Positions 1 to 64,000 of a stretch of DNA of 64,000 nucleotides are shown here, one piece after another. The notes below the pieces were generated by a model. The model ran no database searches and was not told the origin of the DNA. It was given only the letters and a program-made list of their open reading frames with translations. How positions within the stretch are numbered: position 1 is the stretch's first letter; the number at the start of each line of letters is the position of its first letter. Location: positions 1 through 64,000 of IMG/VR virus record IMGVR_UViG_3300023192_002962; one strand, 5' to 3'. The DNA comes from a virus. The position numbers and the translations under genes were made by a program.

Positions 1-231
1 ATTATGGGAGATGTTGAGCAAACAGATAAAAAAGGAGAAAATGGTTTACATGATAGTATTCATCGATTTTCTTCTCTTAAGGAAGTTGGGCTGTGTTCTT
101 TTCATAAAGCAGATATTGTGAGGCATCCATTGATAGGTAAGATTCTTGATATGTACACTTCATTTAATAAGGTACCTATAAAGGCTAATGGTGCTGAAGC
201 TTCTAATGGAGTGGCACGCTTCACTCACTAG
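1..231 (+). CDS. 3' end of an unidentified gene (partial)
   Basis: The frame is open from the first base of the window and ends in TAG, so this is probably the C-terminal part of a gene that begins upstream. An ATG at position 4 is in frame but has no visible ribosome binding site inside the window. The 76 visible codons give a mixed-charge peptide with no motif I recognise. The downstream gene follows after about 25 bases. Function unknown. Confidence 0.5.
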   Translation: MMGDVEQTDKKGENGLHDSIHRFSSLKEVGLCSFHKADIVRHPLIGKILDMYTSFNKVPIKANGAEASNGVARFTH

Positions 232-241
232 ATAGATAGCC

Positions 242-258
242 ATAACTATTATAGTTAT
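242..258. promoter_or_regulatory. perfect palindrome over the start of the deformylase-like gene
   Basis: Eight bases (ATAACTAT), one central T, then the exact reverse complement (ATAGTTAT). The right arm covers the first two bases of the ATG at 257. It could be an operator or an RNA hairpin that hides the start, but AT-only palindromes of this size also arise by chance. No clear Shine-Dalgarno precedes this start. Confidence 0.2.
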
Positions 259-1069
259 GAAAAGTCTATCTATTTATAAATTAAAGCAGGGTAACCGAGG
301 TGCTTTTATTACATATCAAAAGTACCTCGATGTTACTACAGATGCCCATACAGCTATTTCTGAGTTTTCGTCTTATGATTCTGATATAGACTATGCACGA
401 TTTCAGCTTTTAAGAGACTCTATGAAGGAGGCCTTAAAAAACAGAAAAGAAGTGTTTGGTCTATCAGCTCAGCAGATCGGAATACCGGCTAGTGCTGTAT
501 ATATAAAGTATAGACCCGATTATCATAAAGAGGGAGAAATATTTTTAACAGATCCAGAGATGCATTTAGCTGAAGGGGCTACACACAAATTCTTTCTGAA
601 AGTAATTAAATGTCCAACTTCCCCAATTCCATACCACATAGGTGTCTTTTCTAGAGAACTAATTATATCTTCTAGCAATGGTGTTGAGTTCAAGGTAACT
701 GAAGAACACAAAAAAGTTGACCCACAGTTAGAATTATCTGCCGCATTACAGACTGCAATCTGGGCAGATAAAGGATACGTAATAGGGGATAATAGCGAAT
801 TACTATTAAGCTATATAAAGACTTGTTTTTTTCTAGAACAAGATCGTAACTTTAAGGAGTCTTTTGACTGTATAATTCATAAAGATGAAATTGAAAGAAT
901 AATAAAGAATATAAAACTGATAGATGTTATTGGTTTTCATAAAACAGGGGCTCAAATAATTATTACTAATTTTATTAAATTGTTATGTAAATATCCCGAT
1001 CAAGAGTGGATCCCTGTGCCGCCCATTAATATGCTTAAGGAGTATAATGAAAATGGGCCCTATTATTAA
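257..1069 (+). CDS. peptide deformylase-like protein, probably catalytically dead
   Basis: This 270-aa protein keeps the motif order of peptide deformylase, the metalloenzyme that removes formyl groups from new proteins. Motif I is GLSAQQIG at residues 68-75, matching GLAAxQIG. Motif II keeps a cysteine at C119 but reads IKCPT instead of EGCLS. Motif III aligns as LQ-TAIWA-DKG against LQ-HEIDH-LNG, so both histidine metal ligands and the catalytic glutamate are replaced (T166, A170, A167). The C-terminal third (about 190-270) has no deformylase counterpart. What is seen is the motif wording; the inference is a fold kept for binding or structure rather than catalysis. Active deformylases are known in cyanophages. 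The next gene overlaps its 3' end by 23 bases. Confidence 0.6.
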   Translation: MKSLSIYKLKQGNRGAFITYQKYLDVTTDAHTAISEFSSYDSDIDYARFQLLRDSMKEALKNRKEVFGLSAQQIGIPASAVYIKYRPDYHKEGEIFLTDPEMHLAEGATHKFFLKVIKCPTSPIPYHIGVFSRELIISSSNGVEFKVTEEHKKVDPQLELSAALQTAIWADKGYVIGDNSELLLSYIKTCFFLEQDRNFKESFDCIIHKDEIERIIKNIKLIDVIGFHKTGAQIIITNFIKLLCKYPDQEWIPVPPINMLKEYNENGPYY

Positions 1070-1445
1070 ATTTAGAGTTCCTGGAAAACGGGAAGGAAAG
1101 CCTTATTATATTGATCCAACGGATGACAAGGATTTTAATCTGATAGAATATATACTTTCTATTTTTGATATACTAAGAATAGACAAAGTTGTACAAAAGA
1201 AATCATTAACAATAACTATTTATATGGGCCATTCAGATCCTATAGAGATTAAGCTGGAGCAGGATCGTTTCATCGATTCGAACAACTATAAGCTTGTTAA
1301 ACAATATGTTAATACAGTTTATAGACAAATCTCTAAGCATTTGGCTATAGAAGATAAAAAATATAAGAGATATCACTCACGTGTGATGGCTGAATATAAA
1401 TTTGAGGAAATGTTAGAAAGAATTGGCTTGTATATAGAGCCATAA
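1047..1445 (+). CDS. hypothetical protein
   Basis: This 132-aa protein has no family I recognise. It is basic at the N terminus, then alternates hydrophobic and charged residues (LIEYILSIFDILRIDKVV) and ends in a charged helix. The start at 1047 has a strong AAGGAG about four bases upstream, inside the preceding gene; an in-frame ATG at 1053 would have even better spacing. The overlap with the deformylase-like gene suggests coupled translation. Product unknown. Confidence 0.7.
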   Translation: MKMGPIIKFRVPGKREGKPYYIDPTDDKDFNLIEYILSIFDILRIDKVVQKKSLTITIYMGHSDPIEIKLEQDRFIDSNNYKLVKQYVNTVYRQISKHLAIEDKKYKRYHSRVMAEYKFEEMLERIGLYIEP

Positions 1446-1493
1446 CAGTAATAAATTATATAGTATATTTAACAACGACAATCAGGAGATAAA

Positions 1494-1763
1494 ATGAATT
1501 GCAACCTAATACCTAAAGGTAAAAAGCTAGTAATTAAAACAGAAGTGGCCTTGGATAAAACTGAATCCGGCCTATATATTCCCGACTCAGCACAAGATAG
1601 ACCAAATATAGCAAAAGTAATGGTAATTGGCCCAGAAGTAAAGGGGACCAAAAAAGGAGAGACTGTTCTATTTGCCAAATATGCCGGTACTAAATTTGAG
1701 TACGAGGATGTAGAATATTTGTTGATAAACGAGGTTGATGTAATTGCTCAAGTAAAGGAGTAA
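1494..1763 (+). CDS. groES: GroES-type co-chaperonin (Cpn10)
   Basis: This 89-aa protein matches the whole Cpn10 pattern: an N-terminal LIPKGKKLVIK strand, the mobile-loop segment ESGLYIPDSA (residues about 24-33) that docks onto GroEL, then VMVIGPEVKGTKKGETVLFAKYAG and a closing EYLLINEVDVIAQV. It is slightly shorter than typical bacterial GroES (about 95-100 aa). It should cap a GroEL ring in the cytoplasm, and phage versions such as T4 gp31 let the host chaperonin fold the capsid protein. No GroEL gene is present here, so host GroEL is the likely partner. A good AGGAG lies just before the ATG. Confidence 0.93.
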   Translation: MNCNLIPKGKKLVIKTEVALDKTESGLYIPDSAQDRPNIAKVMVIGPEVKGTKKGETVLFAKYAGTKFEYEDVEYLLINEVDVIAQVKE

Positions 1764-1768
1764 TCCTA

Positions 1769-2098
1769 ATGCCTATACGGCGGTGGACAACTACTAAGGT
1801 TATCAATGAGATTTTATCTTTCCCAACCGATAAACGATATTCCTCATATATAAAAAAGCACAGAGAAGAGCTTTGGAAAGCAGGCGTTAGATACTTTGGC
1901 TCTTGGCAGCAGGCTATAAAAGCCTGTGGTTTAGATTATGAGGATATTGTCCGTTATGGGCCTCGAGGCTCTCCATCAAATAAAACAAATAGAAAGTGCT
2001 CTGAAAGTGCTTGTAATCGAAAACATCACGCAAAAGGATTATGCCATATTCACTATAATATTGATCGTCGATCTAGTCTGAGCGAGACATATCTATGA
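1769..2098 (+). CDS. homing-endonuclease-associated repeat plus zinc-finger protein without a nuclease domain
   Basis: In 109 aa there are two recognisable parts. Residues about 25-60 (LWKAGVRYFGSWQQAIKACG) match the repeat found next to HNH homing nucleases, a small helical DNA-binding unit. Residues about 76-95 contain CSESACNRKHHAKGLCHIHY, a C-x4-C-x8-C-x2-H knuckle also common in phage HNH proteins. No HNH nuclease core is visible, so this is either a DNA-binding protein or the remnant of a homing endonuclease. AAGGAG at the end of groES serves as its ribosome binding site. The next gene starts inside its stop codon. Confidence 0.75.
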   Translation: MPIRRWTTTKVINEILSFPTDKRYSSYIKKHREELWKAGVRYFGSWQQAIKACGLDYEDIVRYGPRGSPSNKTNRKCSESACNRKHHAKGLCHIHYNIDRRSSLSETYL

Positions 2099-2484
2099 TA
2101 GTTGTAGATACTTATTCCAATGGATCGTTTATACCTGTTTATTATGAACGTAAACATGTACGAACTTATATGGTACAGCAGCTAAAGTGCTCTTTGCTAC
2201 TTAAGGAGGTGGATGGTTTTGAGATTGATTTAGATTCGCAGTATGAGTTGGAAATTCCTAGAGGAATACGAGTCCATAAGGACCTTAAAAAGTTTTTTAA
2301 AATTATCTCTGGAGACAATTATAGACTAATAGTGATTAAATGCTCCTCCTTACAGATAAAAAGGGGATCTTTTAACTCATCTAGTGGTGATATAATGTTT
2401 AAAGATATGATTCAATTGCCTCATATAATAGAGAAAAAATTGTTAGGATTAATGGAAAAGTGTTCAATAAGAAGTCAAGAATAA
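2095..2484 (+). CDS. hypothetical protein
   Basis: The 129-aa product is unrecognised. It looks like a compact beta-rich domain (VYYERKHVRTYMVQQL, YELEIPRGIRVHKDL, YRLIVIKCSSLQI). Its ATG overlaps the TGA of the previous gene (ATGA), which implies coupled translation. Nothing in the sequence gives a function. Confidence 0.75.
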   Translation: MIVVDTYSNGSFIPVYYERKHVRTYMVQQLKCSLLLKEVDGFEIDLDSQYELEIPRGIRVHKDLKKFFKIISGDNYRLIVIKCSSLQIKRGSFNSSSGDIMFKDMIQLPHIIEKKLLGLMEKCSIRSQE

Positions 2485-2485
2485 T

Positions 2486-3784
2486 ATGGCATACATAAGA
2501 AGAGAAAAGGTTAAAAGAGATCCTAAAGATATAGCTGGGGATCAAAGTGTAGTATCTACAGAACAACAACTGAAGGATTCTGTGGAAAAAATGGTACGTT
2601 TTGAAATGCCAACAGGAATTTTTGCCTCAGATGATCCTATTTTGGATTTGGCAGATGATTTAGAAACTTTGAAACTTTTAGAGGAAATGGAAGAGGCACT
2701 AGTTGATCTAGAGAAAATTGTAAATGACAAAATAGATGATATGAATATTCCTGTGGGGGCAGATATTCCAGGAGAAGTTAGCATTGACCCTGAAACGGGA
2801 GATGTTGTGGTTACTCCCAGTGAGGGAGCAGGAACTTCTGATGGACCAGGCTCAGGAGCAGAAATTGGGAATATGACTATACTAGAAGCCCTTAAAACAC
2901 TTAATGGCGGTGTTTCTACTTCAAGTATTACTGGAGATTTATTTAAAACTGCGTTTGAATTAGTTATGGATGGGTCTATTCATGTAACTGGAATTGATCC
3001 GCTTAGGTTAATTTTCAATGACTTTGGTACTGATCCTGTTACAGGATTACCCTTAGCTCCAATGCCAAAACATACAAACGACTCGGCTAATGCCAATAGT
3101 GTTGCTGCAGCAAGAATGAGCTGTAGTGACCTAAAAGACCATAAAGATCAACCTGATATAGATACCGAAACAGGAGAGTTTATTAATCCCGATGTAGAAC
3201 TGTCGAATATTAACACAGTTTTAGAAAAACAGAAACGTATTACCCTTTGGGATCTAGTAGTCAAACTAATGAACTTAATACTATATTTTATATTTAAGAT
3301 TCCATATGATTTTTTAGGGAAGTTTAGGGGAAGAATAGTAAGGCGAGCAGTAAGGAGCCCAAGGAACTGGTGTAAAAGACAAATGGATAAGTATTACTGT
3401 TATGTAACAGGAGAGTGTGAGGATACAGACATATCTGATGAAGAATTTATGGATGCTAATATGGAACAACCTATAGACGAAAGTGCATTTGCAGGAGAGG
3501 AACCAAAACCTGACGTGGGCGCTGGTCTGGATTGTATTGTCGCTGCTGCCGCCGTCATGTCGTATGCTACTAGTAGTATGTCTACTAATGTAGATGCAAA
3601 AGCATACTCTAATGCTAAAGAGCAAAGACAGTATCATGAGTCGATGAAACACGGAGAAATAATGAATATAAAAAATAAATTATTGCTCAGATTTCGTATA
3701 GAGGAATTAGATTCATCTACTAAAGGAAGTCCAAGAGATCGTAGAAGATTTTATGGAAAAAGAAGAAAAAGTTATCCATGGTAA
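2486..3784 (+). CDS. acidic protein with one membrane segment, probably virion-associated
   Basis: In this 432-aa protein residues about 1-100 are acidic and helical and are followed by a Gly/Pro/Ser linker. The middle carries the phrase TGIDPLRL, which recurs in the 847-aa gene after the terminase. Around residues 250-280 there is one strongly hydrophobic stretch (LWDLVVKLMNLILYFIFKIP) followed by a very basic segment, typical of a membrane anchor with a positive flank. A second Ala-rich stretch (DCIVAAAAVMSYATSS) and a basic tail follow. The family is unknown. Its place in the late operon and its link to the other protein suggest a virion or assembly role. Confidence 0.7.
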   Translation: MAYIRREKVKRDPKDIAGDQSVVSTEQQLKDSVEKMVRFEMPTGIFASDDPILDLADDLETLKLLEEMEEALVDLEKIVNDKIDDMNIPVGADIPGEVSIDPETGDVVVTPSEGAGTSDGPGSGAEIGNMTILEALKTLNGGVSTSSITGDLFKTAFELVMDGSIHVTGIDPLRLIFNDFGTDPVTGLPLAPMPKHTNDSANANSVAAARMSCSDLKDHKDQPDIDTETGEFINPDVELSNINTVLEKQKRITLWDLVVKLMNLILYFIFKIPYDFLGKFRGRIVRRAVRSPRNWCKRQMDKYYCYVTGECEDTDISDEEFMDANMEQPIDESAFAGEEPKPDVGAGLDCIVAAAAVMSYATSSMSTNVDAKAYSNAKEQRQYHESMKHGEIMNIKNKLLLRFRIEELDSSTKGSPRDRRRFYGKRRKSYPW

Positions 3785-3993
3785 TGGACATAGATAAATT
3801 AAGTAGACGAGAGGTTTACTTTGGAGCTTATCGAATAGAATGGTCTGATCAAAAGATAGTACTTGACTGCGTCTGTGGAGAAAAAGATGTAGAAGTGTTT
3901 TCAGATCAATTTAGTTATTGTCCAAAATGCTCTAGACGTTTCTCTATACAGGAGATAATAAAAATGGAAGAACCTATGCAAGGAGAAGAATAA
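3784..3993 (+). CDS. small zinc-ribbon protein
   Basis: About 69 aa with C-V-C-G and, 20 residues on, C-P-K-C, a four-cysteine zinc ribbon. The start chosen here is the ATG overlapping the previous TAA (TAATG), a junction used repeatedly in this window; an in-frame ATG six bases upstream is possible. Small zinc ribbons of this sort may bind nucleic acid or structural partners. The partner is not evident. Confidence 0.7.
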   Translation: MDIDKLSRREVYFGAYRIEWSDQKIVLDCVCGEKDVEVFSDQFSYCPKCSRRFSIQEIIKMEEPMQGEE

Positions 3994-4338
3994 ATGGCAT
4001 TTATAAATGTAAATAAAGTGGATGTTAGTTTTGTGGAAGAAACCTCACAGGGCAGTGTATTAACTGCTCATATAAATAGTAGAATTGCGTCGTTGGTTTC
4101 TGCTAGTGGAGGTTCTGCTAGATTTAATTATGCACGGACAGATGTATCATATATAAAGGAACAAGTAATAATTCCTAATATAGGGGCGGGTACTTGTTCT
4201 GATACCTCTTACACTGGTACAATTACAACTCAATCAGCATGTGAAGCAGTGTCTGGAACATGGATACCTGAAGTTATGACAATATTTCCATATTTTCTGG
4301 TTACAATTTCCTATATACAGGTAACTGGATCTGCGTGA
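3994..4338 (+). CDS. small probable structural protein carrying a cysteine module
   Basis: This 114-aa protein starts with a beta-rich segment (FINVNKVDVSFVEE). At residues about 66-94 it holds a two-cysteine module of the form C-x3-Y-x(n)-C-x3-x-G-x-W (CSDTSY ... ACEAVSGTWIP). The same module recurs three times in the 847-aa gene at 11954 and once in the giant gene at 59745. The protein ends in a hydrophobic beta strand. The module looks like an insertion, since the sequence on either side could join as one small domain. Function unknown. Confidence 0.7.
   Translation: MAFINVNKVDVSFVEETSQGSVLTAHINSRIASLVSASGGSARFNYARTDVSYIKEQVIIPNIGAGTCSDTSYTGTITTQSACEAVSGTWIPEVMTIFPYFLVTISYIQVTGSA
4189..4272 (+). 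repeat. cysteine module, copy 1
   Basis: This stretch encodes a two-cysteine element of about 28 residues: Gly-x-Cys-Ser, a tyrosine three residues later, Cys-Glu-Ala and a closing Gly-x-Trp. Compared with the other copies it has a few extra residues between the tyrosine and the second cysteine. Confidence 0.6.
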
Positions 4339-4973
4339 TGGTTCGTAAATTATTTATTACAGAAGATATTACAGCAACCTCTGGGGATGGAGTTAAAGAT
4401 AATTCTCTTATTAAAAATATTGTAGAGGGAATTTCTTCTTTAGATAATTGTAAAAAAGAACCTATACATGTTTTTTTAGATACAGATGGTGGTAATATAA
4501 AAACTGCTCTATCTATTTATGATTTACTTAGAGCTTGTAATGCTCCTATTCATACTTATGCTATGTCAGAAGTAAGCTCTGCTGGAGTATTAATATACCT
4601 AGCAGGGAAGAAGAGATATGCCTTTAAGCATACGGAATTTATGACCCATCCTTCATCATTATCAATAACAGCAAATTCCTTGGAGATACAAGAAACACTT
4701 AATATGTTATTGGAACAAGGAAAAAAGGTAGAAAGAATATTTAAGAATCGTTTGAGTATGGGTAAAAAGAAGTTTAATAGTTTGCATAGCTCAACAACTT
4801 GGATTGATAGTATTTATGCTAAAAAATTAAGAATAGTTACTGATATTATTGATAAAATTCCGTTGGAGTTATTGTCGGAGGAACAGGAAAAACTTGAGAT
4901 AGAGGGCATGTTGGTAGATACCTTGGCAGATAAAATCATAGAAAAAATAAAAGAGGACAGGTCAGATGACTAA
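4338..4973 (+). CDS. ClpP-like serine protease
   Basis: This protein of about 211 aa has the ClpP/crotonase fold signature: IHVFLDTDGGNIKTALSIYDLL, then EVSSAGVLIYLAGKKRYA with the nucleophile at S81, HTEFMTHPSS with H104, and D157 in TTWIDSIYAKKLRIVTDII. The spacing of S, H and D (23 and 53) is close to that of bacterial ClpP (25 and 49), so the triad looks intact. ClpP-fold proteases occur in phages as capsid maturation enzymes or as free peptidases. A separate prohead protease is encoded at 16599, so the role of this one is open. The ATG at 4338 overlaps the previous TGA; a GTG one codon earlier is an alternative. Confidence 0.85.
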   Translation: MVRKLFITEDITATSGDGVKDNSLIKNIVEGISSLDNCKKEPIHVFLDTDGGNIKTALSIYDLLRACNAPIHTYAMSEVSSAGVLIYLAGKKRYAFKHTEFMTHPSSLSITANSLEIQETLNMLLEQGKKVERIFKNRLSMGKKKFNSLHSSTTWIDSIYAKKLRIVTDIIDKIPLELLSEEQEKLEIEGMLVDTLADKIIEKIKEDRSDD

Positions 4974-5610
4974 TACATATATAATAGATTGTGTTGACAC
5001 AACAGACTCATGGAACAACTATCAGAATATAGATAAATTTTTTGTAGCAGTTAATAAAGTACCTTTGCTTGTAACACTTTCTACTGCGATAGTAGAGTTA
5101 GATTTGTGCTCTGATATTTATATAGCATCAATAGCAACAAAACCACTTAGTGTTGCTGGGTCTACTCAGCTATTGATTGATGATTCTACTGAATATGGAA
5201 GTTTTAGCTCTTGGCTTAAGTCTTATGAAAAGTGGAATAAAAAGGGATCTACTATTTTTTTAACAGGAGGAACTTATTATACACCTTTGTCAATGGATAG
5301 TATCTGTACTAATGTTGTTGAAGAACTTGTAGTTTATGGTAGAAAATTTGGAAGTAAATTTGGAATATCCGATAGATCAGAGATATATGGTTTAGCATTT
5401 TCATCGGACAGGCATAATGATATTAGGGATGCAATGACCAAAGTCGTAGCACAATGTAGTAATGGTGATAGAAATATACTTACTTTAAAGGATACATTAG
5501 AATATATTGAATCTTATAAATGGGTCAACTTAGATGATGCTACACAAGAAATAAAAACTCCAAAGGAGTACCATGCTCTAATGAATACTTTAGAGTTGTT
5601 GAAACTGTAA
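4966..5610 (+). CDS. hypothetical protein
   Basis: This 214-aa protein has no recognised family. The N-terminal 110 residues read as alternating strands and helices (YIIDCVDTTDSW, FFVAVNKVPLLVTLSTAIVELD, STIFLTGGTYYTPL), consistent with a small alpha/beta domain. It overlaps the ClpP-like gene by eight bases and hands over to the next gene through TAATG, so the three are probably co-translated. Confidence 0.7.
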   Translation: MTNTYIIDCVDTTDSWNNYQNIDKFFVAVNKVPLLVTLSTAIVELDLCSDIYIASIATKPLSVAGSTQLLIDDSTEYGSFSSWLKSYEKWNKKGSTIFLTGGTYYTPLSMDSICTNVVEELVVYGRKFGSKFGISDRSEIYGLAFSSDRHNDIRDAMTKVVAQCSNGDRNILTLKDTLEYIESYKWVNLDDATQEIKTPKEYHALMNTLELLKL

Positions 5611-5975
5611 TGAAGTTTATAAAAGATTATCAACAACTGCCGCAACCAGTACAAGTAATGGTAGTTAATTTCTTAAAGGGAGACGTTAATGAACCTGAAG
5701 TATACGAAACTACTTCGGATGAGTATGATCATTTAGCTAAAACAGATCAAGTAGTTACTCAGTTATTGTATTGGAGAGCCTATCATAAATTTTATGCAGT
5801 ACTTGTGGGAGATGCACAACGTAAGGTTCAATCAAAACATGTAATACATGATCCTTATTATAAGCCGTGTAGCATCCTTGCTTTTTATGAAGTTGATGAA
5901 GCAGGAATTAGATTATGGAACAAAAAGTATAAAGAGAAATCCTTAGATCGTAATATTTTAGAGTTTGAGGAATAA
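5610..5975 (+). CDS. hypothetical protein
   Basis: This 121-aa protein, rich in Tyr and Lys (LLYWRAYHKFYAVLVGDAQRKVQSKHVIHDPYYKP), has no motif I can name. It begins at an ATG overlapping the previous TAA. The operon position before candidate head and terminase genes hints at a virion-assembly role only by context. Confidence 0.7.
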   Translation: MKFIKDYQQLPQPVQVMVVNFLKGDVNEPEVYETTSDEYDHLAKTDQVVTQLLYWRAYHKFYAVLVGDAQRKVQSKHVIHDPYYKPCSILAFYEVDEAGIRLWNKKYKEKSLDRNILEFEE

Positions 5976-6171
5976 CATAAAAGAATTAAAAAGTAAAGTT
6001 TGTGCGTACTTATCGAAGCAAGCTACCTCTAGTTTGTTAAAGTATAGAGAGTTATTTATATTTAAAGAAGTTCTGGGACATTTAGGTCCTGATTGCAACT
6101 ATCTAGTAGGATGTATGGAAGCTATTATTAAAAATAAGGAATTATGGACGAAGCTAAAACCAAAGATATAA
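5965..6171 (+). CDS. small hypothetical protein with TTG start
   Basis: This 68-aa helical, lysine-rich peptide has two cysteines and no known family. The only in-frame start near the 5' end is TTG at 5965, overlapping the end of the preceding gene. Its 3' end overlaps the next gene by 28 bases. Dense packing on both sides favours a real gene over chance, but the start is uncertain. Confidence 0.5.
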   Translation: MRNNIKELKSKVCAYLSKQATSSLLKYRELFIFKEVLGHLGPDCNYLVGCMEAIIKNKELWTKLKPKI

Positions 6172-6938
6172 AGCAAAAGAATGACATATCTAGGATAGAG
6201 GAGGTTTCTAAGGCTCTTGAAAAAATAAAAGACAATGAACAAATAAAGTTAAGTTTATTACCAGAGTCTTCAGAAGTTAATCGAATCCTTAGTGCGTATC
6301 CTGTAGAGCAACGTGAGGATATTGAGCTAACTAAGGAGCAAGTATTAAAGTTATTACGGAACTCTAAGATTTCAACTTTTGGGGTAAATAATACCTTACC
6401 TCTTATCTGTAAGCAGGAGGAGTGTCAATTTGAAAGTATCTGTGTTTTTCAACAAATGGGAATTGCTCCACTTGGGGAAAGGTGTCCAGAAGAAATTATG
6501 TACTTAGATTCAATGGTACCTCAATTAATTACAGATTTTGGGGTAGATTTGGAAAATTATTTAGAAGTAAACATGGTACAAGAATATGCATCTGCATTAC
6601 TTGATAAACGGAGGGCTGATAAAATGATTGCATTAGAAGGAGATGTTAAAGAAGTGGCTACTGCAGTTGTGCAGGCTACCGGAACTATAATCTATAATGA
6701 TCAAGTGACCCCTTATGTAGATATAAAAGATAAATCGACTAGAAAATTGTCCTTAATTAGAAAAGAGTTATTAGCTACTAGAGAACAACGAGCTAAGTAT
6801 AAGCTTACCGATACACACGATCCGTCTACTAGGGCATCTGATATTAAGAAAAGATTTTTAGAAATACAGGCACGAGAAAAAGACCGTGTACAGGAAGAAC
6901 AACAATCTATTGACAAAGCCTTTGAGGATACCAAATAA
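6144..6938 (+). CDS. four-cysteine helical protein, possible small terminase or packaging factor
   Basis: In this 264-aa protein residues about 90-118 carry a cysteine cluster, C-x4-C-x5-C-x13-C, with PLGERCPEE at its end, likely a zinc or iron-sulphur site. The rest is helical, and the C-terminal part (LSLIRKELLATREQRAKYKLT) resembles the region of phage small terminase subunits that precedes their oligomerisation helices. No other small-terminase candidate stands near the large subunit. That assignment is inference; the cluster itself is plain. AAGGA lies a few bases before the ATG. Confidence 0.6.
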   Translation: MDEAKTKDIKQKNDISRIEEVSKALEKIKDNEQIKLSLLPESSEVNRILSAYPVEQREDIELTKEQVLKLLRNSKISTFGVNNTLPLICKQEECQFESICVFQQMGIAPLGERCPEEIMYLDSMVPQLITDFGVDLENYLEVNMVQEYASALLDKRRADKMIALEGDVKEVATAVVQATGTIIYNDQVTPYVDIKDKSTRKLSLIRKELLATREQRAKYKLTDTHDPSTRASDIKKRFLEIQAREKDRVQEEQQSIDKAFEDTK

Positions 6939-7702
6939 TGCCTAAATTACCAGATTCCGGATTACTTTCACAGATTGCACAGGGTTTTAGCGCTGCGGCA
7001 GGACCTAGTAAACTTATAGGAGGAATGGCTATCTTTGGAGGAGGTATATTTACTGCATCTGCTTTACAACAAACTAGTATGCCTATGGTAGGTAGTTCTA
7101 TGAGTAGAGAAGAGTTAGAAAACCTAAGACAAGCAGGAGGTATTTCAGGTACTTGGTCTCGTCTAAAAGCAGTAGCAGCTGTTGGGGCGATGCACGGTGC
7201 GTTTGGAAAGTCCCAGAGCCTTACACAATCTTTACTTAGCGGTACAGGAGGTGCATGGAAAGGCACAACTGAGTATGTAACTTCTAGGGGAGCAGATTTA
7301 TTTAAAGCTACACAAGAGTTGCCCGGTGTTAAGACTGCAGCTACTATAGGAGGAATAAGTGGAGTTTTACTAGGAGGGCTGGTTGGTTTAAAATTTGGAG
7401 GATTAAAACGTGCAACATCAGGGGCTATTATAGGGGGGCTTTTAGGAGGCGTAGCGGCTGGAACTGGGATGGCCAAAGTAGATCTTGCTGTATCAAGAAC
7501 AGTTATTCAGGCTAGAAAAAATGTGCTATCAAAAGGAAGAGCAGCAAGAATGTCTAATAGAGTCAAGTCTGGGGGACCGGGCTATAGATTATGGGCAAAT
7601 AGAATGAGAGGTGCTGTTCCTATGGGCAAGCCTGGTCATTTAGGAATGAATGGAGCTTTGCCTTTTGCTATGCATAAAGCTAGAAATAGGAGTACTGTAT
7701 AA
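6938..7702 (+). CDS. glycine-zipper membrane protein 1
   Basis: This 254-aa protein is rich in Gly and Ala. Two hydrophobic glycine-zipper segments stand out, near residues 20-45 (LIGGMAIFGGGIFTAS) and 130-175 (GGISGVLLGGLVGLKFGG, then SGAIIGGLLGGVAAGTG). The C terminus is basic. Such segments pack into membranes and are typical of phage proteins that are packaged and later form a channel or enter the host envelope. The next gene follows through TAATG and has a similar character. No named family was recognised. Confidence 0.7.
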   Translation: MPKLPDSGLLSQIAQGFSAAAGPSKLIGGMAIFGGGIFTASALQQTSMPMVGSSMSREELENLRQAGGISGTWSRLKAVAAVGAMHGAFGKSQSLTQSLLSGTGGAWKGTTEYVTSRGADLFKATQELPGVKTAATIGGISGVLLGGLVGLKFGGLKRATSGAIIGGLLGGVAAGTGMAKVDLAVSRTVIQARKNVLSKGRAARMSNRVKSGGPGYRLWANRMRGAVPMGKPGHLGMNGALPFAMHKARNRSTV

Positions 7703-8736
7703 TGCCAAGCGTTGCATCTTCTACTATGTTTCCAGGTTTATCGTTCGCTGATAGGTACGGAGCTGCTATAGTTAGTGGTGGAGGAGCTTTTGGCGCGCAA
7801 GCTGTTACTGGTATTAATCCATTAATGGCAATTACTCCAGGACCTATTGTAGCGGCATCTTTAGGGATGTTAACGCTTAATCCTGTGTCAGCTGCTGGAA
7901 GAGTTTGGAGTGGTGTTACCGGATGGAAAGGAATATTTTCTAAAACAATACCTGGACTAAGCTCTACCTGGGAGTATGGAGGAGCTTGGGGGTACAAAAC
8001 ACTATTAACCGGACTTGGAGACACACCAGTTGCCGCTAGCATGTGGGCTAAAGCTTCCTTAGGAAATGTTGTATTGTCTGCAACAGAAGCTCTTGGTATG
8101 TTTCTTAGAGATACAGCTGGAATGCAGTCCAGTACCATTATACAAGCGATGTCTAATGCACGGAGATTAGGACTAGCTGGAATGCTCAATGTTACAGAAG
8201 GTGGAGCACAAGCATCGACAGCTGCAGCTATGAAACACAAGTGGGCTTATTATTTAGCTGGTAGAGATCCAATTGCAGAAAAGGCTGCTGGTAATTTATC
8301 AACAAAGATATTAGGCGATAACAAGAGTAAAATTGTTGGAACAGCTTTAAAAAAAGTAGGAGGGAAAGGTTCGCTTGCTATATCTCCCTTAGCAGCTGCT
8401 ACGGGGGTAACAATAGCAGGAGGGTTGGCAGGTAAAGCCTTAAGCGTTGCTAGTGGTGCTTATAGTTTGTATACTATTTATCAAATTGGTGCCTTAGCAG
8501 GTGGATGGGCCTTTAAGACTTCAATAGCTGGCATGGGAGAAGCAGCAACATCCATTATGACTTACTTGGATGAAATAAATAAACCTAATATGGGTAGAGG
8601 TCGAATTCCTACAGCTCTTCTAAGTGACGGAGCTGCAACCGAGAGACAAAGAGCAATAAGAGCAAGTTATGCTTCAAAAATAAATCCAGCAAATAGAATG
8701 TATGGAAATGAAGCTCAATATCATCATTCGAGGTAA
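7702..8736 (+). CDS. glycine-zipper membrane protein 2
   Basis: This 344-aa protein is the second of two adjacent Gly/Ala-rich products. Hydrophobic stretches occur near residues 15-60 (AAIVSGGGAFGAQAVTG, ITPGPIVAASLGML) and 225-275 (AISPLAAATGVTIAGGLAG, IYQIGALAGGWAF). The C-terminal 60 residues are polar and basic. Composition and order suggest it works with the preceding protein, perhaps as virion membrane components. A weak resemblance in their N termini could mean common ancestry but may only reflect composition. Confidence 0.7.
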   Translation: MPSVASSTMFPGLSFADRYGAAIVSGGGAFGAQAVTGINPLMAITPGPIVAASLGMLTLNPVSAAGRVWSGVTGWKGIFSKTIPGLSSTWEYGGAWGYKTLLTGLGDTPVAASMWAKASLGNVVLSATEALGMFLRDTAGMQSSTIIQAMSNARRLGLAGMLNVTEGGAQASTAAAMKHKWAYYLAGRDPIAEKAAGNLSTKILGDNKSKIVGTALKKVGGKGSLAISPLAAATGVTIAGGLAGKALSVASGAYSLYTIYQIGALAGGWAFKTSIAGMGEAATSIMTYLDEINKPNMGRGRIPTALLSDGAATERQRAIRASYASKINPANRMYGNEAQYHHSR

Positions 8737-8738
8737 CC

Positions 8739-8909
8739 ATGGCTGTAATAGTTATAAGGAAAAAAAAGGAATCCTTTGAATCTTTAATGAGGAGATTCAA
8801 AAAAGCTTATATAATAGAAGGTGTAGATTTAGAAATATATGAAAGACAGCATTTTGTTAAACCAAGTGAACGCCGTAGAGTACGAAAGAGAAAGCCGTGG
8901 GGCAGATAG
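8739..8909 (+). CDS. rpsU: 30S ribosomal protein bS21 homologue
   Basis: This 56-aa protein is shorter than many ORF filters allow. It opens MAVIVIRKKKESFESLMRRF, matching bS21 (M-x-V-x-V-R-x-x-E-x-x-x-x-A-L-R-R-F-K). It goes on with KKAYIIEGVDLEIYERQHFVKPSERRR, equivalent to the EKAGVL-E-R-R-x-FEKPSxxRKR part, and has the usual basic tail. bS21 sits on the 30S platform near the anti-Shine-Dalgarno end of 16S rRNA and helps initiation. Several aquatic phages are known to carry it, which suggests that the phage retunes host ribosomes for its own mRNAs. The start lies two bases after the previous stop, and the 3' end overlaps the next gene by 13 bases. Confidence 0.93.
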   Translation: MAVIVIRKKKESFESLMRRFKKAYIIEGVDLEIYERQHFVKPSERRRVRKRKPWGR

Positions 8910-9661
8910 TTGTATCTAAAAATCAGTTACTTATTAATAAAAGCGGTAAAGTTCTCAAAGCGGGTGAATTAGATAACGACCATCCTCTTTTTTATTTAAC
9001 TACTACTGGATTTAAATCTACGAATAACTTTAAAATATCAAATGTTAAGTGTTCTTCTCTTTTTAAATACTCTACATCACACGGAAGAACCCTAAGCGTA
9101 GCTGAAGATACAAAAGTAATCAGGTCACTAGGTAAGCACTTTATAGATTTAAGCTCGGCATTTGTAGATAATTACAGAAAAATACATTACTGGTTACGAA
9201 CATTAGTGTGTACAAAGCTACCCGTGTTTGGACAGGTAACGCTTAATAAAAAAGATATAAGTTATTTATGTAGTTCAATTCTTTTTAAGCAACACACTAT
9301 ACCTAATCAACATAGGTACTTCACACAAACATTTCCCCATTTTTTATCAGAACTAACAGATAAATCATTGTCCAGAGTCTTCACATACTTAACTAAGTGT
9401 AATCGTATTAAGCATATGGATGAAGATAGCAAAGATTTTCTTATTATGTTATGTTCTCGTGTAGGAATTGATATTAATGGAAAGGTTCTTGGGCATCGAT
9501 CTTCTGTAAAGAGCGGGAGTTTGATTTTGAATAACGTTACTGATAAGATAACTAGACACGAAGTAATAACGCCTATAGAGCGTATAGAATCAACTGAAGC
9601 TATTAAAATAGAAAGTGAGATTGATAATTTGTTAATAGGAAGCATTTTGTGCAAAATTTAA
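8897..9661 (+). CDS. unidentified protein with an intein-like (Hint) N-terminal pattern
   Basis: This 254-aa protein begins at GTG, overlapping rpsU. Residues about 10-85 read like the N-terminal part of an intein: LLINKSGKVLKAGEL, then YSTSHGRTLSVAEDTKVI, which lines up with the block B pattern (T-x-x-GR-x-L-x-V-T-x-DH) of the nearby terminase intein, with the histidine replaced. A later piece (DEDSKDFLIMLCSRVGIDI) resembles the end of a LAGLIDADG domain. There is no initial cysteine and no terminal His-Asn, so it could not splice. It may be a free-standing intein relic. It overlaps the terminase start by 13 bases. Confidence 0.45.
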   Translation: MGQIVVSKNQLLINKSGKVLKAGELDNDHPLFYLTTTGFKSTNNFKISNVKCSSLFKYSTSHGRTLSVAEDTKVIRSLGKHFIDLSSAFVDNYRKIHYWLRTLVCTKLPVFGQVTLNKKDISYLCSSILFKQHTIPNQHRYFTQTFPHFLSELTDKSLSRVFTYLTKCNRIKHMDEDSKDFLIMLCSRVGIDINGKVLGHRSSVKSGSLILNNVTDKITRHEVITPIERIESTEAIKIESEIDNLLIGSILCKI

Positions 9662-11952
9662 AATTAACAGAAGATGAACTTATAGAAGCTAAGCTTTTAG
9701 CTGATCCTGCTTATTTTGCAGAGGCATACCTACGGTCTCCTTCAGATCCGACTAAACCTTTAATACTAAGACCTTATCAGAGAGCTATATTGAAAGACAT
9801 GAGTCTTAAACGAATTCTTAGACTTGGAAGAAGAACAGGTAAAACGGTGGTTATTGGTATAGAAGCTATTTGGAAAGCATACACTAATGCGGATAGGCAA
9901 GTTTTATTAGTAGCAGGCTTTGATTCTCAGATTCAAACTATATTTGATTTGATTGGGAGGATGGTAAAAGATTCTCCTGAGGTTTCCCTGTCCATAGAAC
10001 GAACCCGAATGAGACCTTGGGAAATTAGATTTAGTAACGGATCCATTATAATGGGATTTGTTGGTAACAATTCTGTTCGTGGTAAATGTTTTCCCGGAAA
10101 CACTAGAGTTATAATGTGGGATTTGGAGGCAAAACAGATTTCAGAGATAAAGGTTGGGGATTTTGTGAAATCAATTAAACAAGATGATGAAGGCGAACCT
10201 GAAATGTTTTATGGGAAAGTAACTGATATTCATAAGAATGGAGTTCAGGATATTTATGAACTTATTACGACTACGGATAGGAAGATTAGATGTACAGAGA
10301 ATCATAAATTAGCATTAGCCTATAAGGGATGGACACCTTTAAATGAAATAAAAACAGCTGAACTGGACGGTACCGGAGAATTTATTGGAGTCGTACATCC
10401 AACTGGAGAGCTATATTGGGCTAGAGTTAAACAAGTTAAAAGAGTAGGAAAATCAGAGACTTATGATATGACAGTTGCTCCACATCATAACTTCATAGCA
10501 TTTAATGAAGTTGATGAAAATAAATCAGGATATAAAGTTAGTGGTGTGCATTCTGGTGGATTTTTAGTTCATAATTCTGCTCACGATATGTATATTGATG
10601 AAGTAGATTCTATACCAAATGATATGTTAATTGAGGCAGTTTTACCTATTTCAACTAGTTTTACTGATACTACATTAACTGTTTCTGGAACTCCGTCAGG
10701 TAGAAGAGAGTTTTTTTATCAGGTAAGTAAAAATGCCAAATCTATGTCGTATAGTGAACACCATTATACGTCTATGCTAAGTCCGCAATGGACCTCAGAT
10801 ATGGAACGGGATATAAAAGCAGTAACAACATTATCTCAGTTTGAAAGAGAGTATTTAGCAGAATTTGGAAGCCCTGCTGAAGGTGTTTTTAAAAATAATC
10901 ATATAGATTCTAATTTGTATGTTTATAATTATTCAGATTTAAAATATAATCCTAATAATCATTATATGCTTGGAGTAGATTGGAACGAATCTGTACATGG
11001 AGTACAGGCAGTAGTTTTGGAGTACTTGATGGACCCGGAGTTAATAGTCCCATTTAACGCCGGGATGTGGGAAGTAGCTAGTGGAGGAACAATTGATCCT
11101 GTTACTAAATCAGGTGTACTACGACTATATTTTGCCGATAATATTGAGTCAGCTGAGTATACTAATTTAGGAGCAGTAGAATTTATATTAAAAATGATGA
11201 AGAAAATAAGCTTTTCTTATATGGCTTTTGATAAAGGTCATGGGGAGTCAAATTATGAACAGTTAAGACTTTCCCTAGAAAAAGGAAAAGGTCCTATGGG
11301 TACCAAGTGTACGGGACTGAAGCATATGATAGATAAAATGACAGCAGTAGATATGGGAGGTAATACTGAAATTATAGATAAAGTAACAGGCATAGCCAGC
11401 AAATCTTTAACAAAAAATGTTATGGTTAAGAATGCTCAATTATTAAACGAAACTGGAAAATATATTATACCTGCTGTGGATAAAACTGGAGCTGTAATGG
11501 AAGACGAAGAAACTAGGTTAATTGGACAAATGCGCGGTTATATAGTAGATAGAATTGGAAAAACTGGTGAGGTTTACGCATCAACAGTAAAAGGTGGGTT
11601 AGACCATAGACTTGATGCGTTTCTTTTGGCAACGCATGGGTGGATGATGAATAATTCAATATTCTTAAAAAGAGAATCTGATGTATCAGCTGAATTAGTT
11701 GAAGAAGGTTTACCATTAACTACTGCTATACCGGGATGGAGAAGAGAAATGTCTGATATAAGAGGGCCTGTTCCTGTTTATTATCAGGACGGAATGCCTG
11801 TTTTTGCACATGGTAATTATTTACGAGGAGAACCGCCAGATTTAGATCTTGAAACAAACGAAAGAATGTCAAAGGCTTCAGAAAGTAAAAGAAGTTTTAG
11901 GCATCTAAGTAGATCTAAGATAAATGATAGAAGAAAGGGACGGAGATTTTAA
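9649..11952 (+). CDS. terL: terminase large subunit, interrupted by an intein
   Basis: The packaging motor: an ATPase plus a nuclease that cuts the DNA concatemer and pumps it through the portal. Walker A is GRRTGKT at residues 60-66. Walker B is MYIDEVDS with D317 and E318, followed by SGTPSG, the coupling motif. The nuclease acids are D444 (GVDWNE), D528 (MAFDKGHGE) and D656 (GLDHRLDAF). Residues 147-309 are a mini-intein placed between the arginine-glycine segment (NSVRGK) and Walker B, so the host protein is about 604 aa, normal for the family. The start is GTG with AGGAAG upstream. The protein would be inactive until spliced because the insertion splits the ATPase site. Confidence 0.95.
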   Translation: MQNLKLTEDELIEAKLLADPAYFAEAYLRSPSDPTKPLILRPYQRAILKDMSLKRILRLGRRTGKTVVIGIEAIWKAYTNADRQVLLVAGFDSQIQTIFDLIGRMVKDSPEVSLSIERTRMRPWEIRFSNGSIIMGFVGNNSVRGKCFPGNTRVIMWDLEAKQISEIKVGDFVKSIKQDDEGEPEMFYGKVTDIHKNGVQDIYELITTTDRKIRCTENHKLALAYKGWTPLNEIKTAELDGTGEFIGVVHPTGELYWARVKQVKRVGKSETYDMTVAPHHNFIAFNEVDENKSGYKVSGVHSGGFLVHNSAHDMYIDEVDSIPNDMLIEAVLPISTSFTDTTLTVSGTPSGRREFFYQVSKNAKSMSYSEHHYTSMLSPQWTSDMERDIKAVTTLSQFEREYLAEFGSPAEGVFKNNHIDSNLYVYNYSDLKYNPNNHYMLGVDWNESVHGVQAVVLEYLMDPELIVPFNAGMWEVASGGTIDPVTKSGVLRLYFADNIESAEYTNLGAVEFILKMMKKISFSYMAFDKGHGESNYEQLRLSLEKGKGPMGTKCTGLKHMIDKMTAVDMGGNTEIIDKVTGIASKSLTKNVMVKNAQLLNETGKYIIPAVDKTGAVMEDEETRLIGQMRGYIVDRIGKTGEVYASTVKGGLDHRLDAFLLATHGWMMNNSIFLKRESDVSAELVEEGLPLTTAIPGWRREMSDIRGPVPVYYQDGMPVFAHGNYLRGEPPDLDLETNERMSKASESKRSFRHLSRSKINDRRKGRRF
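10087..10575 (+). other. mini-intein in terL
   Basis: A 163-aa in-frame insertion. It starts with Cys (CFPGNTRVIM, block A). It carries block B (TTDRKIRCTENHKLAL, with the conserved Thr and His) and block F (YDMTVAPHHNFIAF), and it ends LVHN immediately before Ser, the expected +1 residue. Only about 70 residues separate blocks B and F, so there is no homing endonuclease. All residues needed for self-splicing are present. Confidence 0.93.
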
Positions 11953-11953
11953 T

Positions 11954-14497
11954 ATGTCAACACTATTTGACGAAATAGCCAAAGCAGCAGAAGATAATTT
12001 AGATACGTTTTTAAAGGATTTAGATCGGTCCTATAATGTAAACTACCCTGGATTTTGTAGAAACAAAAAATATAAAATACAAGAAGAATGTGAGGCTGCA
12101 GGTAGTAAGTGGACTACTAATGTTATCCCTGATGCAGCAATGGCAGTTTTAAATATAGGTCAAAACGGAGGACTATCCAGTGCATTAAGTGCAGAATTAA
12201 AAGCATTGTCCACATGGTTTCGAAGACAAACTTCAGGAGATGATGCTCCTATACGATCCAATCCTACTTTGTATGTTAAAAAGAAGTATATTGAAATATC
12301 AGCAGATACAGTAAGAGGACTTAAAGAGGCAGAATTTATTGAAGTATCTTATGATGAATTAAACGATATGGCATTGGTTCCAAGGGATGGTCTTAAAAAG
12401 AAGAAACCTCCTTCCGGCACAGAGACTGTAGAATTTGGTGGAGGGTGTGCTGATGATCAATATGAAAATAAGAAAGATTGCGAAGATAATGGTGCTTCTT
12501 GGAATATTAACCAAGGTGACATAAAATACATAGGAGTAACTCATAAAGGTTTTATGAAACGCCCAAAAGCTTTAATCTCCTTTGAGGTAAGTAAATTGAC
12601 TTGGGGAAAAGATAAACCAATAAAATTATATTTTAGAAATAAATTAAATACCCATGAATATGAACGAATTTTAGCATTAGCTGTAACAGATAAAAATGCT
12701 GATATGAGTGATACTAAGAGTGCGGAACAATTTTTACCAGATCCAATGCATCTTGCACAATATTATTCCCCCACTGATCCAGCATCTGGAGATAACCTAC
12801 TAGTTGATATGTTTGATATAATAAGAGAGAGTACAAGAGCGGGCCAGAAAGACTATATGCTAACTTTTAAAGCAGGTTTAGTAGATTCCGCAAATGTATT
12901 TGTTGAGAAAACATTAGAAGAAGAAGCTCTTTGTTGTATTTTTATGGCTTTCTTAGACGCTAACCCTAAAACAAAAGAAGCAGTAACATGGGATACTCAT
13001 AAAGTAAAAATGTGGGTAGGGGGAGTAGAAGGAGAGTGGAAAGATGTCACCATTTCCGAGTTTCTTGAGGCCCAAAAAACGACGCTAAGAGCCACAAAAA
13101 TAATGCTAGAGTTTTTACTTAATATGATGTTGAGTACTTTTAAAGCATCGCTAGAGCCCCTTATGTTTAATTTAATTGCAATGATTACTAATATGTTATA
13201 CATGGCAATGGCTGCGAATTTAAGAGAAGCACAGTCTGCTACAACTAAAATGATAGAGCAATGGGTCCAAGAGGAAATTAAAAGACAAATGGATTTGGCT
13301 AAGAAAAAAATAGAGGAGGGAGCAGGTTCGTGTAGTAATTCCAATTATAATAAGAAGACACCATGTGAGGAGGCAGGAGAAGTATGGACTTCGTCCGAGG
13401 AAGAGTGGCAGGCTTTGATTGCGGCTCTTAGATGTTTGCCTTTAGAGCAGGTAATGATAATGTTAATACGTTCATTGATAGGACAGAATTCTATATTTAC
13501 CACTGTGTCATCGTTGTTCCAGAGGATTATGTTGTACTTTAAACAGAAGGCTCTTAAAACCAACACTAATTTATTTAGTATGGAACAAGGTGCAAAAGTT
13601 GGTTTTGGTACTCATTTAATAAAAGGGGCTATAGAGATTATAGATTGGTTATTAACTTTAAATACAGAAGGTTTAATGATTTGTAATAAATATGATATAA
13701 ATGATGTTTCTGATATGTCCGGAAAGGACCAATATGGTACAGGTTTAGATACAGGAGCATTTGCAGAAAAACTGGTTGACTGTCATTTCCCAGATGGATC
13801 TATTCAACAAATATCTTGGTACTTATGTGTTAGTAACTGTGGCTTAAGCTGTGTTCCCTGCCCTCCTTTTGGCCCTGATGGTGGTCCAGCTGTTGATACA
13901 GTTATGTGTCCCTTTGGTCAAAAGTGTGATATAGAAACAGGTACTTGTCAAATTACGTGTGGCAATATTTCCTGTGTACCTCCTAATATTTGTGTTAATG
14001 GTATGTGCCAGGATGCATCGCTTGTAATAGAGTGTCCGGGTGGTTGTCCAGAGGGACAGGTATGTGATACTACTACAGGTACATGTGTAGAAGATACTAG
14101 TGGATTAGGAGATGGAACTGGTGACGGAGACGGAGACGGAACTGGTGATGGAACAGGAGGTTCTGATTTATTTTCCTCTTTTTCTCCTTTGTTTCCTGGG
14201 TATACGCCTGAGGAGACTTTATCTGATGAGGCAAAAATGTCATTAGGCTATAGCCCTAACAAAGCTTATTCTGAAAGAATTGACATAACTGGAGAGGGTA
14301 TAGATCCTTTACGTCTTTTAGTTTTAAAGGATGAAGGGGAAATATCCAGCTTCTTTAATTCGTATTTAGGACTTAACCCTGAGGCAGCAGCTATAGCGGC
14401 TTCTAATGCAAAAAAAGGATCTTGTTTAGGTAGTTTAAATAAAAAACAAAGGGAACATGTTGCTTCTCTACTAACAGAATTAGGAATAAAAATATAA
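11954..14497 (+). CDS. large cysteine-module protein between terminase and portal
   Basis: This protein is about 847 aa when started at the ATG with GGAG eight bases upstream, two bases after the terL stop; an in-frame ATG at 11924 lies inside terL and looks less likely. Three copies of a two-cysteine module sit at about residues 33-56, 164-186 and 458-481. The middle (about 370-450) is helical and hydrophobic. Residues about 625-715 form a cysteine-rich stretch of EGF-like appearance (CPFGQKCDIETGTC, CPEGQVCDTTTGTC), followed by a Gly-Asp-Thr repeat linker. The C-terminal domain includes GIDPLRLL, shared with the gene at 2486. It is probably an exposed virion protein. Family unknown. Confidence 0.75.
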   Translation: MSTLFDEIAKAAEDNLDTFLKDLDRSYNVNYPGFCRNKKYKIQEECEAAGSKWTTNVIPDAAMAVLNIGQNGGLSSALSAELKALSTWFRRQTSGDDAPIRSNPTLYVKKKYIEISADTVRGLKEAEFIEVSYDELNDMALVPRDGLKKKKPPSGTETVEFGGGCADDQYENKKDCEDNGASWNINQGDIKYIGVTHKGFMKRPKALISFEVSKLTWGKDKPIKLYFRNKLNTHEYERILALAVTDKNADMSDTKSAEQFLPDPMHLAQYYSPTDPASGDNLLVDMFDIIRESTRAGQKDYMLTFKAGLVDSANVFVEKTLEEEALCCIFMAFLDANPKTKEAVTWDTHKVKMWVGGVEGEWKDVTISEFLEAQKTTLRATKIMLEFLLNMMLSTFKASLEPLMFNLIAMITNMLYMAMAANLREAQSATTKMIEQWVQEEIKRQMDLAKKKIEEGAGSCSNSNYNKKTPCEEAGEVWTSSEEEWQALIAALRCLPLEQVMIMLIRSLIGQNSIFTTVSSLFQRIMLYFKQKALKTNTNLFSMEQGAKVGFGTHLIKGAIEIIDWLLTLNTEGLMICNKYDINDVSDMSGKDQYGTGLDTGAFAEKLVDCHFPDGSIQQISWYLCVSNCGLSCVPCPPFGPDGGPAVDTVMCPFGQKCDIETGTCQITCGNISCVPPNICVNGMCQDASLVIECPGGCPEGQVCDTTTGTCVEDTSGLGDGTGDGDGDGTGDGTGGSDLFSSFSPLFPGYTPEETLSDEAKMSLGYSPNKAYSERIDITGEGIDPLRLLVLKDEGEISSFFNSYLGLNPEAAAIAASNAKKGSCLGSLNKKQREHVASLLTELGIKI
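12050..13396 (+). repeat. cysteine modules, copies 2-4 (12050-12121, 12443-12511, 13325-13396)
   Basis: Three separated in-frame copies of a module of about 23 residues. Each has a first Cys, Tyr four or five residues later, Cys-Glu in the middle and a closing Gly-x-x-Trp or Gly-x-Trp. Example fragments are CRNKKY...CEAAGSKW, CADDQY...CEDNGASW and CSNSNY...CEEAGEVW. They interrupt otherwise ordinary sequence at unrelated places in the protein, as loop insertions would. Confidence 0.7.
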
Positions 14498-16272
14498 TGG
14501 CTTTAAGAGATTATTTCAAATTTCCATGGACTAGGAAAAAAAATAAATCCACAGAACAAAAAGTTCAAGATGTAATTGATAAAAGAAATTTGTCAATTAC
14601 ATCCCAGGTGGTTAAAAGTGACACAATTAAAAGTTCAGGGATATCTAATATTTTATTATCTTTAAAAGGCACATTGGTTCAAGTCTTTGGTGCAGGTCCT
14701 AGAGGAACTTTTGTAGCTCCTGACTGGGATTTTTCCAAAATAGAAGTTGCTTTTCAAAACGAATCTCTATTTAGGAGATCTGTCGAAAAGTATGTAGAAC
14801 AAATTAGAAAACATAGCTGGGAATTCGTAGGAAGTAATCCAAGTACGGTTGAATATATACGAAAACGATTTAAACAAATGGAGCTTGTTATAGATAAGAC
14901 TACTTCCCAGTTTTTCGATGAACTTTCTTTTAATTTAGTGCTATTTTCTAATGTTTTAATTGTCAAGAGACGAAATAGAAAAGCATCTGGAGGCTCTACA
15001 AGAGTTACATTTGATGGGATGAATAGAGTTCCAGTTGCAGCTTATGAAGTGCTGGATCCCGGTACTGTAGAAGTAGATAAAGATAAATATGGAAATGTTA
15101 TCCGATGGAAACAATCTCCTCAACCCAATCTTAAGAACAAATTTGGCTATTTACGAACTCACTATGGAGAGACCAGTATTAATAATCCACAAGAAGGAGG
15201 TCCATCTTGGCCCTCCTATAATGTAATTCATATTAAAGATATGACAGCTTCTTGTGCTAAATACTTTTTTGCTATGCCAATGTCTGTTCCAGTATTGGCG
15301 GATATGGAGGCACTTAGAGAGTTAGAGGAACTAGCTCTTATAGAGTCAATCAAAGTAGCGATTCCTAAGTTGCACGGAAAGGTGGGCAGCAAAGAGATTC
15401 CAGGAACTCAGGATCAGGTAGATGACTTAGCATCTACTATTCGGTCAGCTAGTGGAGATGGTGTAATAGTTACAAATGAGAGAGTAGTTATTGACGAGAT
15501 AGCTCAAGCAACAAGTGCCAACAATATACTTAATTCTAGTATTGAATATTTTAGAGAAAGAGTTTTAGCAGGTCTAGGAATGTCAGATGTTGCTATGGGT
15601 AAAAGTTCTACTTCTAATCGGGCAACTGCTCAAGTTGTTACTTCTGAAATGCAAATGACATCTGCTAAATATCAACGTATATTAAAATATAATATAGAGC
15701 ATCATATTATTAAGGAGTTATTATATGAAGGAGGGTACTCTGAAAGTACTCTTACTGACGAAAATATGGTGTACTTGTCTATCCCTGAAGTTTCTATCCA
15801 AGAAAAAATAACAAGAGAAGCTCACCACCTAAATCTATTTATTAATAATACGATTACTGAAGATGAGCTTAGAAAAGAACTGGGAAGAGATATTATTTCA
15901 GATGATTTTAGAGAAAATATGTATATTAATACTGTTCAAATTCCTTTAGCTAAAGCACAAGCTGATGCTTCAGCTGATGCTGCAATAAGACAGGCTAGTA
16001 ATATAGCACAACCCGCTAATCAACACGGTAAAGCTTTAGTAAAACCAAAAATTAAAAAGGATGACTATTCTTCTTTATGGAATAATATGCTAAAAGTTAA
16101 AGACGATAAGAAGAAAATTATTCATACATTGAAGAATTCAAAATTGGGTATGTATGACATAACTGTAATTGAGATACTTTTACAGCATTATTTAGCAGAT
16201 AATAGTTTAACAAATGATGAAGCTATAAGTAGTATTTTTGCTGCACTAGAGGAAACCGTAGTTAATGAATGA
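14497..16272 (+). CDS. portal protein
   Basis: This 591-aa protein would form the ring at the unique capsid vertex through which terminase packs DNA and to which the neck attaches. The typical run of portal features is present. An N-terminal clip precursor is followed by a wing region (FRRSVEKYVEQIRKHSWEF), the strand-rich centre (VPVAAYEVLDPGTVEVDKDKYGNVIRW) and NVIHIKDMTASC. The long helical stem and crown carry GMSDVAMGKSSTSNRATAQV, close to the family motif G-x-p-x-x-l-G-x-x-x-x-x-N-x-x-x-A. The length is usual for large myophages. It starts by TAATG overlap and is followed by an eight-base overlap with the zinc-ribbon gene. Confidence 0.92.
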   Translation: MALRDYFKFPWTRKKNKSTEQKVQDVIDKRNLSITSQVVKSDTIKSSGISNILLSLKGTLVQVFGAGPRGTFVAPDWDFSKIEVAFQNESLFRRSVEKYVEQIRKHSWEFVGSNPSTVEYIRKRFKQMELVIDKTTSQFFDELSFNLVLFSNVLIVKRRNRKASGGSTRVTFDGMNRVPVAAYEVLDPGTVEVDKDKYGNVIRWKQSPQPNLKNKFGYLRTHYGETSINNPQEGGPSWPSYNVIHIKDMTASCAKYFFAMPMSVPVLADMEALRELEELALIESIKVAIPKLHGKVGSKEIPGTQDQVDDLASTIRSASGDGVIVTNERVVIDEIAQATSANNILNSSIEYFRERVLAGLGMSDVAMGKSSTSNRATAQVVTSEMQMTSAKYQRILKYNIEHHIIKELLYEGGYSESTLTDENMVYLSIPEVSIQEKITREAHHLNLFINNTITEDELRKELGRDIISDDFRENMYINTVQIPLAKAQADASADAAIRQASNIAQPANQHGKALVKPKIKKDDYSSLWNNMLKVKDDKKKIIHTLKNSKLGMYDITVIEILLQHYLADNSLTNDEAISSIFAALEETVVNE

Positions 16273-16606
16273 TTTTAATATTAGTTTTAGATGTGAATGT
16301 GGTTCTCTTCTGTGTAAGTACACAGATCAAGAAGATCCATTTGCAATGGAGATAAAATGCCAAAGACGAGGATGCCCTAATGTAAATATAAGAGCAAACT
16401 GCGTACCGGCCAAACTTGTAGAACTTAGATGCCAATATATAGACAACAAAAAATCAGAGAGATGGGGAACCCCCACTGTGTGTAACAAGCTACTGGCTAG
16501 GGTAATTCCTGGAAGCAATGCTGAGATTAAATGCCCTAGATGCAAGAGTCTATCAAAAAGTGTTGATCAGTTTCCAGAACTATTACATGAGGAGTCATAT
16601 GAATAA
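16265..16606 (+). CDS. double zinc-ribbon protein of Com type
   Basis: This 113-aa protein is built from two related halves, each with two cysteine pairs. The second half (LRCQYIDNKKSERW ... CNKLLARVIPGSNAEIKCPRCKS) matches the Com zinc ribbon of Mu-like phages, C-x-x-C-N-x-L-L ... IKCPRC. The first half (FRCECGSLLCKY ... MEIKCQRRGC) reads as a second copy. Mu Com binds mRNA and activates translation of mom. Here the gene lies between portal and protease, so an RNA-binding control of head gene expression or a structural role are both possible. Nothing else identifies a target. Confidence 0.75.
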   Translation: MNDFNISFRCECGSLLCKYTDQEDPFAMEIKCQRRGCPNVNIRANCVPAKLVELRCQYIDNKKSERWGTPTVCNKLLARVIPGSNAEIKCPRCKSLSKSVDQFPELLHEESYE

Positions 16607-17819
16607 ATTTTTACAGCCTTTTTCAGATGAACAAGAGCATACAGTTGATTACCATTGGAACTCTGCTGAACAAACTCCAAAATCAATTATAATAACTATA
16701 GATGCTACTCATGCAGGTTATAGAAATAAAAATGGTTTCTTCTATGACCCTAAAGCCATGAAGTATTCTGTTGAACGAGATTCATGGACAAAACCGTATG
16801 GTAAACCTTTACTTAAGAATCATGATATGGAAAGCGAACCAATGGGTAGAGTAACTGCAGCTAGATTTATAGATACAAATGATGGTAAAGGTTATACACA
16901 ATTAGATGTTAAGGTTACTGATACAGAAGCAATAGGAAAGATAGTGGATGGACGGTACCTTACTGTTTCTACTCACGGTAGTCCTATGACGGATGCAGAT
17001 GCAGATTATAATTTTACAATTTGTTCAGTTTGTAATACTAACCTTAATACTGATGAGTTTTGTGGACATATGAGGGGTAGAGTGTATGAGGACGAAGATG
17101 AAAACAGTAAACTTTGTTTTTGGAAAATAGGAGCTATGGATTATAAAGAAGTTTCAGTAGTAAACACTCCTGCTGATAATGATGGAAAAACAGCTGCTCA
17201 GATTACAGGTGTGCAATTAGCAATGTTAGATGGCGAGGATCCAGTTGTAGATAGGGATCAAAAGAATTTAAAACATAATAGTATGGTGTTTGCTGATAAT
17301 GACGTATCTTATGTTACAGATATTTCCTTTACTGAAACTCAGGTAGCTAATAGGGTTCTCTGGGAGTCAGTTAAAAAAGATAAAGAAGCATATATAGAAC
17401 AAAAAGGTTTAATATTTAAAAATACAGAAGAAAAAGAATTAGAGGAAGAGGTTGAAGATGCTACCAAGCTAAATCCTGGTAAGAAAAAAGATAGAAAACT
17501 TAAACCAGCTCCACCTGAAGAAAAGAAGAAAGATAAAAAAGAAGACGTTTTAGATAATATCACTTCTGAAATTAATGGGCATAGACATAACTGTATAGTT
17601 GATGATAAAGGTAATGGTATAGCAAATACTTCAGCTGATCATTCGCATGAGATAGAAGAATTTGAAATACAAGAGTATTGTGAAGATGGAATGGAACCAG
17701 GGTCTAATCACAATTGTCATTCCCATACCTTAGTTAAACCTGGGGATTCAGAAAACGAGATAGTTTTTAACGATTATGAAGTAAAGAAATTATTAACTGC
17801 TATAAAAAATTGTAGATAA
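16599..17819 (+). CDS. prohead maturation protease with zinc knuckle and His-rich tail
   Basis: This protein of about 406 aa is started at the ATG with GAGGAG just upstream; the frame is open further upstream but lies inside the preceding gene. The protease core is residues about 20-215: KPLLKNHD with H75, YTQLDVKVTD, YLTVSTHGSP with S124, and the closing KEVSVVNTPADN. This order is that of herpes/phage prohead proteases, which clip scaffold and capsid proteins. A C-x2-C ... C-x-H zinc knuckle is inserted after the serine strand. After residue 270 comes a Lys/Glu-rich stretch and a His/Cys cluster (GHRHNC, HSHEIEE, HNCHSH), which may be a fused scaffold or metal-binding tail. Confidence 0.85.
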   Translation: MNKFLQPFSDEQEHTVDYHWNSAEQTPKSIIITIDATHAGYRNKNGFFYDPKAMKYSVERDSWTKPYGKPLLKNHDMESEPMGRVTAARFIDTNDGKGYTQLDVKVTDTEAIGKIVDGRYLTVSTHGSPMTDADADYNFTICSVCNTNLNTDEFCGHMRGRVYEDEDENSKLCFWKIGAMDYKEVSVVNTPADNDGKTAAQITGVQLAMLDGEDPVVDRDQKNLKHNSMVFADNDVSYVTDISFTETQVANRVLWESVKKDKEAYIEQKGLIFKNTEEKELEEEVEDATKLNPGKKKDRKLKPAPPEEKKKDKKEDVLDNITSEINGHRHNCIVDDKGNGIANTSADHSHEIEEFEIQEYCEDGMEPGSNHNCHSHTLVKPGDSENEIVFNDYEVKKLLTAIKNCR

Positions 17820-17872
17820 TGATAAAAAATTATAACTAATTAATCGATTGACATAACTTAAAGGAGATTGAT

Positions 17873-18571
17873 ATGAAATTAGATAAAGAAATAGTGACTG
17901 AAGTTTCAGATACATTAAAAGATGCATCTAAAGAAAAGCTTGAGAGAGTTGATGGTGTTATCAAAAATTCTGATGTTTCTGAAGAAGTTAAGGAAGCCTT
18001 TAAGGAGTCCGTGAGTACTATTAATATCGATAAAGAACAAAAAATTGAAAATTCAGAAGAACCTAAAAAAGAGGAAGATGAAAATATGGAAGAAAAAGTT
18101 GTAGAAGATGTAGCTGCTGCTCTCAGTATACCTGGTATGCAACAGTACATTGACTCTCTTATAAAGGAAGCTATTAAAACGAATTCAAAGGAAAATTCTG
18201 AAGAAGAAAATTCTGAAAATTTAGAAAAACAAGATTCAGAAGAACAAAAAAAGGAAGAAGAAAAAGATGATAGCACTGGTATTTTAGTAGATTCTATTGT
18301 ATCATGTGCTCTTTCTTTAAAAACTTCTGAAATAAATCAAGAAGATATCGAAGGGTCTTCTACGAAGTATAGAGAATCTCTAGGTACAAAAAGTAAAGAT
18401 GAGCTAAAAAGCCTTCACTCAGACTTAATTACAAAAGTCAAAGAGCTCTTTACACGTAAGCCTAGCGTATCCTTGGAAAAAGAAACTTTAGTAGAAGATA
18501 ATCCTTCTGGTGACAATGAAGAAAAACCTGCAACAGACACGCAGAAAGTTCTTCAAGGTTACTTTAATTAA
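17873..18571 (+). CDS. head scaffold or core protein
   Basis: This 232-aa, very acidic protein is predicted as mostly coiled coil and low-complexity Glu/Lys/Ser. A short central hydrophobic helix (VAAALSIPGMQQYIDSLIKEA) is the only ordered-looking part. This composition and its position between protease and capsid genes fit an internal scaffold removed by the prohead protease. A strong AAAGGAG stands before the ATG. No sequence family is recognised, so the call rests on composition and order. Confidence 0.7.
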   Translation: MKLDKEIVTEVSDTLKDASKEKLERVDGVIKNSDVSEEVKEAFKESVSTINIDKEQKIENSEEPKKEEDENMEEKVVEDVAAALSIPGMQQYIDSLIKEAIKTNSKENSEEENSENLEKQDSEEQKKEEEKDDSTGILVDSIVSCALSLKTSEINQEDIEGSSTKYRESLGTKSKDELKSLHSDLITKVKELFTRKPSVSLEKETLVEDNPSGDNEEKPATDTQKVLQGYFN

Positions 18572-18597
18572 AAAAAAAATAAAAGGAGTAAATTAAA

Positions 18598-20088
18598 ATG
18601 GCTCATAAATTAGATTTTAAAGTAGGCAGTCAGAAAAAAAGAGGCCTTAAACCTGTTCCAGATAAGTATAAATTATCGGACGGAAGACCTAATATTTCTA
18701 TGTCAGATGGAATTGCCCCGGCGTTTCCACTTATACCTCATAAATATTTACCGGTATCGTTTCAGGATATTAATACCCAAGATTGGGTAGTTATCCCTAA
18801 AGGACGTTTAGTGTCCTGTCTCATCCCTATTGATAGTGATGATTTGAATACTGGTGTGTATGAAGCACAAGGCGGTGGTGGTCAAACGGCAATGTCTGTT
18901 AGTTCTGGAGAGTCCTATTATGGCGTCAGCAAGAACATTCAGGGACTTATTGTTCCAGCAAATGGTGGTGCTGATGTTCAATGGGAATATGGTAGCGACA
19001 GTGTAGGAGTTGTTCCAATGGATGCAGGTGCCGGAATGGTGACCTCAGCTAACGATTTCCTTGAGATTCCTGCAAATGCACCTATTGGGTGCATGGAGCA
19101 TGATGTGTATCAAGATCTCAGAGGTGCTAACCTTAATTATGATATGCGAAATAAAAACTGGGGAGTTTTGGCTGCTCAGCTTATTCGTTTACCAGCAGTT
19201 AATGTAACTGCATTTGCAACTTTCTCAGGAATAGCAGAGGGCTTTGTTGCGCAGAAAGCGGGAGAAAGCACAGCATATGAATCTGTTGTTACACTTGTTG
19301 AGTCTCTTGATGATCAGAGTCTTACATTTCCCGAACCACCAAACGGCGGTTATGGCGGTGAGGCGATCTTAACAGATGGACCTAATTTTGATCAAGGTGG
19401 AGCACTGATGACGGCAGGTTGTACAGAAGGAGATGCAGGATCAGGAGATTTTCATTGGCTTGGTGGATTTAGCCCTAATGGCAATAATACCCTTGTTATA
19501 CATGGCGCGTCAGGTTCGCCCGGTAATTCTTGTACTAACCAATTCGGCTCACTTACATCCGGAGCCCAGAAAATCAGCCTTACATATGCAGATGGAGATG
19601 ACGGATCAGGAGCACCTGTTGGAAGTGATGTTAGTCAAGGGGGAGCTGGAATGTGGCAGGACATTAAATGGGCTGGATATATTGCAGCAATGAAAAAGTA
19701 TGCATTTCTTACCTATAATGGAGAAAATGGCGATGGTTTTGGTGGACAATTACTTCAGTCAGATGGAGTTGGAAACTGGATGGCACAAGCTGGAGGAGTA
19801 CTATCACCAAAAACTGCTCAAACAGCAGGTAGACTCCTAGGTATAGATCGTAGATTTTCAAAGGATATGTTAGATGTCGTACAAGGTCCTTATGACCAGA
19901 AAGTAGCAGGAACTCAGACATTAGGTGTTCCTGATTTTCTGTATGACTTCGCTAAGACTTGTTTGGTAGGATCAGGCTACAATCTTGCAGCTTTTGGTGG
20001 TGGTGGAAAAGATGAAGCTTATGCGATCAAAGCCGCCATTGATATTGGTGTTTTTGGATACGCTTGGATCCAACTTAATATCCGATAG
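18598..20088 (+). CDS. putative head structural protein
   Basis: This 496-aa Gly-rich protein has many short strands, no signal peptide and no membrane segment. The N terminus (GLKPVPDKYKLSDGRPNISM, FPLIPHKYLPVSF, WVVIPKGRLVSC) and the C terminus (GVPDFLYDFAKTCLVGSGYNLAAFGGGG) give no known domain. It has one of the strongest ribosome binding sites of the window (AAAAGGAG), sits between scaffold and major capsid genes and is followed by a hairpin, all consistent with an abundant capsid-associated protein such as a decoration or minor capsid protein. This is inference from context. Confidence 0.65.
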   Translation: MAHKLDFKVGSQKKRGLKPVPDKYKLSDGRPNISMSDGIAPAFPLIPHKYLPVSFQDINTQDWVVIPKGRLVSCLIPIDSDDLNTGVYEAQGGGGQTAMSVSSGESYYGVSKNIQGLIVPANGGADVQWEYGSDSVGVVPMDAGAGMVTSANDFLEIPANAPIGCMEHDVYQDLRGANLNYDMRNKNWGVLAAQLIRLPAVNVTAFATFSGIAEGFVAQKAGESTAYESVVTLVESLDDQSLTFPEPPNGGYGGEAILTDGPNFDQGGALMTAGCTEGDAGSGDFHWLGGFSPNGNNTLVIHGASGSPGNSCTNQFGSLTSGAQKISLTYADGDDGSGAPVGSDVSQGGAGMWQDIKWAGYIAAMKKYAFLTYNGENGDGFGGQLLQSDGVGNWMAQAGGVLSPKTAQTAGRLLGIDRRFSKDMLDVVQGPYDQKVAGTQTLGVPDFLYDFAKTCLVGSGYNLAAFGGGGKDEAYAIKAAIDIGVFGYAWIQLNIR

Positions 20089-20102
20089 GATTATAAATAA
20101 CT

Positions 20103-20132
20103 TAAGGGAGGTCTTTAACCAGTCCTCCCTTA
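20103..20132 (+). terminator. 9-bp stem-loop after the putative head protein
   Basis: TAAGGGAGG pairs exactly with CCTCCCTTA across a 12-base loop, 15 bases after the stop codon. There is no following run of T, so it may be a weak terminator, an RNA-processing or stability element rather than a classical intrinsic terminator. Confidence 0.5.
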
Positions 20133-20187
20133 TTAACAGATTTAGAGTTACAACAAGTAAACTCCATATAGAGAGTATAACAAGTAG

Positions 20188-20205
20188 GCAGAGACTGAAC
20201 TCTGC
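20188..20205 (+). promoter_or_regulatory. hairpin in the leader of the major capsid gene
   Basis: GCAGAG and CTCTGC form a six-base stem with a six-base loop, about 40 bases before the GTG start. With the upstream stem-loop it gives the capsid gene a structured leader of about 157 bases, the longest gap between genes in the window. No convincing promoter was seen. Confidence 0.35.
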
Positions 20206-20245
20206 TTTGTATGTTATCTAAAATCAACAAAGGAGATAATAAGAC

Positions 20246-21613
20246 GTGAAAGTCAGAAAAACAACAAAAAAGCAGGCTCAGGCTCAGCAATTGATCTACG
20301 ATGTTTTTACCAACAACGGAGTTGTTGGCTTTGAAACAGAGGACAGAGATAAACTCGAACTTCATTTTGATTTTAAGGATGTCTTTAGAATAGATAATGC
20401 TTTGGCTAATGAACTACCAGAGTTTAAAGATGTATTTTATACTGAAGATTTAACTAGATATATTGGTACATCCATTACTAGGGTAGTTGAGGAAGCGCTT
20501 GAACCAGAACTTTTGGTAGTACCTAATTTGTTTCAACAAATTAAATACGAAGGTCCTGGTAGAACAGTAGAAATTGGATCTCTTGGAGCGATCCATGCCG
20601 CAGAAGTACCTGAAGGTCAGGAATACGAAGAAGCTGAATTTAACTATGGACAGGGATATATCATTCAATTGGGAATCGCTAAACATGGTTTGAAAATGCG
20701 CGTAACTGAGGAAGTTATAGCAGACAACTTATTCGATGTATTTGGCCTATGGCTTCGTATGGCAGGGAGAGCTTTAGCACGACATAAAGAAGAGTATGCA
20801 ATTAAATTAATTAATGATAGCGGTTACACCGTATTTGATAATGGTAGTCCTGACGATGCTATTATTGGAACTACCAACGGTAGAAATATTGAAGGCGTAC
20901 CTAATGGTTCTATGACCACTAGTGATATCTTTGATATGTGGATCTTTGGTTATCTGCGTGGCTTTAACTATGACACGCTATTAATTAATCCATTGGCATG
21001 GAAAGTTTTCATGAATGATACTAAACTTCGTGAAACTTTGCTATCAAATGGCGCTGTAGCTTCTAATAGAGGACCAGATGGTTCTGGTAGTAATACCGGC
21101 TTTGGTGTGGGTTCTTTTGGTAATAAGGGTTATCAGTATAATTCAACAGGAAATATGTATCCTAACGGTTCACAGATTCCTGGTGTTGATCCTTTTACTA
21201 CTCAATTGAATCCCTTGGGTTCGACTTTTAATATCGCCCCTAAGTATTTACCCTCACCGCTTAAAATTTTAGTTTCTCCATTCGTAGAGTATAGAGAAGC
21301 TAATTACGCAGCGGGGGCGGGTGCTTCGGGAGACGATGATCTTTATGTATGTGACATTATAATGGCCGATTCTCAGAATGCAGGTCTCTTGATGACTAAA
21401 GAAGGTGTTTCCATGGATGAATGGAATGACCCTGAACGCGACGTTCGTGCGATGAAAATCAAAGAACGTTGGGGTATGGCCCTCTTAGCACAAGGTAAAG
21501 GTGTTGCAGTTGCTAGAAATGTTGCGATCCAAGACAACTTTGACTTTGACAATGTAAATAGTCAGAATCTGAAGGAACTTGGTAGCAAAGATGCTTACAT
21601 AGCAGAAGACTAA
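20246..21613 (+). CDS. major capsid protein
   Basis: This 455-aa protein is of HK97-fold type. Residues about 60-110 are helical and hold the likely processing region, followed by a long beta hinge or E-loop-like stretch (GRTVEIGSLGAIHAAEVPEGQEY). Then come LKMRVTEEVIADNLFDVFGLWLRMAGRALARHKEE, the spine-helix region, and MTTSDIFDMWIFGYLRGFNYDTLLINPLAWKVFM, the P-domain wording typical of myophage capsid proteins. The start is GTG with AAAGGAG ten bases upstream. The N terminus (RKTTKKQAQAQQL) may be removed by the prohead protease. It is probably the most abundant virion product, in line with its own leader and flanking hairpins. Confidence 0.88.
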   Translation: MKVRKTTKKQAQAQQLIYDVFTNNGVVGFETEDRDKLELHFDFKDVFRIDNALANELPEFKDVFYTEDLTRYIGTSITRVVEEALEPELLVVPNLFQQIKYEGPGRTVEIGSLGAIHAAEVPEGQEYEEAEFNYGQGYIIQLGIAKHGLKMRVTEEVIADNLFDVFGLWLRMAGRALARHKEEYAIKLINDSGYTVFDNGSPDDAIIGTTNGRNIEGVPNGSMTTSDIFDMWIFGYLRGFNYDTLLINPLAWKVFMNDTKLRETLLSNGAVASNRGPDGSGSNTGFGVGSFGNKGYQYNSTGNMYPNGSQIPGVDPFTTQLNPLGSTFNIAPKYLPSPLKILVSPFVEYREANYAAGAGASGDDDLYVCDIIMADSQNAGLLMTKEGVSMDEWNDPERDVRAMKIKERWGMALLAQGKGVAVARNVAIQDNFDFDNVNSQNLKELGSKDAYIAED

Positions 21614-21632
21614 GCAACTATATAAACTAGAT

Positions 21633-21668
21633 TAGGTTGAAGAGGGGAGATAACTCCCCTCTAACCTA
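21633..21668 (+). terminator. stem-loop after the major capsid gene
   Basis: A perfect eight-base GC-rich stem (GAGGGGAG / CTCCCCTC) with a four-base loop is extended by a second six-base stem (TAGGTT / AACCTA). It starts 20 bases after the capsid stop. No T-run follows, as with the hairpin after the upstream head gene. Confidence 0.55.
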
Positions 21669-21693
21669 TGATCATTAATCTCAAGGAGATATT

Positions 21694-22203
21694 ATGCCCA
21701 AGAAAGCTAAAGAAGCTGAGAAAGCTAAACAGAGCATCTCACAAAAACCTATTTTCACTATTGGTGACGATGTTAGTAGAGAAAGTATGAAGCAACCTCT
21801 TACGGGGAGACTTCCTATTTTAAATACTCATGATGGTCGTTTTGTAAACACTAATACTGATAAGAATCCTTCATATACGAATAGAAATCTTTCGTTTAGT
21901 AAGGAAGGTAAGATCTACGAACAGGCATTTACTCTTTTATCCGCTACATCAGCTGTGTCTGTTGAGCAGTTATCTATATCACTTTCTGCTATAGATAAAA
22001 AGGATGGAAAAGTAAAGTTTTTAAAAGCATGCTATGAAGTTGAAGAAAGTGGCTCAAATCCCACTATGCATCCTAGACCACAGGTAATGGAATTCTTAAC
22101 TGATTCGTTATTTGAACTAGGAGAATCAGGTGGAATAGGTAGAGTTACTAAAAGCAACGAAAAAATAGTAAGTGATATAAAACCTGTACGATTCGTAGTC
22201 TAA
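21694..22203 (+). CDS. hypothetical head-region protein
   Basis: This 169-aa protein has a Lys/Ala-rich N terminus (KKAKEAEKAKQ) that is probably disordered. A central part follows (GRLPILNTHDGRFVNTNTDK, then FTLLSATSAVSVEQLSISLSAID) and the C terminus is strand-like. It is not recognised. AAGGAG precedes the ATG closely, indicating good expression. Its position just after the capsid gene suggests a head completion or decoration role. Confidence 0.65.
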   Translation: MPKKAKEAEKAKQSISQKPIFTIGDDVSRESMKQPLTGRLPILNTHDGRFVNTNTDKNPSYTNRNLSFSKEGKIYEQAFTLLSATSAVSVEQLSISLSAIDKKDGKVKFLKACYEVEESGSNPTMHPRPQVMEFLTDSLFELGESGGIGRVTKSNEKIVSDIKPVRFVV

Positions 22204-22220
22204 CATAGAAGACTAGGCTC

Positions 22221-23588
22221 ATGGCGTTTAACGTTACTGAAGTTATAGCCTATAATGATTCGCAGGTTGCATTCAATGGGATGAATGCTTCTGATGTACC
22301 TGTAGATCTTGTTCCTGGATTGGACATCGTATTTAATTCAGATGTTGCATCATCTTCAGTTCTTTCCTATGCTATAAGTTTATTTCAAACTCTTCCCGAC
22401 GGAACTAGTACCACTCCCGTAGATATATCTTTATCACAGCCCGCAACTAATACGGTCAGGATAAATTCTAGTTCTCAATTAATCCCAAATTCCTCATATA
22501 ATGTTTATATACCAAGTGGTACGTTTGGAATTACTTCAAGCGAGGGAGAGGCATTATCATCTAGTTTTACATTTTCTTTTAATACAGGGACGGCTATAGT
22601 TGAGGTAGAAGACCCAGACGTAGATGTAACTCCCGAGATAGATGTAGATCTGATGGAAGAAATTCCTGAAGATTTATTTTTTGTATCAAGTTTACCAGAC
22701 CCCGATAGTATCTTACAGTATGGTTCAGGCATAGTAAGTGTTAATTTTAATGGAAGATTACCTGCGGATACTGGAGTAAATATAAGCGCTATGCATCCGT
22801 TGGGGTATATATTTGAAACGGCATCATTATGGGTTAAGTATATGCAAGCACCTATTATAAGTGGTGGAGATATTCTTATATCCTCAAAAATTAATGAAGA
22901 CGAATTATCTGAAGAATTTGGAACTGGTTGGGAAACACGGTTAACTAAAATTGGAGTAGATCCGATTTCCTCAAATAGTATCCCTTATGTTAGTAAGGAG
23001 CCCGGAGAACACATTTACTTTTTAGATTTTGATGTTAATAGAATTTTTAATGTGAGTTTTGATATTGACGTTAATGAACTTAAATCAGATTTTAATTTCA
23101 TGGGATTTTTATATCCATTCTACGGAAGTACAAGGGAATTAAGATTAGATATTGGGCCATTTGTTAATGAATATAATGATTTTACATTGGCTTTAATTAT
23201 ACATAGGCACAGTATAACGGCCGATCAGCTATGGCCACATACTATGCCACTTGTAGTTCCTACAAGAGTTTCTGAATATGTGGCAGCAAGAGCTAAAAAG
23301 GATATACTAGCTACATTTTTTACATCTGGAGAACGTATGTCTGCTTTAGGGGATTTGCGTATATCAGGAAAAGATGTATCATCCTATTTAGCGGAACAAC
23401 TTCAAGCTTTGGATTTAAGGATAGTAGCTCTGGAAAGTGCTATTAGTAAAGGAGATCACAGTACAAGTCCATATACTTACTATAGTCATAAAAGCTTACC
23501 TGTGTCGACTACCAGTGCTGCTTTTGGAGCCGATAATGGGACTGATTTTAGCTCTAGACCATTGGGTAGATCTCTTGAGGGTAAATAG
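22221..23588 (+). CDS. virion protein with N-terminal Ig-like domain
   Basis: In this 455-aa protein residues about 5-120 follow the bacterial Ig-like (Big_5/SbsA) pattern: LDIVFNSDVASSSVLSYAISL, then NTVRINSSSQLIPNSSYNVYIPSG and ALSSSFTFSFNTG. An acidic linker (EDPDVDVTPEIDVD) leads to a second, unrecognised domain (about 150-400). Ig-like domains are common surface ornaments of phage heads and tails. The position between capsid and sheath genes fits a neck or head-surface protein. A helical segment near residue 390 (LAEQLQALDLRIVALESAI) may oligomerise. Confidence 0.7.
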   Translation: MAFNVTEVIAYNDSQVAFNGMNASDVPVDLVPGLDIVFNSDVASSSVLSYAISLFQTLPDGTSTTPVDISLSQPATNTVRINSSSQLIPNSSYNVYIPSGTFGITSSEGEALSSSFTFSFNTGTAIVEVEDPDVDVTPEIDVDLMEEIPEDLFFVSSLPDPDSILQYGSGIVSVNFNGRLPADTGVNISAMHPLGYIFETASLWVKYMQAPIISGGDILISSKINEDELSEEFGTGWETRLTKIGVDPISSNSIPYVSKEPGEHIYFLDFDVNRIFNVSFDIDVNELKSDFNFMGFLYPFYGSTRELRLDIGPFVNEYNDFTLALIIHRHSITADQLWPHTMPLVVPTRVSEYVAARAKKDILATFFTSGERMSALGDLRISGKDVSSYLAEQLQALDLRIVALESAISKGDHSTSPYTYYSHKSLPVSTTSAAFGADNGTDFSSRPLGRSLEGK

Positions 23589-23590
23589 CC

Positions 23591-24058
23591 ATGGGATTGT
23601 CTTTATGGAAAGGCGCAAATGACGATACCTCTGCGGAGAAGTTAACGTTTAAAAGGATACTTGGTAAATATGGCCATAATGTTCTGTACAGGAGATATGA
23701 TGTAGGAAATCCTAGTGCGTTTTTTGATGAAACCACTGGCCAGGGAAAGGGAGGACCTTCTTGGGACTATTATGATGAAGTTATAAAAATTAGACATGAT
23801 CCAATGAGCATAAGAGGAGCTGTTGGTATTACAATACAAAAGTCAAAAATATATGTTGAGGCTCACGTTAAACCAAAAAGATCGGATGTAATAATAGAGT
23901 TGGATTATGATTTAAAACCTGATGAGAAACCATATGAAATTTATCATATGACTCACAGAGAAGCTTTTGAAATTGATGAAATTGATGTTAAAAGAGGAAT
24001 AAGTGGAAAGATAATTTATTACTTGTGTTCGGTTATACCTCACTTAGGGGATTATTAA
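23591..24058 (+). CDS. putative neck or head-closure protein
   Basis: This 155-aa protein opens with KYGHNVLYRRYDVG, followed by GGPSWDYYDEVIKIRHDP. Such an opening, with a conserved GP-x-W-x-Y-x-D/E region and later strands (YEIYHMTHREAFEIDEIDV), is common in small head-closure proteins that sit below the portal. The match is to general style only, so the call leans on the order portal-capsid-neck-sheath. It starts two bases after the previous stop. Confidence 0.5.
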   Translation: MGLSLWKGANDDTSAEKLTFKRILGKYGHNVLYRRYDVGNPSAFFDETTGQGKGGPSWDYYDEVIKIRHDPMSIRGAVGITIQKSKIYVEAHVKPKRSDVIIELDYDLKPDEKPYEIYHMTHREAFEIDEIDVKRGISGKIIYYLCSVIPHLGDY

Positions 24059-24059
24059 A

Positions 24060-24740
24060 ATGGCACATAATAAACTACCTCCTACTGATATTCCTAATCA
24101 AAACACAATTGACATAACTTTGTATAACGATGGTGTAAAAGGTGTGCAAATGCCTTTGACCATAAACGGGATCGATATAGTTGGAAATTCTAGTCCGTTA
24201 GCATATCTAGAAAGACTAAAAAAAGCGTTACATTTATTAAAAGAGGACGTTGAATTCGATGCTGCTTACCCAGAGTGGGTTATAAACAAAGAAACTACCA
24301 TGAAAGTTGAAAACGGAATCGTATGGTCAATAAACCAAATGTTGCCAGTAAACTTGGATGGTAAGGCGAGAAGAAATCCCGAAACAGGGACAAGAGAGGT
24401 AAAACCTCGACTTAGGAAGGATATAACACTTGACGATGGAACGGCTTTACGCATATATGGACAAAAATTTACAGTATATTTTAGATTTGATATTTTTGCA
24501 AAATCTCCAGGTGGAGCAGAAGACTTGATTGACTGGTTTCAATTTGGATTTATGGATCACTTTGGGGGCTTGTTTGGGTCCCATAGAACAGTTTTTAATC
24601 AAAGATATAAAGATCGAGAAGTAGAAAAACTTAATCAGGATCTAGCAGTTAGAAGTTTAGAGTATATAGTAGATTTAGAACGATATACAGCAGTTCCAAC
24701 TAGTTTAGTAGATTCGATAAGAATTAGTGTATCAATTTAA
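24060..24740 (+). CDS. putative neck or tail-completion protein
   Basis: The 226-aa product has N-terminal strands (IDITLYNDGVKGVQMPLTINGIDIVG) and a long helix-strand middle that includes WVINKETTMKVENGIVWSINQ. Around residues 140-180 a more ordered piece (KFTVYFRFDIFAKSPGGAEDLIDWF) resembles the core of tail-terminator proteins. It lies directly before the sheath gene, where tail completion proteins are usually encoded. No definite family match could be made. Confidence 0.5.
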   Translation: MAHNKLPPTDIPNQNTIDITLYNDGVKGVQMPLTINGIDIVGNSSPLAYLERLKKALHLLKEDVEFDAAYPEWVINKETTMKVENGIVWSINQMLPVNLDGKARRNPETGTREVKPRLRKDITLDDGTALRIYGQKFTVYFRFDIFAKSPGGAEDLIDWFQFGFMDHFGGLFGSHRTVFNQRYKDREVEKLNQDLAVRSLEYIVDLERYTAVPTSLVDSIRISVSI

Positions 24741-24768
24741 TTAAAAAAATAAAAGGGAGTAATAGAAA

Positions 24769-27432
24769 ATGGCAACCCCAAAAACAACAAGACAAATTCT
24801 AGACGGTAACTTAACCCGTGCTGTACCGAGTGGGGTCTTTAATAGACGAATTCTCGTATTGGGAACATCAAAAGATGGTCCAATGTATACTCCGGTAAGT
24901 GTATCGTCTGCAGATGATGCTGCTCAAAATTTTGGACCTTTTGGTTCTGGATCATTGACTAGGGGCATCAAAGAAGCATTTGATGGACAGATTGGTTTCT
25001 CCAAGTCTCCCGATGTATGGGGTATGAGAGTTGGTGGAATTAAAGCTAAAAGAGCATCAGGAGACTTAGATGACGCTCTAACTAATGCAGTTTTAAAAAT
25101 TGAAGCTATAAATGAAGGTGATATGTATAATGATGTCAGTGTAAAATTCCAAGAAGGAAACTGCATCATATCAAATCCTAAAACAGGATTATCATCTTCC
25201 TATTCAGTAGATTTTGAGGACTGGAGTAATCCAGATGTTCAAGTGCATACATTAGACGAATTAGCAGCCAATATAGCAGCAGATTCAAATTTAAACGGTA
25301 TTATATCTGCAATTGTTTATGATTATAGTGTGAATTTTGAAGTTCAATTAGATTCTACATCTGCCGCAGTAACTAACGCAGAAGCAGGAGAAACTAAAAT
25401 AAATCTTGGCTTATTAGTGGATGGCGATGTTGTAGACGGAAACTTATACCTCTCAGCTAATGCCAACGGCAATACTGCTTGGAACGGCGCCGCCGCTTTG
25501 GGCGAAGAACAGAACCCTATAAGAGAGATTACATCAGTTTATAGTATTAATGCTTCAGATAATATTGCATGCCTTAAAGGCAATTCGGCTGTTAAAGTAA
25601 GTGAAGGTTCAGTCGCAAAAGGAAAAGCAGATGCATTTAACTCTATTCTTAGAAACAATCTTTCAGCAAATGGTTTATTAGATAATGGAGCCACTTCTGA
25701 AGGTTATTGGAGAGTTAGAGGAGCTCAAGCGGTATTTTTAGATAACGACTTAGCTGCTATTGGAACTGAAATAACATCAATAGTAGAAGACGATGTAATT
25801 AGATTAAAACTTAATGTTGGAGCCACTTGTGTTTATGATGGCTCTGCTGCAGGAAGCACAGGAACTGGTCAGTTAACATGGGTAGATGGTACAAAGAATA
25901 TAAAAGTAACTATTGTTAATAAGAGCGATAATGAGCAACACTCTTTTTATTTTGCAGGCGCTACAGGTGCAGGCGGAATATTTGCGGGTGGAACCACAGG
26001 AAACGGTAATATTGAGGTAGAATATACTGGTGCATCTGGAACAACAACATCAGGGTTTGTTACTCTGTCTACACATGAAGCTGATTTAATGCTTGGCTCT
26101 GGTCCATTTGAAGCTTATTTGGACTTTGATACAGAGCTTGTAGAGCTGGAGGGTAAAGAGGTACTATCAGCTGCAACTGAAGATACCCAGTATTTTGTAA
26201 GAGGAAATGAAATAGTATTTGGAGCGGCCCAGACTCATGAGTTAGCATTCAAGTATGCTCAAGTAACTTACTATGACGAGGGTACTACCCTTGTTGTAAA
26301 CGACGGACAGGCAGGAAAATTAACATTGACAGGTTCATGTGGTCCAGGTTATGCATGTGGTGCGTTAACTGGAGCAGATGCTATTTTTGGTTTTTCTTAT
26401 ACATACTATCCAGGAAGCCCTACTACAGCTACAGTTGCTTTAACAGGTGGTGTTGATGGAACTAATCTTACAAGCTCAGATCTATATAACGATTTAGATG
26501 AAGCTTACACTCACCTAAATCAAGATTTCTTTGATATATTTACTGTGATGGGTGCTAGATTTGATACTTCAAAATCAGATTATGATTCTGTAACAGGAGT
26601 TCCTGTTATCATGAATGCTGGATTTGCAGATCAAATGAGAATATTTTTGAATAGTTTCAATGGTGAACTAATAGGAGTTATGGGTTTTGAACCTCTACAA
26701 GGTACAGGAGTAGGTGGCCGAATCCTAGCATCTGATGTTTCCAAAAGAGTTGATTATATGACAACCCCTAATATTGTGGGAGATCCTTTACGAGCAGCTA
26801 ATATTCTTAATGGATTTCACCAACCATTTATGTTTGCAGTGGAAGCCGAGGTTATTATGAACTATAGAGGAAATCTTTATGGAACTGATGCAGCTGCGGT
26901 AACTAGTGGCTTACTTGCTGCAATTCCTACAGAAGAAGCAATCTATAGATTTAATCTTCCTGGAGCGCAAGGTTTAGTATGGAGATATGATTCTGTTGAT
27001 GCCTCATCTGGTAAAGAACAGATTGATATATTGTCTGATTCACGTTTACCGGTAGGAATAGTAAGTGGTACAAATATTAAGTTATCTGAGTCTAGGTCAA
27101 TGGGTAGATCTGGATCAGATTTTGAGAATATAATGACTGTTCTTATTCTGCAAGAAGTTTTACAAATATGTAGAGATGTAGCTAGGGATTATATAGGAAA
27201 GGTAAGTAGTGCACAACTGCTTCAAGCTTTCCAGAGTCAACTTGATAGAACTATAGGCGATACCATGGTGCCACGAGCTTTAAGAGGATTTAAGGCTCCA
27301 GTAGAAATGACACCAGGTGAAAGAGTAGTAGGTAAGTTAACTATTCCTCTGACCCTTAGTCCTCAGTTTGAACTTCGTGATGTACATTACATAGTTCAGC
27401 TAACAGCTGATGAAATTACTGCTTCAGCATAG
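24769..27432 (+). CDS. contractile tail sheath protein
   Basis: This 887-aa protein has the N-terminal signature of sheath proteins, FNRRILVLGTSKDGPMYTPVSVSSADDAAQNFG, followed by LTRGIKEAF. The C-terminal sheath core carries RSGSDFENIMTVLILQEVLQICRDVARDYIG and ends with LTIPLTLSPQFELRDVHYIVQL, the strand pair that links neighbouring subunits. About 400 residues of beta-rich insertion between them (roughly 120-520) would decorate the outer surface. The length is at the upper end for sheaths, as in large myophages. A strong AAAAGGGAG precedes the ATG. This gene proves a contractile tail. Confidence 0.92.
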   Translation: MATPKTTRQILDGNLTRAVPSGVFNRRILVLGTSKDGPMYTPVSVSSADDAAQNFGPFGSGSLTRGIKEAFDGQIGFSKSPDVWGMRVGGIKAKRASGDLDDALTNAVLKIEAINEGDMYNDVSVKFQEGNCIISNPKTGLSSSYSVDFEDWSNPDVQVHTLDELAANIAADSNLNGIISAIVYDYSVNFEVQLDSTSAAVTNAEAGETKINLGLLVDGDVVDGNLYLSANANGNTAWNGAAALGEEQNPIREITSVYSINASDNIACLKGNSAVKVSEGSVAKGKADAFNSILRNNLSANGLLDNGATSEGYWRVRGAQAVFLDNDLAAIGTEITSIVEDDVIRLKLNVGATCVYDGSAAGSTGTGQLTWVDGTKNIKVTIVNKSDNEQHSFYFAGATGAGGIFAGGTTGNGNIEVEYTGASGTTTSGFVTLSTHEADLMLGSGPFEAYLDFDTELVELEGKEVLSAATEDTQYFVRGNEIVFGAAQTHELAFKYAQVTYYDEGTTLVVNDGQAGKLTLTGSCGPGYACGALTGADAIFGFSYTYYPGSPTTATVALTGGVDGTNLTSSDLYNDLDEAYTHLNQDFFDIFTVMGARFDTSKSDYDSVTGVPVIMNAGFADQMRIFLNSFNGELIGVMGFEPLQGTGVGGRILASDVSKRVDYMTTPNIVGDPLRAANILNGFHQPFMFAVEAEVIMNYRGNLYGTDAAAVTSGLLAAIPTEEAIYRFNLPGAQGLVWRYDSVDASSGKEQIDILSDSRLPVGIVSGTNIKLSESRSMGRSGSDFENIMTVLILQEVLQICRDVARDYIGKVSSAQLLQAFQSQLDRTIGDTMVPRALRGFKAPVEMTPGERVVGKLTIPLTLSPQFELRDVHYIVQLTADEITASA

Positions 27433-27460
27433 ATAGACTAATAATCTAATATATAAAATT

Positions 27461-27486
27461 AAAGGGGTCAGTTTTGGCCCCTTTTC
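27461..27486 (+). terminator. intrinsic terminator after the sheath gene
   Basis: AAAGGGG pairs with CCCCTTT around a short loop and is followed by TTCTATTTTTAT, a T-rich run. It lies about 30 bases after the sheath stop and about 85 bases before the first tube gene, so it probably lowers read-through between the two. Confidence 0.75.
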
Positions 27487-27570
27487 TATTTTTATATGAC
27501 ATATCTTTATTGTAACAAAGTACTAAGATTACCAGGAGTAACTCCCTAACTTTATTTAGGAGATAGTTCA

Positions 27571-28176
27571 ATGCCTTTTCAAGCAAACGAAACTGATTCA
27601 GGATTAATTTCTACTTTTTCAGGTTCAGATATTAAATGTGTTTTTGGTAATATTGAAATAGGAAACCTTCAAGGTATATCCTGGTCAACCAATCGGGAAG
27701 TTCGTCCTATATTTGTGTGCGGCGATCCTAATGCCCTTTCTTATTCTAAGAATAAACGAGGACATGCAGGTTCAATCGTACTTACAGTATTTGATAGAGC
27801 TGCCTTGAGGGATATTCAAGACGTTGCACGCGTTTATCGAAAAGATCAAGGGTTCGTTCCCGGAACATCAGCTAGAATAGTAGAGGCTCAAAATCCATTT
27901 GAGGCTAATTATAGACAGGCTGTATATGCGGACGAAATTCCTCCATTTGATTCCACTTTGTATGGAATGAATGAGTTCGGAAGACAAATGGCTATGCGAA
28001 TATATGATATGACAATAATCTCAGAAGGTGCCGGTGTATCAATTGATGACGGTATCCAAGAGGCTCAGTTCACCTATGTAGCTCGGCATATAGATGCCTG
28101 GCGATCATTGACTAGCGAGAGCGGTGCACAAGATGTTATTGATATATCAAATATATTTGATACTTTTGGCACCTAA
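27571..28176 (+). CDS. tail tube protein
   Basis: This 201-aa protein follows the sheath, the normal place for the tube subunit that lines the inner channel. It has the recurring phrase of the four neighbouring genes: ISWSTNREVRPIFVCGDPNALSYSKNKRG, then GSIVLTVFDRAAL. It also has DEIPPFDSTLYGMNE and a C-terminal strand region (DMTIISEGAGVSIDDGIQEAQFTYVA). This matches the beta-barrel tube fold of large myophages. TTAGGAG lies before the ATG. It is the smallest complete version with all parts and is therefore the best candidate for the main tube. Confidence 0.75.
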   Translation: MPFQANETDSGLISTFSGSDIKCVFGNIEIGNLQGISWSTNREVRPIFVCGDPNALSYSKNKRGHAGSIVLTVFDRAALRDIQDVARVYRKDQGFVPGTSARIVEAQNPFEANYRQAVYADEIPPFDSTLYGMNEFGRQMAMRIYDMTIISEGAGVSIDDGIQEAQFTYVARHIDAWRSLTSESGAQDVIDISNIFDTFGT

Positions 28177-28208
28177 CACACAACAGTAAATAGCGAGGTA
28201 AATAGCTG

Positions 28209-29588
28209 GTGGCGGATACACGAGACATTAGAAGGGACGGATTATTCTCCACCAGCTATTTACCGGATAATTTAGGATCGGGTAAACATACCGGTAGGAT
28301 CGACCCAGAAACTAATGTTGCTCACCCAGTATCCCCTAATACTAAGGTTGCTTATTCAGGGGCAGATATATTTGCCTTTATAACTTCCTATGGTATTAAC
28401 ATAGCCCAGAATAGCCCTCTCATACCCCTTAAAAATCTTCTTGCTATGAGTTATTCTGTTCATAGAGAAAAAATGCCAGTCAGAAGACTAGGCTCCGAGG
28501 TGGCCCACGATTACACTCTAGGAACCAAGACTATAGCAGGCTCATTAGTATTACTTAATTTTGATAGAACAGCTTTATCTGAACTTATACTAGGTAGTGA
28601 TATATATGGAGACAGTACTATTGTATCTACTTATGACGATATTCCACCTTTTGATATAACTCTTATGTTTCAAGAGGAGATACAAGGGAGCTATGGAACC
28701 ACATTTAGTAAAGAAAAAACAGCAGGTAATAATAGAGTCTCTCATGGAGAAAATGTACAGTATTCTGTTCTTAAAATAAATGGAATAAGACTTGTGGATG
28801 AAGGAATGGTTGTAGGAACTGATGAAGCATATTTAGAAACTACGTTTCAGTATGTTGCTGAGAGTGTTGAGCCCTTAGATCCTGTAGTTATAAATACTAG
28901 AAATATTCAGTTAGCTGGACAAATTTTGGACGCAGACCAATTGGGAACGGTAGACGGTATATGGTATAAAGGAAAGGATAAATTTACATATGTTATAGAG
29001 GAACTCCCACCTATTGCAGATCTTCCCAGAATAAATCCACATGATGGTATACAACGAGGCGGGCTTAATCTGCTTACAGCGACTGATGATCTGGCATTAA
29101 TAACATCTGGAGCACCAGCTTCTTGGATAAATATGCCAGAGCTTCCAATTGTTCCCATAGTATTTAACCTTGCAGATAACACAAGTCAGTTTGATTGGAA
29201 AAACGGAGGGATAGATCTTAGTTCATTTGGATCTGTTTTAACCCAGGGTGCTACCTATGGCTGGGAAGGATCAGCTTCTGGGAAATGGCCCATTAAGCCT
29301 ATGGATCATCATTATATAGGTAAGGTTGTTTTCCCAGTAACACCTGACGAAGCTCAAGAATTGTTTGATTCGGGAAATGGAAGTCTAGTAGACGAAAAGT
29401 TAATTTTTATACCAAGAACAGTCGATACCCAGGATTCATCTAAAGATGCTGAGAGTCGAGCTGAACAAAAGAATAATACTCTAGATATGTGTAGAACTTA
29501 CTTTGCAAGTAAATGTTTAGCAGCGTTCGACGCAACGGGTAAAATATTTAGTCATTGTGTTGATCCTGATCGAATAGTGGATACATAA
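28209..29588 (+). CDS. tail tube paralogue with C-terminal extension
   Basis: This 459-aa protein starts at GTG with GAGG ten bases upstream. Residues about 60-230 repeat the tube pattern: LAMSYSVHREKMPVRRLGSEVAHDYTLGT, then AGSLVLLNFDRTAL, DDIPPFDITLMFQEE and a final LRLVDEG-like strand region (INGIRLVDEGMVVGTDEAYLETTFQYVAE). The remaining 220 residues form an extra domain rich in Pro and Trp. It could be a tube-terminal or baseplate-tube initiator protein. Confidence 0.65.
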   Translation: MADTRDIRRDGLFSTSYLPDNLGSGKHTGRIDPETNVAHPVSPNTKVAYSGADIFAFITSYGINIAQNSPLIPLKNLLAMSYSVHREKMPVRRLGSEVAHDYTLGTKTIAGSLVLLNFDRTALSELILGSDIYGDSTIVSTYDDIPPFDITLMFQEEIQGSYGTTFSKEKTAGNNRVSHGENVQYSVLKINGIRLVDEGMVVGTDEAYLETTFQYVAESVEPLDPVVINTRNIQLAGQILDADQLGTVDGIWYKGKDKFTYVIEELPPIADLPRINPHDGIQRGGLNLLTATDDLALITSGAPASWINMPELPIVPIVFNLADNTSQFDWKNGGIDLSSFGSVLTQGATYGWEGSASGKWPIKPMDHHYIGKVVFPVTPDEAQELFDSGNGSLVDEKLIFIPRTVDTQDSSKDAESRAEQKNNTLDMCRTYFASKCLAAFDATGKIFSHCVDPDRIVDT

Positions 29589-29589
29589 A

Positions 29590-30312
29590 ATGCCTGCCAA
29601 TGACTATTCTATTCAGCCTACGTCTGGTTCATATGTAAGTGGACTAGAAGCTGCTGTGTATATTACATCTAGTGATCCTACTATTCATCAAAGTATTACT
29701 AACCGTAAACTTGATATAATTACTTTGGAATTTACTGAGACACAAGAAAAACTGCCAATTTATGGCTATAAGTCAGAAGAGTGGGATACGGTGCTTAGAG
29801 GGGAAAAGCTAGTACAAGGTACTTTTTCTTTAAATATGAAATCTGCTCTTCAATTGACAAAGAACCTTGGTGGAACTGTATACTCTAGAGTTCAAGATTC
29901 TATAACTAATTTACCTCTGGCTAGACATGCTGATGCTAAGGGTTTTGATTATTGGTATGGCTCTGAAAGCACAGAGTACACTGATCTTTTTGGAAACTTA
30001 GTTTTACGAGATAGACCTGTGTTTACACAACGAAAACAAATACCAAAAATATCATTTGATATTAAACTAGTATATTCATCAATAAAAATGAAATTGTTTT
30101 CTATGGATTTTTCCAATCCCGATGAAGAGGACATAGTAAATAAGTACATGCCTTTTCTTTATAGTAAATCTATAACAATTAAAAATGTTATGGTGAATTC
30201 TATTCAACAGTCTATTGCTCCCGATGGGGCACCAATTGGTGAATTTTATTCCTTTATAGGCAAGAATGTAATTGAAAAAAGTGAAACTCCTAAGGTTATA
30301 AAAAGGAAGTAG
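29590..30312 (+). CDS. tail tube-like paralogue
   Basis: The 240-aa product shares the core phrase of the two preceding genes in a more divergent form: LEFTETQEKLPIYGYKSEEWDTVLRG, then QGTFSLNMKSAL. The C-terminal part (KSITIKNVMVNSIQQSIAPDGAPIGEFYSFIGKNV) matches the closing strands of a tube domain. It lies one base after the previous stop. A tube-cap or baseplate-adaptor role is possible. The relationship is inferred from pattern and position. Confidence 0.6.
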   Translation: MPANDYSIQPTSGSYVSGLEAAVYITSSDPTIHQSITNRKLDIITLEFTETQEKLPIYGYKSEEWDTVLRGEKLVQGTFSLNMKSALQLTKNLGGTVYSRVQDSITNLPLARHADAKGFDYWYGSESTEYTDLFGNLVLRDRPVFTQRKQIPKISFDIKLVYSSIKMKLFSMDFSNPDEEDIVNKYMPFLYSKSITIKNVMVNSIQQSIAPDGAPIGEFYSFIGKNVIEKSETPKVIKRK

Positions 30313-30314
30313 AT

Positions 30315-30779
30315 ATGTATTTTTCAGGCAACGACGTAACTCTCTATATTAGTAAAGGAGGTGGTTTAAGTAAAGAGCTGTTAGATGCAGTTTCTGTGCA
30401 ATTTTCTATAAATCATCCCACATCACCAGTATACTCTCATGGAGATAGACAATTTAAAACACAAATGATAGGAACAAAATTAATTCACGGATCAATTTCT
30501 TTAAATTACAAAGAAGGAACTAATCTATTAGCTTTGACAGATAAAGGGTATTCTGAATTGTATATAATGTATGCAAAAACTGCTTATGACAATACAGTAA
30601 TTAAGGGTAAAAGGTATAAAGGGGCGGGGGAGTATACAGCAGAAACTTCCTATTGCTTAAAAGGAATAGAGATTACCGCAAGGCAACATGTTGTTACACC
30701 AAATGCTGAGAATATAGTAAACAACTACCAATTTATAGCTAGATCTTTCATTGGAAATTTATTAGAAGAAACCATGTAA
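30315..30779 (+). CDS. tail tube-like paralogue, shortest copy
   Basis: This 154-aa protein has the core phrase SVQFSINHPTSPVYSHGDRQFKTQMIG, then HGSISLNYKEGTNLLAL, followed by a final ITARQHVVTPNAENIVNNYQFIARS strand region. It has AAAGGAAG before the ATG. With the three upstream genes it makes a tandem set of four tube-fold candidates. It lacks the DIPPFD segment seen in the first two. Confidence 0.6.
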   Translation: MYFSGNDVTLYISKGGGLSKELLDAVSVQFSINHPTSPVYSHGDRQFKTQMIGTKLIHGSISLNYKEGTNLLALTDKGYSELYIMYAKTAYDNTVIKGKRYKGAGEYTAETSYCLKGIEITARQHVVTPNAENIVNNYQFIARSFIGNLLEETM

Positions 30780-30873
30780 TTTTAAAATAAACCTTGCATA
30801 GCTTAATCAAATATTCGTAAATTTACATACCATAGAAATAGTTAATTAATTATATTAATTAGGAGAAATTCAC

Positions 30874-31242
30874 ATGACAGAAAAAATAGAAGATATGATA
30901 CCAGATTCATATCCACTTGGAACAGACGGACCTTCTCAAACAGAAGTAGATTTGTTAAAGAAGAAGTATGGTAAAGTTAGAGCATGCTTTACAGGAAGTA
31001 AGGTATATATAGTTAGAATGATGAGTAGATCAGAACACATGGTTCTTCAGAATGAGATCTTTGAGAGAACCGAAGCTAATGATCCAGACTTAGATGTTGA
31101 CTTTATGATTGCAAAAGATTTTACGATGTGGCCAAAGGATATTGATTGGGATAAAGAACCAGGAGGAGCAGTACCTGTACTGTCTCAAGAAGTTTCAAAA
31201 TTGTCAGGATTTGTTAAGGATAAGGAAAGTATAGAATTGTAA
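30874..31242 (+). CDS. putative tail assembly chaperone 1
   Basis: This 122-aa protein is encoded between the tube genes and the giant gene in the tape-measure position, where tail assembly chaperones normally lie. The core reads LLKKKYGKVRACFTGSKVYIVRMMSRSEHMVLQNEI. The next gene contains a closely similar core (WKAKYGSVFIVSIEDKSIYYRTLTAWEIQSII), so the two are related. AGGAG stands before the ATG. Classical chaperone pairs use a ribosomal frameshift; here the two are separate genes with a terminator between them. Confidence 0.55.
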   Translation: MTEKIEDMIPDSYPLGTDGPSQTEVDLLKKKYGKVRACFTGSKVYIVRMMSRSEHMVLQNEIFERTEANDPDLDVDFMIAKDFTMWPKDIDWDKEPGGAVPVLSQEVSKLSGFVKDKESIEL

Positions 31243-31274
31243 ACATCACCCGTATAGTGTGTTTCTTCCTGGTA

Positions 31275-31310
31275 CAAAAAAGGGTATGATTTTAATTCAT
31301 ACCCTTTTTT
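31275..31310. terminator. strong intrinsic terminator
   Basis: A perfect 14-base stem (31275-31288 with 31297-31310) has an eight-base loop and A-run and T-run flanks, so it could work on both strands. It lies 32 bases after the first chaperone-like gene and ends 18 bases before the second. It separates the highly expressed tail genes from the giant-gene block, so later genes would need read-through or another promoter. Confidence 0.88.
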
Positions 31311-31328
31311 ATTAGACATACCTTTTAT

Positions 31329-31937
31329 ATGGATATATCAAAGAAAATAGCCGAATGGAAAGCCAAATATGGTTCAGTCTTTATAGTTTCTATTGAAGAT
31401 AAGTCCATTTATTATAGAACATTAACTGCTTGGGAAATCCAAAGTATAATTGATCTCACTAAACAAAACAAAGCTTCCTTAGATATAGAAGAGTCTACGT
31501 GTTTATTTGGAGTATTAGCTCCTAGTCCTTTACCTACCTTTAGTAAACCTGGCAGTATTTCCAGTTTAAGCGAAGAGATTTGGAATAAATCAACTCTGTC
31601 AGCTGATATTATGGCAAAAACTATAAAGGATAGTAGAGAGTGGAGTGAAAGTAGCGTAGACCAAAATTATAATTTAATTATAGCAAGTGTTATGTGTAAG
31701 CTAATGCCCTCGTTAGACTTAGCTCATCTCTTGGAGTTACCTACCACTAAACTTGTAAGGCTGGGAGCAATAGTAGAAAAGATAACAGGAGAACAATTCT
31801 TAGAAGGAGAATTACTTAGTAAACAGGGAACTAAGAAAAGCATGGGTTCTGATAGAGTTACTAATGAAATGGCAGATAAAACAGCAAATCTGTTGGCGAA
31901 TGCTCTTAAACAGCAAAGAACAAAGGCTAAGATATAA
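31329..31937 (+). CDS. putative tail assembly chaperone 2
   Basis: This 202-aa protein begins with a region related to the previous gene (residues about 8-40) and has a longer helical C-terminal part (LAHLLELPTTKLVRLGAIVEKITGEQFLEGELL). It starts directly after the terminator without a clear ribosome binding site and passes into the giant gene by TAATG. By position it should help hold the tape measure protein before tube polymerisation. The product is named by context. Confidence 0.55.
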   Translation: MDISKKIAEWKAKYGSVFIVSIEDKSIYYRTLTAWEIQSIIDLTKQNKASLDIEESTCLFGVLAPSPLPTFSKPGSISSLSEEIWNKSTLSADIMAKTIKDSREWSESSVDQNYNLIIASVMCKLMPSLDLAHLLELPTTKLVRLGAIVEKITGEQFLEGELLSKQGTKKSMGSDRVTNEMADKTANLLANALKQQRTKAKI

Positions 31938-34900
31938 TGGCAACTGACGATTATATTGATGATTTAGTGAATCCCGAGGAACAGGGTGAAAGTACAATAG
32001 CAAAAGGCATAGGCCAAGCGGCTACTACTTTAGGTATGTTTATGGGGATCCATATGGCAGCCATGTTCATAGTCACTAAAGGTAAAATGAGAGCTTTTTC
32101 TGCTCTACAAAAATCAACCATCCCACGTATAAGAGCTGCAGCAACCCGTGCTGCTACAACAACTCATTCTTTAACTGATTTCATTGCAACAGTAGGTCAA
32201 GGAAAAGGAACTGTTTCCCGTTTAGCGCAAAGTGTTTATGCGTCAAGTACTTCTAAAACAGCAGAAACACTAAGGGCAGGATGGAAAGATATATCAGCCT
32301 ATGAAAAAATTGGAAAATTTAGAGAGCTTTCGAGGGCAAATAAAACTACTATTGTTGAACGATCTGCTGGTAAATATTTGAGGGAAGCAGCGGTATTTAT
32401 GCCGTCATTCTATATAGCTGAGCATAATATAGGTATATTACATGATGGCCCAGAGAAGGAAGCAAAACCAGCCTGGTATAATTTACCAGGGCATGCTATA
32501 GGATTTGCAAAGTTTGTACCTCATATGTTGGCAATAGACTTAGGATTTAGAGGAGTATTGCATGGTGCAAAAATAGCAGCATCGCCTCTTAGGGGAATGT
32601 TAGATCCTTTAGAACATTCTATAGCAAATTCCCCCATAGCTGACGCTGCTGTAGATGCATACAAATGGGCTGAACGTGGAGCATACAGAGAAAAGCAGAT
32701 AGCAGGAATGAAGATAGGAGATATTATTGATCACATGGGTGTTGCAAAAGATGCCTTTGTTAAGTCTTTAAAAAGTCCTACTCGTACAAAAATGTGGAGA
32801 CGAGATAAAGAAGTATTTTCTGGATATGAGAGAACTACAAATTCATTGTATAAAGTATATACTCATCATAGACAGCACATAAAAGTTCTAAGAAGCCAGC
32901 TTTACACAAAGAAATTAGAGCGTTATGATAAACGTATACAAAAAGCAGGTCTGACCACTGAAGAATCCTTTAGACATAATTTTTCTGATTTTGTTAAATT
33001 TATGGACGAGCCTGGGATTTCTGGAAGAACAGACTATCAAGAGGCACTTTATAAAAGTAATAGAGCTGCCAGTGGGAATGAATTACTCGGTAAACAATAT
33101 TATAATGAGAATGCAAAGACTCCATTTATTGCTAGGATTCTTGGGTTAAAAAGAGCTAAAGCATCTGATTATAAAGCTGGTGAAAAAACACTTGGAAAAA
33201 TTTACGATACTGCTAGTAAAGATAAATGGAATGAAGGCACAGATACTATTTTAGGAAAAAGGAAAAAAGATTTTGTTAGTAAACTTCTATCTAATAATAC
33301 CTTTATTCAGGAAAGATCAGGACAATCTGTAAATTTAGACTATTTAGATCCTAGATATTGGGCTACAAAAGGTCTAAATAGTTTTCCTACGATTCTGGGA
33401 TACGGCGTAATTGATTTGTTTCCCTTTAAGGTTATGACAAGGAGACCTGGGGATAGAGTAATGCTTGCTTCAGGACAAGTTCCATTAACTCCTTCCCAGC
33501 AAACGGACGCTTTTGGACGAAAATTGTTCCAGAAAGAATCACGAGCAGGCGAACTACACGTAACTTATAAAAATGTATATAATTTCTCTTCAGAATTCAA
33601 TGATGGAAGTCGAGGTCTAATCATGAGAAGAGCTGGAGATAAACATTATAGTTTATGGGACTTTCAAGGATCTCAAGGAGCGAATGTTGCTGATGGTTGG
33701 GTTCAGGTAGGTAAAAATATAAAATTAGCTTTAAGAAGTGATTCTCCTAAAGGACAAAGAGTGCATTACGAAGGTTTAGTTTCTGCTACAGATAAGAATA
33801 CTAGGATGCCGGGAGAATTTAGTTCTAATCCATTTATGAGATTTATGCAGGAGAAGCTTAGTCTTTTGGATAATAAAGGCTCTTTTCCTAGTATATTTAG
33901 AAACTTACAAATGGTAATGCCCGAAGGGATGCAAAATTTCTTTAATGTTAGTGATGCAGTAAGGGGTTCTAGATCTAGAAAAATTTTAGAAGATCTAAAA
34001 AAATTATCACAGCATAAGGTTGACGATATTGTACAGTCTAGTCATAAGCAAATGCAAATGTTAGACATTGTTAATCGTACTAAGGCGTTATCAGAAAGAG
34101 TAAGGAGAAGAAGTTTTGACAGTACGTTGTCGGATGACTATTTTTTTAATGATATTATTAAGTTCTTAGATACGAATATGCCTGGTGATTTTTTAAAGGG
34201 TAAGAAAATACGTAGCGTAGATGATATATTTGATCTAGCTTCACACATTAGAAGAAATGTTGGAGAGAGTAATCTTAATATGTCTGAACGAGAATTGCTA
34301 AGAGTGGATGCTTTACTTAACGAAGCTCGTTTATCCAAAGACGTACTGAGAAGAGAAGTACATCCTGAGTTACCCGTAGAAAAACTTAAAAGATTTATAT
34401 ATGATTATTCAGTAAACTTCTCACGTACTAATAACTTAGGAAAACACGGTATAGAGGAAAGGATGCTTAACAAGGCGATTAAGGCCTTTGAAAATCAGCG
34501 TATAACAAAACAACAATTAACAGATCTAGAAGTTAGTATATTTTCTACTGACTTTAGAGAGGTAATTAGAGATACAGATTTTTCTAAGGGTCGGCTACTC
34601 GAAAAAATAGGGAAAGATGATGTTTCAAAAGTAATAGATAGTATAAAAAAGGGTTTAGTAAATAAATTCTCAGGAGCAGCAGATGGTCGTTCTGTGATAG
34701 ACACAGCTCTTGCTAACACTGGTATGTTTGAAACAGCTTACTCAAAAGCGATAGATACCGGAATTCCTGATTTAATTGATACATTACAGCTCACCATGGA
34801 TAGTAACCCGTGGGTTGCCTACCCTACTGGTTTTAAAGAAGTGCTTGGACTAGGATTACGATGGGGTATATCTACGGTTGATAAACTTGTAAGTTCGTTT

Positions 34901-37900
34901 GGTTTAGGATGGGATAAAGGAAGATTTAGTACACCAGGAGAAGTGATTGGATTACAAGGTAGAAGACTTGCCACATTTAGTGCAGCTTTATTGGGGTATA
35001 GTGCCGTAGACAGCGTTACAGATGCCTCTGGCGCATTTGATGGGACATTTTTAGATGAAGGACTAACAGTTGGATTAGCCGATCAGGCAGTACGTTTACG
35101 AATGCTAGCTGCTAAAACTTATGACGTACTTGGAGTAGATAATGCGGCTAGGTATATGGAAGGTCTTATGCCTGGTTCTATGAATGTGTTACCAGGGCTT
35201 GCTATTGGCGGCCTGGCCGGAGGCATGGTGGGCTCCGGGATTCCAGGAGCTATTGTTGGAGCCATGGTTAATGCCTATTTAGGGCCTCAATTAAAAGAAG
35301 GTCCTTTAAGTTTTTTATCTATAGCGCCCCCACTTGCTCCATTTGTTTCAGATTTAACAAAAAGCTATGATGAAGTTCAAGATATATATGAAGGAAAAGA
35401 ATTACTTGCTAGAAGAAAAGGAGCTGGATGGACATTAGGACAAACTCCTATAGAAGGTGGCCGCATAGAAGGATGGGAGCTTCATTGGTACCCAAAGCTA
35501 AAATCCCAATATAAAGCAACTCCAGTTCTTTATGGCTCTAAGGTAGAACAATTCTTAGCAAAAGATGTACCCTTATTAGATTTTTCTATAATGGATATAA
35601 TCGATCCTCAATATTTAACATACAAGCATTATGAAAATAGACCATACTTAATACCGGATACCCCCTTTACAGAAGTTCCAATTATTGGACCAGTACTGGG
35701 TGCTACTCTAGGTAGGGCTTATAATTTAGTGCATCCTTTAGGTCAGGTGGATCCAATGCATGTGCAAGAGGCTGCATCGGCCTTTATGAAAGGAAACAGT
35801 TATGATTGGAAAGGTGGTGCACAGGACACGTTTGGTCCTCAATACCGAGGACTAGGGCCTGCAGGTGTTGGTTTAGCGGACAGGCAACCAGGACAACCTA
35901 ATATAGGTAATATAGTTCTTTCTCCTTATGATATTAAACCATTGTTGGCAGAATCAGTATATAAAGGATGGATAGAGTGGATGGGGTTACCTGGATTTAT
36001 AACATCAGCAGTAGCCTGGGGAGGGGATGAACCTTTTACTAATGTTCCTATTGCCCCTGCTGCTACTGATATGGATTCTTTTGCTAGATCTTATTGGGAT
36101 TCTAATGCTGGAGATATGGCGTTAACTAATGAATTGTTTAGAAGATTTGTTCCTAGACCTAGAACTAGTTATGAAACTGTAGATCTTATACATAATGCTA
36201 TGCCTGGTTGGATACCTGAACATTTACGGACTGGAGATCCCTATTGTTTACTACCGGATACTTTAGTAGAAACTACTAATGGTTTAACTAGGTCTGAAGA
36301 TATTACAGATGGTATGCTTGTTAAAACTATGTATGGAAGATTTTATCCAGTAAGTAATACTGTAAGTAGGCCTGTTGAGGAGGAAATATATTGTATAACT
36401 TTGCCTGGATTAAAAGATTTTGAACTAAAAGTAACAGGGGAGCATCCTTTTTATATAAAGCAAGGCGATGAGTATAAGTGGGTTTTAGCTAAAAATCTTA
36501 CAACAGAGCATAGAGTAACTTATCCTTTGTTACAAATACAATTAAATAATATAATAGACACTAATATTGAAATAGATGTTGAAGCTAAAATGGCTAAGCT
36601 CCTAGGTTTATTAGCTAGATGGACTAAATGGGGAAGTACCTTAGAGTATAGAGATGAAATCCCCGATAACATAACTAAAGAAATTGATAGTCTTGTAAAG
36701 CTATTGTCAATAGATTTAGAATTAATTAAGACAATAGTTTATGAACATCAGAGTGATGGAATGGCTGTTCCTTTAGTAACTTCAGATTTAGCTATAGTTT
36801 TAAATTATCTAGAACCGTTTAGAGTAAAATCTAGTACTAATGAAATAAAATATAGATTTCATTCTCAAAAAGCTGCTTATAATACGTGGACTGGTCTGTT
36901 ACAAAATAAAATATTTTCGTTTATTAATAATGATACTTTGACTATACGGAATCAATTTGCTGCAGAGATTGCATATTTATTGGATATAGATATTAAGGTT
37001 ACTGAATTTGAAAAGCCCTATTGTTCATTTAGCTTAGTTGATAGTAAAGTAGGCCCATTAGCAATCTTGTCTATAGAGAATATACGTAAAGAATATTATG
37101 AAGGCAATGTACACACTATAGAAGTATCAGATGATGTTACCTATTGTCTTCCGGGAGCTATTGTTCATAATAGTAAAATTACCCATGGAGAATTATATTT
37201 ACCAGGGGAAGGATATGAAGCAGCTTTTAATCCAGATCTAACATTCCCTGTAGGAATGTCCCGACTCGGACGTTCGGCTTATGACCAAGCACTGGGCATG
37301 ATAGGACTGTCTAATATCGCAGAAGACCAAGAGGAGATTTTAGAAAAGGGTACGGCTATTCACAAAATGGTACAGAATCAGCTAATGATGATGGGCGCTA
37401 CTACTAGAATTGAAGCGTTAGTTACAGATCCTAGCGCTAATCTCAGATCTTATGTGGATGTAATGTTAAAAGATCCTAGAGGTAACGAAATGCCTCTTGA
37501 AATTAAGAGTATATCTGCCAAAGGCTTTGAAAGATTAGATAGACCAAAATATTCGCATAAAATTCAGTTAAATTCTTATCTAGCAGTTATGGGAGTTAAC
37601 AGGGGTAAATTTTTATATGTATCTCGAGAAGATCCAACAAAAACAAAGCAATTTAGTTTACAATTTGATCCTGATATGTGGGAACAAACATTAGGTAAGT
37701 TACGTGAAGCCAGATATCTTGCTCAAGAGTTCTTATCTCAAGGTTACGGTAGGGCTGCTGAAGGATACTCATATCTGGATAGAGCTAGAGTTTTATTAAA
37801 CTCAGCTCCTTATTCAAAAGAGTACCGTGAAACATTCTCATTGCTTGAAGAACAAAAAGTTAGTGGACATTTGTCAGAACAAGAATCAGCACAACTGAGT

Positions 37901-39805
37901 AATTTAGAAGGTTATCACAAGGCAATGATGAGAAAGTATGAGATGTATCCTAGAAGGTTTACATTAGATAAACTTTTAGATCCGGATGCGGAGTATCAAA
38001 ATCTATCCTCCAATGAATATATAGAACCAGCAGATACTTATTCATTAGCTGAAAGAATAGCTGGTGCTTCATGGGAGTATGCTACCCATCTTAGATCTCC
38101 TATACATTCAAAATTATTTGGAAGATACTCTCCAGAGGAACAGTATGATAGATTTGTAATGTATGGTGTTCCTTTTCAATCATGGGCAAGACCTTATGAT
38201 ACTTTTTTGAAACCCTATGCTAGGGGACTAAGGTCCGTTACTGATCCATTGCAAGGAGCTATGTCTTTTGCAACGGGAGGATTAATATTTGGAGGAGGCC
38301 CTGGGGCCTTAGCTGGAGCAGCAATAGGTGCTGCTTATGGGTCGATGCACGGAATGTATAGAGCAATTACTGGTGACACGTATCGCCCACAGAACTTTAA
38401 AGATAAGGTAGAGATGCAAGAGTACTTTGATACAATTGAGTATATGAAAGCTGAGCAAATGTATATGGCTACAGGAAATCCAGATTATAGACGACAAATG
38501 GTAGGGACAATGAGAGGTTGGATTGAAACAAGTGGTGGTCAGTTTATGACAGTACCAAATAGTGGAGGTATACAGGGCCATTATGGATATGATCCTGGAA
38601 GTTTGTTTGGAACCTCATCAGGACCAGCAGCCAGAGCTGCAAGGTTAATGAATAATCCATATGCCCAAGGAATTGGGACTGATCAAGGGTTCGGATCACC
38701 GTGGAAGGGATTGGCTAATGTTTATCGTCGATTATTTAAAAGTGAAAAAACAATAAAAATATTTAGAGGAGTTGATAAGTGGCATAGAGGACAAATGGTA
38801 CAACAGGGTAACTTTGTCGGAGGAGGAAAATATACTCAAAGTAGTCGTGCCCCTGCATCTCCGATGTATATACCTAAATCTGAAACAGCACTATATACTT
38901 CCGGTAGTGCTAAAGATGCAATGTCTTACGGAAGACGAGGCAGACGACCTGGAGCTCCTGAACCAACGTTGCTTGAATTTGCTGTTCCAGAAACATATGT
39001 TAGCAAAGCTGCAGTACAAATTAAAGGTCGTGATTTTAGTCATTATGTTTTTGACGAGGGCATACCTAAACGTTTTTTAAGGAGAGTCTATTCCCCAAAA
39101 ACAAGCCCCCAGAGTAGAGCCTTAAAAAAAACACAGAATCCAGCAGCTAAGAGTATAGGTGGAGACAAAGGTTTTGGATCTCCGTGGCAGGGAACAGATG
39201 ACCAAGAAGCTCTTAACTATGATGCAAATATTAATGTATTCAGCGGCTTCTCTGCTTTAGCTGCTTGGGATAGACCTTTTTGGACAGCATTCTTAGAGAC
39301 TCCTGAAGATAAAAGAGATAGAATATTAGATCAGGTAGATACACGAATGGGTGATATGCTAAAAATTGCATGGGGCAGAGGTGAAGAAGTTGCAATGCCT
39401 TCAATGGATGTGTTTTTTAGTAATTATAAAAAACCGTCAGCATTAGAACCAATAATGGGACCTGATACTGATATATCTGATTATATTACCGTTACTGCCA
39501 ACTCAAGCGGACTAGATGCTCATGATTTTGGTTTTGGATGGAGAGATCAATTAAGACGAATTCAAGATTCTGCTAATGCGATTTTACCGATTAATATTCA
39601 TGGAAAAGACACTCCTGCCTTTGAAGCATCGGCAGTGTCACAGGGGGACATAAGTACCGCTTTAACAAAAGTACTAACAAGGATGGGATATGAAGGAGCT
39701 AGAATACAAGTAAACTCTATGATGTCCGAAAGAGATGATACCATTCTTAAACTTAATATAAGACGAGATTCAAGTATAGATATTATAAAGGCGTTATATG
39801 GCTAG
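31937..39805 (+). CDS. giant virion protein in tape-measure position with intein, PD-(D/E)XK nuclease and possible ART domain
   Basis: In this 2622-aa protein (about 2313 after splicing) a hydrophobic segment lies near residues 30-46. Glycine zippers lie at about 1089-1117 (IGGLAGGMVGSGIPGAIVGA) and 2112-2135. Residues 1437-1745 are an intein. Just after it comes a Cas4/RecB-type nuclease: GTAIH with H1809, D1841 (YVDVML), E1855-x-K1857 (PLEIKSIS) and Q1877-x3-Y1881 (HKIQLNSYLA). Residues about 2273-2390 look like an ADP-ribosyltransferase fold and are bracketed by a direct repeat. Gene order says tape measure; the enzymatic content says ejected protein; it may be both. It overlaps the previous and next genes. 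Confidence 0.8.
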   Translation: MATDDYIDDLVNPEEQGESTIAKGIGQAATTLGMFMGIHMAAMFIVTKGKMRAFSALQKSTIPRIRAAATRAATTTHSLTDFIATVGQGKGTVSRLAQSVYASSTSKTAETLRAGWKDISAYEKIGKFRELSRANKTTIVERSAGKYLREAAVFMPSFYIAEHNIGILHDGPEKEAKPAWYNLPGHAIGFAKFVPHMLAIDLGFRGVLHGAKIAASPLRGMLDPLEHSIANSPIADAAVDAYKWAERGAYREKQIAGMKIGDIIDHMGVAKDAFVKSLKSPTRTKMWRRDKEVFSGYERTTNSLYKVYTHHRQHIKVLRSQLYTKKLERYDKRIQKAGLTTEESFRHNFSDFVKFMDEPGISGRTDYQEALYKSNRAASGNELLGKQYYNENAKTPFIARILGLKRAKASDYKAGEKTLGKIYDTASKDKWNEGTDTILGKRKKDFVSKLLSNNTFIQERSGQSVNLDYLDPRYWATKGLNSFPTILGYGVIDLFPFKVMTRRPGDRVMLASGQVPLTPSQQTDAFGRKLFQKESRAGELHVTYKNVYNFSSEFNDGSRGLIMRRAGDKHYSLWDFQGSQGANVADGWVQVGKNIKLALRSDSPKGQRVHYEGLVSATDKNTRMPGEFSSNPFMRFMQEKLSLLDNKGSFPSIFRNLQMVMPEGMQNFFNVSDAVRGSRSRKILEDLKKLSQHKVDDIVQSSHKQMQMLDIVNRTKALSERVRRRSFDSTLSDDYFFNDIIKFLDTNMPGDFLKGKKIRSVDDIFDLASHIRRNVGESNLNMSERELLRVDALLNEARLSKDVLRREVHPELPVEKLKRFIYDYSVNFSRTNNLGKHGIEERMLNKAIKAFENQRITKQQLTDLEVSIFSTDFREVIRDTDFSKGRLLEKIGKDDVSKVIDSIKKGLVNKFSGAADGRSVIDTALANTGMFETAYSKAIDTGIPDLIDTLQLTMDSNPWVAYPTGFKEVLGLGLRWGISTVDKLVSSFGLGWDKGRFSTPGEVIGLQGRRLATFSAALLGYSAVDSVTDASGAFDGTFLDEGLTVGLADQAVRLRMLAAKTYDVLGVDNAARYMEGLMPGSMNVLPGLAIGGLAGGMVGSGIPGAIVGAMVNAYLGPQLKEGPLSFLSIAPPLAPFVSDLTKSYDEVQDIYEGKELLARRKGAGWTLGQTPIEGGRIEGWELHWYPKLKSQYKATPVLYGSKVEQFLAKDVPLLDFSIMDIIDPQYLTYKHYENRPYLIPDTPFTEVPIIGPVLGATLGRAYNLVHPLGQVDPMHVQEAASAFMKGNSYDWKGGAQDTFGPQYRGLGPAGVGLADRQPGQPNIGNIVLSPYDIKPLLAESVYKGWIEWMGLPGFITSAVAWGGDEPFTNVPIAPAATDMDSFARSYWDSNAGDMALTNELFRRFVPRPRTSYETVDLIHNAMPGWIPEHLRTGDPYCLLPDTLVETTNGLTRSEDITDGMLVKTMYGRFYPVSNTVSRPVEEEIYCITLPGLKDFELKVTGEHPFYIKQGDEYKWVLAKNLTTEHRVTYPLLQIQLNNIIDTNIEIDVEAKMAKLLGLLARWTKWGSTLEYRDEIPDNITKEIDSLVKLLSIDLELIKTIVYEHQSDGMAVPLVTSDLAIVLNYLEPFRVKSSTNEIKYRFHSQKAAYNTWTGLLQNKIFSFINNDTLTIRNQFAAEIAYLLDIDIKVTEFEKPYCSFSLVDSKVGPLAILSIENIRKEYYEGNVHTIEVSDDVTYCLPGAIVHNSKITHGELYLPGEGYEAAFNPDLTFPVGMSRLGRSAYDQALGMIGLSNIAEDQEEILEKGTAIHKMVQNQLMMMGATTRIEALVTDPSANLRSYVDVMLKDPRGNEMPLEIKSISAKGFERLDRPKYSHKIQLNSYLAVMGVNRGKFLYVSREDPTKTKQFSLQFDPDMWEQTLGKLREARYLAQEFLSQGYGRAAEGYSYLDRARVLLNSAPYSKEYRETFSLLEEQKVSGHLSEQESAQLSNLEGYHKAMMRKYEMYPRRFTLDKLLDPDAEYQNLSSNEYIEPADTYSLAERIAGASWEYATHLRSPIHSKLFGRYSPEEQYDRFVMYGVPFQSWARPYDTFLKPYARGLRSVTDPLQGAMSFATGGLIFGGGPGALAGAAIGAAYGSMHGMYRAITGDTYRPQNFKDKVEMQEYFDTIEYMKAEQMYMATGNPDYRRQMVGTMRGWIETSGGQFMTVPNSGGIQGHYGYDPGSLFGTSSGPAARAARLMNNPYAQGIGTDQGFGSPWKGLANVYRRLFKSEKTIKIFRGVDKWHRGQMVQQGNFVGGGKYTQSSRAPASPMYIPKSETALYTSGSAKDAMSYGRRGRRPGAPEPTLLEFAVPETYVSKAAVQIKGRDFSHYVFDEGIPKRFLRRVYSPKTSPQSRALKKTQNPAAKSIGGDKGFGSPWQGTDDQEALNYDANINVFSGFSALAAWDRPFWTAFLETPEDKRDRILDQVDTRMGDMLKIAWGRGEEVAMPSMDVFFSNYKKPSALEPIMGPDTDISDYITVTANSSGLDAHDFGFGWRDQLRRIQDSANAILPINIHGKDTPAFEASAVSQGDISTALTKVLTRMGYEGARIQVNSMMSERDDTILKLNIRRDSSIDIIKALYG
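36245..37171 (+). other. intein in the giant tape-measure-position protein
   Basis: A 309-aa insertion that begins CLLPDTLVETTNG (block A) and has block B (FELKVTGEHPFYI) with the conserved Thr and His. It ends with VHTIEVSDDVTYCLPGAIVHN before Ser (blocks F and G). Between B and F lie about 190 residues. A piece reading AKLLGLLARWTKWGS resembles a LAGLIDADG helix that has lost its acidic residue, so the homing nuclease is probably dead. The splice residues are intact. The insertion sits a short distance before the nuclease domain. Confidence 0.9.
38651..39193 (+). repeat. direct protein repeat bracketing the ART-like domain
   Basis: Copy 1 (38651-38710, residues 2239-2258) and copy 2 (39137-39193, residues 2401-2419) share the pattern N-P-x-A-x-x-I-G-x-D-x-GFGSPW-x-G. 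The spacing is 486 bases (162 codons). Codon choice differs between copies, so the duplication is old. The domain between them could have been inserted by recombination at such a linker. Confidence 0.8.
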
Positions 39806-42800
39806 AATAAATGATATAGAACAAGAACCAATATTTTCTCCTACCTATAAAGATCCGGAGAGAAGGGCATTAAGCTTAGGTATTCTTTTATCTCTTCCTA
39901 CATTATTAGGAATAGTACAAAGTAGAGCTAAATTAATAAAAGGTGGTGTCTTTCAGAGTATAGCGAAGGCCAAGAGTGTACTACTTAAACGGATTGAGGC
40001 ACTAGCTAATACTCGGCAAGCCGCTCTTGGTGAAATTGGTTCCTCAATCTCAGAACAACTTAAGGCAAATACTGATTTAATAAATAATCTTATTAGTGAT
40101 CATAGTGCTGCAGAATTACATTTTGGAATTGCGGGTGGTCGTCCTTATAAAGTTACTGGACCGGGTAGCTTGTTACAACAGGAGCTATTCACAGGATCAG
40201 CCACCTGGGACACTGCGCAGCATAATCTATTAATAAAATCGAAGGACGTAGCTCATGCTAAGTATAAAACTGCGCTAAGTGATTGGTGGTTTGGTAATAT
40301 GCAATTTACAGATAAAAGAGGAGCTTATGGGCAGGTCCGGGACAGTATCCTCTCTTTTCAGGGAAACTATCTGAAGCATACTCCTCGTAAATTGGAGGAG
40401 TATCTTGTAAATGTTCACGATGTTGTGCATAGAATATTATTACCGAGATGGCAGAATGGGTATGCTCCAGGAACATCGTATGATATAAATTTAAAAGGCG
40501 CATTAATTGAAAAAGATATTCCTATACATAAAGATTTAGTACAGGCAGCTAATGACTTGGCTGAAGCCCGAAGAAAGCTTGCTGACTTTCATGGCAATTA
40601 TCAATGGTCAGGAGAACAAGTACATAAAAGATTAATAGAACTTGCTGCACAAGAAACTAAATCCCAAATAGGTGAGGGTTCTGGTTTTGGACCTTGGAGT
40701 AAACCTTCGAGATTTTCTGCATTCGATAAGGGCGCATTAAATCCTGAGTTTATGTCTATGTTAAAAAATGATGAGTCGTATCGTCTAAATTTTTATAAAA
40801 ACTTAGAAGCTCTTTATAATAGAGTAAAAGGGAATACAATAAATCTTCCTCCTTGGGCAACAGGGGTTTCTAGTGAAAATCCATTTATTTTAAGTGATAC
40901 GATGACTGCGGAATCTACTGACTTTAGAAATAAGTTATTCCCAGGTAGAGAAAATTATAGTTTTACAAATGCCTCGGTAACAGAATTAACAGAAAAATTA
41001 GAAAGCAGAAATACTGGTTTAACTAAAGAACAAATGAAACATGTTTTGAGTCCGGAGAGATGGGGAGCTTATCATGACTTTCATAAAAAATCATTCGAGA
41101 GCATTGATCCTGTTTTTGCTGAACAGGTCCATGGACAACGAGGAAAAGCCCAACATCTAATAGCAGTAAGAGATTCTTTTCAAGCAGAAGTTAATAAGAT
41201 AAAACGGAATGTAGTTGACCTGCTCAGTATGGAAAGAACATCAGGGAATCCAGCATACACTGCCCATATAGAGGCTTTAGCAGAGGCAGCAGGTATGGAG
41301 AGAAATCAGTATATTACTTTTATAGAGGGGTTAAAAATAAAAGCTGAAATTGGAGCTGATCTTAGCGGAAGAATGCCCTTTAAACATGCTAAGATTATAA
41401 TCATCAGACCAGGACATACACCCATTCCATTAAACATTCCATTATCAGAATATGGAGCTTTTTTACCAAAAGCAAATTCTAAAATAAACACTTCTCCTTT
41501 GTTTTTAGATGCATTTGTACAGCCTACCATACAAAATCTTACATCTATAGATGTAGCTATGATGAAAAAAATGCAAGTTAATGTTTCACATTATTTCAGA
41601 GATCTAGTACAGTCAGGGTATCAAAGTTCTGAAAAGGTACAGGGTCTTCATAAAAGTTATTGGGGATCATTTACGTCACTAGTACATACTGAAGTTGCTG
41701 GAATTAATCAGAACTTTTTTAGACGACAGAAAGTAGTTTCTTCAACTCTGGATATCCTAAGAGGTGCAGTAAAAGAAAGTGGAGTAGGATCAAGAAGATG
41801 GTACGCTAAGTTTACTGCAGGCTGGGAAGCATTACAAGAGATACAAAATATAAGTAAGAGACAATCCACAATTTTAGGTTTAGATTTTGAATTCAATGCT
41901 TCTAAAACCTTAGGCTTTGATGCAATTCAAGGACTAGTGGCAAAGGAAACTACTCGTCCTTATCAGGCTGCTTATCAAATAACTAGAGGGTCTAAAAAAC
42001 AATTATTTAATCATTGGATTAGACCAGATAACTGGGATAATATACGGAATAATGTAAAACGATTTATGATTCAACAAGAAGGTATGGGGGGAATGATTGA
42101 GTATTCTAAATTAGAGGCTATAATGCAAGGAGCACAGGATCCTCTTTCTAAAGGAGAGGCAGTTGTAGATTTTAGTATTGGATTTGATGAGCAGGAGAAA
42201 AATTGGAGATTTTTTACCGATGAACAAAAAATAGATAAATCTATATTTAAAAAAGGATCTATTCAATCTGTTAGAGTTCATACGGAAGCCGGTTCTTTTG
42301 TTGAAATAGCTAGAGAAATATTTAGATCACCTGATGGAGGTATCAAGTTTTTAACTCATGGAGGAGAAGAGGCAGATCTTATCTTATGGAATAAAAGAAT
42401 AACTGGTATATTAGAAGAAATTAAACGAGGAAGAGACTTTGGCATAAGTGAGGGTGAGATAGGGTTGCTAAAAAGATTACATAAGGAAACCTCATTAACT
42501 AGTTTGTTAGCAAGAGGAGCATCTTTTGATACCCACTCAATGGCAATGGTTGTTTTAGCAGAGGAGGCAGGCAGCACTAAGTTTGGATTAACTGATATTT
42601 TTCATAAGCTTCTTACCTTATCTGTAGATACTAAATTAGTTACTAGAGATGACGTAAGTAATGCTTTGAAAGCAATTGGAGGAGAAATAAAAGAGGGAAA
42701 ATTGACAAAAGCAGGTAAAGCTGCATTAAAGGAATTTCCATTAACCGTACGTAATTCAATAAAACAACATATTCAAGCAAGTCCTCATGTTGTAAAAGAG

Positions 42801-45800
42801 CTATTATCTATGGGATTAGCAGGGCATCATAATCCGGCCTTTGATAATATGATTACAGATTTCAATTCTCTACTGTCAGTACAGCATTATCAAAGAACAA
42901 AAATTTACAATCCAGAACTGTTTACTCGATGGGTACAAGCATATGAGGTTGCTAAACGAATAACAACCGGAAGATCGTTATCTTCGTTCCAGGCTATAGA
43001 CGTAGTCAGACAACATGAAATGTTTGATCCTGATAGAATAAAAAGAGAGGGTGAATTTAAATTATCTTTATTTGGTGGAACTCCTGCATCAGCCGCACAA
43101 GCTCATGGCTATTTAACTGGACCAGAAACCTATTTGCCTTTTGGAAGATTAGCTAATTTACAGAAGCAGACTCAACAAGTTATGAGTGGAAGATTACTTC
43201 CTACTTTAGATTATACGGCAAGTAAAGATGTTATGATTGAAACAGCTAAACCTATTTTAGGCCATAGACTGTTAAGTACATCTCAACAATTTTATGCTGA
43301 GGAAGATGCAAGGCTGGGAGTGTCTGCTAATAGATTTGGACTACAAGTAGCGCCCTCAGACCGAGGTGCACCTGGTCTTACTACTAGACGTACTTTATCC
43401 GTACTCTATTTATTAGGAGATAATAGAATTGTAGGAGAGGACTCTGGGCTTTGGGCTAGCAAAGAAGCTATGAAAAATGCTATTAATTTTCCTAGAAGCG
43501 CTTTTGAGGCAGTAAAGGTAGATATTCCAACAGGATTGCTTAGTAGTACAAATTTAGATAAAATGAATATGTCTCTTTATGATTTTATGCAGTCAATAGG
43601 TATTAGCGAAAGAGTTATAGAAATAACAAAGCGTAAAATAGGAGAAGATATGTCGCTTAGGGCCTTTATAGAGGCCCATAGTCAGCAAGGTGGAGTTGCA
43701 AAAGAGCTATATAGTTCTGAAGAAGCTATAATTAGGGAAGCTACTGAACATTTTAATAAAACAGGAAAGGACTACATAAGACCTGGAGATCATATAGCGA
43801 TAGGAAAAGGTCCAGTAAATTTACAAGTAGAACAGACCGGTCAAAGATTAACTACTATTACTAGAAGTCCTATTAGTAATCCATTTAATTCAGATGCTCT
43901 TATAAAATCTATCACTTATGATACTGAAAAAAATCAATTTATATTTAATCTTCTAGGAATAAGTAGACCTAGTATTTCTAAGTGGACATTTCAATTAAAG
44001 ACAGCAAAGCCAATGCTAGTTGGGGTTGCTAACAATACTTTAGTAGGAAAAGGAATTGATTTAATAGTTGCAATGAAAAAACCGGATGCTGCTCAGACGT
44101 TAAACATTCAAATACGTAGAGTATTACAGCATATGTACAGAGAACGACTACCAATAGAGGTACAAGTAAAGAGAATGAAAGAAGTTCTGATGAAATCATT
44201 TAATTTGGATTCTGCAGAGCTAGATGCTATGTTTACTATTCGCAAAAGTCCTATTTTGGATGCTAGTCAACGAGAATTATATAAGAGTTCGTTTTTAGCT
44301 ACTGTTGAATTGAAAGATCCAACTGTTGCAAAGTTAGATAGTACTAATATTTATCCTAAAGTAGCTGCTCTATTAAAAGAGCAAGGTTTAACTATTAGAA
44401 GTATGCAAAAGATTTTTGTTGAGCAACATGCCGATGTCTTACAAGAAATATTCACTGATCTTAAACTTCCTGAAATTAAATCAGAACTTAGTAGTTTATA
44501 TAGAAAAGCTATAAATTTACATAAAGAAAGCTTAAATAAATGGATAAAATCTAATCAACATATGAATATTGCAGGTCACGAGGGGTTTCATAGATTTATA
44601 GCTGCATCAAAAATGAGAGAAATATTAGGGAAGGGCTTGGCTTTTCACGACATGGCACTACTACCAAACAGAAGTGCTATGTTAGATGTATTAAATAAAA
44701 ATAAGCAGCTAGGGCAAAGGCAAATACTTAAAGATGTTTTTACAAAAATAACAGAGCATGAAGTTGTAAATGAAATGTTCTTTGCTAATGCAGCATTTTT
44801 AGTTGTTGATGAAGGAGTTTTACTGGAAGATTTATCTGATGTATCTAAATATAAAGGTACACTTAAGAATTTTTACGATACCCCTACGCAGAAATCAGGA
44901 AGTTTTTCTTTATGGGAGATGTTAGTACGGATGGAGGCAGTTAAGGGCTCTAAGTTTGCTAATAAGTATATGATTCCTGAAATGATATCCTCCATGGGTT
45001 GGTATAATACTAATATCAGTTCATCATTAAGTGTTCATAGTAAGTTTCTAGATATGTTAAAGGAGGGGTACAATGCTCCTTCTACTATAACTAGTGATCA
45101 GATTTATACCCCAGGAATGGCGGCCTTAGGACACGATATATCTATTTATAGATCTTCTATGCTAGGTGTATCGGAATTAGATGAATTAGTTAAAGAAGGT
45201 CTTTTTATTAAAAAAGATATAGAAGTTTTATTAAGTGATTCTAAACTAATGCTTATTTTGAAGCAACAGTTAGGTGAGGCTTTTGTGGATAGTCATGAGT
45301 TTCAGACAAGAAGAGAATCATATATATCAGCGTTACGAGATCGTATTCAACGAGGTACAGGAAAGGGTTTTCTTTCTGGGGAAAACTTAGGTAAGATGAA
45401 TATATTTAAAACAGATAAAGGTGTCAATTATATTAAATTTGGTCTTCCTGATATAATGGCTGCTATTGAAAAAAGTGAATCTATCAGCCCTGAATTAAAA
45501 ACACGCTTAAGAAAAACAGATTTATTTAGAAATGAGAAAAGTGTATTCTTTTCAAAACTAAGAGTTGCTCTGGAAGGAGTAGAAAGTAATCAAATGGAAC
45601 GCTCTATGTTAGCCAAAATAGATTGGCTTAATGTTGACAAAGGATTTCCTAATACTGCATTAGAAGATACATTAGCGAAACTAGAAGTTGCACTATCTGA
45701 TCATGATAATCCTAAGAAACTTAGAGATCTTTTAGTTAATTTAGGAGAGCTTAAGGCGAGCTCAGCTTCAAAGCTGAAGGACAAGAACCTATGGGAACTT

Positions 45801-48617
45801 GCTAATAACTATAAACAAAGAGTAGTTTCTGGCCGAGAAGGACGACTAGCAGAAGTAATGTTTCCTCATTTAAAACATGAGTTTCCATTACCAGTAGGAG
45901 ATCAGTATCTAATTACAGATGAAAGTGCTGCAAAATTAAAAGTAGCTAGTGCTATAGAAAGTTATCAAACACAAATAGATAAAATTGTAAAAGATCTTGA
46001 GCAAGAAGGAAGATCTCTTAAATCCTATGAAATTAATGATAGGCTTTCTGAAATACAATCTTCCCACGAAGCATTTATGAGGAAGTTAGCTACAGGCCAT
46101 ATTAGTGCATTGAAAGGATTATCAAGTGCATCCTGGAAAAGTCAAAGAGCTTATGCTCCAATTATGTATGCCAAAGCAGTGGATGTTGGTATTTTATTAG
46201 AGCAAGGACTAGGTGGACTATTAGCTGACATCAAAGATAAAAACATAAAAGGAATGGATATAAACTTCTTTGATAAGAAGATTGCATCCCCTAGCAATCC
46301 TATAATGGAAGCTATTAGAAGTAATAAATTTAGAACACTCATTAAAGAAGCTCTTCTTTATCAGGGTAGTGATCCAACAACCGGTGAAGCTATTCTCAGC
46401 CTGGTAGGGGAAGAAGAAGCTAGAAATATACAAAGATTGTCTTCTGAAATATTCAAACACTCTAAGGACAGCGTTACCTGGGGTGAATATTTAGGAAATA
46501 TTTTAGGAATAGAACATAAACTAGGACTGAGTAATAAACTTTTGAATAATTTATCATTATATAAGGAGATAGGTACAACAGGTTATAAGCATTACTTTGC
46601 TAAAGGTTTTGGTATAGGCGAAGGCATTATGTCCCATAGTATGTTTGCATCCTTTCTTGAAAAAGGAAATCCAGGAGCTTTATCCATGGTACGGAAACCA
46701 GACTTGTTTAGAAGTGTACTAGCGGGTAAGTCTCCTATTAGAGAGATGTTTGCACGAGCTCCTTTATTTGAGAACTGGTTTGGTGCACGGTTACGTAATG
46801 TTTACTTAATGCCTGATAAAATTTTTGAGCAGATGCACCTTGATCCTAGAGATACTAAACGAATGGTGGCTGTGAGTGCACTGGATATCTTTCTACACGG
46901 TGGTGACTTTGATGGGGACTTGGCTAATTTTATGATAAATAACTCTAGTATGTATCGTAGAGAGTATTTTGGAAAAGATGCAGCATGGACCGGAGAAGTT
47001 AATGATGTGCAAAGAGTTAAGCAATGGTTGAATTTTAGAGTGCAACAAGCCGGTAGGGGTGCTCTTACAATCCAGGGACAGGACTATATTGGAATAGAAG
47101 AAACAGCAGATGGAAGACTACTTGTTCGGCACGATTCTAAGGAAAAGTTTGATTTTACTAAAAAAATGGAATTTTTAACCGAACAGATGGATGATCCTAT
47201 GAAAAACATGTCTCATGCTGAAAAAAATAGAGTGTATATGGTACAACAAGTACTAACACCTGTCTTTGGACAAAAAGCAAAAATGTTTCATCATTCTTTT
47301 CTTCCTACAGGTGGGATTGATCCTGCAATGAAAAACGAAGTAGTGCAACGTATACAGGAAACTATACGGAAACATTATAAAGATCCTAAAATTTTGCAGG
47401 ATTTGTTAACTGAATTAGGACATTTACAAGATATAAAACCGTTGTCTCATGCTGAGTTAAAACTACAAGCTTCAAGGTACTTGGATAGTATAACTAATGC
47501 ATGGGAAAGACTCCAACGAGAATCAACAATACCTTTATATGAACAAGTTATAACACAAGATGGAACTAAGCAAAACCCTAAAATTTCAACTACAGTAAGA
47601 CCAGGTACTATGAAGAAATCACGATTTGCTATGTTCTTTGATTGGCACAATAAGGCCATGATCCACGGTGTCCCAATAGAGAAAGCGAAAGCAGGACAAC
47701 TTAATGATTGGTATAATATGACTGTTCAGTTTTCAAAGTTAATGTCTGGAGACAATCTTAGAGATACTAAGAATATTCATAGGTATTTCTGGGACACAAG
47801 TCCATTTACAGAGCTTAATCTGAGCACATGGTTTGTTAATCCAGGAGCGGATCATGGTATTCCGGAACATAAAGTATTGGAGATACAAGGCTTAGCGTTT
47901 ATGGAAACACAAGAGACGTTTGAAGATATAATGAGACTTAAGCAAGCGGAGCGAGCTGTGTCTAAATCTTCTCTTCTCGGAGGACTTAAGTCCGCAGCAT
48001 ACTGGACGCTTTCAAAAAATCCTAGAAATGCAATATATGGAGCTCAGGTTGATCTATTAAGTGAGCAGAAAAATTGGATACACAGCGGACTGACTTCTTT
48101 GCTTGGAGTTGAACGAGCTGGTATGATTACAGATGCAGAAAGTGCGGCGTTTTTTACTATGCGATCATTTGAAGAAAGAATGGCCGGAAATAGGGCCGGT
48201 ACAGAATCAATGATTAATTGGTTAAAACAGTATATGTCAGAAGGAAAAATAAATAAATGGGGAAAGAGAGCATCCGTAGGAGTTCTGGCAGCGATCTTAT
48301 TTGATCCAAATGCAAATTCTTTATTGCTTCCTGATTTAGAAGTTAATGGGGAAAAATATGACATACCTTCATTTAGGGAGCTAAGTAAATCTTACAGGAA
48401 TAGACTCATGAAGATCAGAAGTACCTCCCCTCCTGTAATAGATAAACTTCTTAGAACATTTGGTTTACCGAATAGTGTTGGTGCTCGAGCTGTGCACGGA
48501 CCCCCTTTACCTCCTAGACCTAATAGGGTCTCGTACTCTTATAGAGAACGTAGAGATAAAATATTAGGTATTAAAGAATATGCCAGAAAAGTTAATGGTA
48601 TAATGTTAGGACAATAA
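39798..48617 (+). CDS. giant protein with two-barrel RNA polymerase signature and DnaQ-like exonuclease signature
   Basis: In this 2939-aa protein residues 2370-2374 read DFDGD in the context FLHGGDFDGDLANF, the magnesium-binding loop of beta'-type RNA polymerase barrels. R2320-A-P lies 50 residues before it, as in the RAP/RQP segment of beta' (35 residues before). Upstream, GEDSGLWASKEAM (E1214, D1215) and LVGVANNTLVGKG (K1418) resemble, in this order, the ED and lysine segments of the beta barrel; this part is weaker. Residues 693-699 (LGLDFEF) and 1010-1018 (HHNPAFDNM) match exonuclease motifs I and II of the DnaQ family, though unusually far apart. Known single-chain virion polymerases of crAss-like phages (gp66) are the nearest concept. 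It overlaps the previous gene by eight bases. Confidence 0.8.
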   Translation: MARINDIEQEPIFSPTYKDPERRALSLGILLSLPTLLGIVQSRAKLIKGGVFQSIAKAKSVLLKRIEALANTRQAALGEIGSSISEQLKANTDLINNLISDHSAAELHFGIAGGRPYKVTGPGSLLQQELFTGSATWDTAQHNLLIKSKDVAHAKYKTALSDWWFGNMQFTDKRGAYGQVRDSILSFQGNYLKHTPRKLEEYLVNVHDVVHRILLPRWQNGYAPGTSYDINLKGALIEKDIPIHKDLVQAANDLAEARRKLADFHGNYQWSGEQVHKRLIELAAQETKSQIGEGSGFGPWSKPSRFSAFDKGALNPEFMSMLKNDESYRLNFYKNLEALYNRVKGNTINLPPWATGVSSENPFILSDTMTAESTDFRNKLFPGRENYSFTNASVTELTEKLESRNTGLTKEQMKHVLSPERWGAYHDFHKKSFESIDPVFAEQVHGQRGKAQHLIAVRDSFQAEVNKIKRNVVDLLSMERTSGNPAYTAHIEALAEAAGMERNQYITFIEGLKIKAEIGADLSGRMPFKHAKIIIIRPGHTPIPLNIPLSEYGAFLPKANSKINTSPLFLDAFVQPTIQNLTSIDVAMMKKMQVNVSHYFRDLVQSGYQSSEKVQGLHKSYWGSFTSLVHTEVAGINQNFFRRQKVVSSTLDILRGAVKESGVGSRRWYAKFTAGWEALQEIQNISKRQSTILGLDFEFNASKTLGFDAIQGLVAKETTRPYQAAYQITRGSKKQLFNHWIRPDNWDNIRNNVKRFMIQQEGMGGMIEYSKLEAIMQGAQDPLSKGEAVVDFSIGFDEQEKNWRFFTDEQKIDKSIFKKGSIQSVRVHTEAGSFVEIAREIFRSPDGGIKFLTHGGEEADLILWNKRITGILEEIKRGRDFGISEGEIGLLKRLHKETSLTSLLARGASFDTHSMAMVVLAEEAGSTKFGLTDIFHKLLTLSVDTKLVTRDDVSNALKAIGGEIKEGKLTKAGKAALKEFPLTVRNSIKQHIQASPHVVKELLSMGLAGHHNPAFDNMITDFNSLLSVQHYQRTKIYNPELFTRWVQAYEVAKRITTGRSLSSFQAIDVVRQHEMFDPDRIKREGEFKLSLFGGTPASAAQAHGYLTGPETYLPFGRLANLQKQTQQVMSGRLLPTLDYTASKDVMIETAKPILGHRLLSTSQQFYAEEDARLGVSANRFGLQVAPSDRGAPGLTTRRTLSVLYLLGDNRIVGEDSGLWASKEAMKNAINFPRSAFEAVKVDIPTGLLSSTNLDKMNMSLYDFMQSIGISERVIEITKRKIGEDMSLRAFIEAHSQQGGVAKELYSSEEAIIREATEHFNKTGKDYIRPGDHIAIGKGPVNLQVEQTGQRLTTITRSPISNPFNSDALIKSITYDTEKNQFIFNLLGISRPSISKWTFQLKTAKPMLVGVANNTLVGKGIDLIVAMKKPDAAQTLNIQIRRVLQHMYRERLPIEVQVKRMKEVLMKSFNLDSAELDAMFTIRKSPILDASQRELYKSSFLATVELKDPTVAKLDSTNIYPKVAALLKEQGLTIRSMQKIFVEQHADVLQEIFTDLKLPEIKSELSSLYRKAINLHKESLNKWIKSNQHMNIAGHEGFHRFIAASKMREILGKGLAFHDMALLPNRSAMLDVLNKNKQLGQRQILKDVFTKITEHEVVNEMFFANAAFLVVDEGVLLEDLSDVSKYKGTLKNFYDTPTQKSGSFSLWEMLVRMEAVKGSKFANKYMIPEMISSMGWYNTNISSSLSVHSKFLDMLKEGYNAPSTITSDQIYTPGMAALGHDISIYRSSMLGVSELDELVKEGLFIKKDIEVLLSDSKLMLILKQQLGEAFVDSHEFQTRRESYISALRDRIQRGTGKGFLSGENLGKMNIFKTDKGVNYIKFGLPDIMAAIEKSESISPELKTRLRKTDLFRNEKSVFFSKLRVALEGVESNQMERSMLAKIDWLNVDKGFPNTALEDTLAKLEVALSDHDNPKKLRDLLVNLGELKASSASKLKDKNLWELANNYKQRVVSGREGRLAEVMFPHLKHEFPLPVGDQYLITDESAAKLKVASAIESYQTQIDKIVKDLEQEGRSLKSYEINDRLSEIQSSHEAFMRKLATGHISALKGLSSASWKSQRAYAPIMYAKAVDVGILLEQGLGGLLADIKDKNIKGMDINFFDKKIASPSNPIMEAIRSNKFRTLIKEALLYQGSDPTTGEAILSLVGEEEARNIQRLSSEIFKHSKDSVTWGEYLGNILGIEHKLGLSNKLLNNLSLYKEIGTTGYKHYFAKGFGIGEGIMSHSMFASFLEKGNPGALSMVRKPDLFRSVLAGKSPIREMFARAPLFENWFGARLRNVYLMPDKIFEQMHLDPRDTKRMVAVSALDIFLHGGDFDGDLANFMINNSSMYRREYFGKDAAWTGEVNDVQRVKQWLNFRVQQAGRGALTIQGQDYIGIEETADGRLLVRHDSKEKFDFTKKMEFLTEQMDDPMKNMSHAEKNRVYMVQQVLTPVFGQKAKMFHHSFLPTGGIDPAMKNEVVQRIQETIRKHYKDPKILQDLLTELGHLQDIKPLSHAELKLQASRYLDSITNAWERLQRESTIPLYEQVITQDGTKQNPKISTTVRPGTMKKSRFAMFFDWHNKAMIHGVPIEKAKAGQLNDWYNMTVQFSKLMSGDNLRDTKNIHRYFWDTSPFTELNLSTWFVNPGADHGIPEHKVLEIQGLAFMETQETFEDIMRLKQAERAVSKSSLLGGLKSAAYWTLSKNPRNAIYGAQVDLLSEQKNWIHSGLTSLLGVERAGMITDAESAAFFTMRSFEERMAGNRAGTESMINWLKQYMSEGKINKWGKRASVGVLAAILFDPNANSLLLPDLEVNGEKYDIPSFRELSKSYRNRLMKIRSTSPPVIDKLLRTFGLPNSVGARAVHGPPLPPRPNRVSYSYRERRDKILGIKEYARKVNGIMLGQ

Positions 48618-48618
48618 T

Positions 48619-48825
48619 ATGAGACGAGTAGTTGAAATAACTCTGCCTACTATTCCCTACGATAAGGATATTTCTGATATAGTAGGTTATCTCCGAATGG
48701 TGCTGTCTGAATTAACAAAAACATCTGTAGAAATCCAAATAAATGATATAGATTTTACAAACAAAATTGGTGTTTTTAATAATAATCGACGTCGTTCATT
48801 CCCTAATAGACAAAATAATATATAA
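48619..48825 (+). CDS. small hypothetical protein between two giant genes
   Basis: This 68-aa protein opens with a strand (RRVVEITLPTIPYDKDI), then has a helix (SDIVGYLRMVLSELTK), another strand (SVEIQINDIDF) and a basic, Asn-rich tail. The start follows the previous stop by one base and the stop overlaps the next ATG (TAATG). It may be a small partner of one of the giants. Nothing identifies it. Confidence 0.6.
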   Translation: MRRVVEITLPTIPYDKDISDIVGYLRMVLSELTKTSVEIQINDIDFTNKIGVFNNNRRRSFPNRQNNI

Positions 48826-51800
48826 TGGCTACTAATCCTACTGATGTTACATTTATAGACCCTGTAGACAAGTCTACTGTAAGACGTAAGTCGTCCGGTG
48901 AATTTAGTCAGATTGATCAACTAAAGGATATTTTTGAGAAACTACGAAAGATTATTTATGAAATAGAAGCAGGGCCAGATGGTTTCAATGCCATGGGTCC
49001 TTCTTTAGATAGTACGTTTACTACTACAAGTACAGCAACAACCGGCTCTATGACTATGCAAGTAGATAGAGGTTTAGGGGCCCAGCAGTTAAGAGTTAGC
49101 ATTATTTCTACTATGATAGATTCTTTGCTAATTCCAAATAGTGTTCATTATACCCCTTTATTAGAATTTAAAGCCAAGATTCTTGATGAATCTTTGATTA
49201 AAAATAATGCAGATGTTACTTCATACTTTTCAGAAGAATGGCAGGTACTATTGCATTATATTTATTTATTAGAAACAATATACTCAGCACATGCGGATAG
49301 TCTTTATCTTGAATTAATTCCTCTTAAGAATGTAGGAGGACCTGGAGCTTATGGTTTAGGAAGTATGAACATGAGCGCCATGGAGGTTCTTAAGTCTAAT
49401 ATTCTGCCTCCTTCTATAGTTTCTATAAAGGTAACTTCTACTAAAGACTATCTCAAGGATGGAACATACCAGAATATTTTAAAAAGTAGACATATTGAAC
49501 CTTTTTATATGACACCTGAGTTAGCAGATAAACTGTTAACAGGTTATACTCTAGAAACTCCTCCCCATACCAGAGAAATGCCACCCATGTTTGCAGATCA
49601 TCATATTAATGTATTTGATGGTACTGGTACAAAGAAGTATTACGCAGCACAGGGCGGTGTAGCGCATAATGCTATAATTTTTATGTTATCTTTTAGTAAA
49701 GCTCCTTCCAAGTGGCTGGAAAATGCTATGGATAATGAGGATGAATTTATAACTCTAGGGGAAGATATTGGAGCAGGGCCGGCTGATTCGCATTTAGATG
49801 TAATCTTATGGAAAGATGCAGCTTCCAGAGATGACCCAGTAAATAGACAGGCCATTCGAAAGATAATAACGACAATATTAGCTAACGGAAGAAAAAATAT
49901 GTCTACTTTAGATGTGGATGATTATGTAATGTCAGTTGAGTCCCGGAAAGAATTCGAATTGTTTATTGACACTTACTTCGTTGAGTTAACTTTGGAGGAG
50001 GCCACAACACCTCCCCCTAATGGTAAATTTTTTATAAATGGAACATGGTTTACGGATACACCTTTGTACCTACATACTTGGGCAAACGCTAATACTCCAG
50101 GAAGTCCAAATTCTGGCAAATTTTGGACAACTACAAATTATGATTATTTACGTAAGACTTCATTGTTTGATAAGTTTTTTATAGGAACTAAATCGTTACG
50201 TCAATTAGCTAATGACGCTGGTAATTATCCTACAATAGGAGAACGCAGAGAAAAGTTTGTAGAATTTATAAACTCTTGGCACCTACTTGATAAACCAAAC
50301 TCTATTAGAGCACTACAGAGCTTAATTGTGGATCATTTTAAAAACAATAGAAGTGCTTTTGCAGATTTAATAAGTTTTGGTGAGTTAAGAAATTTGGTTT
50401 TAGACTATTCGTTACATAATATCTCTCCGACTCATCCTTTGTACGTGCTTGACTCCTATTATAATATGCAGTCAATTACTTTAATAACCCCTACGGCTAA
50501 AATAGAAATAGCAACTCAAGATTCTATAGGACAAGACTTATCCGGTCAAATACAATCTATAGAAAATTCAGAAGTAACTATTAATGTAACTGATAGCTTA
50601 ACTGTTTCGAAAGTTCCAGGTTCAGAAAGCATTTCTCCTATAATAGACCAAAATGAAATAGAAACTTCAGACAAGGATATCTTACCATTTAAAGGTCTAT
50701 TAGTGATGTCTACTATTTCAGCGGCTAATAGTGGAATCGTGTATGAAGTATTAGACAGGTTTGGAACTATATGGAACCAAGGAGAAACTGCAATAACGTT
50801 TGCGATAAAAGATTCAAAAGGTAGTTTAGATCCTGGGAAATTGGGACTCAAAGGGCTGAAGTATGCCACTATCTTTCCGTTCTTTGATGAAAATGGTAAT
50901 TCATTTCCTTATTCAAAAAATTATGCAACTATGACTTGGATAGAAGAAACTAAAAGTCTTTACTTCATTACTCATGATGAATATGGGTTAACACAATTTG
51001 ATTATCATGCAGTAGCTTCAATTACTTTAGAGGATTCTAGTTTTACAGATGAACAGGTACCACAATGGAGAGTTGTTTTTGAGGCATATGAAGCAACAGG
51101 TGCCCATGTTTTTGATTTATATGGAGGACAGTTACTTGTATTTAATATTCCAAATATTCCGCAGGGGGCATTAATAACAGATAGAGTACAGCTCGGTATT
51201 ACCTCTGTACCTAGTTATCCAGAAAAGGTTAAGAGTAAGTTATTTATTCAAGAGACCGAGCCTGTTACGCTAATGACTATTCCTGTTACTCAAAAGTTCG
51301 ATGTTGAATACGATCTCTGGGGCGGCGACGGCTTTAAGAACCCCGATGGTAGTACACCGGTTGTTATGGACCCATCATGGTTTGAGGATAAGGATACTGA
51401 AGAAGAAGCATTAGATGATGGTGGTGGAACTATTTCTCCATCAATAACAACAACTTTCAGTATTGGCAGTAAGGAAGTACCAATTGATGAATATTTAAGA
51501 GTACTAGAAAAAATTCAATTTAATAAGCCCTCAGTTGCAACAGACATTTCAGATATAATACAATATAATACGGAAACGGGTGAATCATTAACCAGATCTA
51601 CTTCACTACCAGCTAAAGCTTTACAAACGGATAGTCAATTTAAATACGTAAGACCTGCTAATCCAGAGGACACTGGAGTAATGTATATTGGTGATATACT
51701 TTTTCATATACCTCCAGTTAATCTGAGGTTCAGCACTGTTAACCAAACAATGTCGATTCCTACTATGAGAACAAAAGGGGATCCTATTAATACAAGTAAT

Positions 51801-54800
51801 AATAATATACCTAAGGTAGATATAACAGTATATTTTAAAGGAACAGAGCAAATAAATAACACTCTTAGACCTTTGCTTGCTCTTTCCCAAGTTATGCCAA
51901 CTACCTCTGTTCAAAATACTACCATTTTTGATTCGTGGATAGGTAGGAGAGATAAACTTTCTGACAGTACCTTAGACGAAATAGATAGATTTTTACCATT
52001 ACCGTGCTATTTAGAGAGCATAAACGTCGGTACTATTCCCGGTTTTCCGAATACACTGCAGGCACACATTACTTTGATTCAAATGGACATTTCACCAATG
52101 GTTCCAGTTTTAACCTATTGGAAATATACATCCGATGCTCTAAATCAAGCTATGATGAAAACAACAAGGCAATCTATAAGTAATACAATCTTAACTATAA
52201 AGGACAAAGAGACTCCAGGGCTTACCAAGAATCCTAAAAATGATAGTGAAATCAAAGTACTTAATTCAGTGGGTCAATTGTTAACAATAAAACTCCCGGA
52301 TAAAATGGATCAAGTCGATGACGACAAAATTACCGTCTATCCCCAAGAATCATTTCCCTTTAGAAAACTATATAGAAATAGATTATTAGAGGAAGAGAAT
52401 ACTTTTAGTAGAGTAGTGAAAGATCCCTTCTTACATTGGAATAAATATCTTCCTGCAGAAAATTCTACTTTGTATTTGACATATAAATCCCCAAGATATT
52501 TTAATGATGAATGGTATAGTTTTAAAAGTAGATTTGATCTATTAGCTCAAAATATGAATGGAGTCAGATTATTATTTCAAATAACAGGTGCAGGCCTGAC
52601 AGAAGAAGCAAGTATATCAAATCTGTTTAGAAAAACTGAAGATTTTGGACTACGAGAGGCCATAGAATATATGGTAGGAGCATTATCTTGGGTAAAAGAC
52701 TGGGACGCCACAATTAGTATTCTTAATAGAGAATGGAAAAAAACTGTTGTAGGTATGGCTCGAAGATTTGGATCTGAGCCATTAATGATAACATTCAATA
52801 ATTTGGATGGTACAGAGGAAACAGTAAATTTAGCCGACTGGGTAGATTCTACTAGTGTTGATTTAGAATATGTTGATGAAGACGGAAATATAAAACAACC
52901 AGTTAGAGATATTATAAACTCACTGGTTAAGAGATTTGCAGAAGACCTGCAGCCTGATAAACGAGCAAAAAATGGAAATGTTTTACCGGCGTCTCTTGAT
53001 TTTGTTGAAACTATTATTCAAAATATCCTAATTAATCCTATATTTGATGAAGAAACTCCGACCAATCCTCTAAACTATGAAGATATACAAATAGGACTTG
53101 GATGGTCTGAGTCTCCGTCTGTAGAAAATATAGATCTTTTAGTTAAACAAGGTTTATTTCCGACTATGACTAAGGAAGGCAAAAAACAAAGAGGAAAAGT
53201 TGTTAGATATCATTTTCAATCCGTGATTCAATCAATAAGTTGGTCATATGCAAATAATTTATCTCCTATGTTTTTAGCCTCTTCTACGTTGCCGACTTAT
53301 CAGCATATGGGAACAGCTAATGCTATGGTAACTATATCTCTTAGAACACGAGATGAACGATTAATAAAAATATTAACAGATATGAAAGAAGCAGCTAATG
53401 CAATTGGTTCACAAATATTATCTGGAAATACAGAGTTGGTAGGTTTTGATGTTATTTCACTATCAGGGGCTATGGATAAAGTATACTCCGGCCATTTATT
53501 AAACTCCTTTGGCTTTAAACATTGCAGTATTGCAAGTATGGAACATAGAAATATGGAAGGTTTTCCCGGGTGGTGGGAAGTAAATATTGATTTAATTGAA
53601 AATAATACTGTTCTAAGATCATGGGAAAACTTATCTCTTGTTCCATCAATAGGTTCAAATACTATCAATATACTTAAAAAAGCTTTATTTGCTATTCCTT
53701 TTGTTGTTGATTCAGGTGCGGAATTTGATCCTACACTAGCCGGTCTTCAAGGTACAGGAAAAGAAATCACAATAAAAAAAGATATTGGTGGTAAGAAGAC
53801 GTATAATAATAGAACCCGCTCCGTCACGACAGCTAAGAACGTTGTAACAATAAAGACAACAATTCCAGAGAAACCTCCTTCAGAAAAATTAAATTTTGAT
53901 GAAATAGCACTACAAGAACTTCCATTGGAAAGTATAATAGATCACTTAGTAAGAAGGGTAGTTCATGTCAGGACAGGCAAGAACTATGCTAAAGTAACAT
54001 TAAAAGAAGTTGAAAGATCTGGTACTATAAAAGCAACTTATAAGGAGTGGACAATAAATTTTGATAAGGATGGAAATGAACTAAAAGGACGATATAGCAA
54101 AGATGAAATAGCTAGAGTAGAGGAAAAATGGGCATGGAAAGTATTCCAAAGTAAAAGAAAACCAAGCTATAAGGGTAATGTTGTTCTTGATCACTCGAAA
54201 GCTCTGGGTCCTTGGTTAGAAAAGTTGGCTGATATAACTAAGTTGTTTTCAGAGTATGACAAATATCTTAAAGGTGCAGATGTTAATTATCCTCAGTATA
54301 CTAACGAAGCACAAGGGTTACCCGATAGACAAATAGCATTTGGTCTTCAAGCAGCCGTCGAAGATGCAATAGGTGCTTGTATTGAGATGACTTGTTATTT
54401 ATTTGATTCAGCAGCATATAACTTAGTCGAGAGATCTTATAGAGAGGTTGAAGACAGAATTGCAAAGTTTATAAAGATGTATCCTGAGGCATTTTCATCT
54501 TCTGGAACTTTACCTTTAAGAGAGGCAATATTCAGTGCAGTGAAATATGGTCCATCTCTGGCCAAATATGATTATTCCGTCCAGCCTTCCACCACATTTT
54601 TTACAAAAGGACTCAGATATCATATTGTTAAAGGATTTTTTATAGACCCCATTAATGCCTCTATTAATTTAAATACTGATGCATTAACTATTGAAGCGGG
54701 TATGTTTAGTAATACTTTATCTAATAAATTAACACCATTAATACGTAGGCAAGATTTCAGAGAACTGATAGATCAACAGGCGGAGGCATTTGGATTTTCA

Positions 54801-57800
54801 TCTACTAATAAACCAGATTTAGCAGCATTGTATGCAGAGTTAAATAGATCTATTGCTCCAAATTATCCGGATCTAAATTTACCAGATATATATCTTACGT
54901 CAACCGGCACACAGTTAATGTCACCAACGTTTTGTTTTGTTGATATTGATCCAGATCTTGAAATAGTTGAAATGGAAAAATCACTTGTAATGCTAAGAAC
55001 AGTATTCTCAACTCAAATTGCTGCTTTATGGGGAGTTATTAATAAAAGAGCATACGATGACATACAAGCTTATATGGTTACTAATAATGGACAGAATACT
55101 CCTATGTTTGATACAGCGTTAAATACTATGAGTGCTCTTGAGATTGCGTTAGCAGGGAAGGGGGAAAGAAAACGAGGATTAGTAATTCCGGCTTGGTTAT
55201 TAGATCAGACTGACCCCCTTGCTCCTAGAAAAGATAAGTTAGACATAAAGAACTTAAAAGCTGCCAATATTTTTAAGATAATGGGTGATCTTGTTAAAAA
55301 AATAGAACTTGAACAGACACAAAATAATGAGAATCCCGATCCATTGGCAAGAACACCATTAACAGTTCCATTGACAGAGGGGTATCAGGGTTTAGCTAAA
55401 TCGGATCTTATGAAGATAATGAGTCTTACAGCATTAGTGGATTATGTTATTACTCTAATGGCAGTGGCTCCTTATGTAACTGATCAGGTAGAGGCGACTA
55501 AATGGCTAGGAGCCACTGATGGTCTTAATTTTGTAGAAGCATCAAAAGCATTATCAAAACATGTTGCAGGATTTCTAGAGGAGGACAAACCAAATGTCGA
55601 AAAGTTAGCAAGTATTTTTAAAAACACAGTACTTCTGACAGGAATAGAGGACCTAAAGATAGACTCAGAAATTAGAATAAAACGAACTATAGATTTAATT
55701 CTTAAAAAGAAAAATAAAGCTTCATCTATGCTGACCATAGCATCTACCGGAGATTGGAGTGCTTTTAATTCATTTATGGGTATTGGAAACGTAGATGGTG
55801 ATTTTAAGAGAACTGAATTACTAACAAAATTTAATGAGTATATGCAGACAAAAAGAAAAGGTACAATGGATAGAGTGTATCCTGCTTTTAAGCTGTTTAT
55901 CTTAGAGGAAGATTCCCCTGTATGGCATTCTTTTGATGACTTCTATACATATGATGCTGCTAGTGAAATTTCAATCATAGAGAGTAAACATGCTGCTAGT
56001 AAAACTGCATTGTTAAAACTATCTAATGTTACTGGAAAATTAACTGGTAAAAAATATAATGATCTTATTAATGAAGGGTACATTCCTTTACCGGGCGCTA
56101 ATGTAAATTTAAAAGTAGGCGCAGAAATAATGATATTATTAGGATATGGTGCAGACTATCGACAGCTTAGAATGAAGTTTAAAGGGGCAATCACAGAAAT
56201 TAATCCAGGTGCTATACTAGAACTAACGGCACAATCGTGGGGAGCAGGTTTACTTAATCAAGTTGGTTCTCTTGGTGGAATTGAGCATACAACACTAAAT
56301 GGAGCTTCTACACTAGGTGGAGTTCTGTTGGATATACTAACTCAAACACCTGGGTTAGGGAAACTAGGAAGATGGGGTCTCAGGGACTGGGATAAAAATG
56401 ATCCCAAACATTTTACTTATACATCTTTAAAGAGAATATATTATGCCAGAGCAATGAATTCTGCTTTGGGTTGGATTCCTAGTAAGGATTTTGCAGTTGT
56501 TAGTAATATATCTGATATACTGGGGGGCTTTTTGGAAGATAGATCTGAGGGTTTACCTTTTACTGGAAAAGGGGTTCTAGAAAAATATAGACAAAATGAT
56601 GTAATTGTCCGCTCTGTTGGTAATGCTATTTTTGATAATATTATAATTAATAATAATAAATTAGACGGGTATGGTCTTTTTCAGTGGGTGTCCAGGGTTA
56701 CAAAGATATCCAGTTGGGGATTCTCTTGGCATATTTATGCTCAATCAGCATGGGATGCTTTACATGAAGTTACATTGTTTTTAGGCGATTATATAGTGAC
56801 GACTCTACCATTCGATGAGGGAAATGATGTATTCAGTAATCCTCCGCGTGAAACTTTATATGTAGGCCCTAGAGAACATTTATATAATGCATCTTCTTTT
56901 AAACCAACATTTAATATCAGAGATATAATGGCTGAAATAATTAAGGACTATAACAATAGTTCAACTATTGTTGCTAATGCTACTGAGCTGGCTAAAGACT
57001 TTTCAACGAATTTAGATAATGCGTTGGCTAAACTTAAGGAATTAGAGGATGGAGCAGAGTTTCCCGTTGGAGAGCCTCAAGTTGCCAATGTACCAATGTA
57101 TTGTACAGAATGGTATGACGGGCATGAAGAAGATCCAGCAACTTCTCCAGGAGATGAATATACCGTACTTTATACTATTCCGACTCCTTATGATGTAGGC
57201 GCTTCTGGGGCAACTTTTACATTTTTTGTACCCGAAAAAGATAGTTTAGACAAGGATCAAGCCTCAAATCTAATAAATCCTGGATCCCCTTATCCGGCTG
57301 TGCACGTTCTTGGTGATTTTGTAAAAGATCATGGAATTCCTGGTTGGGGAGGAATGATAGAAGTAACTCGAGTTAAAGCTACAGATAGAGTTACCGGTCA
57401 GCAGTTTAATGCGGAAGTAGAATATACTAATGTAGGAGATGGATCTACAGCAGGATGGTGGGTTACTGTCAAAGATTTACCTGAAGTAGGAGCTACCTTT
57501 AGTCAAACGGTTTCTGAGGAATATTCTGACATTGAAATATTTGGAGCGTCAGGAAACTATTATGAATGGAATGCAGCTCCATTTTCTTCTGCCGGATCAA
57601 CAGGTTCTAATGGGTTTAACCCAGAGCACTACATAGGAAGAGGCAAAGTTCTCTTATCAACTCCAGGAAATAAGCCAATACAAGATGGAAGTTTAGACGT
57701 ATTTTTAATAACGTGTAATAGTGGGGGCCCTGAGTGTGAGGAACAAATCTTTGAAGTAGGAACGCTAGGGTATACAGGAAGCGGGGGCGCAACAGGATTT

Positions 57801-60800
57801 CAAGTAATAAGTACTGTAGATATTTTGGGCCCAACTTATGCAGGGTCAACTCAGACTTTTCCTCACGGAACTAGGGAGTATATAGAAAGATCTTATATAC
57901 TAGAAATATACGATACTCCAAGTATATTCTTATATGATGAAAAATCAAGTGATGTTACTGGAGCTTCTTATGATTATGAACTTAGAGCTCCTATTAATTC
58001 AGATTCAACAAGCTTCTCTTATCAGACTAAGTATAAAGTAGCAACTAAATCTTTAGACTTAGGATGTAGTTATGCTAGGGAGTCTCATAACGAAGATGTA
58101 GGAGCAGGGACTTATTCTGGATGGGAGTATGATATTTATCCTGAGGGAGATTTACTATTAGAGATTCCTAACTGTCGACCAGTGTCCGGAGACTGTCCAT
58201 GGTTAGATGAAGCAGAACCACCAGGTATGGATCAATATGGTCCACATATAGAAATTTCTGAGGAGGATTATGGATTAATTATTGAGGATAAAGCTTTTCT
58301 TAAGATACCACGTAGTCCGTGGTTTAATCAATATATCGCTGATGCTTTTCCGGCGCAATCATCTACCTATTCTTGGCATGTACCAAATTTAGATCCAGAT
58401 CCAGACGAGAGAGTATGGTTATCCAGATGTGGGGTTGCTATTTCTAATGATTGGTTAGATTATAATGGAACATCAGAAAGTAATGCTGATCCTACATGGT
58501 GGGCTCCAGAAAAACGTTGGGACTGGATATTACCCAATTCATTTCCGTCTCAAATAGCTGAATCCGACGCAGGGTATATTGCGCCATATAGTTCTAGTAT
58601 TTTTTGGAACTGGATAGCTGCAAATAATGCAATGTGGACCACATATTTTACAAGTGGATTTACTTCCCAATGGACAGGTAATGGTATTATTTTTCCAGAT
58701 CCTCAAGACTTGTGGACATCTGTTTCTCAAATAAATACAGGAGGAGTAGGTGCTTGTGATGCTAGTACTGTATGGCAGACAGTAAATGAATGTACAGAGC
58801 TTAGCTTTACTAAATTTCCACCAATAACTTGTTCTGAGCATACAACATATGGCGCAGGAGCGCCACCTCCTGATTGTGCTGGAAAATGTTCTGGTGAAAT
58901 AGGATATGGTTCTTTATTAGATGAATGTGGGGTATGCATGGATCCGGGCTGTACAAATACAGGTCCAGGCGCTACGTTTACTGAAAATCCATGTAATGGA
59001 GATGAATATCCTGGAAATGTAAATGAGGAAGGAACTGGATGGAATCAAATATGTGCAGATTGTGGAGGGTTAGCTAATGGTGATTGGTTTAATAATCAAT
59101 GCGGGGATTGTGTAGCACCTGAGTCCTTTGGGGCAACTGCCTGTATTAGACACTGTAATGGAAGATATTATTATACAGATGGAGCTGATTCTATTGATCA
59201 AGCTAGTTTGATATCAGGAACTACAGGTCCCCAGATTGATACTTGTGGAGTGTGCATGTATTCATATGGCGAAGGGGCACAGAATCCAAGTTTACAAACA
59301 TGGTCTACTAATACAGATTGGCAATTCTGGGGAGGAACAGGCATTAATCACGGAGCTGGCTTTGGGTGGAACAAACCCTGTGCTGATTGTGCACTTGAAC
59401 CTGGGGGCACAGCGCTTCATGATAGATGTTATCAATGTGTCGGAGCAACTACTGGAGGTACCTATGCCGCAGATACGGTTGTTCCTTGTGTTACGGATTG
59501 TGCAGGTAACTGGGGCGGTACAGCTGAATTTGATGATTGTGGTGTTTGTGTTTATGATACTGCTAGTGGTGACGGCACTGGATGGAATCAAACATGTGTA
59601 GACTGTGCTGGAGAACCAGGAGGTACTGCATACTATGATAACTGTGGAGTTTGTGTTGGTCTAAGTACTACAGGTCCTTACCCGGCAGGGGCAACTGCTC
59701 CATGTATTGCAGATTGTGCAGGAAATTGGGGAGGGGCTCTGTTAGATACCTGTATTGGAAATAATGCTACTGAAGAAGAGGACTGTGTGAATAATGGGGG
59801 TTTTTGGTCACCTTTAGGATATGATATATGTGGTAACTGTGGGAAATCTGTAACAGATGTAACTCCTCAGGCATTTTGTAATAATGGTACTCAGTATAAC
59901 GATTGGTATACTGGATGCGGAGCAAATATTAATGACTATTTATTTCCAGGAATAGGAGTTTATGAAGAAACTAATGGATGGGCATTTTACGCTGTGTATA
60001 ATGAGGACGATCCGACTGGTTCTGATCCATTGGATACAATTCACAATTCGTTCCATTCTTCCTACGGAGGAAATGGTGCAACTTTTTCAGGTGAAGATAC
60101 AGCTAGAGCTGCTGCATATGACTGGTGGGAGAATTTATCTAATCAATCTTATGGACTGCCTCAGAGTCCTTTTGGAGATTGTACTTGTTGGGGCGGTAAT
60201 GAAGATAGTGACTGTGATGGAAATTGTCAGTATGATAGATCCTTTAGTTATAATAACTCTTATGACGATAGTGCTTCTCAGTTTGATGATTGTAATGTAT
60301 GTGTACGTGCCTCTACTTATAACTCTGGGTCATGTGCTGATTGTTCTGGTGTAGATAATGGTAGTGCCTATACTGATGATTGTGGGAATTGTGTATCAAC
60401 TCCTGATGCAGGGTGTGCAAAAGGATGTGACGGCATATGGTATGATGATAGCTCTCAACCTGAATACGATGATTGTACTATTTGTACAGGTACATTTCCA
60501 GCAGGTGTTCCTACTTACAACGATGAATCATGCTATGATTGTGGAGGAAATGTTAATGGAAATTTGCATATTAATAGATGTGGGCATTGTGGTGATCCAT
60601 CTGATACAGGTGAGACAACTTATAATAGGTGTGAAATGGCTTGTGACGGAACATGGCAAACTAGAGTTTATGAGGATGATAGTGGTATAGGGGAAGATAG
60701 AGTCTTTTATTATCAAACTGGTTATTATAATCCATCGTATCCAGCTAGATTGGATTGGTGTGATATTTGCCACTTTGAAGGTTCTGAAGAACCGGGTTGG

Positions 60801-63800
60801 GACTTCCCAGATCGGCCGGAGTGGAATGAAAATTGTACAGATTGTGCGGGTGTTTTAAACAAACGACAACATTTACTTCATAATCAAGATAATGAATTTA
60901 CTGCTACTGAGAATAAATGTGATGAATGTGTGTCTTTAGATACTTGGAGTATGACAAGTTGTGCTCCTGAAGGTACTGATAATTGCCAAAAACGGTGTGA
61001 TGGAACTTGGTCTATAGCAAGTGGAACTGGAACTTGGCCACCATATGATACAAATGAATGTCCTAAACCGATATTCAATGATGGAGCAACTGCAGATAAT
61101 ATAGATAATTGTGGAGTATGTGGAGGAACAGGTGTTCCATTTGGAGATACCTTAGGTGCTGATATGACCTATTATGGATGTGGATGTGAGGAAGCCTGTC
61201 GAGGAGATGTACCTTGGCAACTAAGAACGGTATATGAAGCAAGGCATAAAGATCCGATTAAAGTTGTAGTCAGGTATTCCTATATAACTGATTTTATAGA
61301 TGACGCATTAGAATTAGATATTGCAATCTCATATTATGTTAAAAAAAAGTGTGCACAATTTGCATTTGAGCTTCCTCGAATTCCTACTAATATAGGAGTA
61401 AGTACAATAGAACAATTAGGATTTATTACAATGGATCCTCATAATATTCAAGCAAAAATCACTATAAATCCTGCAGATTATGGACAGGAAAGTCCTGATG
61501 GAGGATCATCTCCCTATGAGATAACTATGAATTCGTTTAGCCAATTTGGTCAATTAACTCCAGAGGGCGAGGTAACTGTTAATGAAATTGATCCAAATAA
61601 TCCACCTGAGTTGTTAGATGCAAATCCAAATGTGATAGGAGCAAGTACAACATTAGCGCTTATTAATAAATATACAGTGGTACCAAAAGTTCATAGACAA
61701 TTAAATCATGCTATTTCATATTTATCCTCTACTCCAGTCCCTGTGGATTACAACTTTTATTTTAAAACACTTGGTTCGTGGGTAGAGGTGACTTATAACT
61801 TAATTAATCATGTAGCAGCTAATCCTTTACAGATAGCAGGGGCCCAGCAAGCAGTGCAAGAAATACAAGCTAATATTAGCAACGTAGCCGAGTTAAAGGA
61901 GTTGGTTGCCAAAAATGAACAAGAAGTTTTAACATTAGCTAAACATAGTATTTCTAAAATAATAAAAGATATTTATAATCTTCAGGGGTATGGGCCTGGT
62001 TCATACTTAAATGGAGGATGGGAGTGGAGAGAGTTTGTTCCAATCTTTGTAAAACAGTTGATAGGGAATGGTTTTCACCGCTATGCAGCGATAGTATCAA
62101 AATGGGCAAGTGTAGGTTTCTGGAGTCCCTTCTTATCTAAAAAAATTCTGATATGGGGCATAGATATTAACGTATGGGGAAAGGTAATCCGAGAGATTGG
62201 CTGGTATGGGGATAGTCCTGTTCCTTTTACATATACTAAAGTTCATGAGATTTTAGTAGGTGATTATGAAAAAAACTTTATTGATAAAACTATGATGAGT
62301 AGTATTGAAATAGATGAATACTCTGTTGGGCTACTAGAGTATGTAAATAAGCTAAAAAAACTAAATTCAGAAGACTGTGAGTGGATGACTCCTGTTGTCG
62401 ATCCTGCTACTAACGCTAACGTGTCTAAGTATAACAAGCAGATGTACAATTTTCGAATAAGTAAAGATAAAATGGTTTCTGAATCAGTAAAGGTTGATGA
62501 GAATGTGGATACTGGAGGTTATAGAAATACATCAGGCTTCTATCACAAGGACAAACCAGAAATGAAAAAGCTCGGAATGGAATTTAAATATCTTGGTGGT
62601 ATTAAAGGAGATATTACGTTTGCGGGCATTGATCTTACCCTAACAATCTCATCTGTCGGGGTTCTTCAGCATTTAACGGACATGTATCATAATATATTTT
62701 TACTGTCGAAGCAAGATCTGGCCATGAAAGAAGATATAATTGACATAATGAAAAATCAAATAGAAGGCAGAGCAGCAGGTCTGGAGAGTTATAATATAGA
62801 AGAACCTGGTTATAGTGATATGTCTCTTGTTCTTATTGAACTAGAAGATAGAATAAGAGAAATTAGAGGATTAAATAATATATTTAGTTATAAGTCAGTA
62901 GTTCAACATCACTTCGTAGATAGTTATAATGATATTTTGCAGAATAATATTATTGCTACAGCTGATGAAATGTTTAATCATGTTTCTATACATTATTTAG
63001 CAGAACCCTCTAAGGCTAAAACAAATACGTCTGCTGAGTATTATAAAACAGAAGCTATGGTAAGCTATGACCAGGATGCTGATTATTTGAGAACTTATAC
63101 CTCTTATATGAAAAATATGGATCCTAATATGTTTAAAGACTGGTCGAGTGCAAATGTTTACTTAGGAGACCATAGAGCTAATGATGAGTTTGCTCAGGAG
63201 CAAATATTGGATGCATTTACACCAGAAGCTTCAAACATAGCACAAAATGTACTAAGAAATGTTATTAAACCTATGTATCAAGGAACGTTAAGTATGTTGG
63301 GTAACCCTAATATAAGACCATGGGATGTAGTATACATCTATGATGATAATATAGCTATGTATGGTCCAGTAGAAGTAGAACAAGTAGTTAATACAATATC
63401 GGTAGATGGAGGATATATAACTACTATTATTCCTAACCTCTTGATTTATGATAAAGATTCAATGAGAGCAATTGAGCAACAACTAATGAGTCATATCCAG
63501 CAGTTTGGATTTAAAAATATGGCAGCTTTGGGGGCGTACTCCCTCATAAGACTAGGCGCCGCCAGAGTAGGATGGAAATGGGTCTATAATACGTTTTTGA
63601 AAGCATCTTCGGAAGGAGCAGGACTCTCTGTTTATAACGCAACTGCAAAGCTATGGGAACTATCTGCTAAGCAGGTTGCAGATGGAGGCTCTCGGTCGGC
63701 ATTTGCATCAGCTAAACTAGCTAATAAGGCTCAGACTAAAGTAATAGGAAGACTTAAGGCAAAGTTAAAATCGCAAATGGCACTAGGAAGTTCAGGCAAA

Positions 63801-64000
63801 CTTTTAGATGACGCCGGTAACCTTGTAGTTGGTAAGGAAAAAGAGGTTTCGAAACTTGTTCAACAAATTTCAAAACTGAGAGCAAAAGCACTAATATCTA
63901 AAACTACAATAAAAACTACTATAGCTTCTTTTACTAAAAGAGGAGGTTTAGCTTCTTGGGGAATAAAGGCATTTAATTATGCAGGTTGGGCATATCTGGC
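48825..64000 (+). CDS. giant virion protein, at least 5058 residues, open at window end
   Basis: The frame runs without a stop from the ATG at 48825 to the last base. It is translated here by eye. Residues about 920-1090 and 1470-1620 contain two similar-looking beta domains (MYIGDILFHIPPVNLRFST; VRYHFQSVIQSISWSYANN ... LPTYQHMGTANAMVTI), the second ending FGFKHCSIASMEHRNMEGFPGWW, in the style of baseplate hub or tail proteins. Residues about 3310-4126 are cysteine-rich repeats. Near residue 4826 NPNIRPWDVVYIYDD ... GGYITTIIP resembles the wording of late-control/hub proteins. The last visible part is helical and basic and may lead into a membrane segment. It is likely a baseplate or fibre-like giant. 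True length is unknown. Confidence 0.85.
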   Translation, partial: MATNPTDVTFIDPVDKSTVRRKSSGEFSQIDQLKDIFEKLRKIIYEIEAGPDGFNAMGPSLDSTFTTTSTATTGSMTMQVDRGLGAQQLRVSIISTMIDSLLIPNSVHYTPLLEFKAKILDESLIKNNADVTSYFSEEWQVLLHYIYLLETIYSAHADSLYLELIPLKNVGGPGAYGLGSMNMSAMEVLKSNILPPSIVSIKVTSTKDYLKDGTYQNILKSRHIEPFYMTPELADKLLTGYTLETPPHTREMPPMFADHHINVFDGTGTKKYYAAQGGVAHNAIIFMLSFSKAPSKWLENAMDNEDEFITLGEDIGAGPADSHLDVILWKDAASRDDPVNRQAIRKIITTILANGRKNMSTLDVDDYVMSVESRKEFELFIDTYFVELTLEEATTPPPNGKFFINGTWFTDTPLYLHTWANANTPGSPNSGKFWTTTNYDYLRKTSLFDKFFIGTKSLRQLANDAGNYPTIGERREKFVEFINSWHLLDKPNSIRALQSLIVDHFKNNRSAFADLISFGELRNLVLDYSLHNISPTHPLYVLDSYYNMQSITLITPTAKIEIATQDSIGQDLSGQIQSIENSEVTINVTDSLTVSKVPGSESISPIIDQNEIETSDKDILPFKGLLVMSTISAANSGIVYEVLDRFGTIWNQGETAITFAIKDSKGSLDPGKLGLKGLKYATIFPFFDENGNSFPYSKNYATMTWIEETKSLYFITHDEYGLTQFDYHAVASITLEDSSFTDEQVPQWRVVFEAYEATGAHVFDLYGGQLLVFNIPNIPQGALITDRVQLGITSVPSYPEKVKSKLFIQETEPVTLMTIPVTQKFDVEYDLWGGDGFKNPDGSTPVVMDPSWFEDKDTEEEALDDGGGTISPSITTTFSIGSKEVPIDEYLRVLEKIQFNKPSVATDISDIIQYNTETGESLTRSTSLPAKALQTDSQFKYVRPANPEDTGVMYIGDILFHIPPVNLRFSTVNQTMSIPTMRTKGDPINTSNNNIPKVDITVYFKGTEQINNTLRPLLALSQVMPTTSVQNTTIFDSWIGRRDKLSDSTLDEIDRFLPLPCYLESINVGTIPGFPNTLQAHITLIQMDISPMVPVLTYWKYTSDALNQAMMKTTRQSISNTILTIKDKETPGLTKNPKNDSEIKVLNSVGQLLTIKLPDKMDQVDDDKITVYPQESFPFRKLYRNRLLEEENTFSRVVKDPFLHWNKYLPAENSTLYLTYKSPRYFNDEWYSFKSRFDLLAQNMNGVRLLFQITGAGLTEEASISNLFRKTEDFGLREAIEYMVGALSWVKDWDATISILNREWKKTVVGMARRFGSEPLMITFNNLDGTEETVNLADWVDSTSVDLEYVDEDGNIKQPVRDIINSLVKRFAEDLQPDKRAKNGNVLPASLDFVETIIQNILINPIFDEETPTNPLNYEDIQIGLGWSESPSVENIDLLVKQGLFPTMTKEGKKQRGKVVRYHFQSVIQSISWSYANNLSPMFLASSTLPTYQHMGTANAMVTISLRTRDERLIKILTDMKEAANAIGSQILSGNTELVGFDVISLSGAMDKVYSGHLLNSFGFKHCSIASMEHRNMEGFPGWWEVNIDLIENNTVLRSWENLSLVPSIGSNTINILKKALFAIPFVVDSGAEFDPTLAGLQGTGKEITIKKDIGGKKTYNNRTRSVTTAKNVVTIKTTIPEKPPSEKLNFDEIALQELPLESIIDHLVRRVVHVRTGKNYAKVTLKEVERSGTIKATYKEWTINFDKDGNELKGRYSKDEIARVEEKWAWKVFQSKRKPSYKGNVVLDHSKALGPWLEKLADITKLFSEYDKYLKGADVNYPQYTNEAQGLPDRQIAFGLQAAVEDAIGACIEMTCYLFDSAAYNLVERSYREVEDRIAKFIKMYPEAFSSSGTLPLREAIFSAVKYGPSLAKYDYSVQPSTTFFTKGLRYHIVKGFFIDPINASINLNTDALTIEAGMFSNTLSNKLTPLIRRQDFRELIDQQAEAFGFSSTNKPDLAALYAELNRSIAPNYPDLNLPDIYLTSTGTQLMSPTFCFVDIDPDLEIVEMEKSLVMLRTVFSTQIAALWGVINKRAYDDIQAYMVTNNGQNTPMFDTALNTMSALEIALAGKGERKRGLVIPAWLLDQTDPLAPRKDKLDIKNLKAANIFKIMGDLVKKIELEQTQNNENPDPLARTPLTVPLTEGYQGLAKSDLMKIMSLTALVDYVITLMAVAPYVTDQVEATKWLGATDGLNFVEASKALSKHVAGFLEEDKPNVEKLASIFKNTVLLTGIEDLKIDSEIRIKRTIDLILKKKNKASSMLTIASTGDWSAFNSFMGIGNVDGDFKRTELLTKFNEYMQTKRKGTMDRVYPAFKLFILEEDSPVWHSFDDFYTYDAASEISIIESKHAASKTALLKLSNVTGKLTGKKYNDLINEGYIPLPGANVNLKVGAEIMILLGYGADYRQLRMKFKGAITEINPGAILELTAQSWGAGLLNQVGSLGGIEHTTLNGASTLGGVLLDILTQTPGLGKLGRWGLRDWDKNDPKHFTYTSLKRIYYARAMNSALGWIPSKDFAVVSNISDILGGFLEDRSEGLPFTGKGVLEKYRQNDVIVRSVGNAIFDNIIINNNKLDGYGLFQWVSRVTKISSWGFSWHIYAQSAWDALHEVTLFLGDYIVTTLPFDEGNDVFSNPPRETLYVGPREHLYNASSFKPTFNIRDIMAEIIKDYNNSSTIVANATELAKDFSTNLDNALAKLKELEDGAEFPVGEPQVANVPMYCTEWYDGHEEDPATSPGDEYTVLYTIPTPYDVGASGATFTFFVPEKDSLDKDQASNLINPGSPYPAVHVLGDFVKDHGIPGWGGMIEVTRVKATDRVTGQQFNAEVEYTNVGDGSTAGWWVTVKDLPEVGATFSQTVSEEYSDIEIFGASGNYYEWNAAPFSSAGSTGSNGFNPEHYIGRGKVLLSTPGNKPIQDGSLDVFLITCNSGGPECEEQIFEVGTLGYTGSGGATGFQVISTVDILGPTYAGSTQTFPHGTREYIERSYILEIYDTPSIFLYDEKSSDVTGASYDYELRAPINSDSTSFSYQTKYKVATKSLDLGCSYARESHNEDVGAGTYSGWEYDIYPEGDLLLEIPNCRPVSGDCPWLDEAEPPGMDQYGPHIEISEEDYGLIIEDKAFLKIPRSPWFNQYIADAFPAQSSTYSWHVPNLDPDPDERVWLSRCGVAISNDWLDYNGTSESNADPTWWAPEKRWDWILPNSFPSQIAESDAGYIAPYSSSIFWNWIAANNAMWTTYFTSGFTSQWTGNGIIFPDPQDLWTSVSQINTGGVGACDASTVWQTVNECTELSFTKFPPITCSEHTTYGAGAPPPDCAGKCSGEIGYGSLLDECGVCMDPGCTNTGPGATFTENPCNGDEYPGNVNEEGTGWNQICADCGGLANGDWFNNQCGDCVAPESFGATACIRHCNGRYYYTDGADSIDQASLISGTTGPQIDTCGVCMYSYGEGAQNPSLQTWSTNTDWQFWGGTGINHGAGFGWNKPCADCALEPGGTALHDRCYQCVGATTGGTYAADTVVPCVTDCAGNWGGTAEFDDCGVCVYDTASGDGTGWNQTCVDCAGEPGGTAYYDNCGVCVGLSTTGPYPAGATAPCIADCAGNWGGALLDTCIGNNATEEEDCVNNGGFWSPLGYDICGNCGKSVTDVTPQAFCNNGTQYNDWYTGCGANINDYLFPGIGVYEETNGWAFYAVYNEDDPTGSDPLDTIHNSFHSSYGGNGATFSGEDTARAAAYDWWENLSNQSYGLPQSPFGDCTCWGGNEDSDCDGNCQYDRSFSYNNSYDDSASQFDDCNVCVRASTYNSGSCADCSGVDNGSAYTDDCGNCVSTPDAGCAKGCDGIWYDDSSQPEYDDCTICTGTFPAGVPTYNDESCYDCGGNVNGNLHINRCGHCGDPSDTGETTYNRCEMACDGTWQTRVYEDDSGIGEDRVFYYQTGYYNPSYPARLDWCDICHFEGSEEPGWDFPDRPEWNENCTDCAGVLNKRQHLLHNQDNEFTATENKCDECVSLDTWSMTSCAPEGTDNCQKRCDGTWSIASGTGTWPPYDTNECPKPIFNDGATADNIDNCGVCGGTGVPFGDTLGADMTYYGCGCEEACRGDVPWQLRTVYEARHKDPIKVVVRYSYITDFIDDALELDIAISYYVKKKCAQFAFELPRIPTNIGVSTIEQLGFITMDPHNIQAKITINPADYGQESPDGGSSPYEITMNSFSQFGQLTPEGEVTVNEIDPNNPPELLDANPNVIGASTTLALINKYTVVPKVHRQLNHAISYLSSTPVPVDYNFYFKTLGSWVEVTYNLINHVAANPLQIAGAQQAVQEIQANISNVAELKELVAKNEQEVLTLAKHSISKIIKDIYNLQGYGPGSYLNGGWEWREFVPIFVKQLIGNGFHRYAAIVSKWASVGFWSPFLSKKILIWGIDINVWGKVIREIGWYGDSPVPFTYTKVHEILVGDYEKNFIDKTMMSSIEIDEYSVGLLEYVNKLKKLNSEDCEWMTPVVDPATNANVSKYNKQMYNFRISKDKMVSESVKVDENVDTGGYRNTSGFYHKDKPEMKKLGMEFKYLGGIKGDITFAGIDLTLTISSVGVLQHLTDMYHNIFLLSKQDLAMKEDIIDIMKNQIEGRAAGLESYNIEEPGYSDMSLVLIELEDRIREIRGLNNIFSYKSVVQHHFVDSYNDILQNNIIATADEMFNHVSIHYLAEPSKAKTNTSAEYYKTEAMVSYDQDADYLRTYTSYMKNMDPNMFKDWSSANVYLGDHRANDEFAQEQILDAFTPEASNIAQNVLRNVIKPMYQGTLSMLGNPNIRPWDVVYIYDDNIAMYGPVEVEQVVNTISVDGGYITTIIPNLLIYDKDSMRAIEQQLMSHIQQFGFKNMAALGAYSLIRLGAARVGWKWVYNTFLKASSEGAGLSVYNATAKLWELSAKQVADGGSRSAFASAKLANKAQTKVIGRLKAKLKSQMALGSSGKLLDDAGNLVVGKEKEVSKLVQQISKLRAKALISKTTIKTTIASFTKRGGLASWGIKAFNYAGWAYL
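58752..61203 (+). repeat. cysteine-rich DCAG...CGVC repeat region
   Basis: About 817 residues with roughly 20 irregular units of the kind D-C-A-G-x-W-G-G-T-A-x-x-D-x-C-G-V-C-V. Clear units include DCAGNWGGTAEFDDCGVC, DCAGEPGGTAYYDNCGVC, DCSGVDNGSAYTDDCGNC and DNCGVCGG. One copy of the two-cysteine module seen elsewhere in the window (59745-59810) is embedded here. Similar repeats are known from cell-surface proteins of aquatic bacteria. The cysteines probably form disulphides or bind metal. Confidence 0.85.

Follow-up and report, generated by a model that had tools for sequence, protein, structure and literature searches.

Signatures of a DEDDh-type exonuclease and a single-chain two-barrel RNA polymerase on one giant, probably virion-borne protein of a contractile-tailed phage

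Two-barrel RNA polymerases that are packaged in virions are known from crAss-like phages, which are short-tailed, from P23-45, which has a flexible long tail, and from phiKZ, whose subunits are split. The packaged gp66 of the crAss-like phage phi14:2 is a giant single-chain enzyme encoded together with other virion giants and carries the motif DFDID, whereas in the phiKZ type, also packaged and belonging to a myovirus, beta and beta' are distributed over several polypeptides. Single-chain two-barrel polymerases further include YonO of SPbeta and gp99 of Bacillus phage 0305phi8-36; these stand alone and are not virion giants, gp99 being encoded elsewhere in the 0305phi8-36 genome than the gene slot discussed below. 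In Thermus phage P23-45, which is long-tailed and non-contractile, the two-barrel virion RNA polymerase gp96 forms one protein with the tape measure (PMC10770324).

The window analysed here, a viral stretch of 64,000 nucleotides, encodes a protein (P0001) that would share the single-chain, two-barrel organization of gp66, YonO, gp99 and gp96. Its reading frame is uninterrupted and without stops, so that all parts lie on a single polypeptide, unlike the split phiKZ-type enzymes. The gene and its setting are as follows:

39798 to 48617, plus strand: P0001, giant protein of 2939 residues with an ATG start; exonuclease-like, beta-like and beta'-like (DxDGD) parts in that order
24769 to 27432, plus strand: tail sheath gene, which marks a contractile tail (PHROGs, E 6e-19)
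31937 to 39805, plus strand: upstream giant of 2622 residues, homologue of the 1930-residue protein that precedes the 0305phi8-36 tape measure
48825 to 64000, plus strand: hub-like giant gene, 5143 residues in the full record, continuing past the end of the window

PHROGs matches also identify a terminase at 9649-11952 (E 3e-27), a portal at 14497-16272 (E 1e-31) and a major head protein at 20246-21613 (E 1e-10), and a baseplate J-like gene lies at 66648-67832 of the record, just outside the window (E 4e-32). These genes bear out the preliminary description of this DNA, which had placed the protein in a virion block of a phage with a contractile tail. The sheath gene sets the phage apart from crAss-like phages with their short non-contractile tails, and the contrast that had been drawn with these and with the split phiKZ-like enzymes stands, but the nearest precedent, P23-45 gp96, had been overlooked. 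Like P0001, gp96 is a giant protein of the tail block that occupies the tape-measure slot, carries DFDGD and has little similarity to other RNA polymerases outside the motif, and it is a single-chain two-barrel polymerase, as P0001 would be; it differs in that its polymerase is N-terminal and has no clamp, and no exonuclease has been reported for it. When reference polymerases were compared with the profile of the P0001 barrel region and its closest relatives, gp96 and gp64 scored best (P 0.005-0.008), a weak sequence relation, and profile comparison detected no relation to phi14:2 gp66.

Tracing the lineage via the portal gene places the phage in a contractile-tailed group related to 0305phi8-36. 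Most sampled relatives encode a protein of 2290-2990 residues in the same slot, with DxDGD at the matching relative position. This slot, directly before the hub gene, is the one assigned as tape measure in 0305phi8-36 (PMC2147016). The proteins fall into two families: family A, which includes P0001, and family B, which consists of gp034 of Bacillus phage KLEB27-3 and proteins of Bacillus-group plasmids of ~200-240 kb. Family B is like P0001 in slot, in size and in the order exonuclease, beta-like, RxP and DxDGD, yet is only distantly related to family A and has been annotated merely as 'structural protein' (the label of KLEB27-3 gp034) or 'hypothetical protein'. Within family A, P0001 matches its sister G008 at an E of about 1e-158; scans recovered only a handful of family-A loci, in viral contigs, and none in bacterial genomes. 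Direct searches of Pfam, PHROGs and PDB with P0001 returned no model of an RNA polymerase or an exonuclease, and tblastn against phages was unhelpful. A Pfam match of P0001 to Phe_hydrox_dim (0.005) is under the family cut-off and was set aside as unsupported.

The catalytic signature of a beta'-type barrel lies in the C-terminal half of P0001:

46587 to 47057, plus strand: beta'-type barrel region, residues 2264-2420, from profile comparisons
46755 to 46763, plus strand: R2320-A2321-P2322, putative equivalent of NRAP; [RK]xP in five of five family-A members
46905 to 46919, plus strand: DFDGD, the putative catalytic loop, residues 2370-2374, from the motif and its conservation within family A
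47253 to 47270, plus strand: LTPVFG, residues 2486-2491, candidate bridge-helix motif (relatives LTGPIG and FTGQIG; family B IGxxxN)
47670 to 47690, plus strand: VPIEKAK, residues 2625-2631, candidate start of the trigger loop

The loop sits within FLHGGDFDGDLANF (residues 2365-2378, first aspartate D2370), so that the motif described earlier is present, a few residues from where it had been placed (2357-2377); the R-A-P reported with it is found at exactly 50 residues N-terminal to D2370. At the level of sequence P0001 has a DxDxD metal loop preceded by R-x-P, conserved in family A. By composition, a protein of this length would be expected to contain 0.001 DFDGD and 0.025 DxDGD motifs by chance, and the three aspartates are retained in relatives at 19-29% identity, which together argue that DxDGD is not a chance occurrence. 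Only 13 columns are invariant across the fragment of ~300 residues around DxDGD (five family-A members spanning it), and D-x-D-G-D supplies four of them; the proline of [RK]xP is a fifth, the arginine being replaced by lysine in two members. The likeness of VPIEKAK to IDFPK stretches of gp96 and gp66 was dropped as evidence, since gp66 has a different motif order.

Comparison with known polymerases is most direct for family B. A profile of its DxDGD region (eight sequences) gave 53 PDB matches at E<=10, of which 52 are beta'/RPB1-type chains of RNA polymerases (best 0.0011, phiKZ gp55 0.0017), and Pfam RNA_pol_Rpb1_2 has a single match per genome in KLEB27-3 (7e-5) and in G020 (4e-4), in both cases in the slot gene. 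R-Y-P, D-x-D-x-D and a bridge-helix-like G...N pair are among just 11 columns of this region that show no variation. The corresponding family-A profile found no RNA polymerase in PDB. Its member G008 nevertheless scored 20.9 bits over 114 positions against an RpoC-like profile, a score reached by none of 500 copies in which the flanks were shuffled and the motif left intact; for P0001 the same control was reached by 26 of 500. In comparisons with RNA polymerase profiles only the DxDGD windows were placed (P 3e-5 to 2e-4, other windows >=0.05). The reference RNA polymerase sets had been chosen by GGDFDGD and are thus biased toward the motif. When flanks alone were scored, P0001 ranked 192 of 2907 and G005 and G015 were unranked, proven enzymes such as YonO doing no better. 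A beta'-type barrel is well supported at the level of sequence, directly for family B, by homology and the shuffle control for G008, and by conserved catalytic residues for P0001. The family-B matches, together with the same active-site sets in the same order in family A, support the reading as an RNA polymerase.

The beta-like part lies N-terminal to this region:

43137 to 43178, plus strand: PFGRLANLQKQTQQ, residues 1114-1127, compare RpoB ANMQRQ; suggestive only
43434 to 43448, plus strand: GEDSG, residues 1213-1217, compare RpoB FEDSI; suggestive only
43980 to 44009, plus strand: conserved lysines K1395-K1404, compare the two DPBB-B lysines in RpoB GDK-x7-NKG; suggestive only
44043 to 44120, plus strand: VGKG...KKPDAAQTLNIQIRR, residues 1416-1441 (VGKG at 1416-1419), compare RpoB VDIVLNPLGVPSRMNIGQ; region common to family B

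Profile comparison shows the beta-like region to be common to families A and B (P 3e-4 to 5e-6). Pfam RNA_pol_Rpb2_6 (PF00562) matched no member, and a three-sequence RpoB profile placed the expected window best for G015, with the hhalign register as expected, at non-significant P values of 0.14-0.8. For this reason the motif order and spacing only suggest a beta-type double-psi barrel ahead of the DxDGD barrel. GEDSG and VGKG are present as the preliminary description had them, and its single-chain polymerase in a contractile-tailed phage is well supported as regards the beta'-type barrel, the second barrel standing at the level of motifs.

That description had also overlooked a second set of active-site residues, upstream of the polymerase part:

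41883 to 41891, plus strand: Exo I motif D696-x-E698 (ILGLDFEF), invariant in family A; the equivalent DxE is invariant in family B
42375 to 42377, plus strand: Exo II aspartate D860, invariant; relatives GHNxxxAD
42528 to 42530, plus strand: further invariant aspartate D911; relatives [IM]D[TS]xAxAR, like DnaQ TDSLAVAR
42828 to 42845, plus strand: Exo III motif H1011....D1016 (GHHNPAFD), H and D invariant

D696, E698, D860, H1011 and D1016 are invariant in six family-A members and stand in DEDDh order; D,E / D / D / H,D are among the 11 columns of the region that do not vary. In P0001 itself Exo II reads THGGEEAD, the usual HN being replaced. DnaQ/TREX-type exonucleases are alike in these residues (DxE, D, D, H(4)D) and their order, the difference being that the P0001 segment is embedded in a giant polymerase-bearing protein. 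A profile of the N-terminal exonuclease part of family B and MTATph1 had 42 PDB matches (best 4e-5), all 42 to DnaQ-type exonucleases or polymerases bearing that domain. Pfam matches to RNase_T (5e-6) and RNase_H_2 (6.5e-6) were obtained for family B and MTATph1 as well. No known exonuclease family was significantly matched by P0001 in Pfam or by the family-A profile in PDB. WD40 matches of the latter sum a short stretch over repeats, none passing singly, and a strong RNase_T match in G015 belongs to a separate gene of 238 residues, not to the giant protein; both were rejected. Residues of about 690-1020 of P0001 are, in the best explanation, a DEDDh exonuclease. The exonuclease and polymerase signatures, by their residues, are conserved together in relatives from phages of Bacillus and kin.

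We consider it probable that P0001 is a giant virion protein that enters along with the DNA and joins a DnaQ/DEDDh-type exonuclease to a single-chain two-barrel RNA polymerase. Seen in the sequence are the residue sets of two active sites, the order in which they stand, the conservation of both in the two families, and the gene slot; we infer the B barrel and the fold, that the protein is packaged, injected and active, and what the exonuclease does. The polymerase part would span residues of about 1100-2650, beta-like first and then beta'-like, where DxDGD at 2370 would form the metal site and its three aspartates would bind catalytic magnesium ions. Gene position and the label of KLEB27-3 gp034 suggest packaging, most likely in the tail or head, from which the protein would enter with the DNA. 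Once injected it would probably start the phage's own transcription, the earliest phage genes being read without the host polymerase, while the exonuclease may trim or proofread the transcript 3' end or process nucleic acid at the entry point.

A purely structural giant in which DFDGD arose by chance or binds metal for structural reasons, the polymerase reading being wrong for family A, would fit P0001's own lack of a significant database match, the empty PDB search with the family-A profile, and AlphaFold2 models that gave no barrel, though at a confidence too low to judge the fold (pLDDT 39 for residues 960-2159 of the G005 homologue, 7 sequences; 40 for P0001 2225-2520, 5 sequences). We hold it unlikely: the aspartates are conserved among divergent relatives, the RpoC-profile match of G008 extends past the motif, and family B, in the same slot and sharing the beta-like region, is clearly RNA polymerase-like. 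Also quite unlikely is that the protein is an inactive relic, in which what was once a polymerase or exonuclease survives solely as a structural part. The homologous segment of 0305phi8-36 gp146 has lost the exonuclease residues, that phage has a separate RdRP-type polymerase, and HN is missing from Exo II of P0001, but P0001 retains every metal-ligand residue at both sites, and none of them varies within the family. Archaeal PolD, a DNA polymerase of the two-barrel kind that proofreads (PMC4996933), offers another model for a two-barrel catalytic site and a 3'-5' exonuclease on one chain, here making DNA or primers to start replicating or repairing the ends of the entering genome; the family-B matches, however, are to largest subunits of RNA polymerases, R-x-P included, with PolD at 0 of 53, and we regard this as very unlikely.

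A stronger form of the probable reading is that the polymerase and exonuclease are built into the tape measure, as in the proven case of P23-45 gp96 (PMC10770324), the enzyme lining the tail tube and ending in the cell envelope at the point of DNA entry; we take this as a real possibility, though somewhat less likely than not. By synteny with 0305phi8-36 and relatives, the P0001 gene lies between the tail chaperonin genes and the hub gene that it adjoins, with one further giant (gp145-like) on the chaperonin side, and the preceding gene is homologous to the one before the 0305phi8-36 tape measure. CDS0027 of MTATph1, in the same slot, matches both gp146 of 0305phi8-36 (E 3e-9) and, in KLEB27-3 gp034, the exonuclease part (E 3e-8). 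Against this, the tape-measure call for gp146 rests mainly on length and position, and the 2622-residue upstream giant, which has segments resembling a PDDEXK nuclease and an intein, could be the tape measure instead. Similarity to gp146 was sought in family A and none was found, which lowers the case for a tape measure without excluding it, since tape measures diverge fast. It seems to us doubtful that this lineage injects one giant tail protein in which the tape measure, a two-barrel RNA polymerase and a 3'-5' exonuclease of the proofreading type are combined, which would make it the first RNA polymerase to carry a DEDDh proofreading nuclease within its own chain.

Relative to the known virion two-barrel polymerases, the contractile-tail context and the exonuclease fusion are new, and no precedent for a DEDDh exonuclease on one chain with a two-barrel RNA polymerase was found in the literature searched. 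The fusion raises the question of whether the polymerase proofreads or trims its own transcript. Two distantly related polymerase families would occupy the tape-measure slot in this contractile-tailed lineage, whose members come from metagenomes, from one isolated phage of Bacillus and from large plasmids of the Bacillus group, so that a link between transcription and the entry of DNA via the tail becomes testable in cultivable hosts.

The 2939-residue protein P0001, encoded as a single open frame, lies in the virion gene block of a contractile-tailed phage, as the preliminary description had placed it. Genes for terminase, portal, head protein and tail sheath are found upstream of it, and a baseplate J gene lies shortly past the downstream edge of the window (the parent virus record is 86,116 bases). 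The four motifs reported for it are present, and the beta-like (RpoB-like) ones precede R-A-P and DFDGD:

31937-39805: 2622-aa giant upstream of P0001
39798-48617, + strand: P0001
residues 1213-1217 of P0001: GEDSG
residues 1416-1419: VGKG
residues 2320-2322: R-A-P
residues 2365-2378: FLHGGDFDGDLANF

By composition, the chance expectation in a protein like P0001 is 0.025 for DxDGD and 0.001 for DFDGD. A near-identical gene on contig 3300028607_003725 (L098/L002) has a 6-residue insertion near protein residue 54.

As a query, P0001 retrieved nothing beyond near-identical contigs and matched no known family (Pfam, PHROGs, PDB, phage tblastn), and relatives were therefore sought through the portal, where one alignment of six portals yielded 76 loci. 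Named relatives are Moorella phage MTATph1, Bacillus phage KLEB27-3 and Acinetobacter phage ME3, and one of the 76 loci, a 218,948-base record (L193/G018), is taken for Bacillus phage 0305phi8-36 on the strength of an RdRP-type polymerase gene and the gene layout. One 170,948-base contig (G016) carries the portal region twice, at about 68.6-80 kb and 90.8-102 kb, in inverted orientation; this palindrome probably arose as an artefact of assembly. In the relatives, the P0001 slot is a 2290-2990-aa gene immediately ahead of the hub-like gene, and the giant encoded before it is a homologue of the 1930-aa protein preceding the 0305phi8-36 tape measure; the slot of that phage (orf146) was called tape measure by Hardies and colleagues, mainly on length (PMC2147016). 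Nearly all slot proteins carry DxDGD, the beta'-type metal loop, near residue 1850-2370; those of MTATph1 and 0305phi8-36 are without it.

Slot-protein motifs in relative genomes (G numbers), phages and plasmids
G008: GGDYDGDLV
G009: RGDYDGDLV
G005: ADWDGDL
G015: SDLDGDQ
KLEB27-3 and G020: ADYDGDF
G023: ADNDGDF
Cytobacillus plasmid: GDFDGDN
B. licheniformis and relatives: ADSDGDY
Paenibacillus: GDADGDQ
G022: DYDTD

All-against-all searches separated the slot proteins into family A (P0001, G008, G009, G005, G015, G013) and family B (KLEB27-3 gp034, G020, G022, G023, and Bacillus-group plasmids of 200-240 kb added by tblastn). P0001 matches G008 and G009 at E about 1e-158, G005 at 4e-18 and G015 at 4e-7. 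The family-B virion block, annotated as hypothetical genes, lies on ~200-240-kb plasmids of Cytobacillus, Bacillus and Paenibacillus (L261, L263-L267), which are thus probably phage-plasmids of the same lineage.

The polymerase likeness is centred on the DxDGD region. Pfam RNA_pol_Rpb1_2 ranked first, or stood alone, among the families matched by KLEB27-3 (E 0.0019) and G020 (0.025), and in whole-genome searches the slot gene was its sole match per genome (7e-5 and 4e-4, below the Pfam cut-off). An eight-member family-B profile (A11), searched against 177,635 PDB sequences, gave 53 matches at E<=10, 52 of them RNA polymerase largest-subunit chains, led by plant Pol V (0.0011) and phiKZ gp55 (0.0017). 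Across the eight family-B sequences, 46 columns are invariant in the whole 2434-residue protein, including R1893-Y-P1895, D1933/D1935/D1937 and G2037...N2041. In family A, residues 2266-2400 of G008, a close relative of P0001, match an RpoC-like profile across 114 positions. When seven motif residues were fixed and the flanks shuffled (500 copies per protein), the real score was reached by 0 copies for G008, 21 for G015, 26 for P0001, 52 for G009 and 383 for G005; the proven enzymes gave comparable counts (gp96 13, gp66 33, gp64 186, YonO 188), and family A is therefore like known single-chain polymerases in this behaviour of its sequences. In sliding-window comparison the DxDGD windows alone paired with RNA polymerase profiles, and in a reverse search with the family-A profile RNA polymerase subunits ranked first among GGDFDGD-sharing proteins; the family-A profile found no RNA polymerase in PDB, and a motif-masked ungapped test gave a weak signal. 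Two AlphaFold2 jobs had mean pLDDT near 40, too low to bear on barrels.

For the beta-like half, residues 1356-1469 of P0001 form a region common to both families (P 1e-3 to 5e-6 by window; controls >=0.02). The motifs of this half resemble RpoB in their order, PFGxxxNLxxQ, ED[ST], K-x(6-8)-K and [SK]RxxIG, the last comparable to RpoB SRMNIGQ. The register of hhalign against RpoB agrees with this reading, without significance, and PF00562 matched no member, so that the second, beta-type barrel is a candidate from motif resemblance. The proposed two-barrel polymerase is well supported in its DxDGD region, by the A11 profile and the G008 shuffle control, and only suggested in its second barrel.

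An exonuclease is also indicated. MTATph1 CDS0027, homologous to residues 60-170 of KLEB27-3 gp034, exceeds the Pfam cut-off for RNase_T, and further members are matched by RNase_H_2 and DNA_pol_B_exo2. All 42 PDB matches of the family B/MTATph1 profile A12 (best 4e-5) are DnaQ-type exonucleases or polymerases bearing that domain; the columns that never vary in A12 read D,E / N,D / D / H,D, with three others besides. The corresponding family-A region, alone without database support, has 11 invariant columns, including D696,E698 / D860 / D911 / H1011,D1016, and P0001 has lost the HN of Exo II. In profile comparison, corresponding regions of the two families pair at P 0.005-0.01, wrong pairings at 0.2-0.5.

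Residues 1431-1745 and 1797-1930 of the 2622-aa protein upstream hold a segment resembling an intein (Pfam Intein_splicing 8.5e-4, below cut-off) and a match to PHROG 1706, a Cas4/PDDEXK-type exonuclease (8e-17). Its 4392-aa homologue in G005 (63491-76669; L134, L135) seems to carry some five intein-like insertions within a single virion gene (CLTERTEV...VHN and similar stretches), which would explain most of the size difference. In the 5143-aa hub-like protein (48825-64000 and on past the window), roughly 1900 residues (about 2713-4638) are without counterpart in relatives of 2378-2976 aa.

The simplest account of these sequences is that P0001 unites a single-chain two-barrel RNA polymerase, carried in the virion, and an exonuclease in one polypeptide; the exonuclease would perhaps proofread or trim the transcript. 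P23-45 gp96, shown to be an RNA polymerase fused to the tape measure, is a precedent for its location in the tape-measure slot (PMC10770324). Within an incomplete coverage of the literature, P23-45 was the only two-barrel polymerase-tape measure fusion found, and no two-barrel polymerase joined to a DnaQ-type exonuclease was found. 0305phi8-36, whose slot protein is without DxDGD, instead has a stand-alone RdRP-type polymerase gene, which is consistent with an exchange of transcription strategy within the lineage; other relatives gave no RdRP-type match, which is weak evidence because the same model misses YonO. GGDFDGD is also seen in giant phage ORFs of 2300-4100 aa (loci L056, L022, L108, L087, L099 and others), several with an R-x-P-like stretch upstream. 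Phages outside this lineage may thus harbour additional packaged polymerases that have escaped notice.
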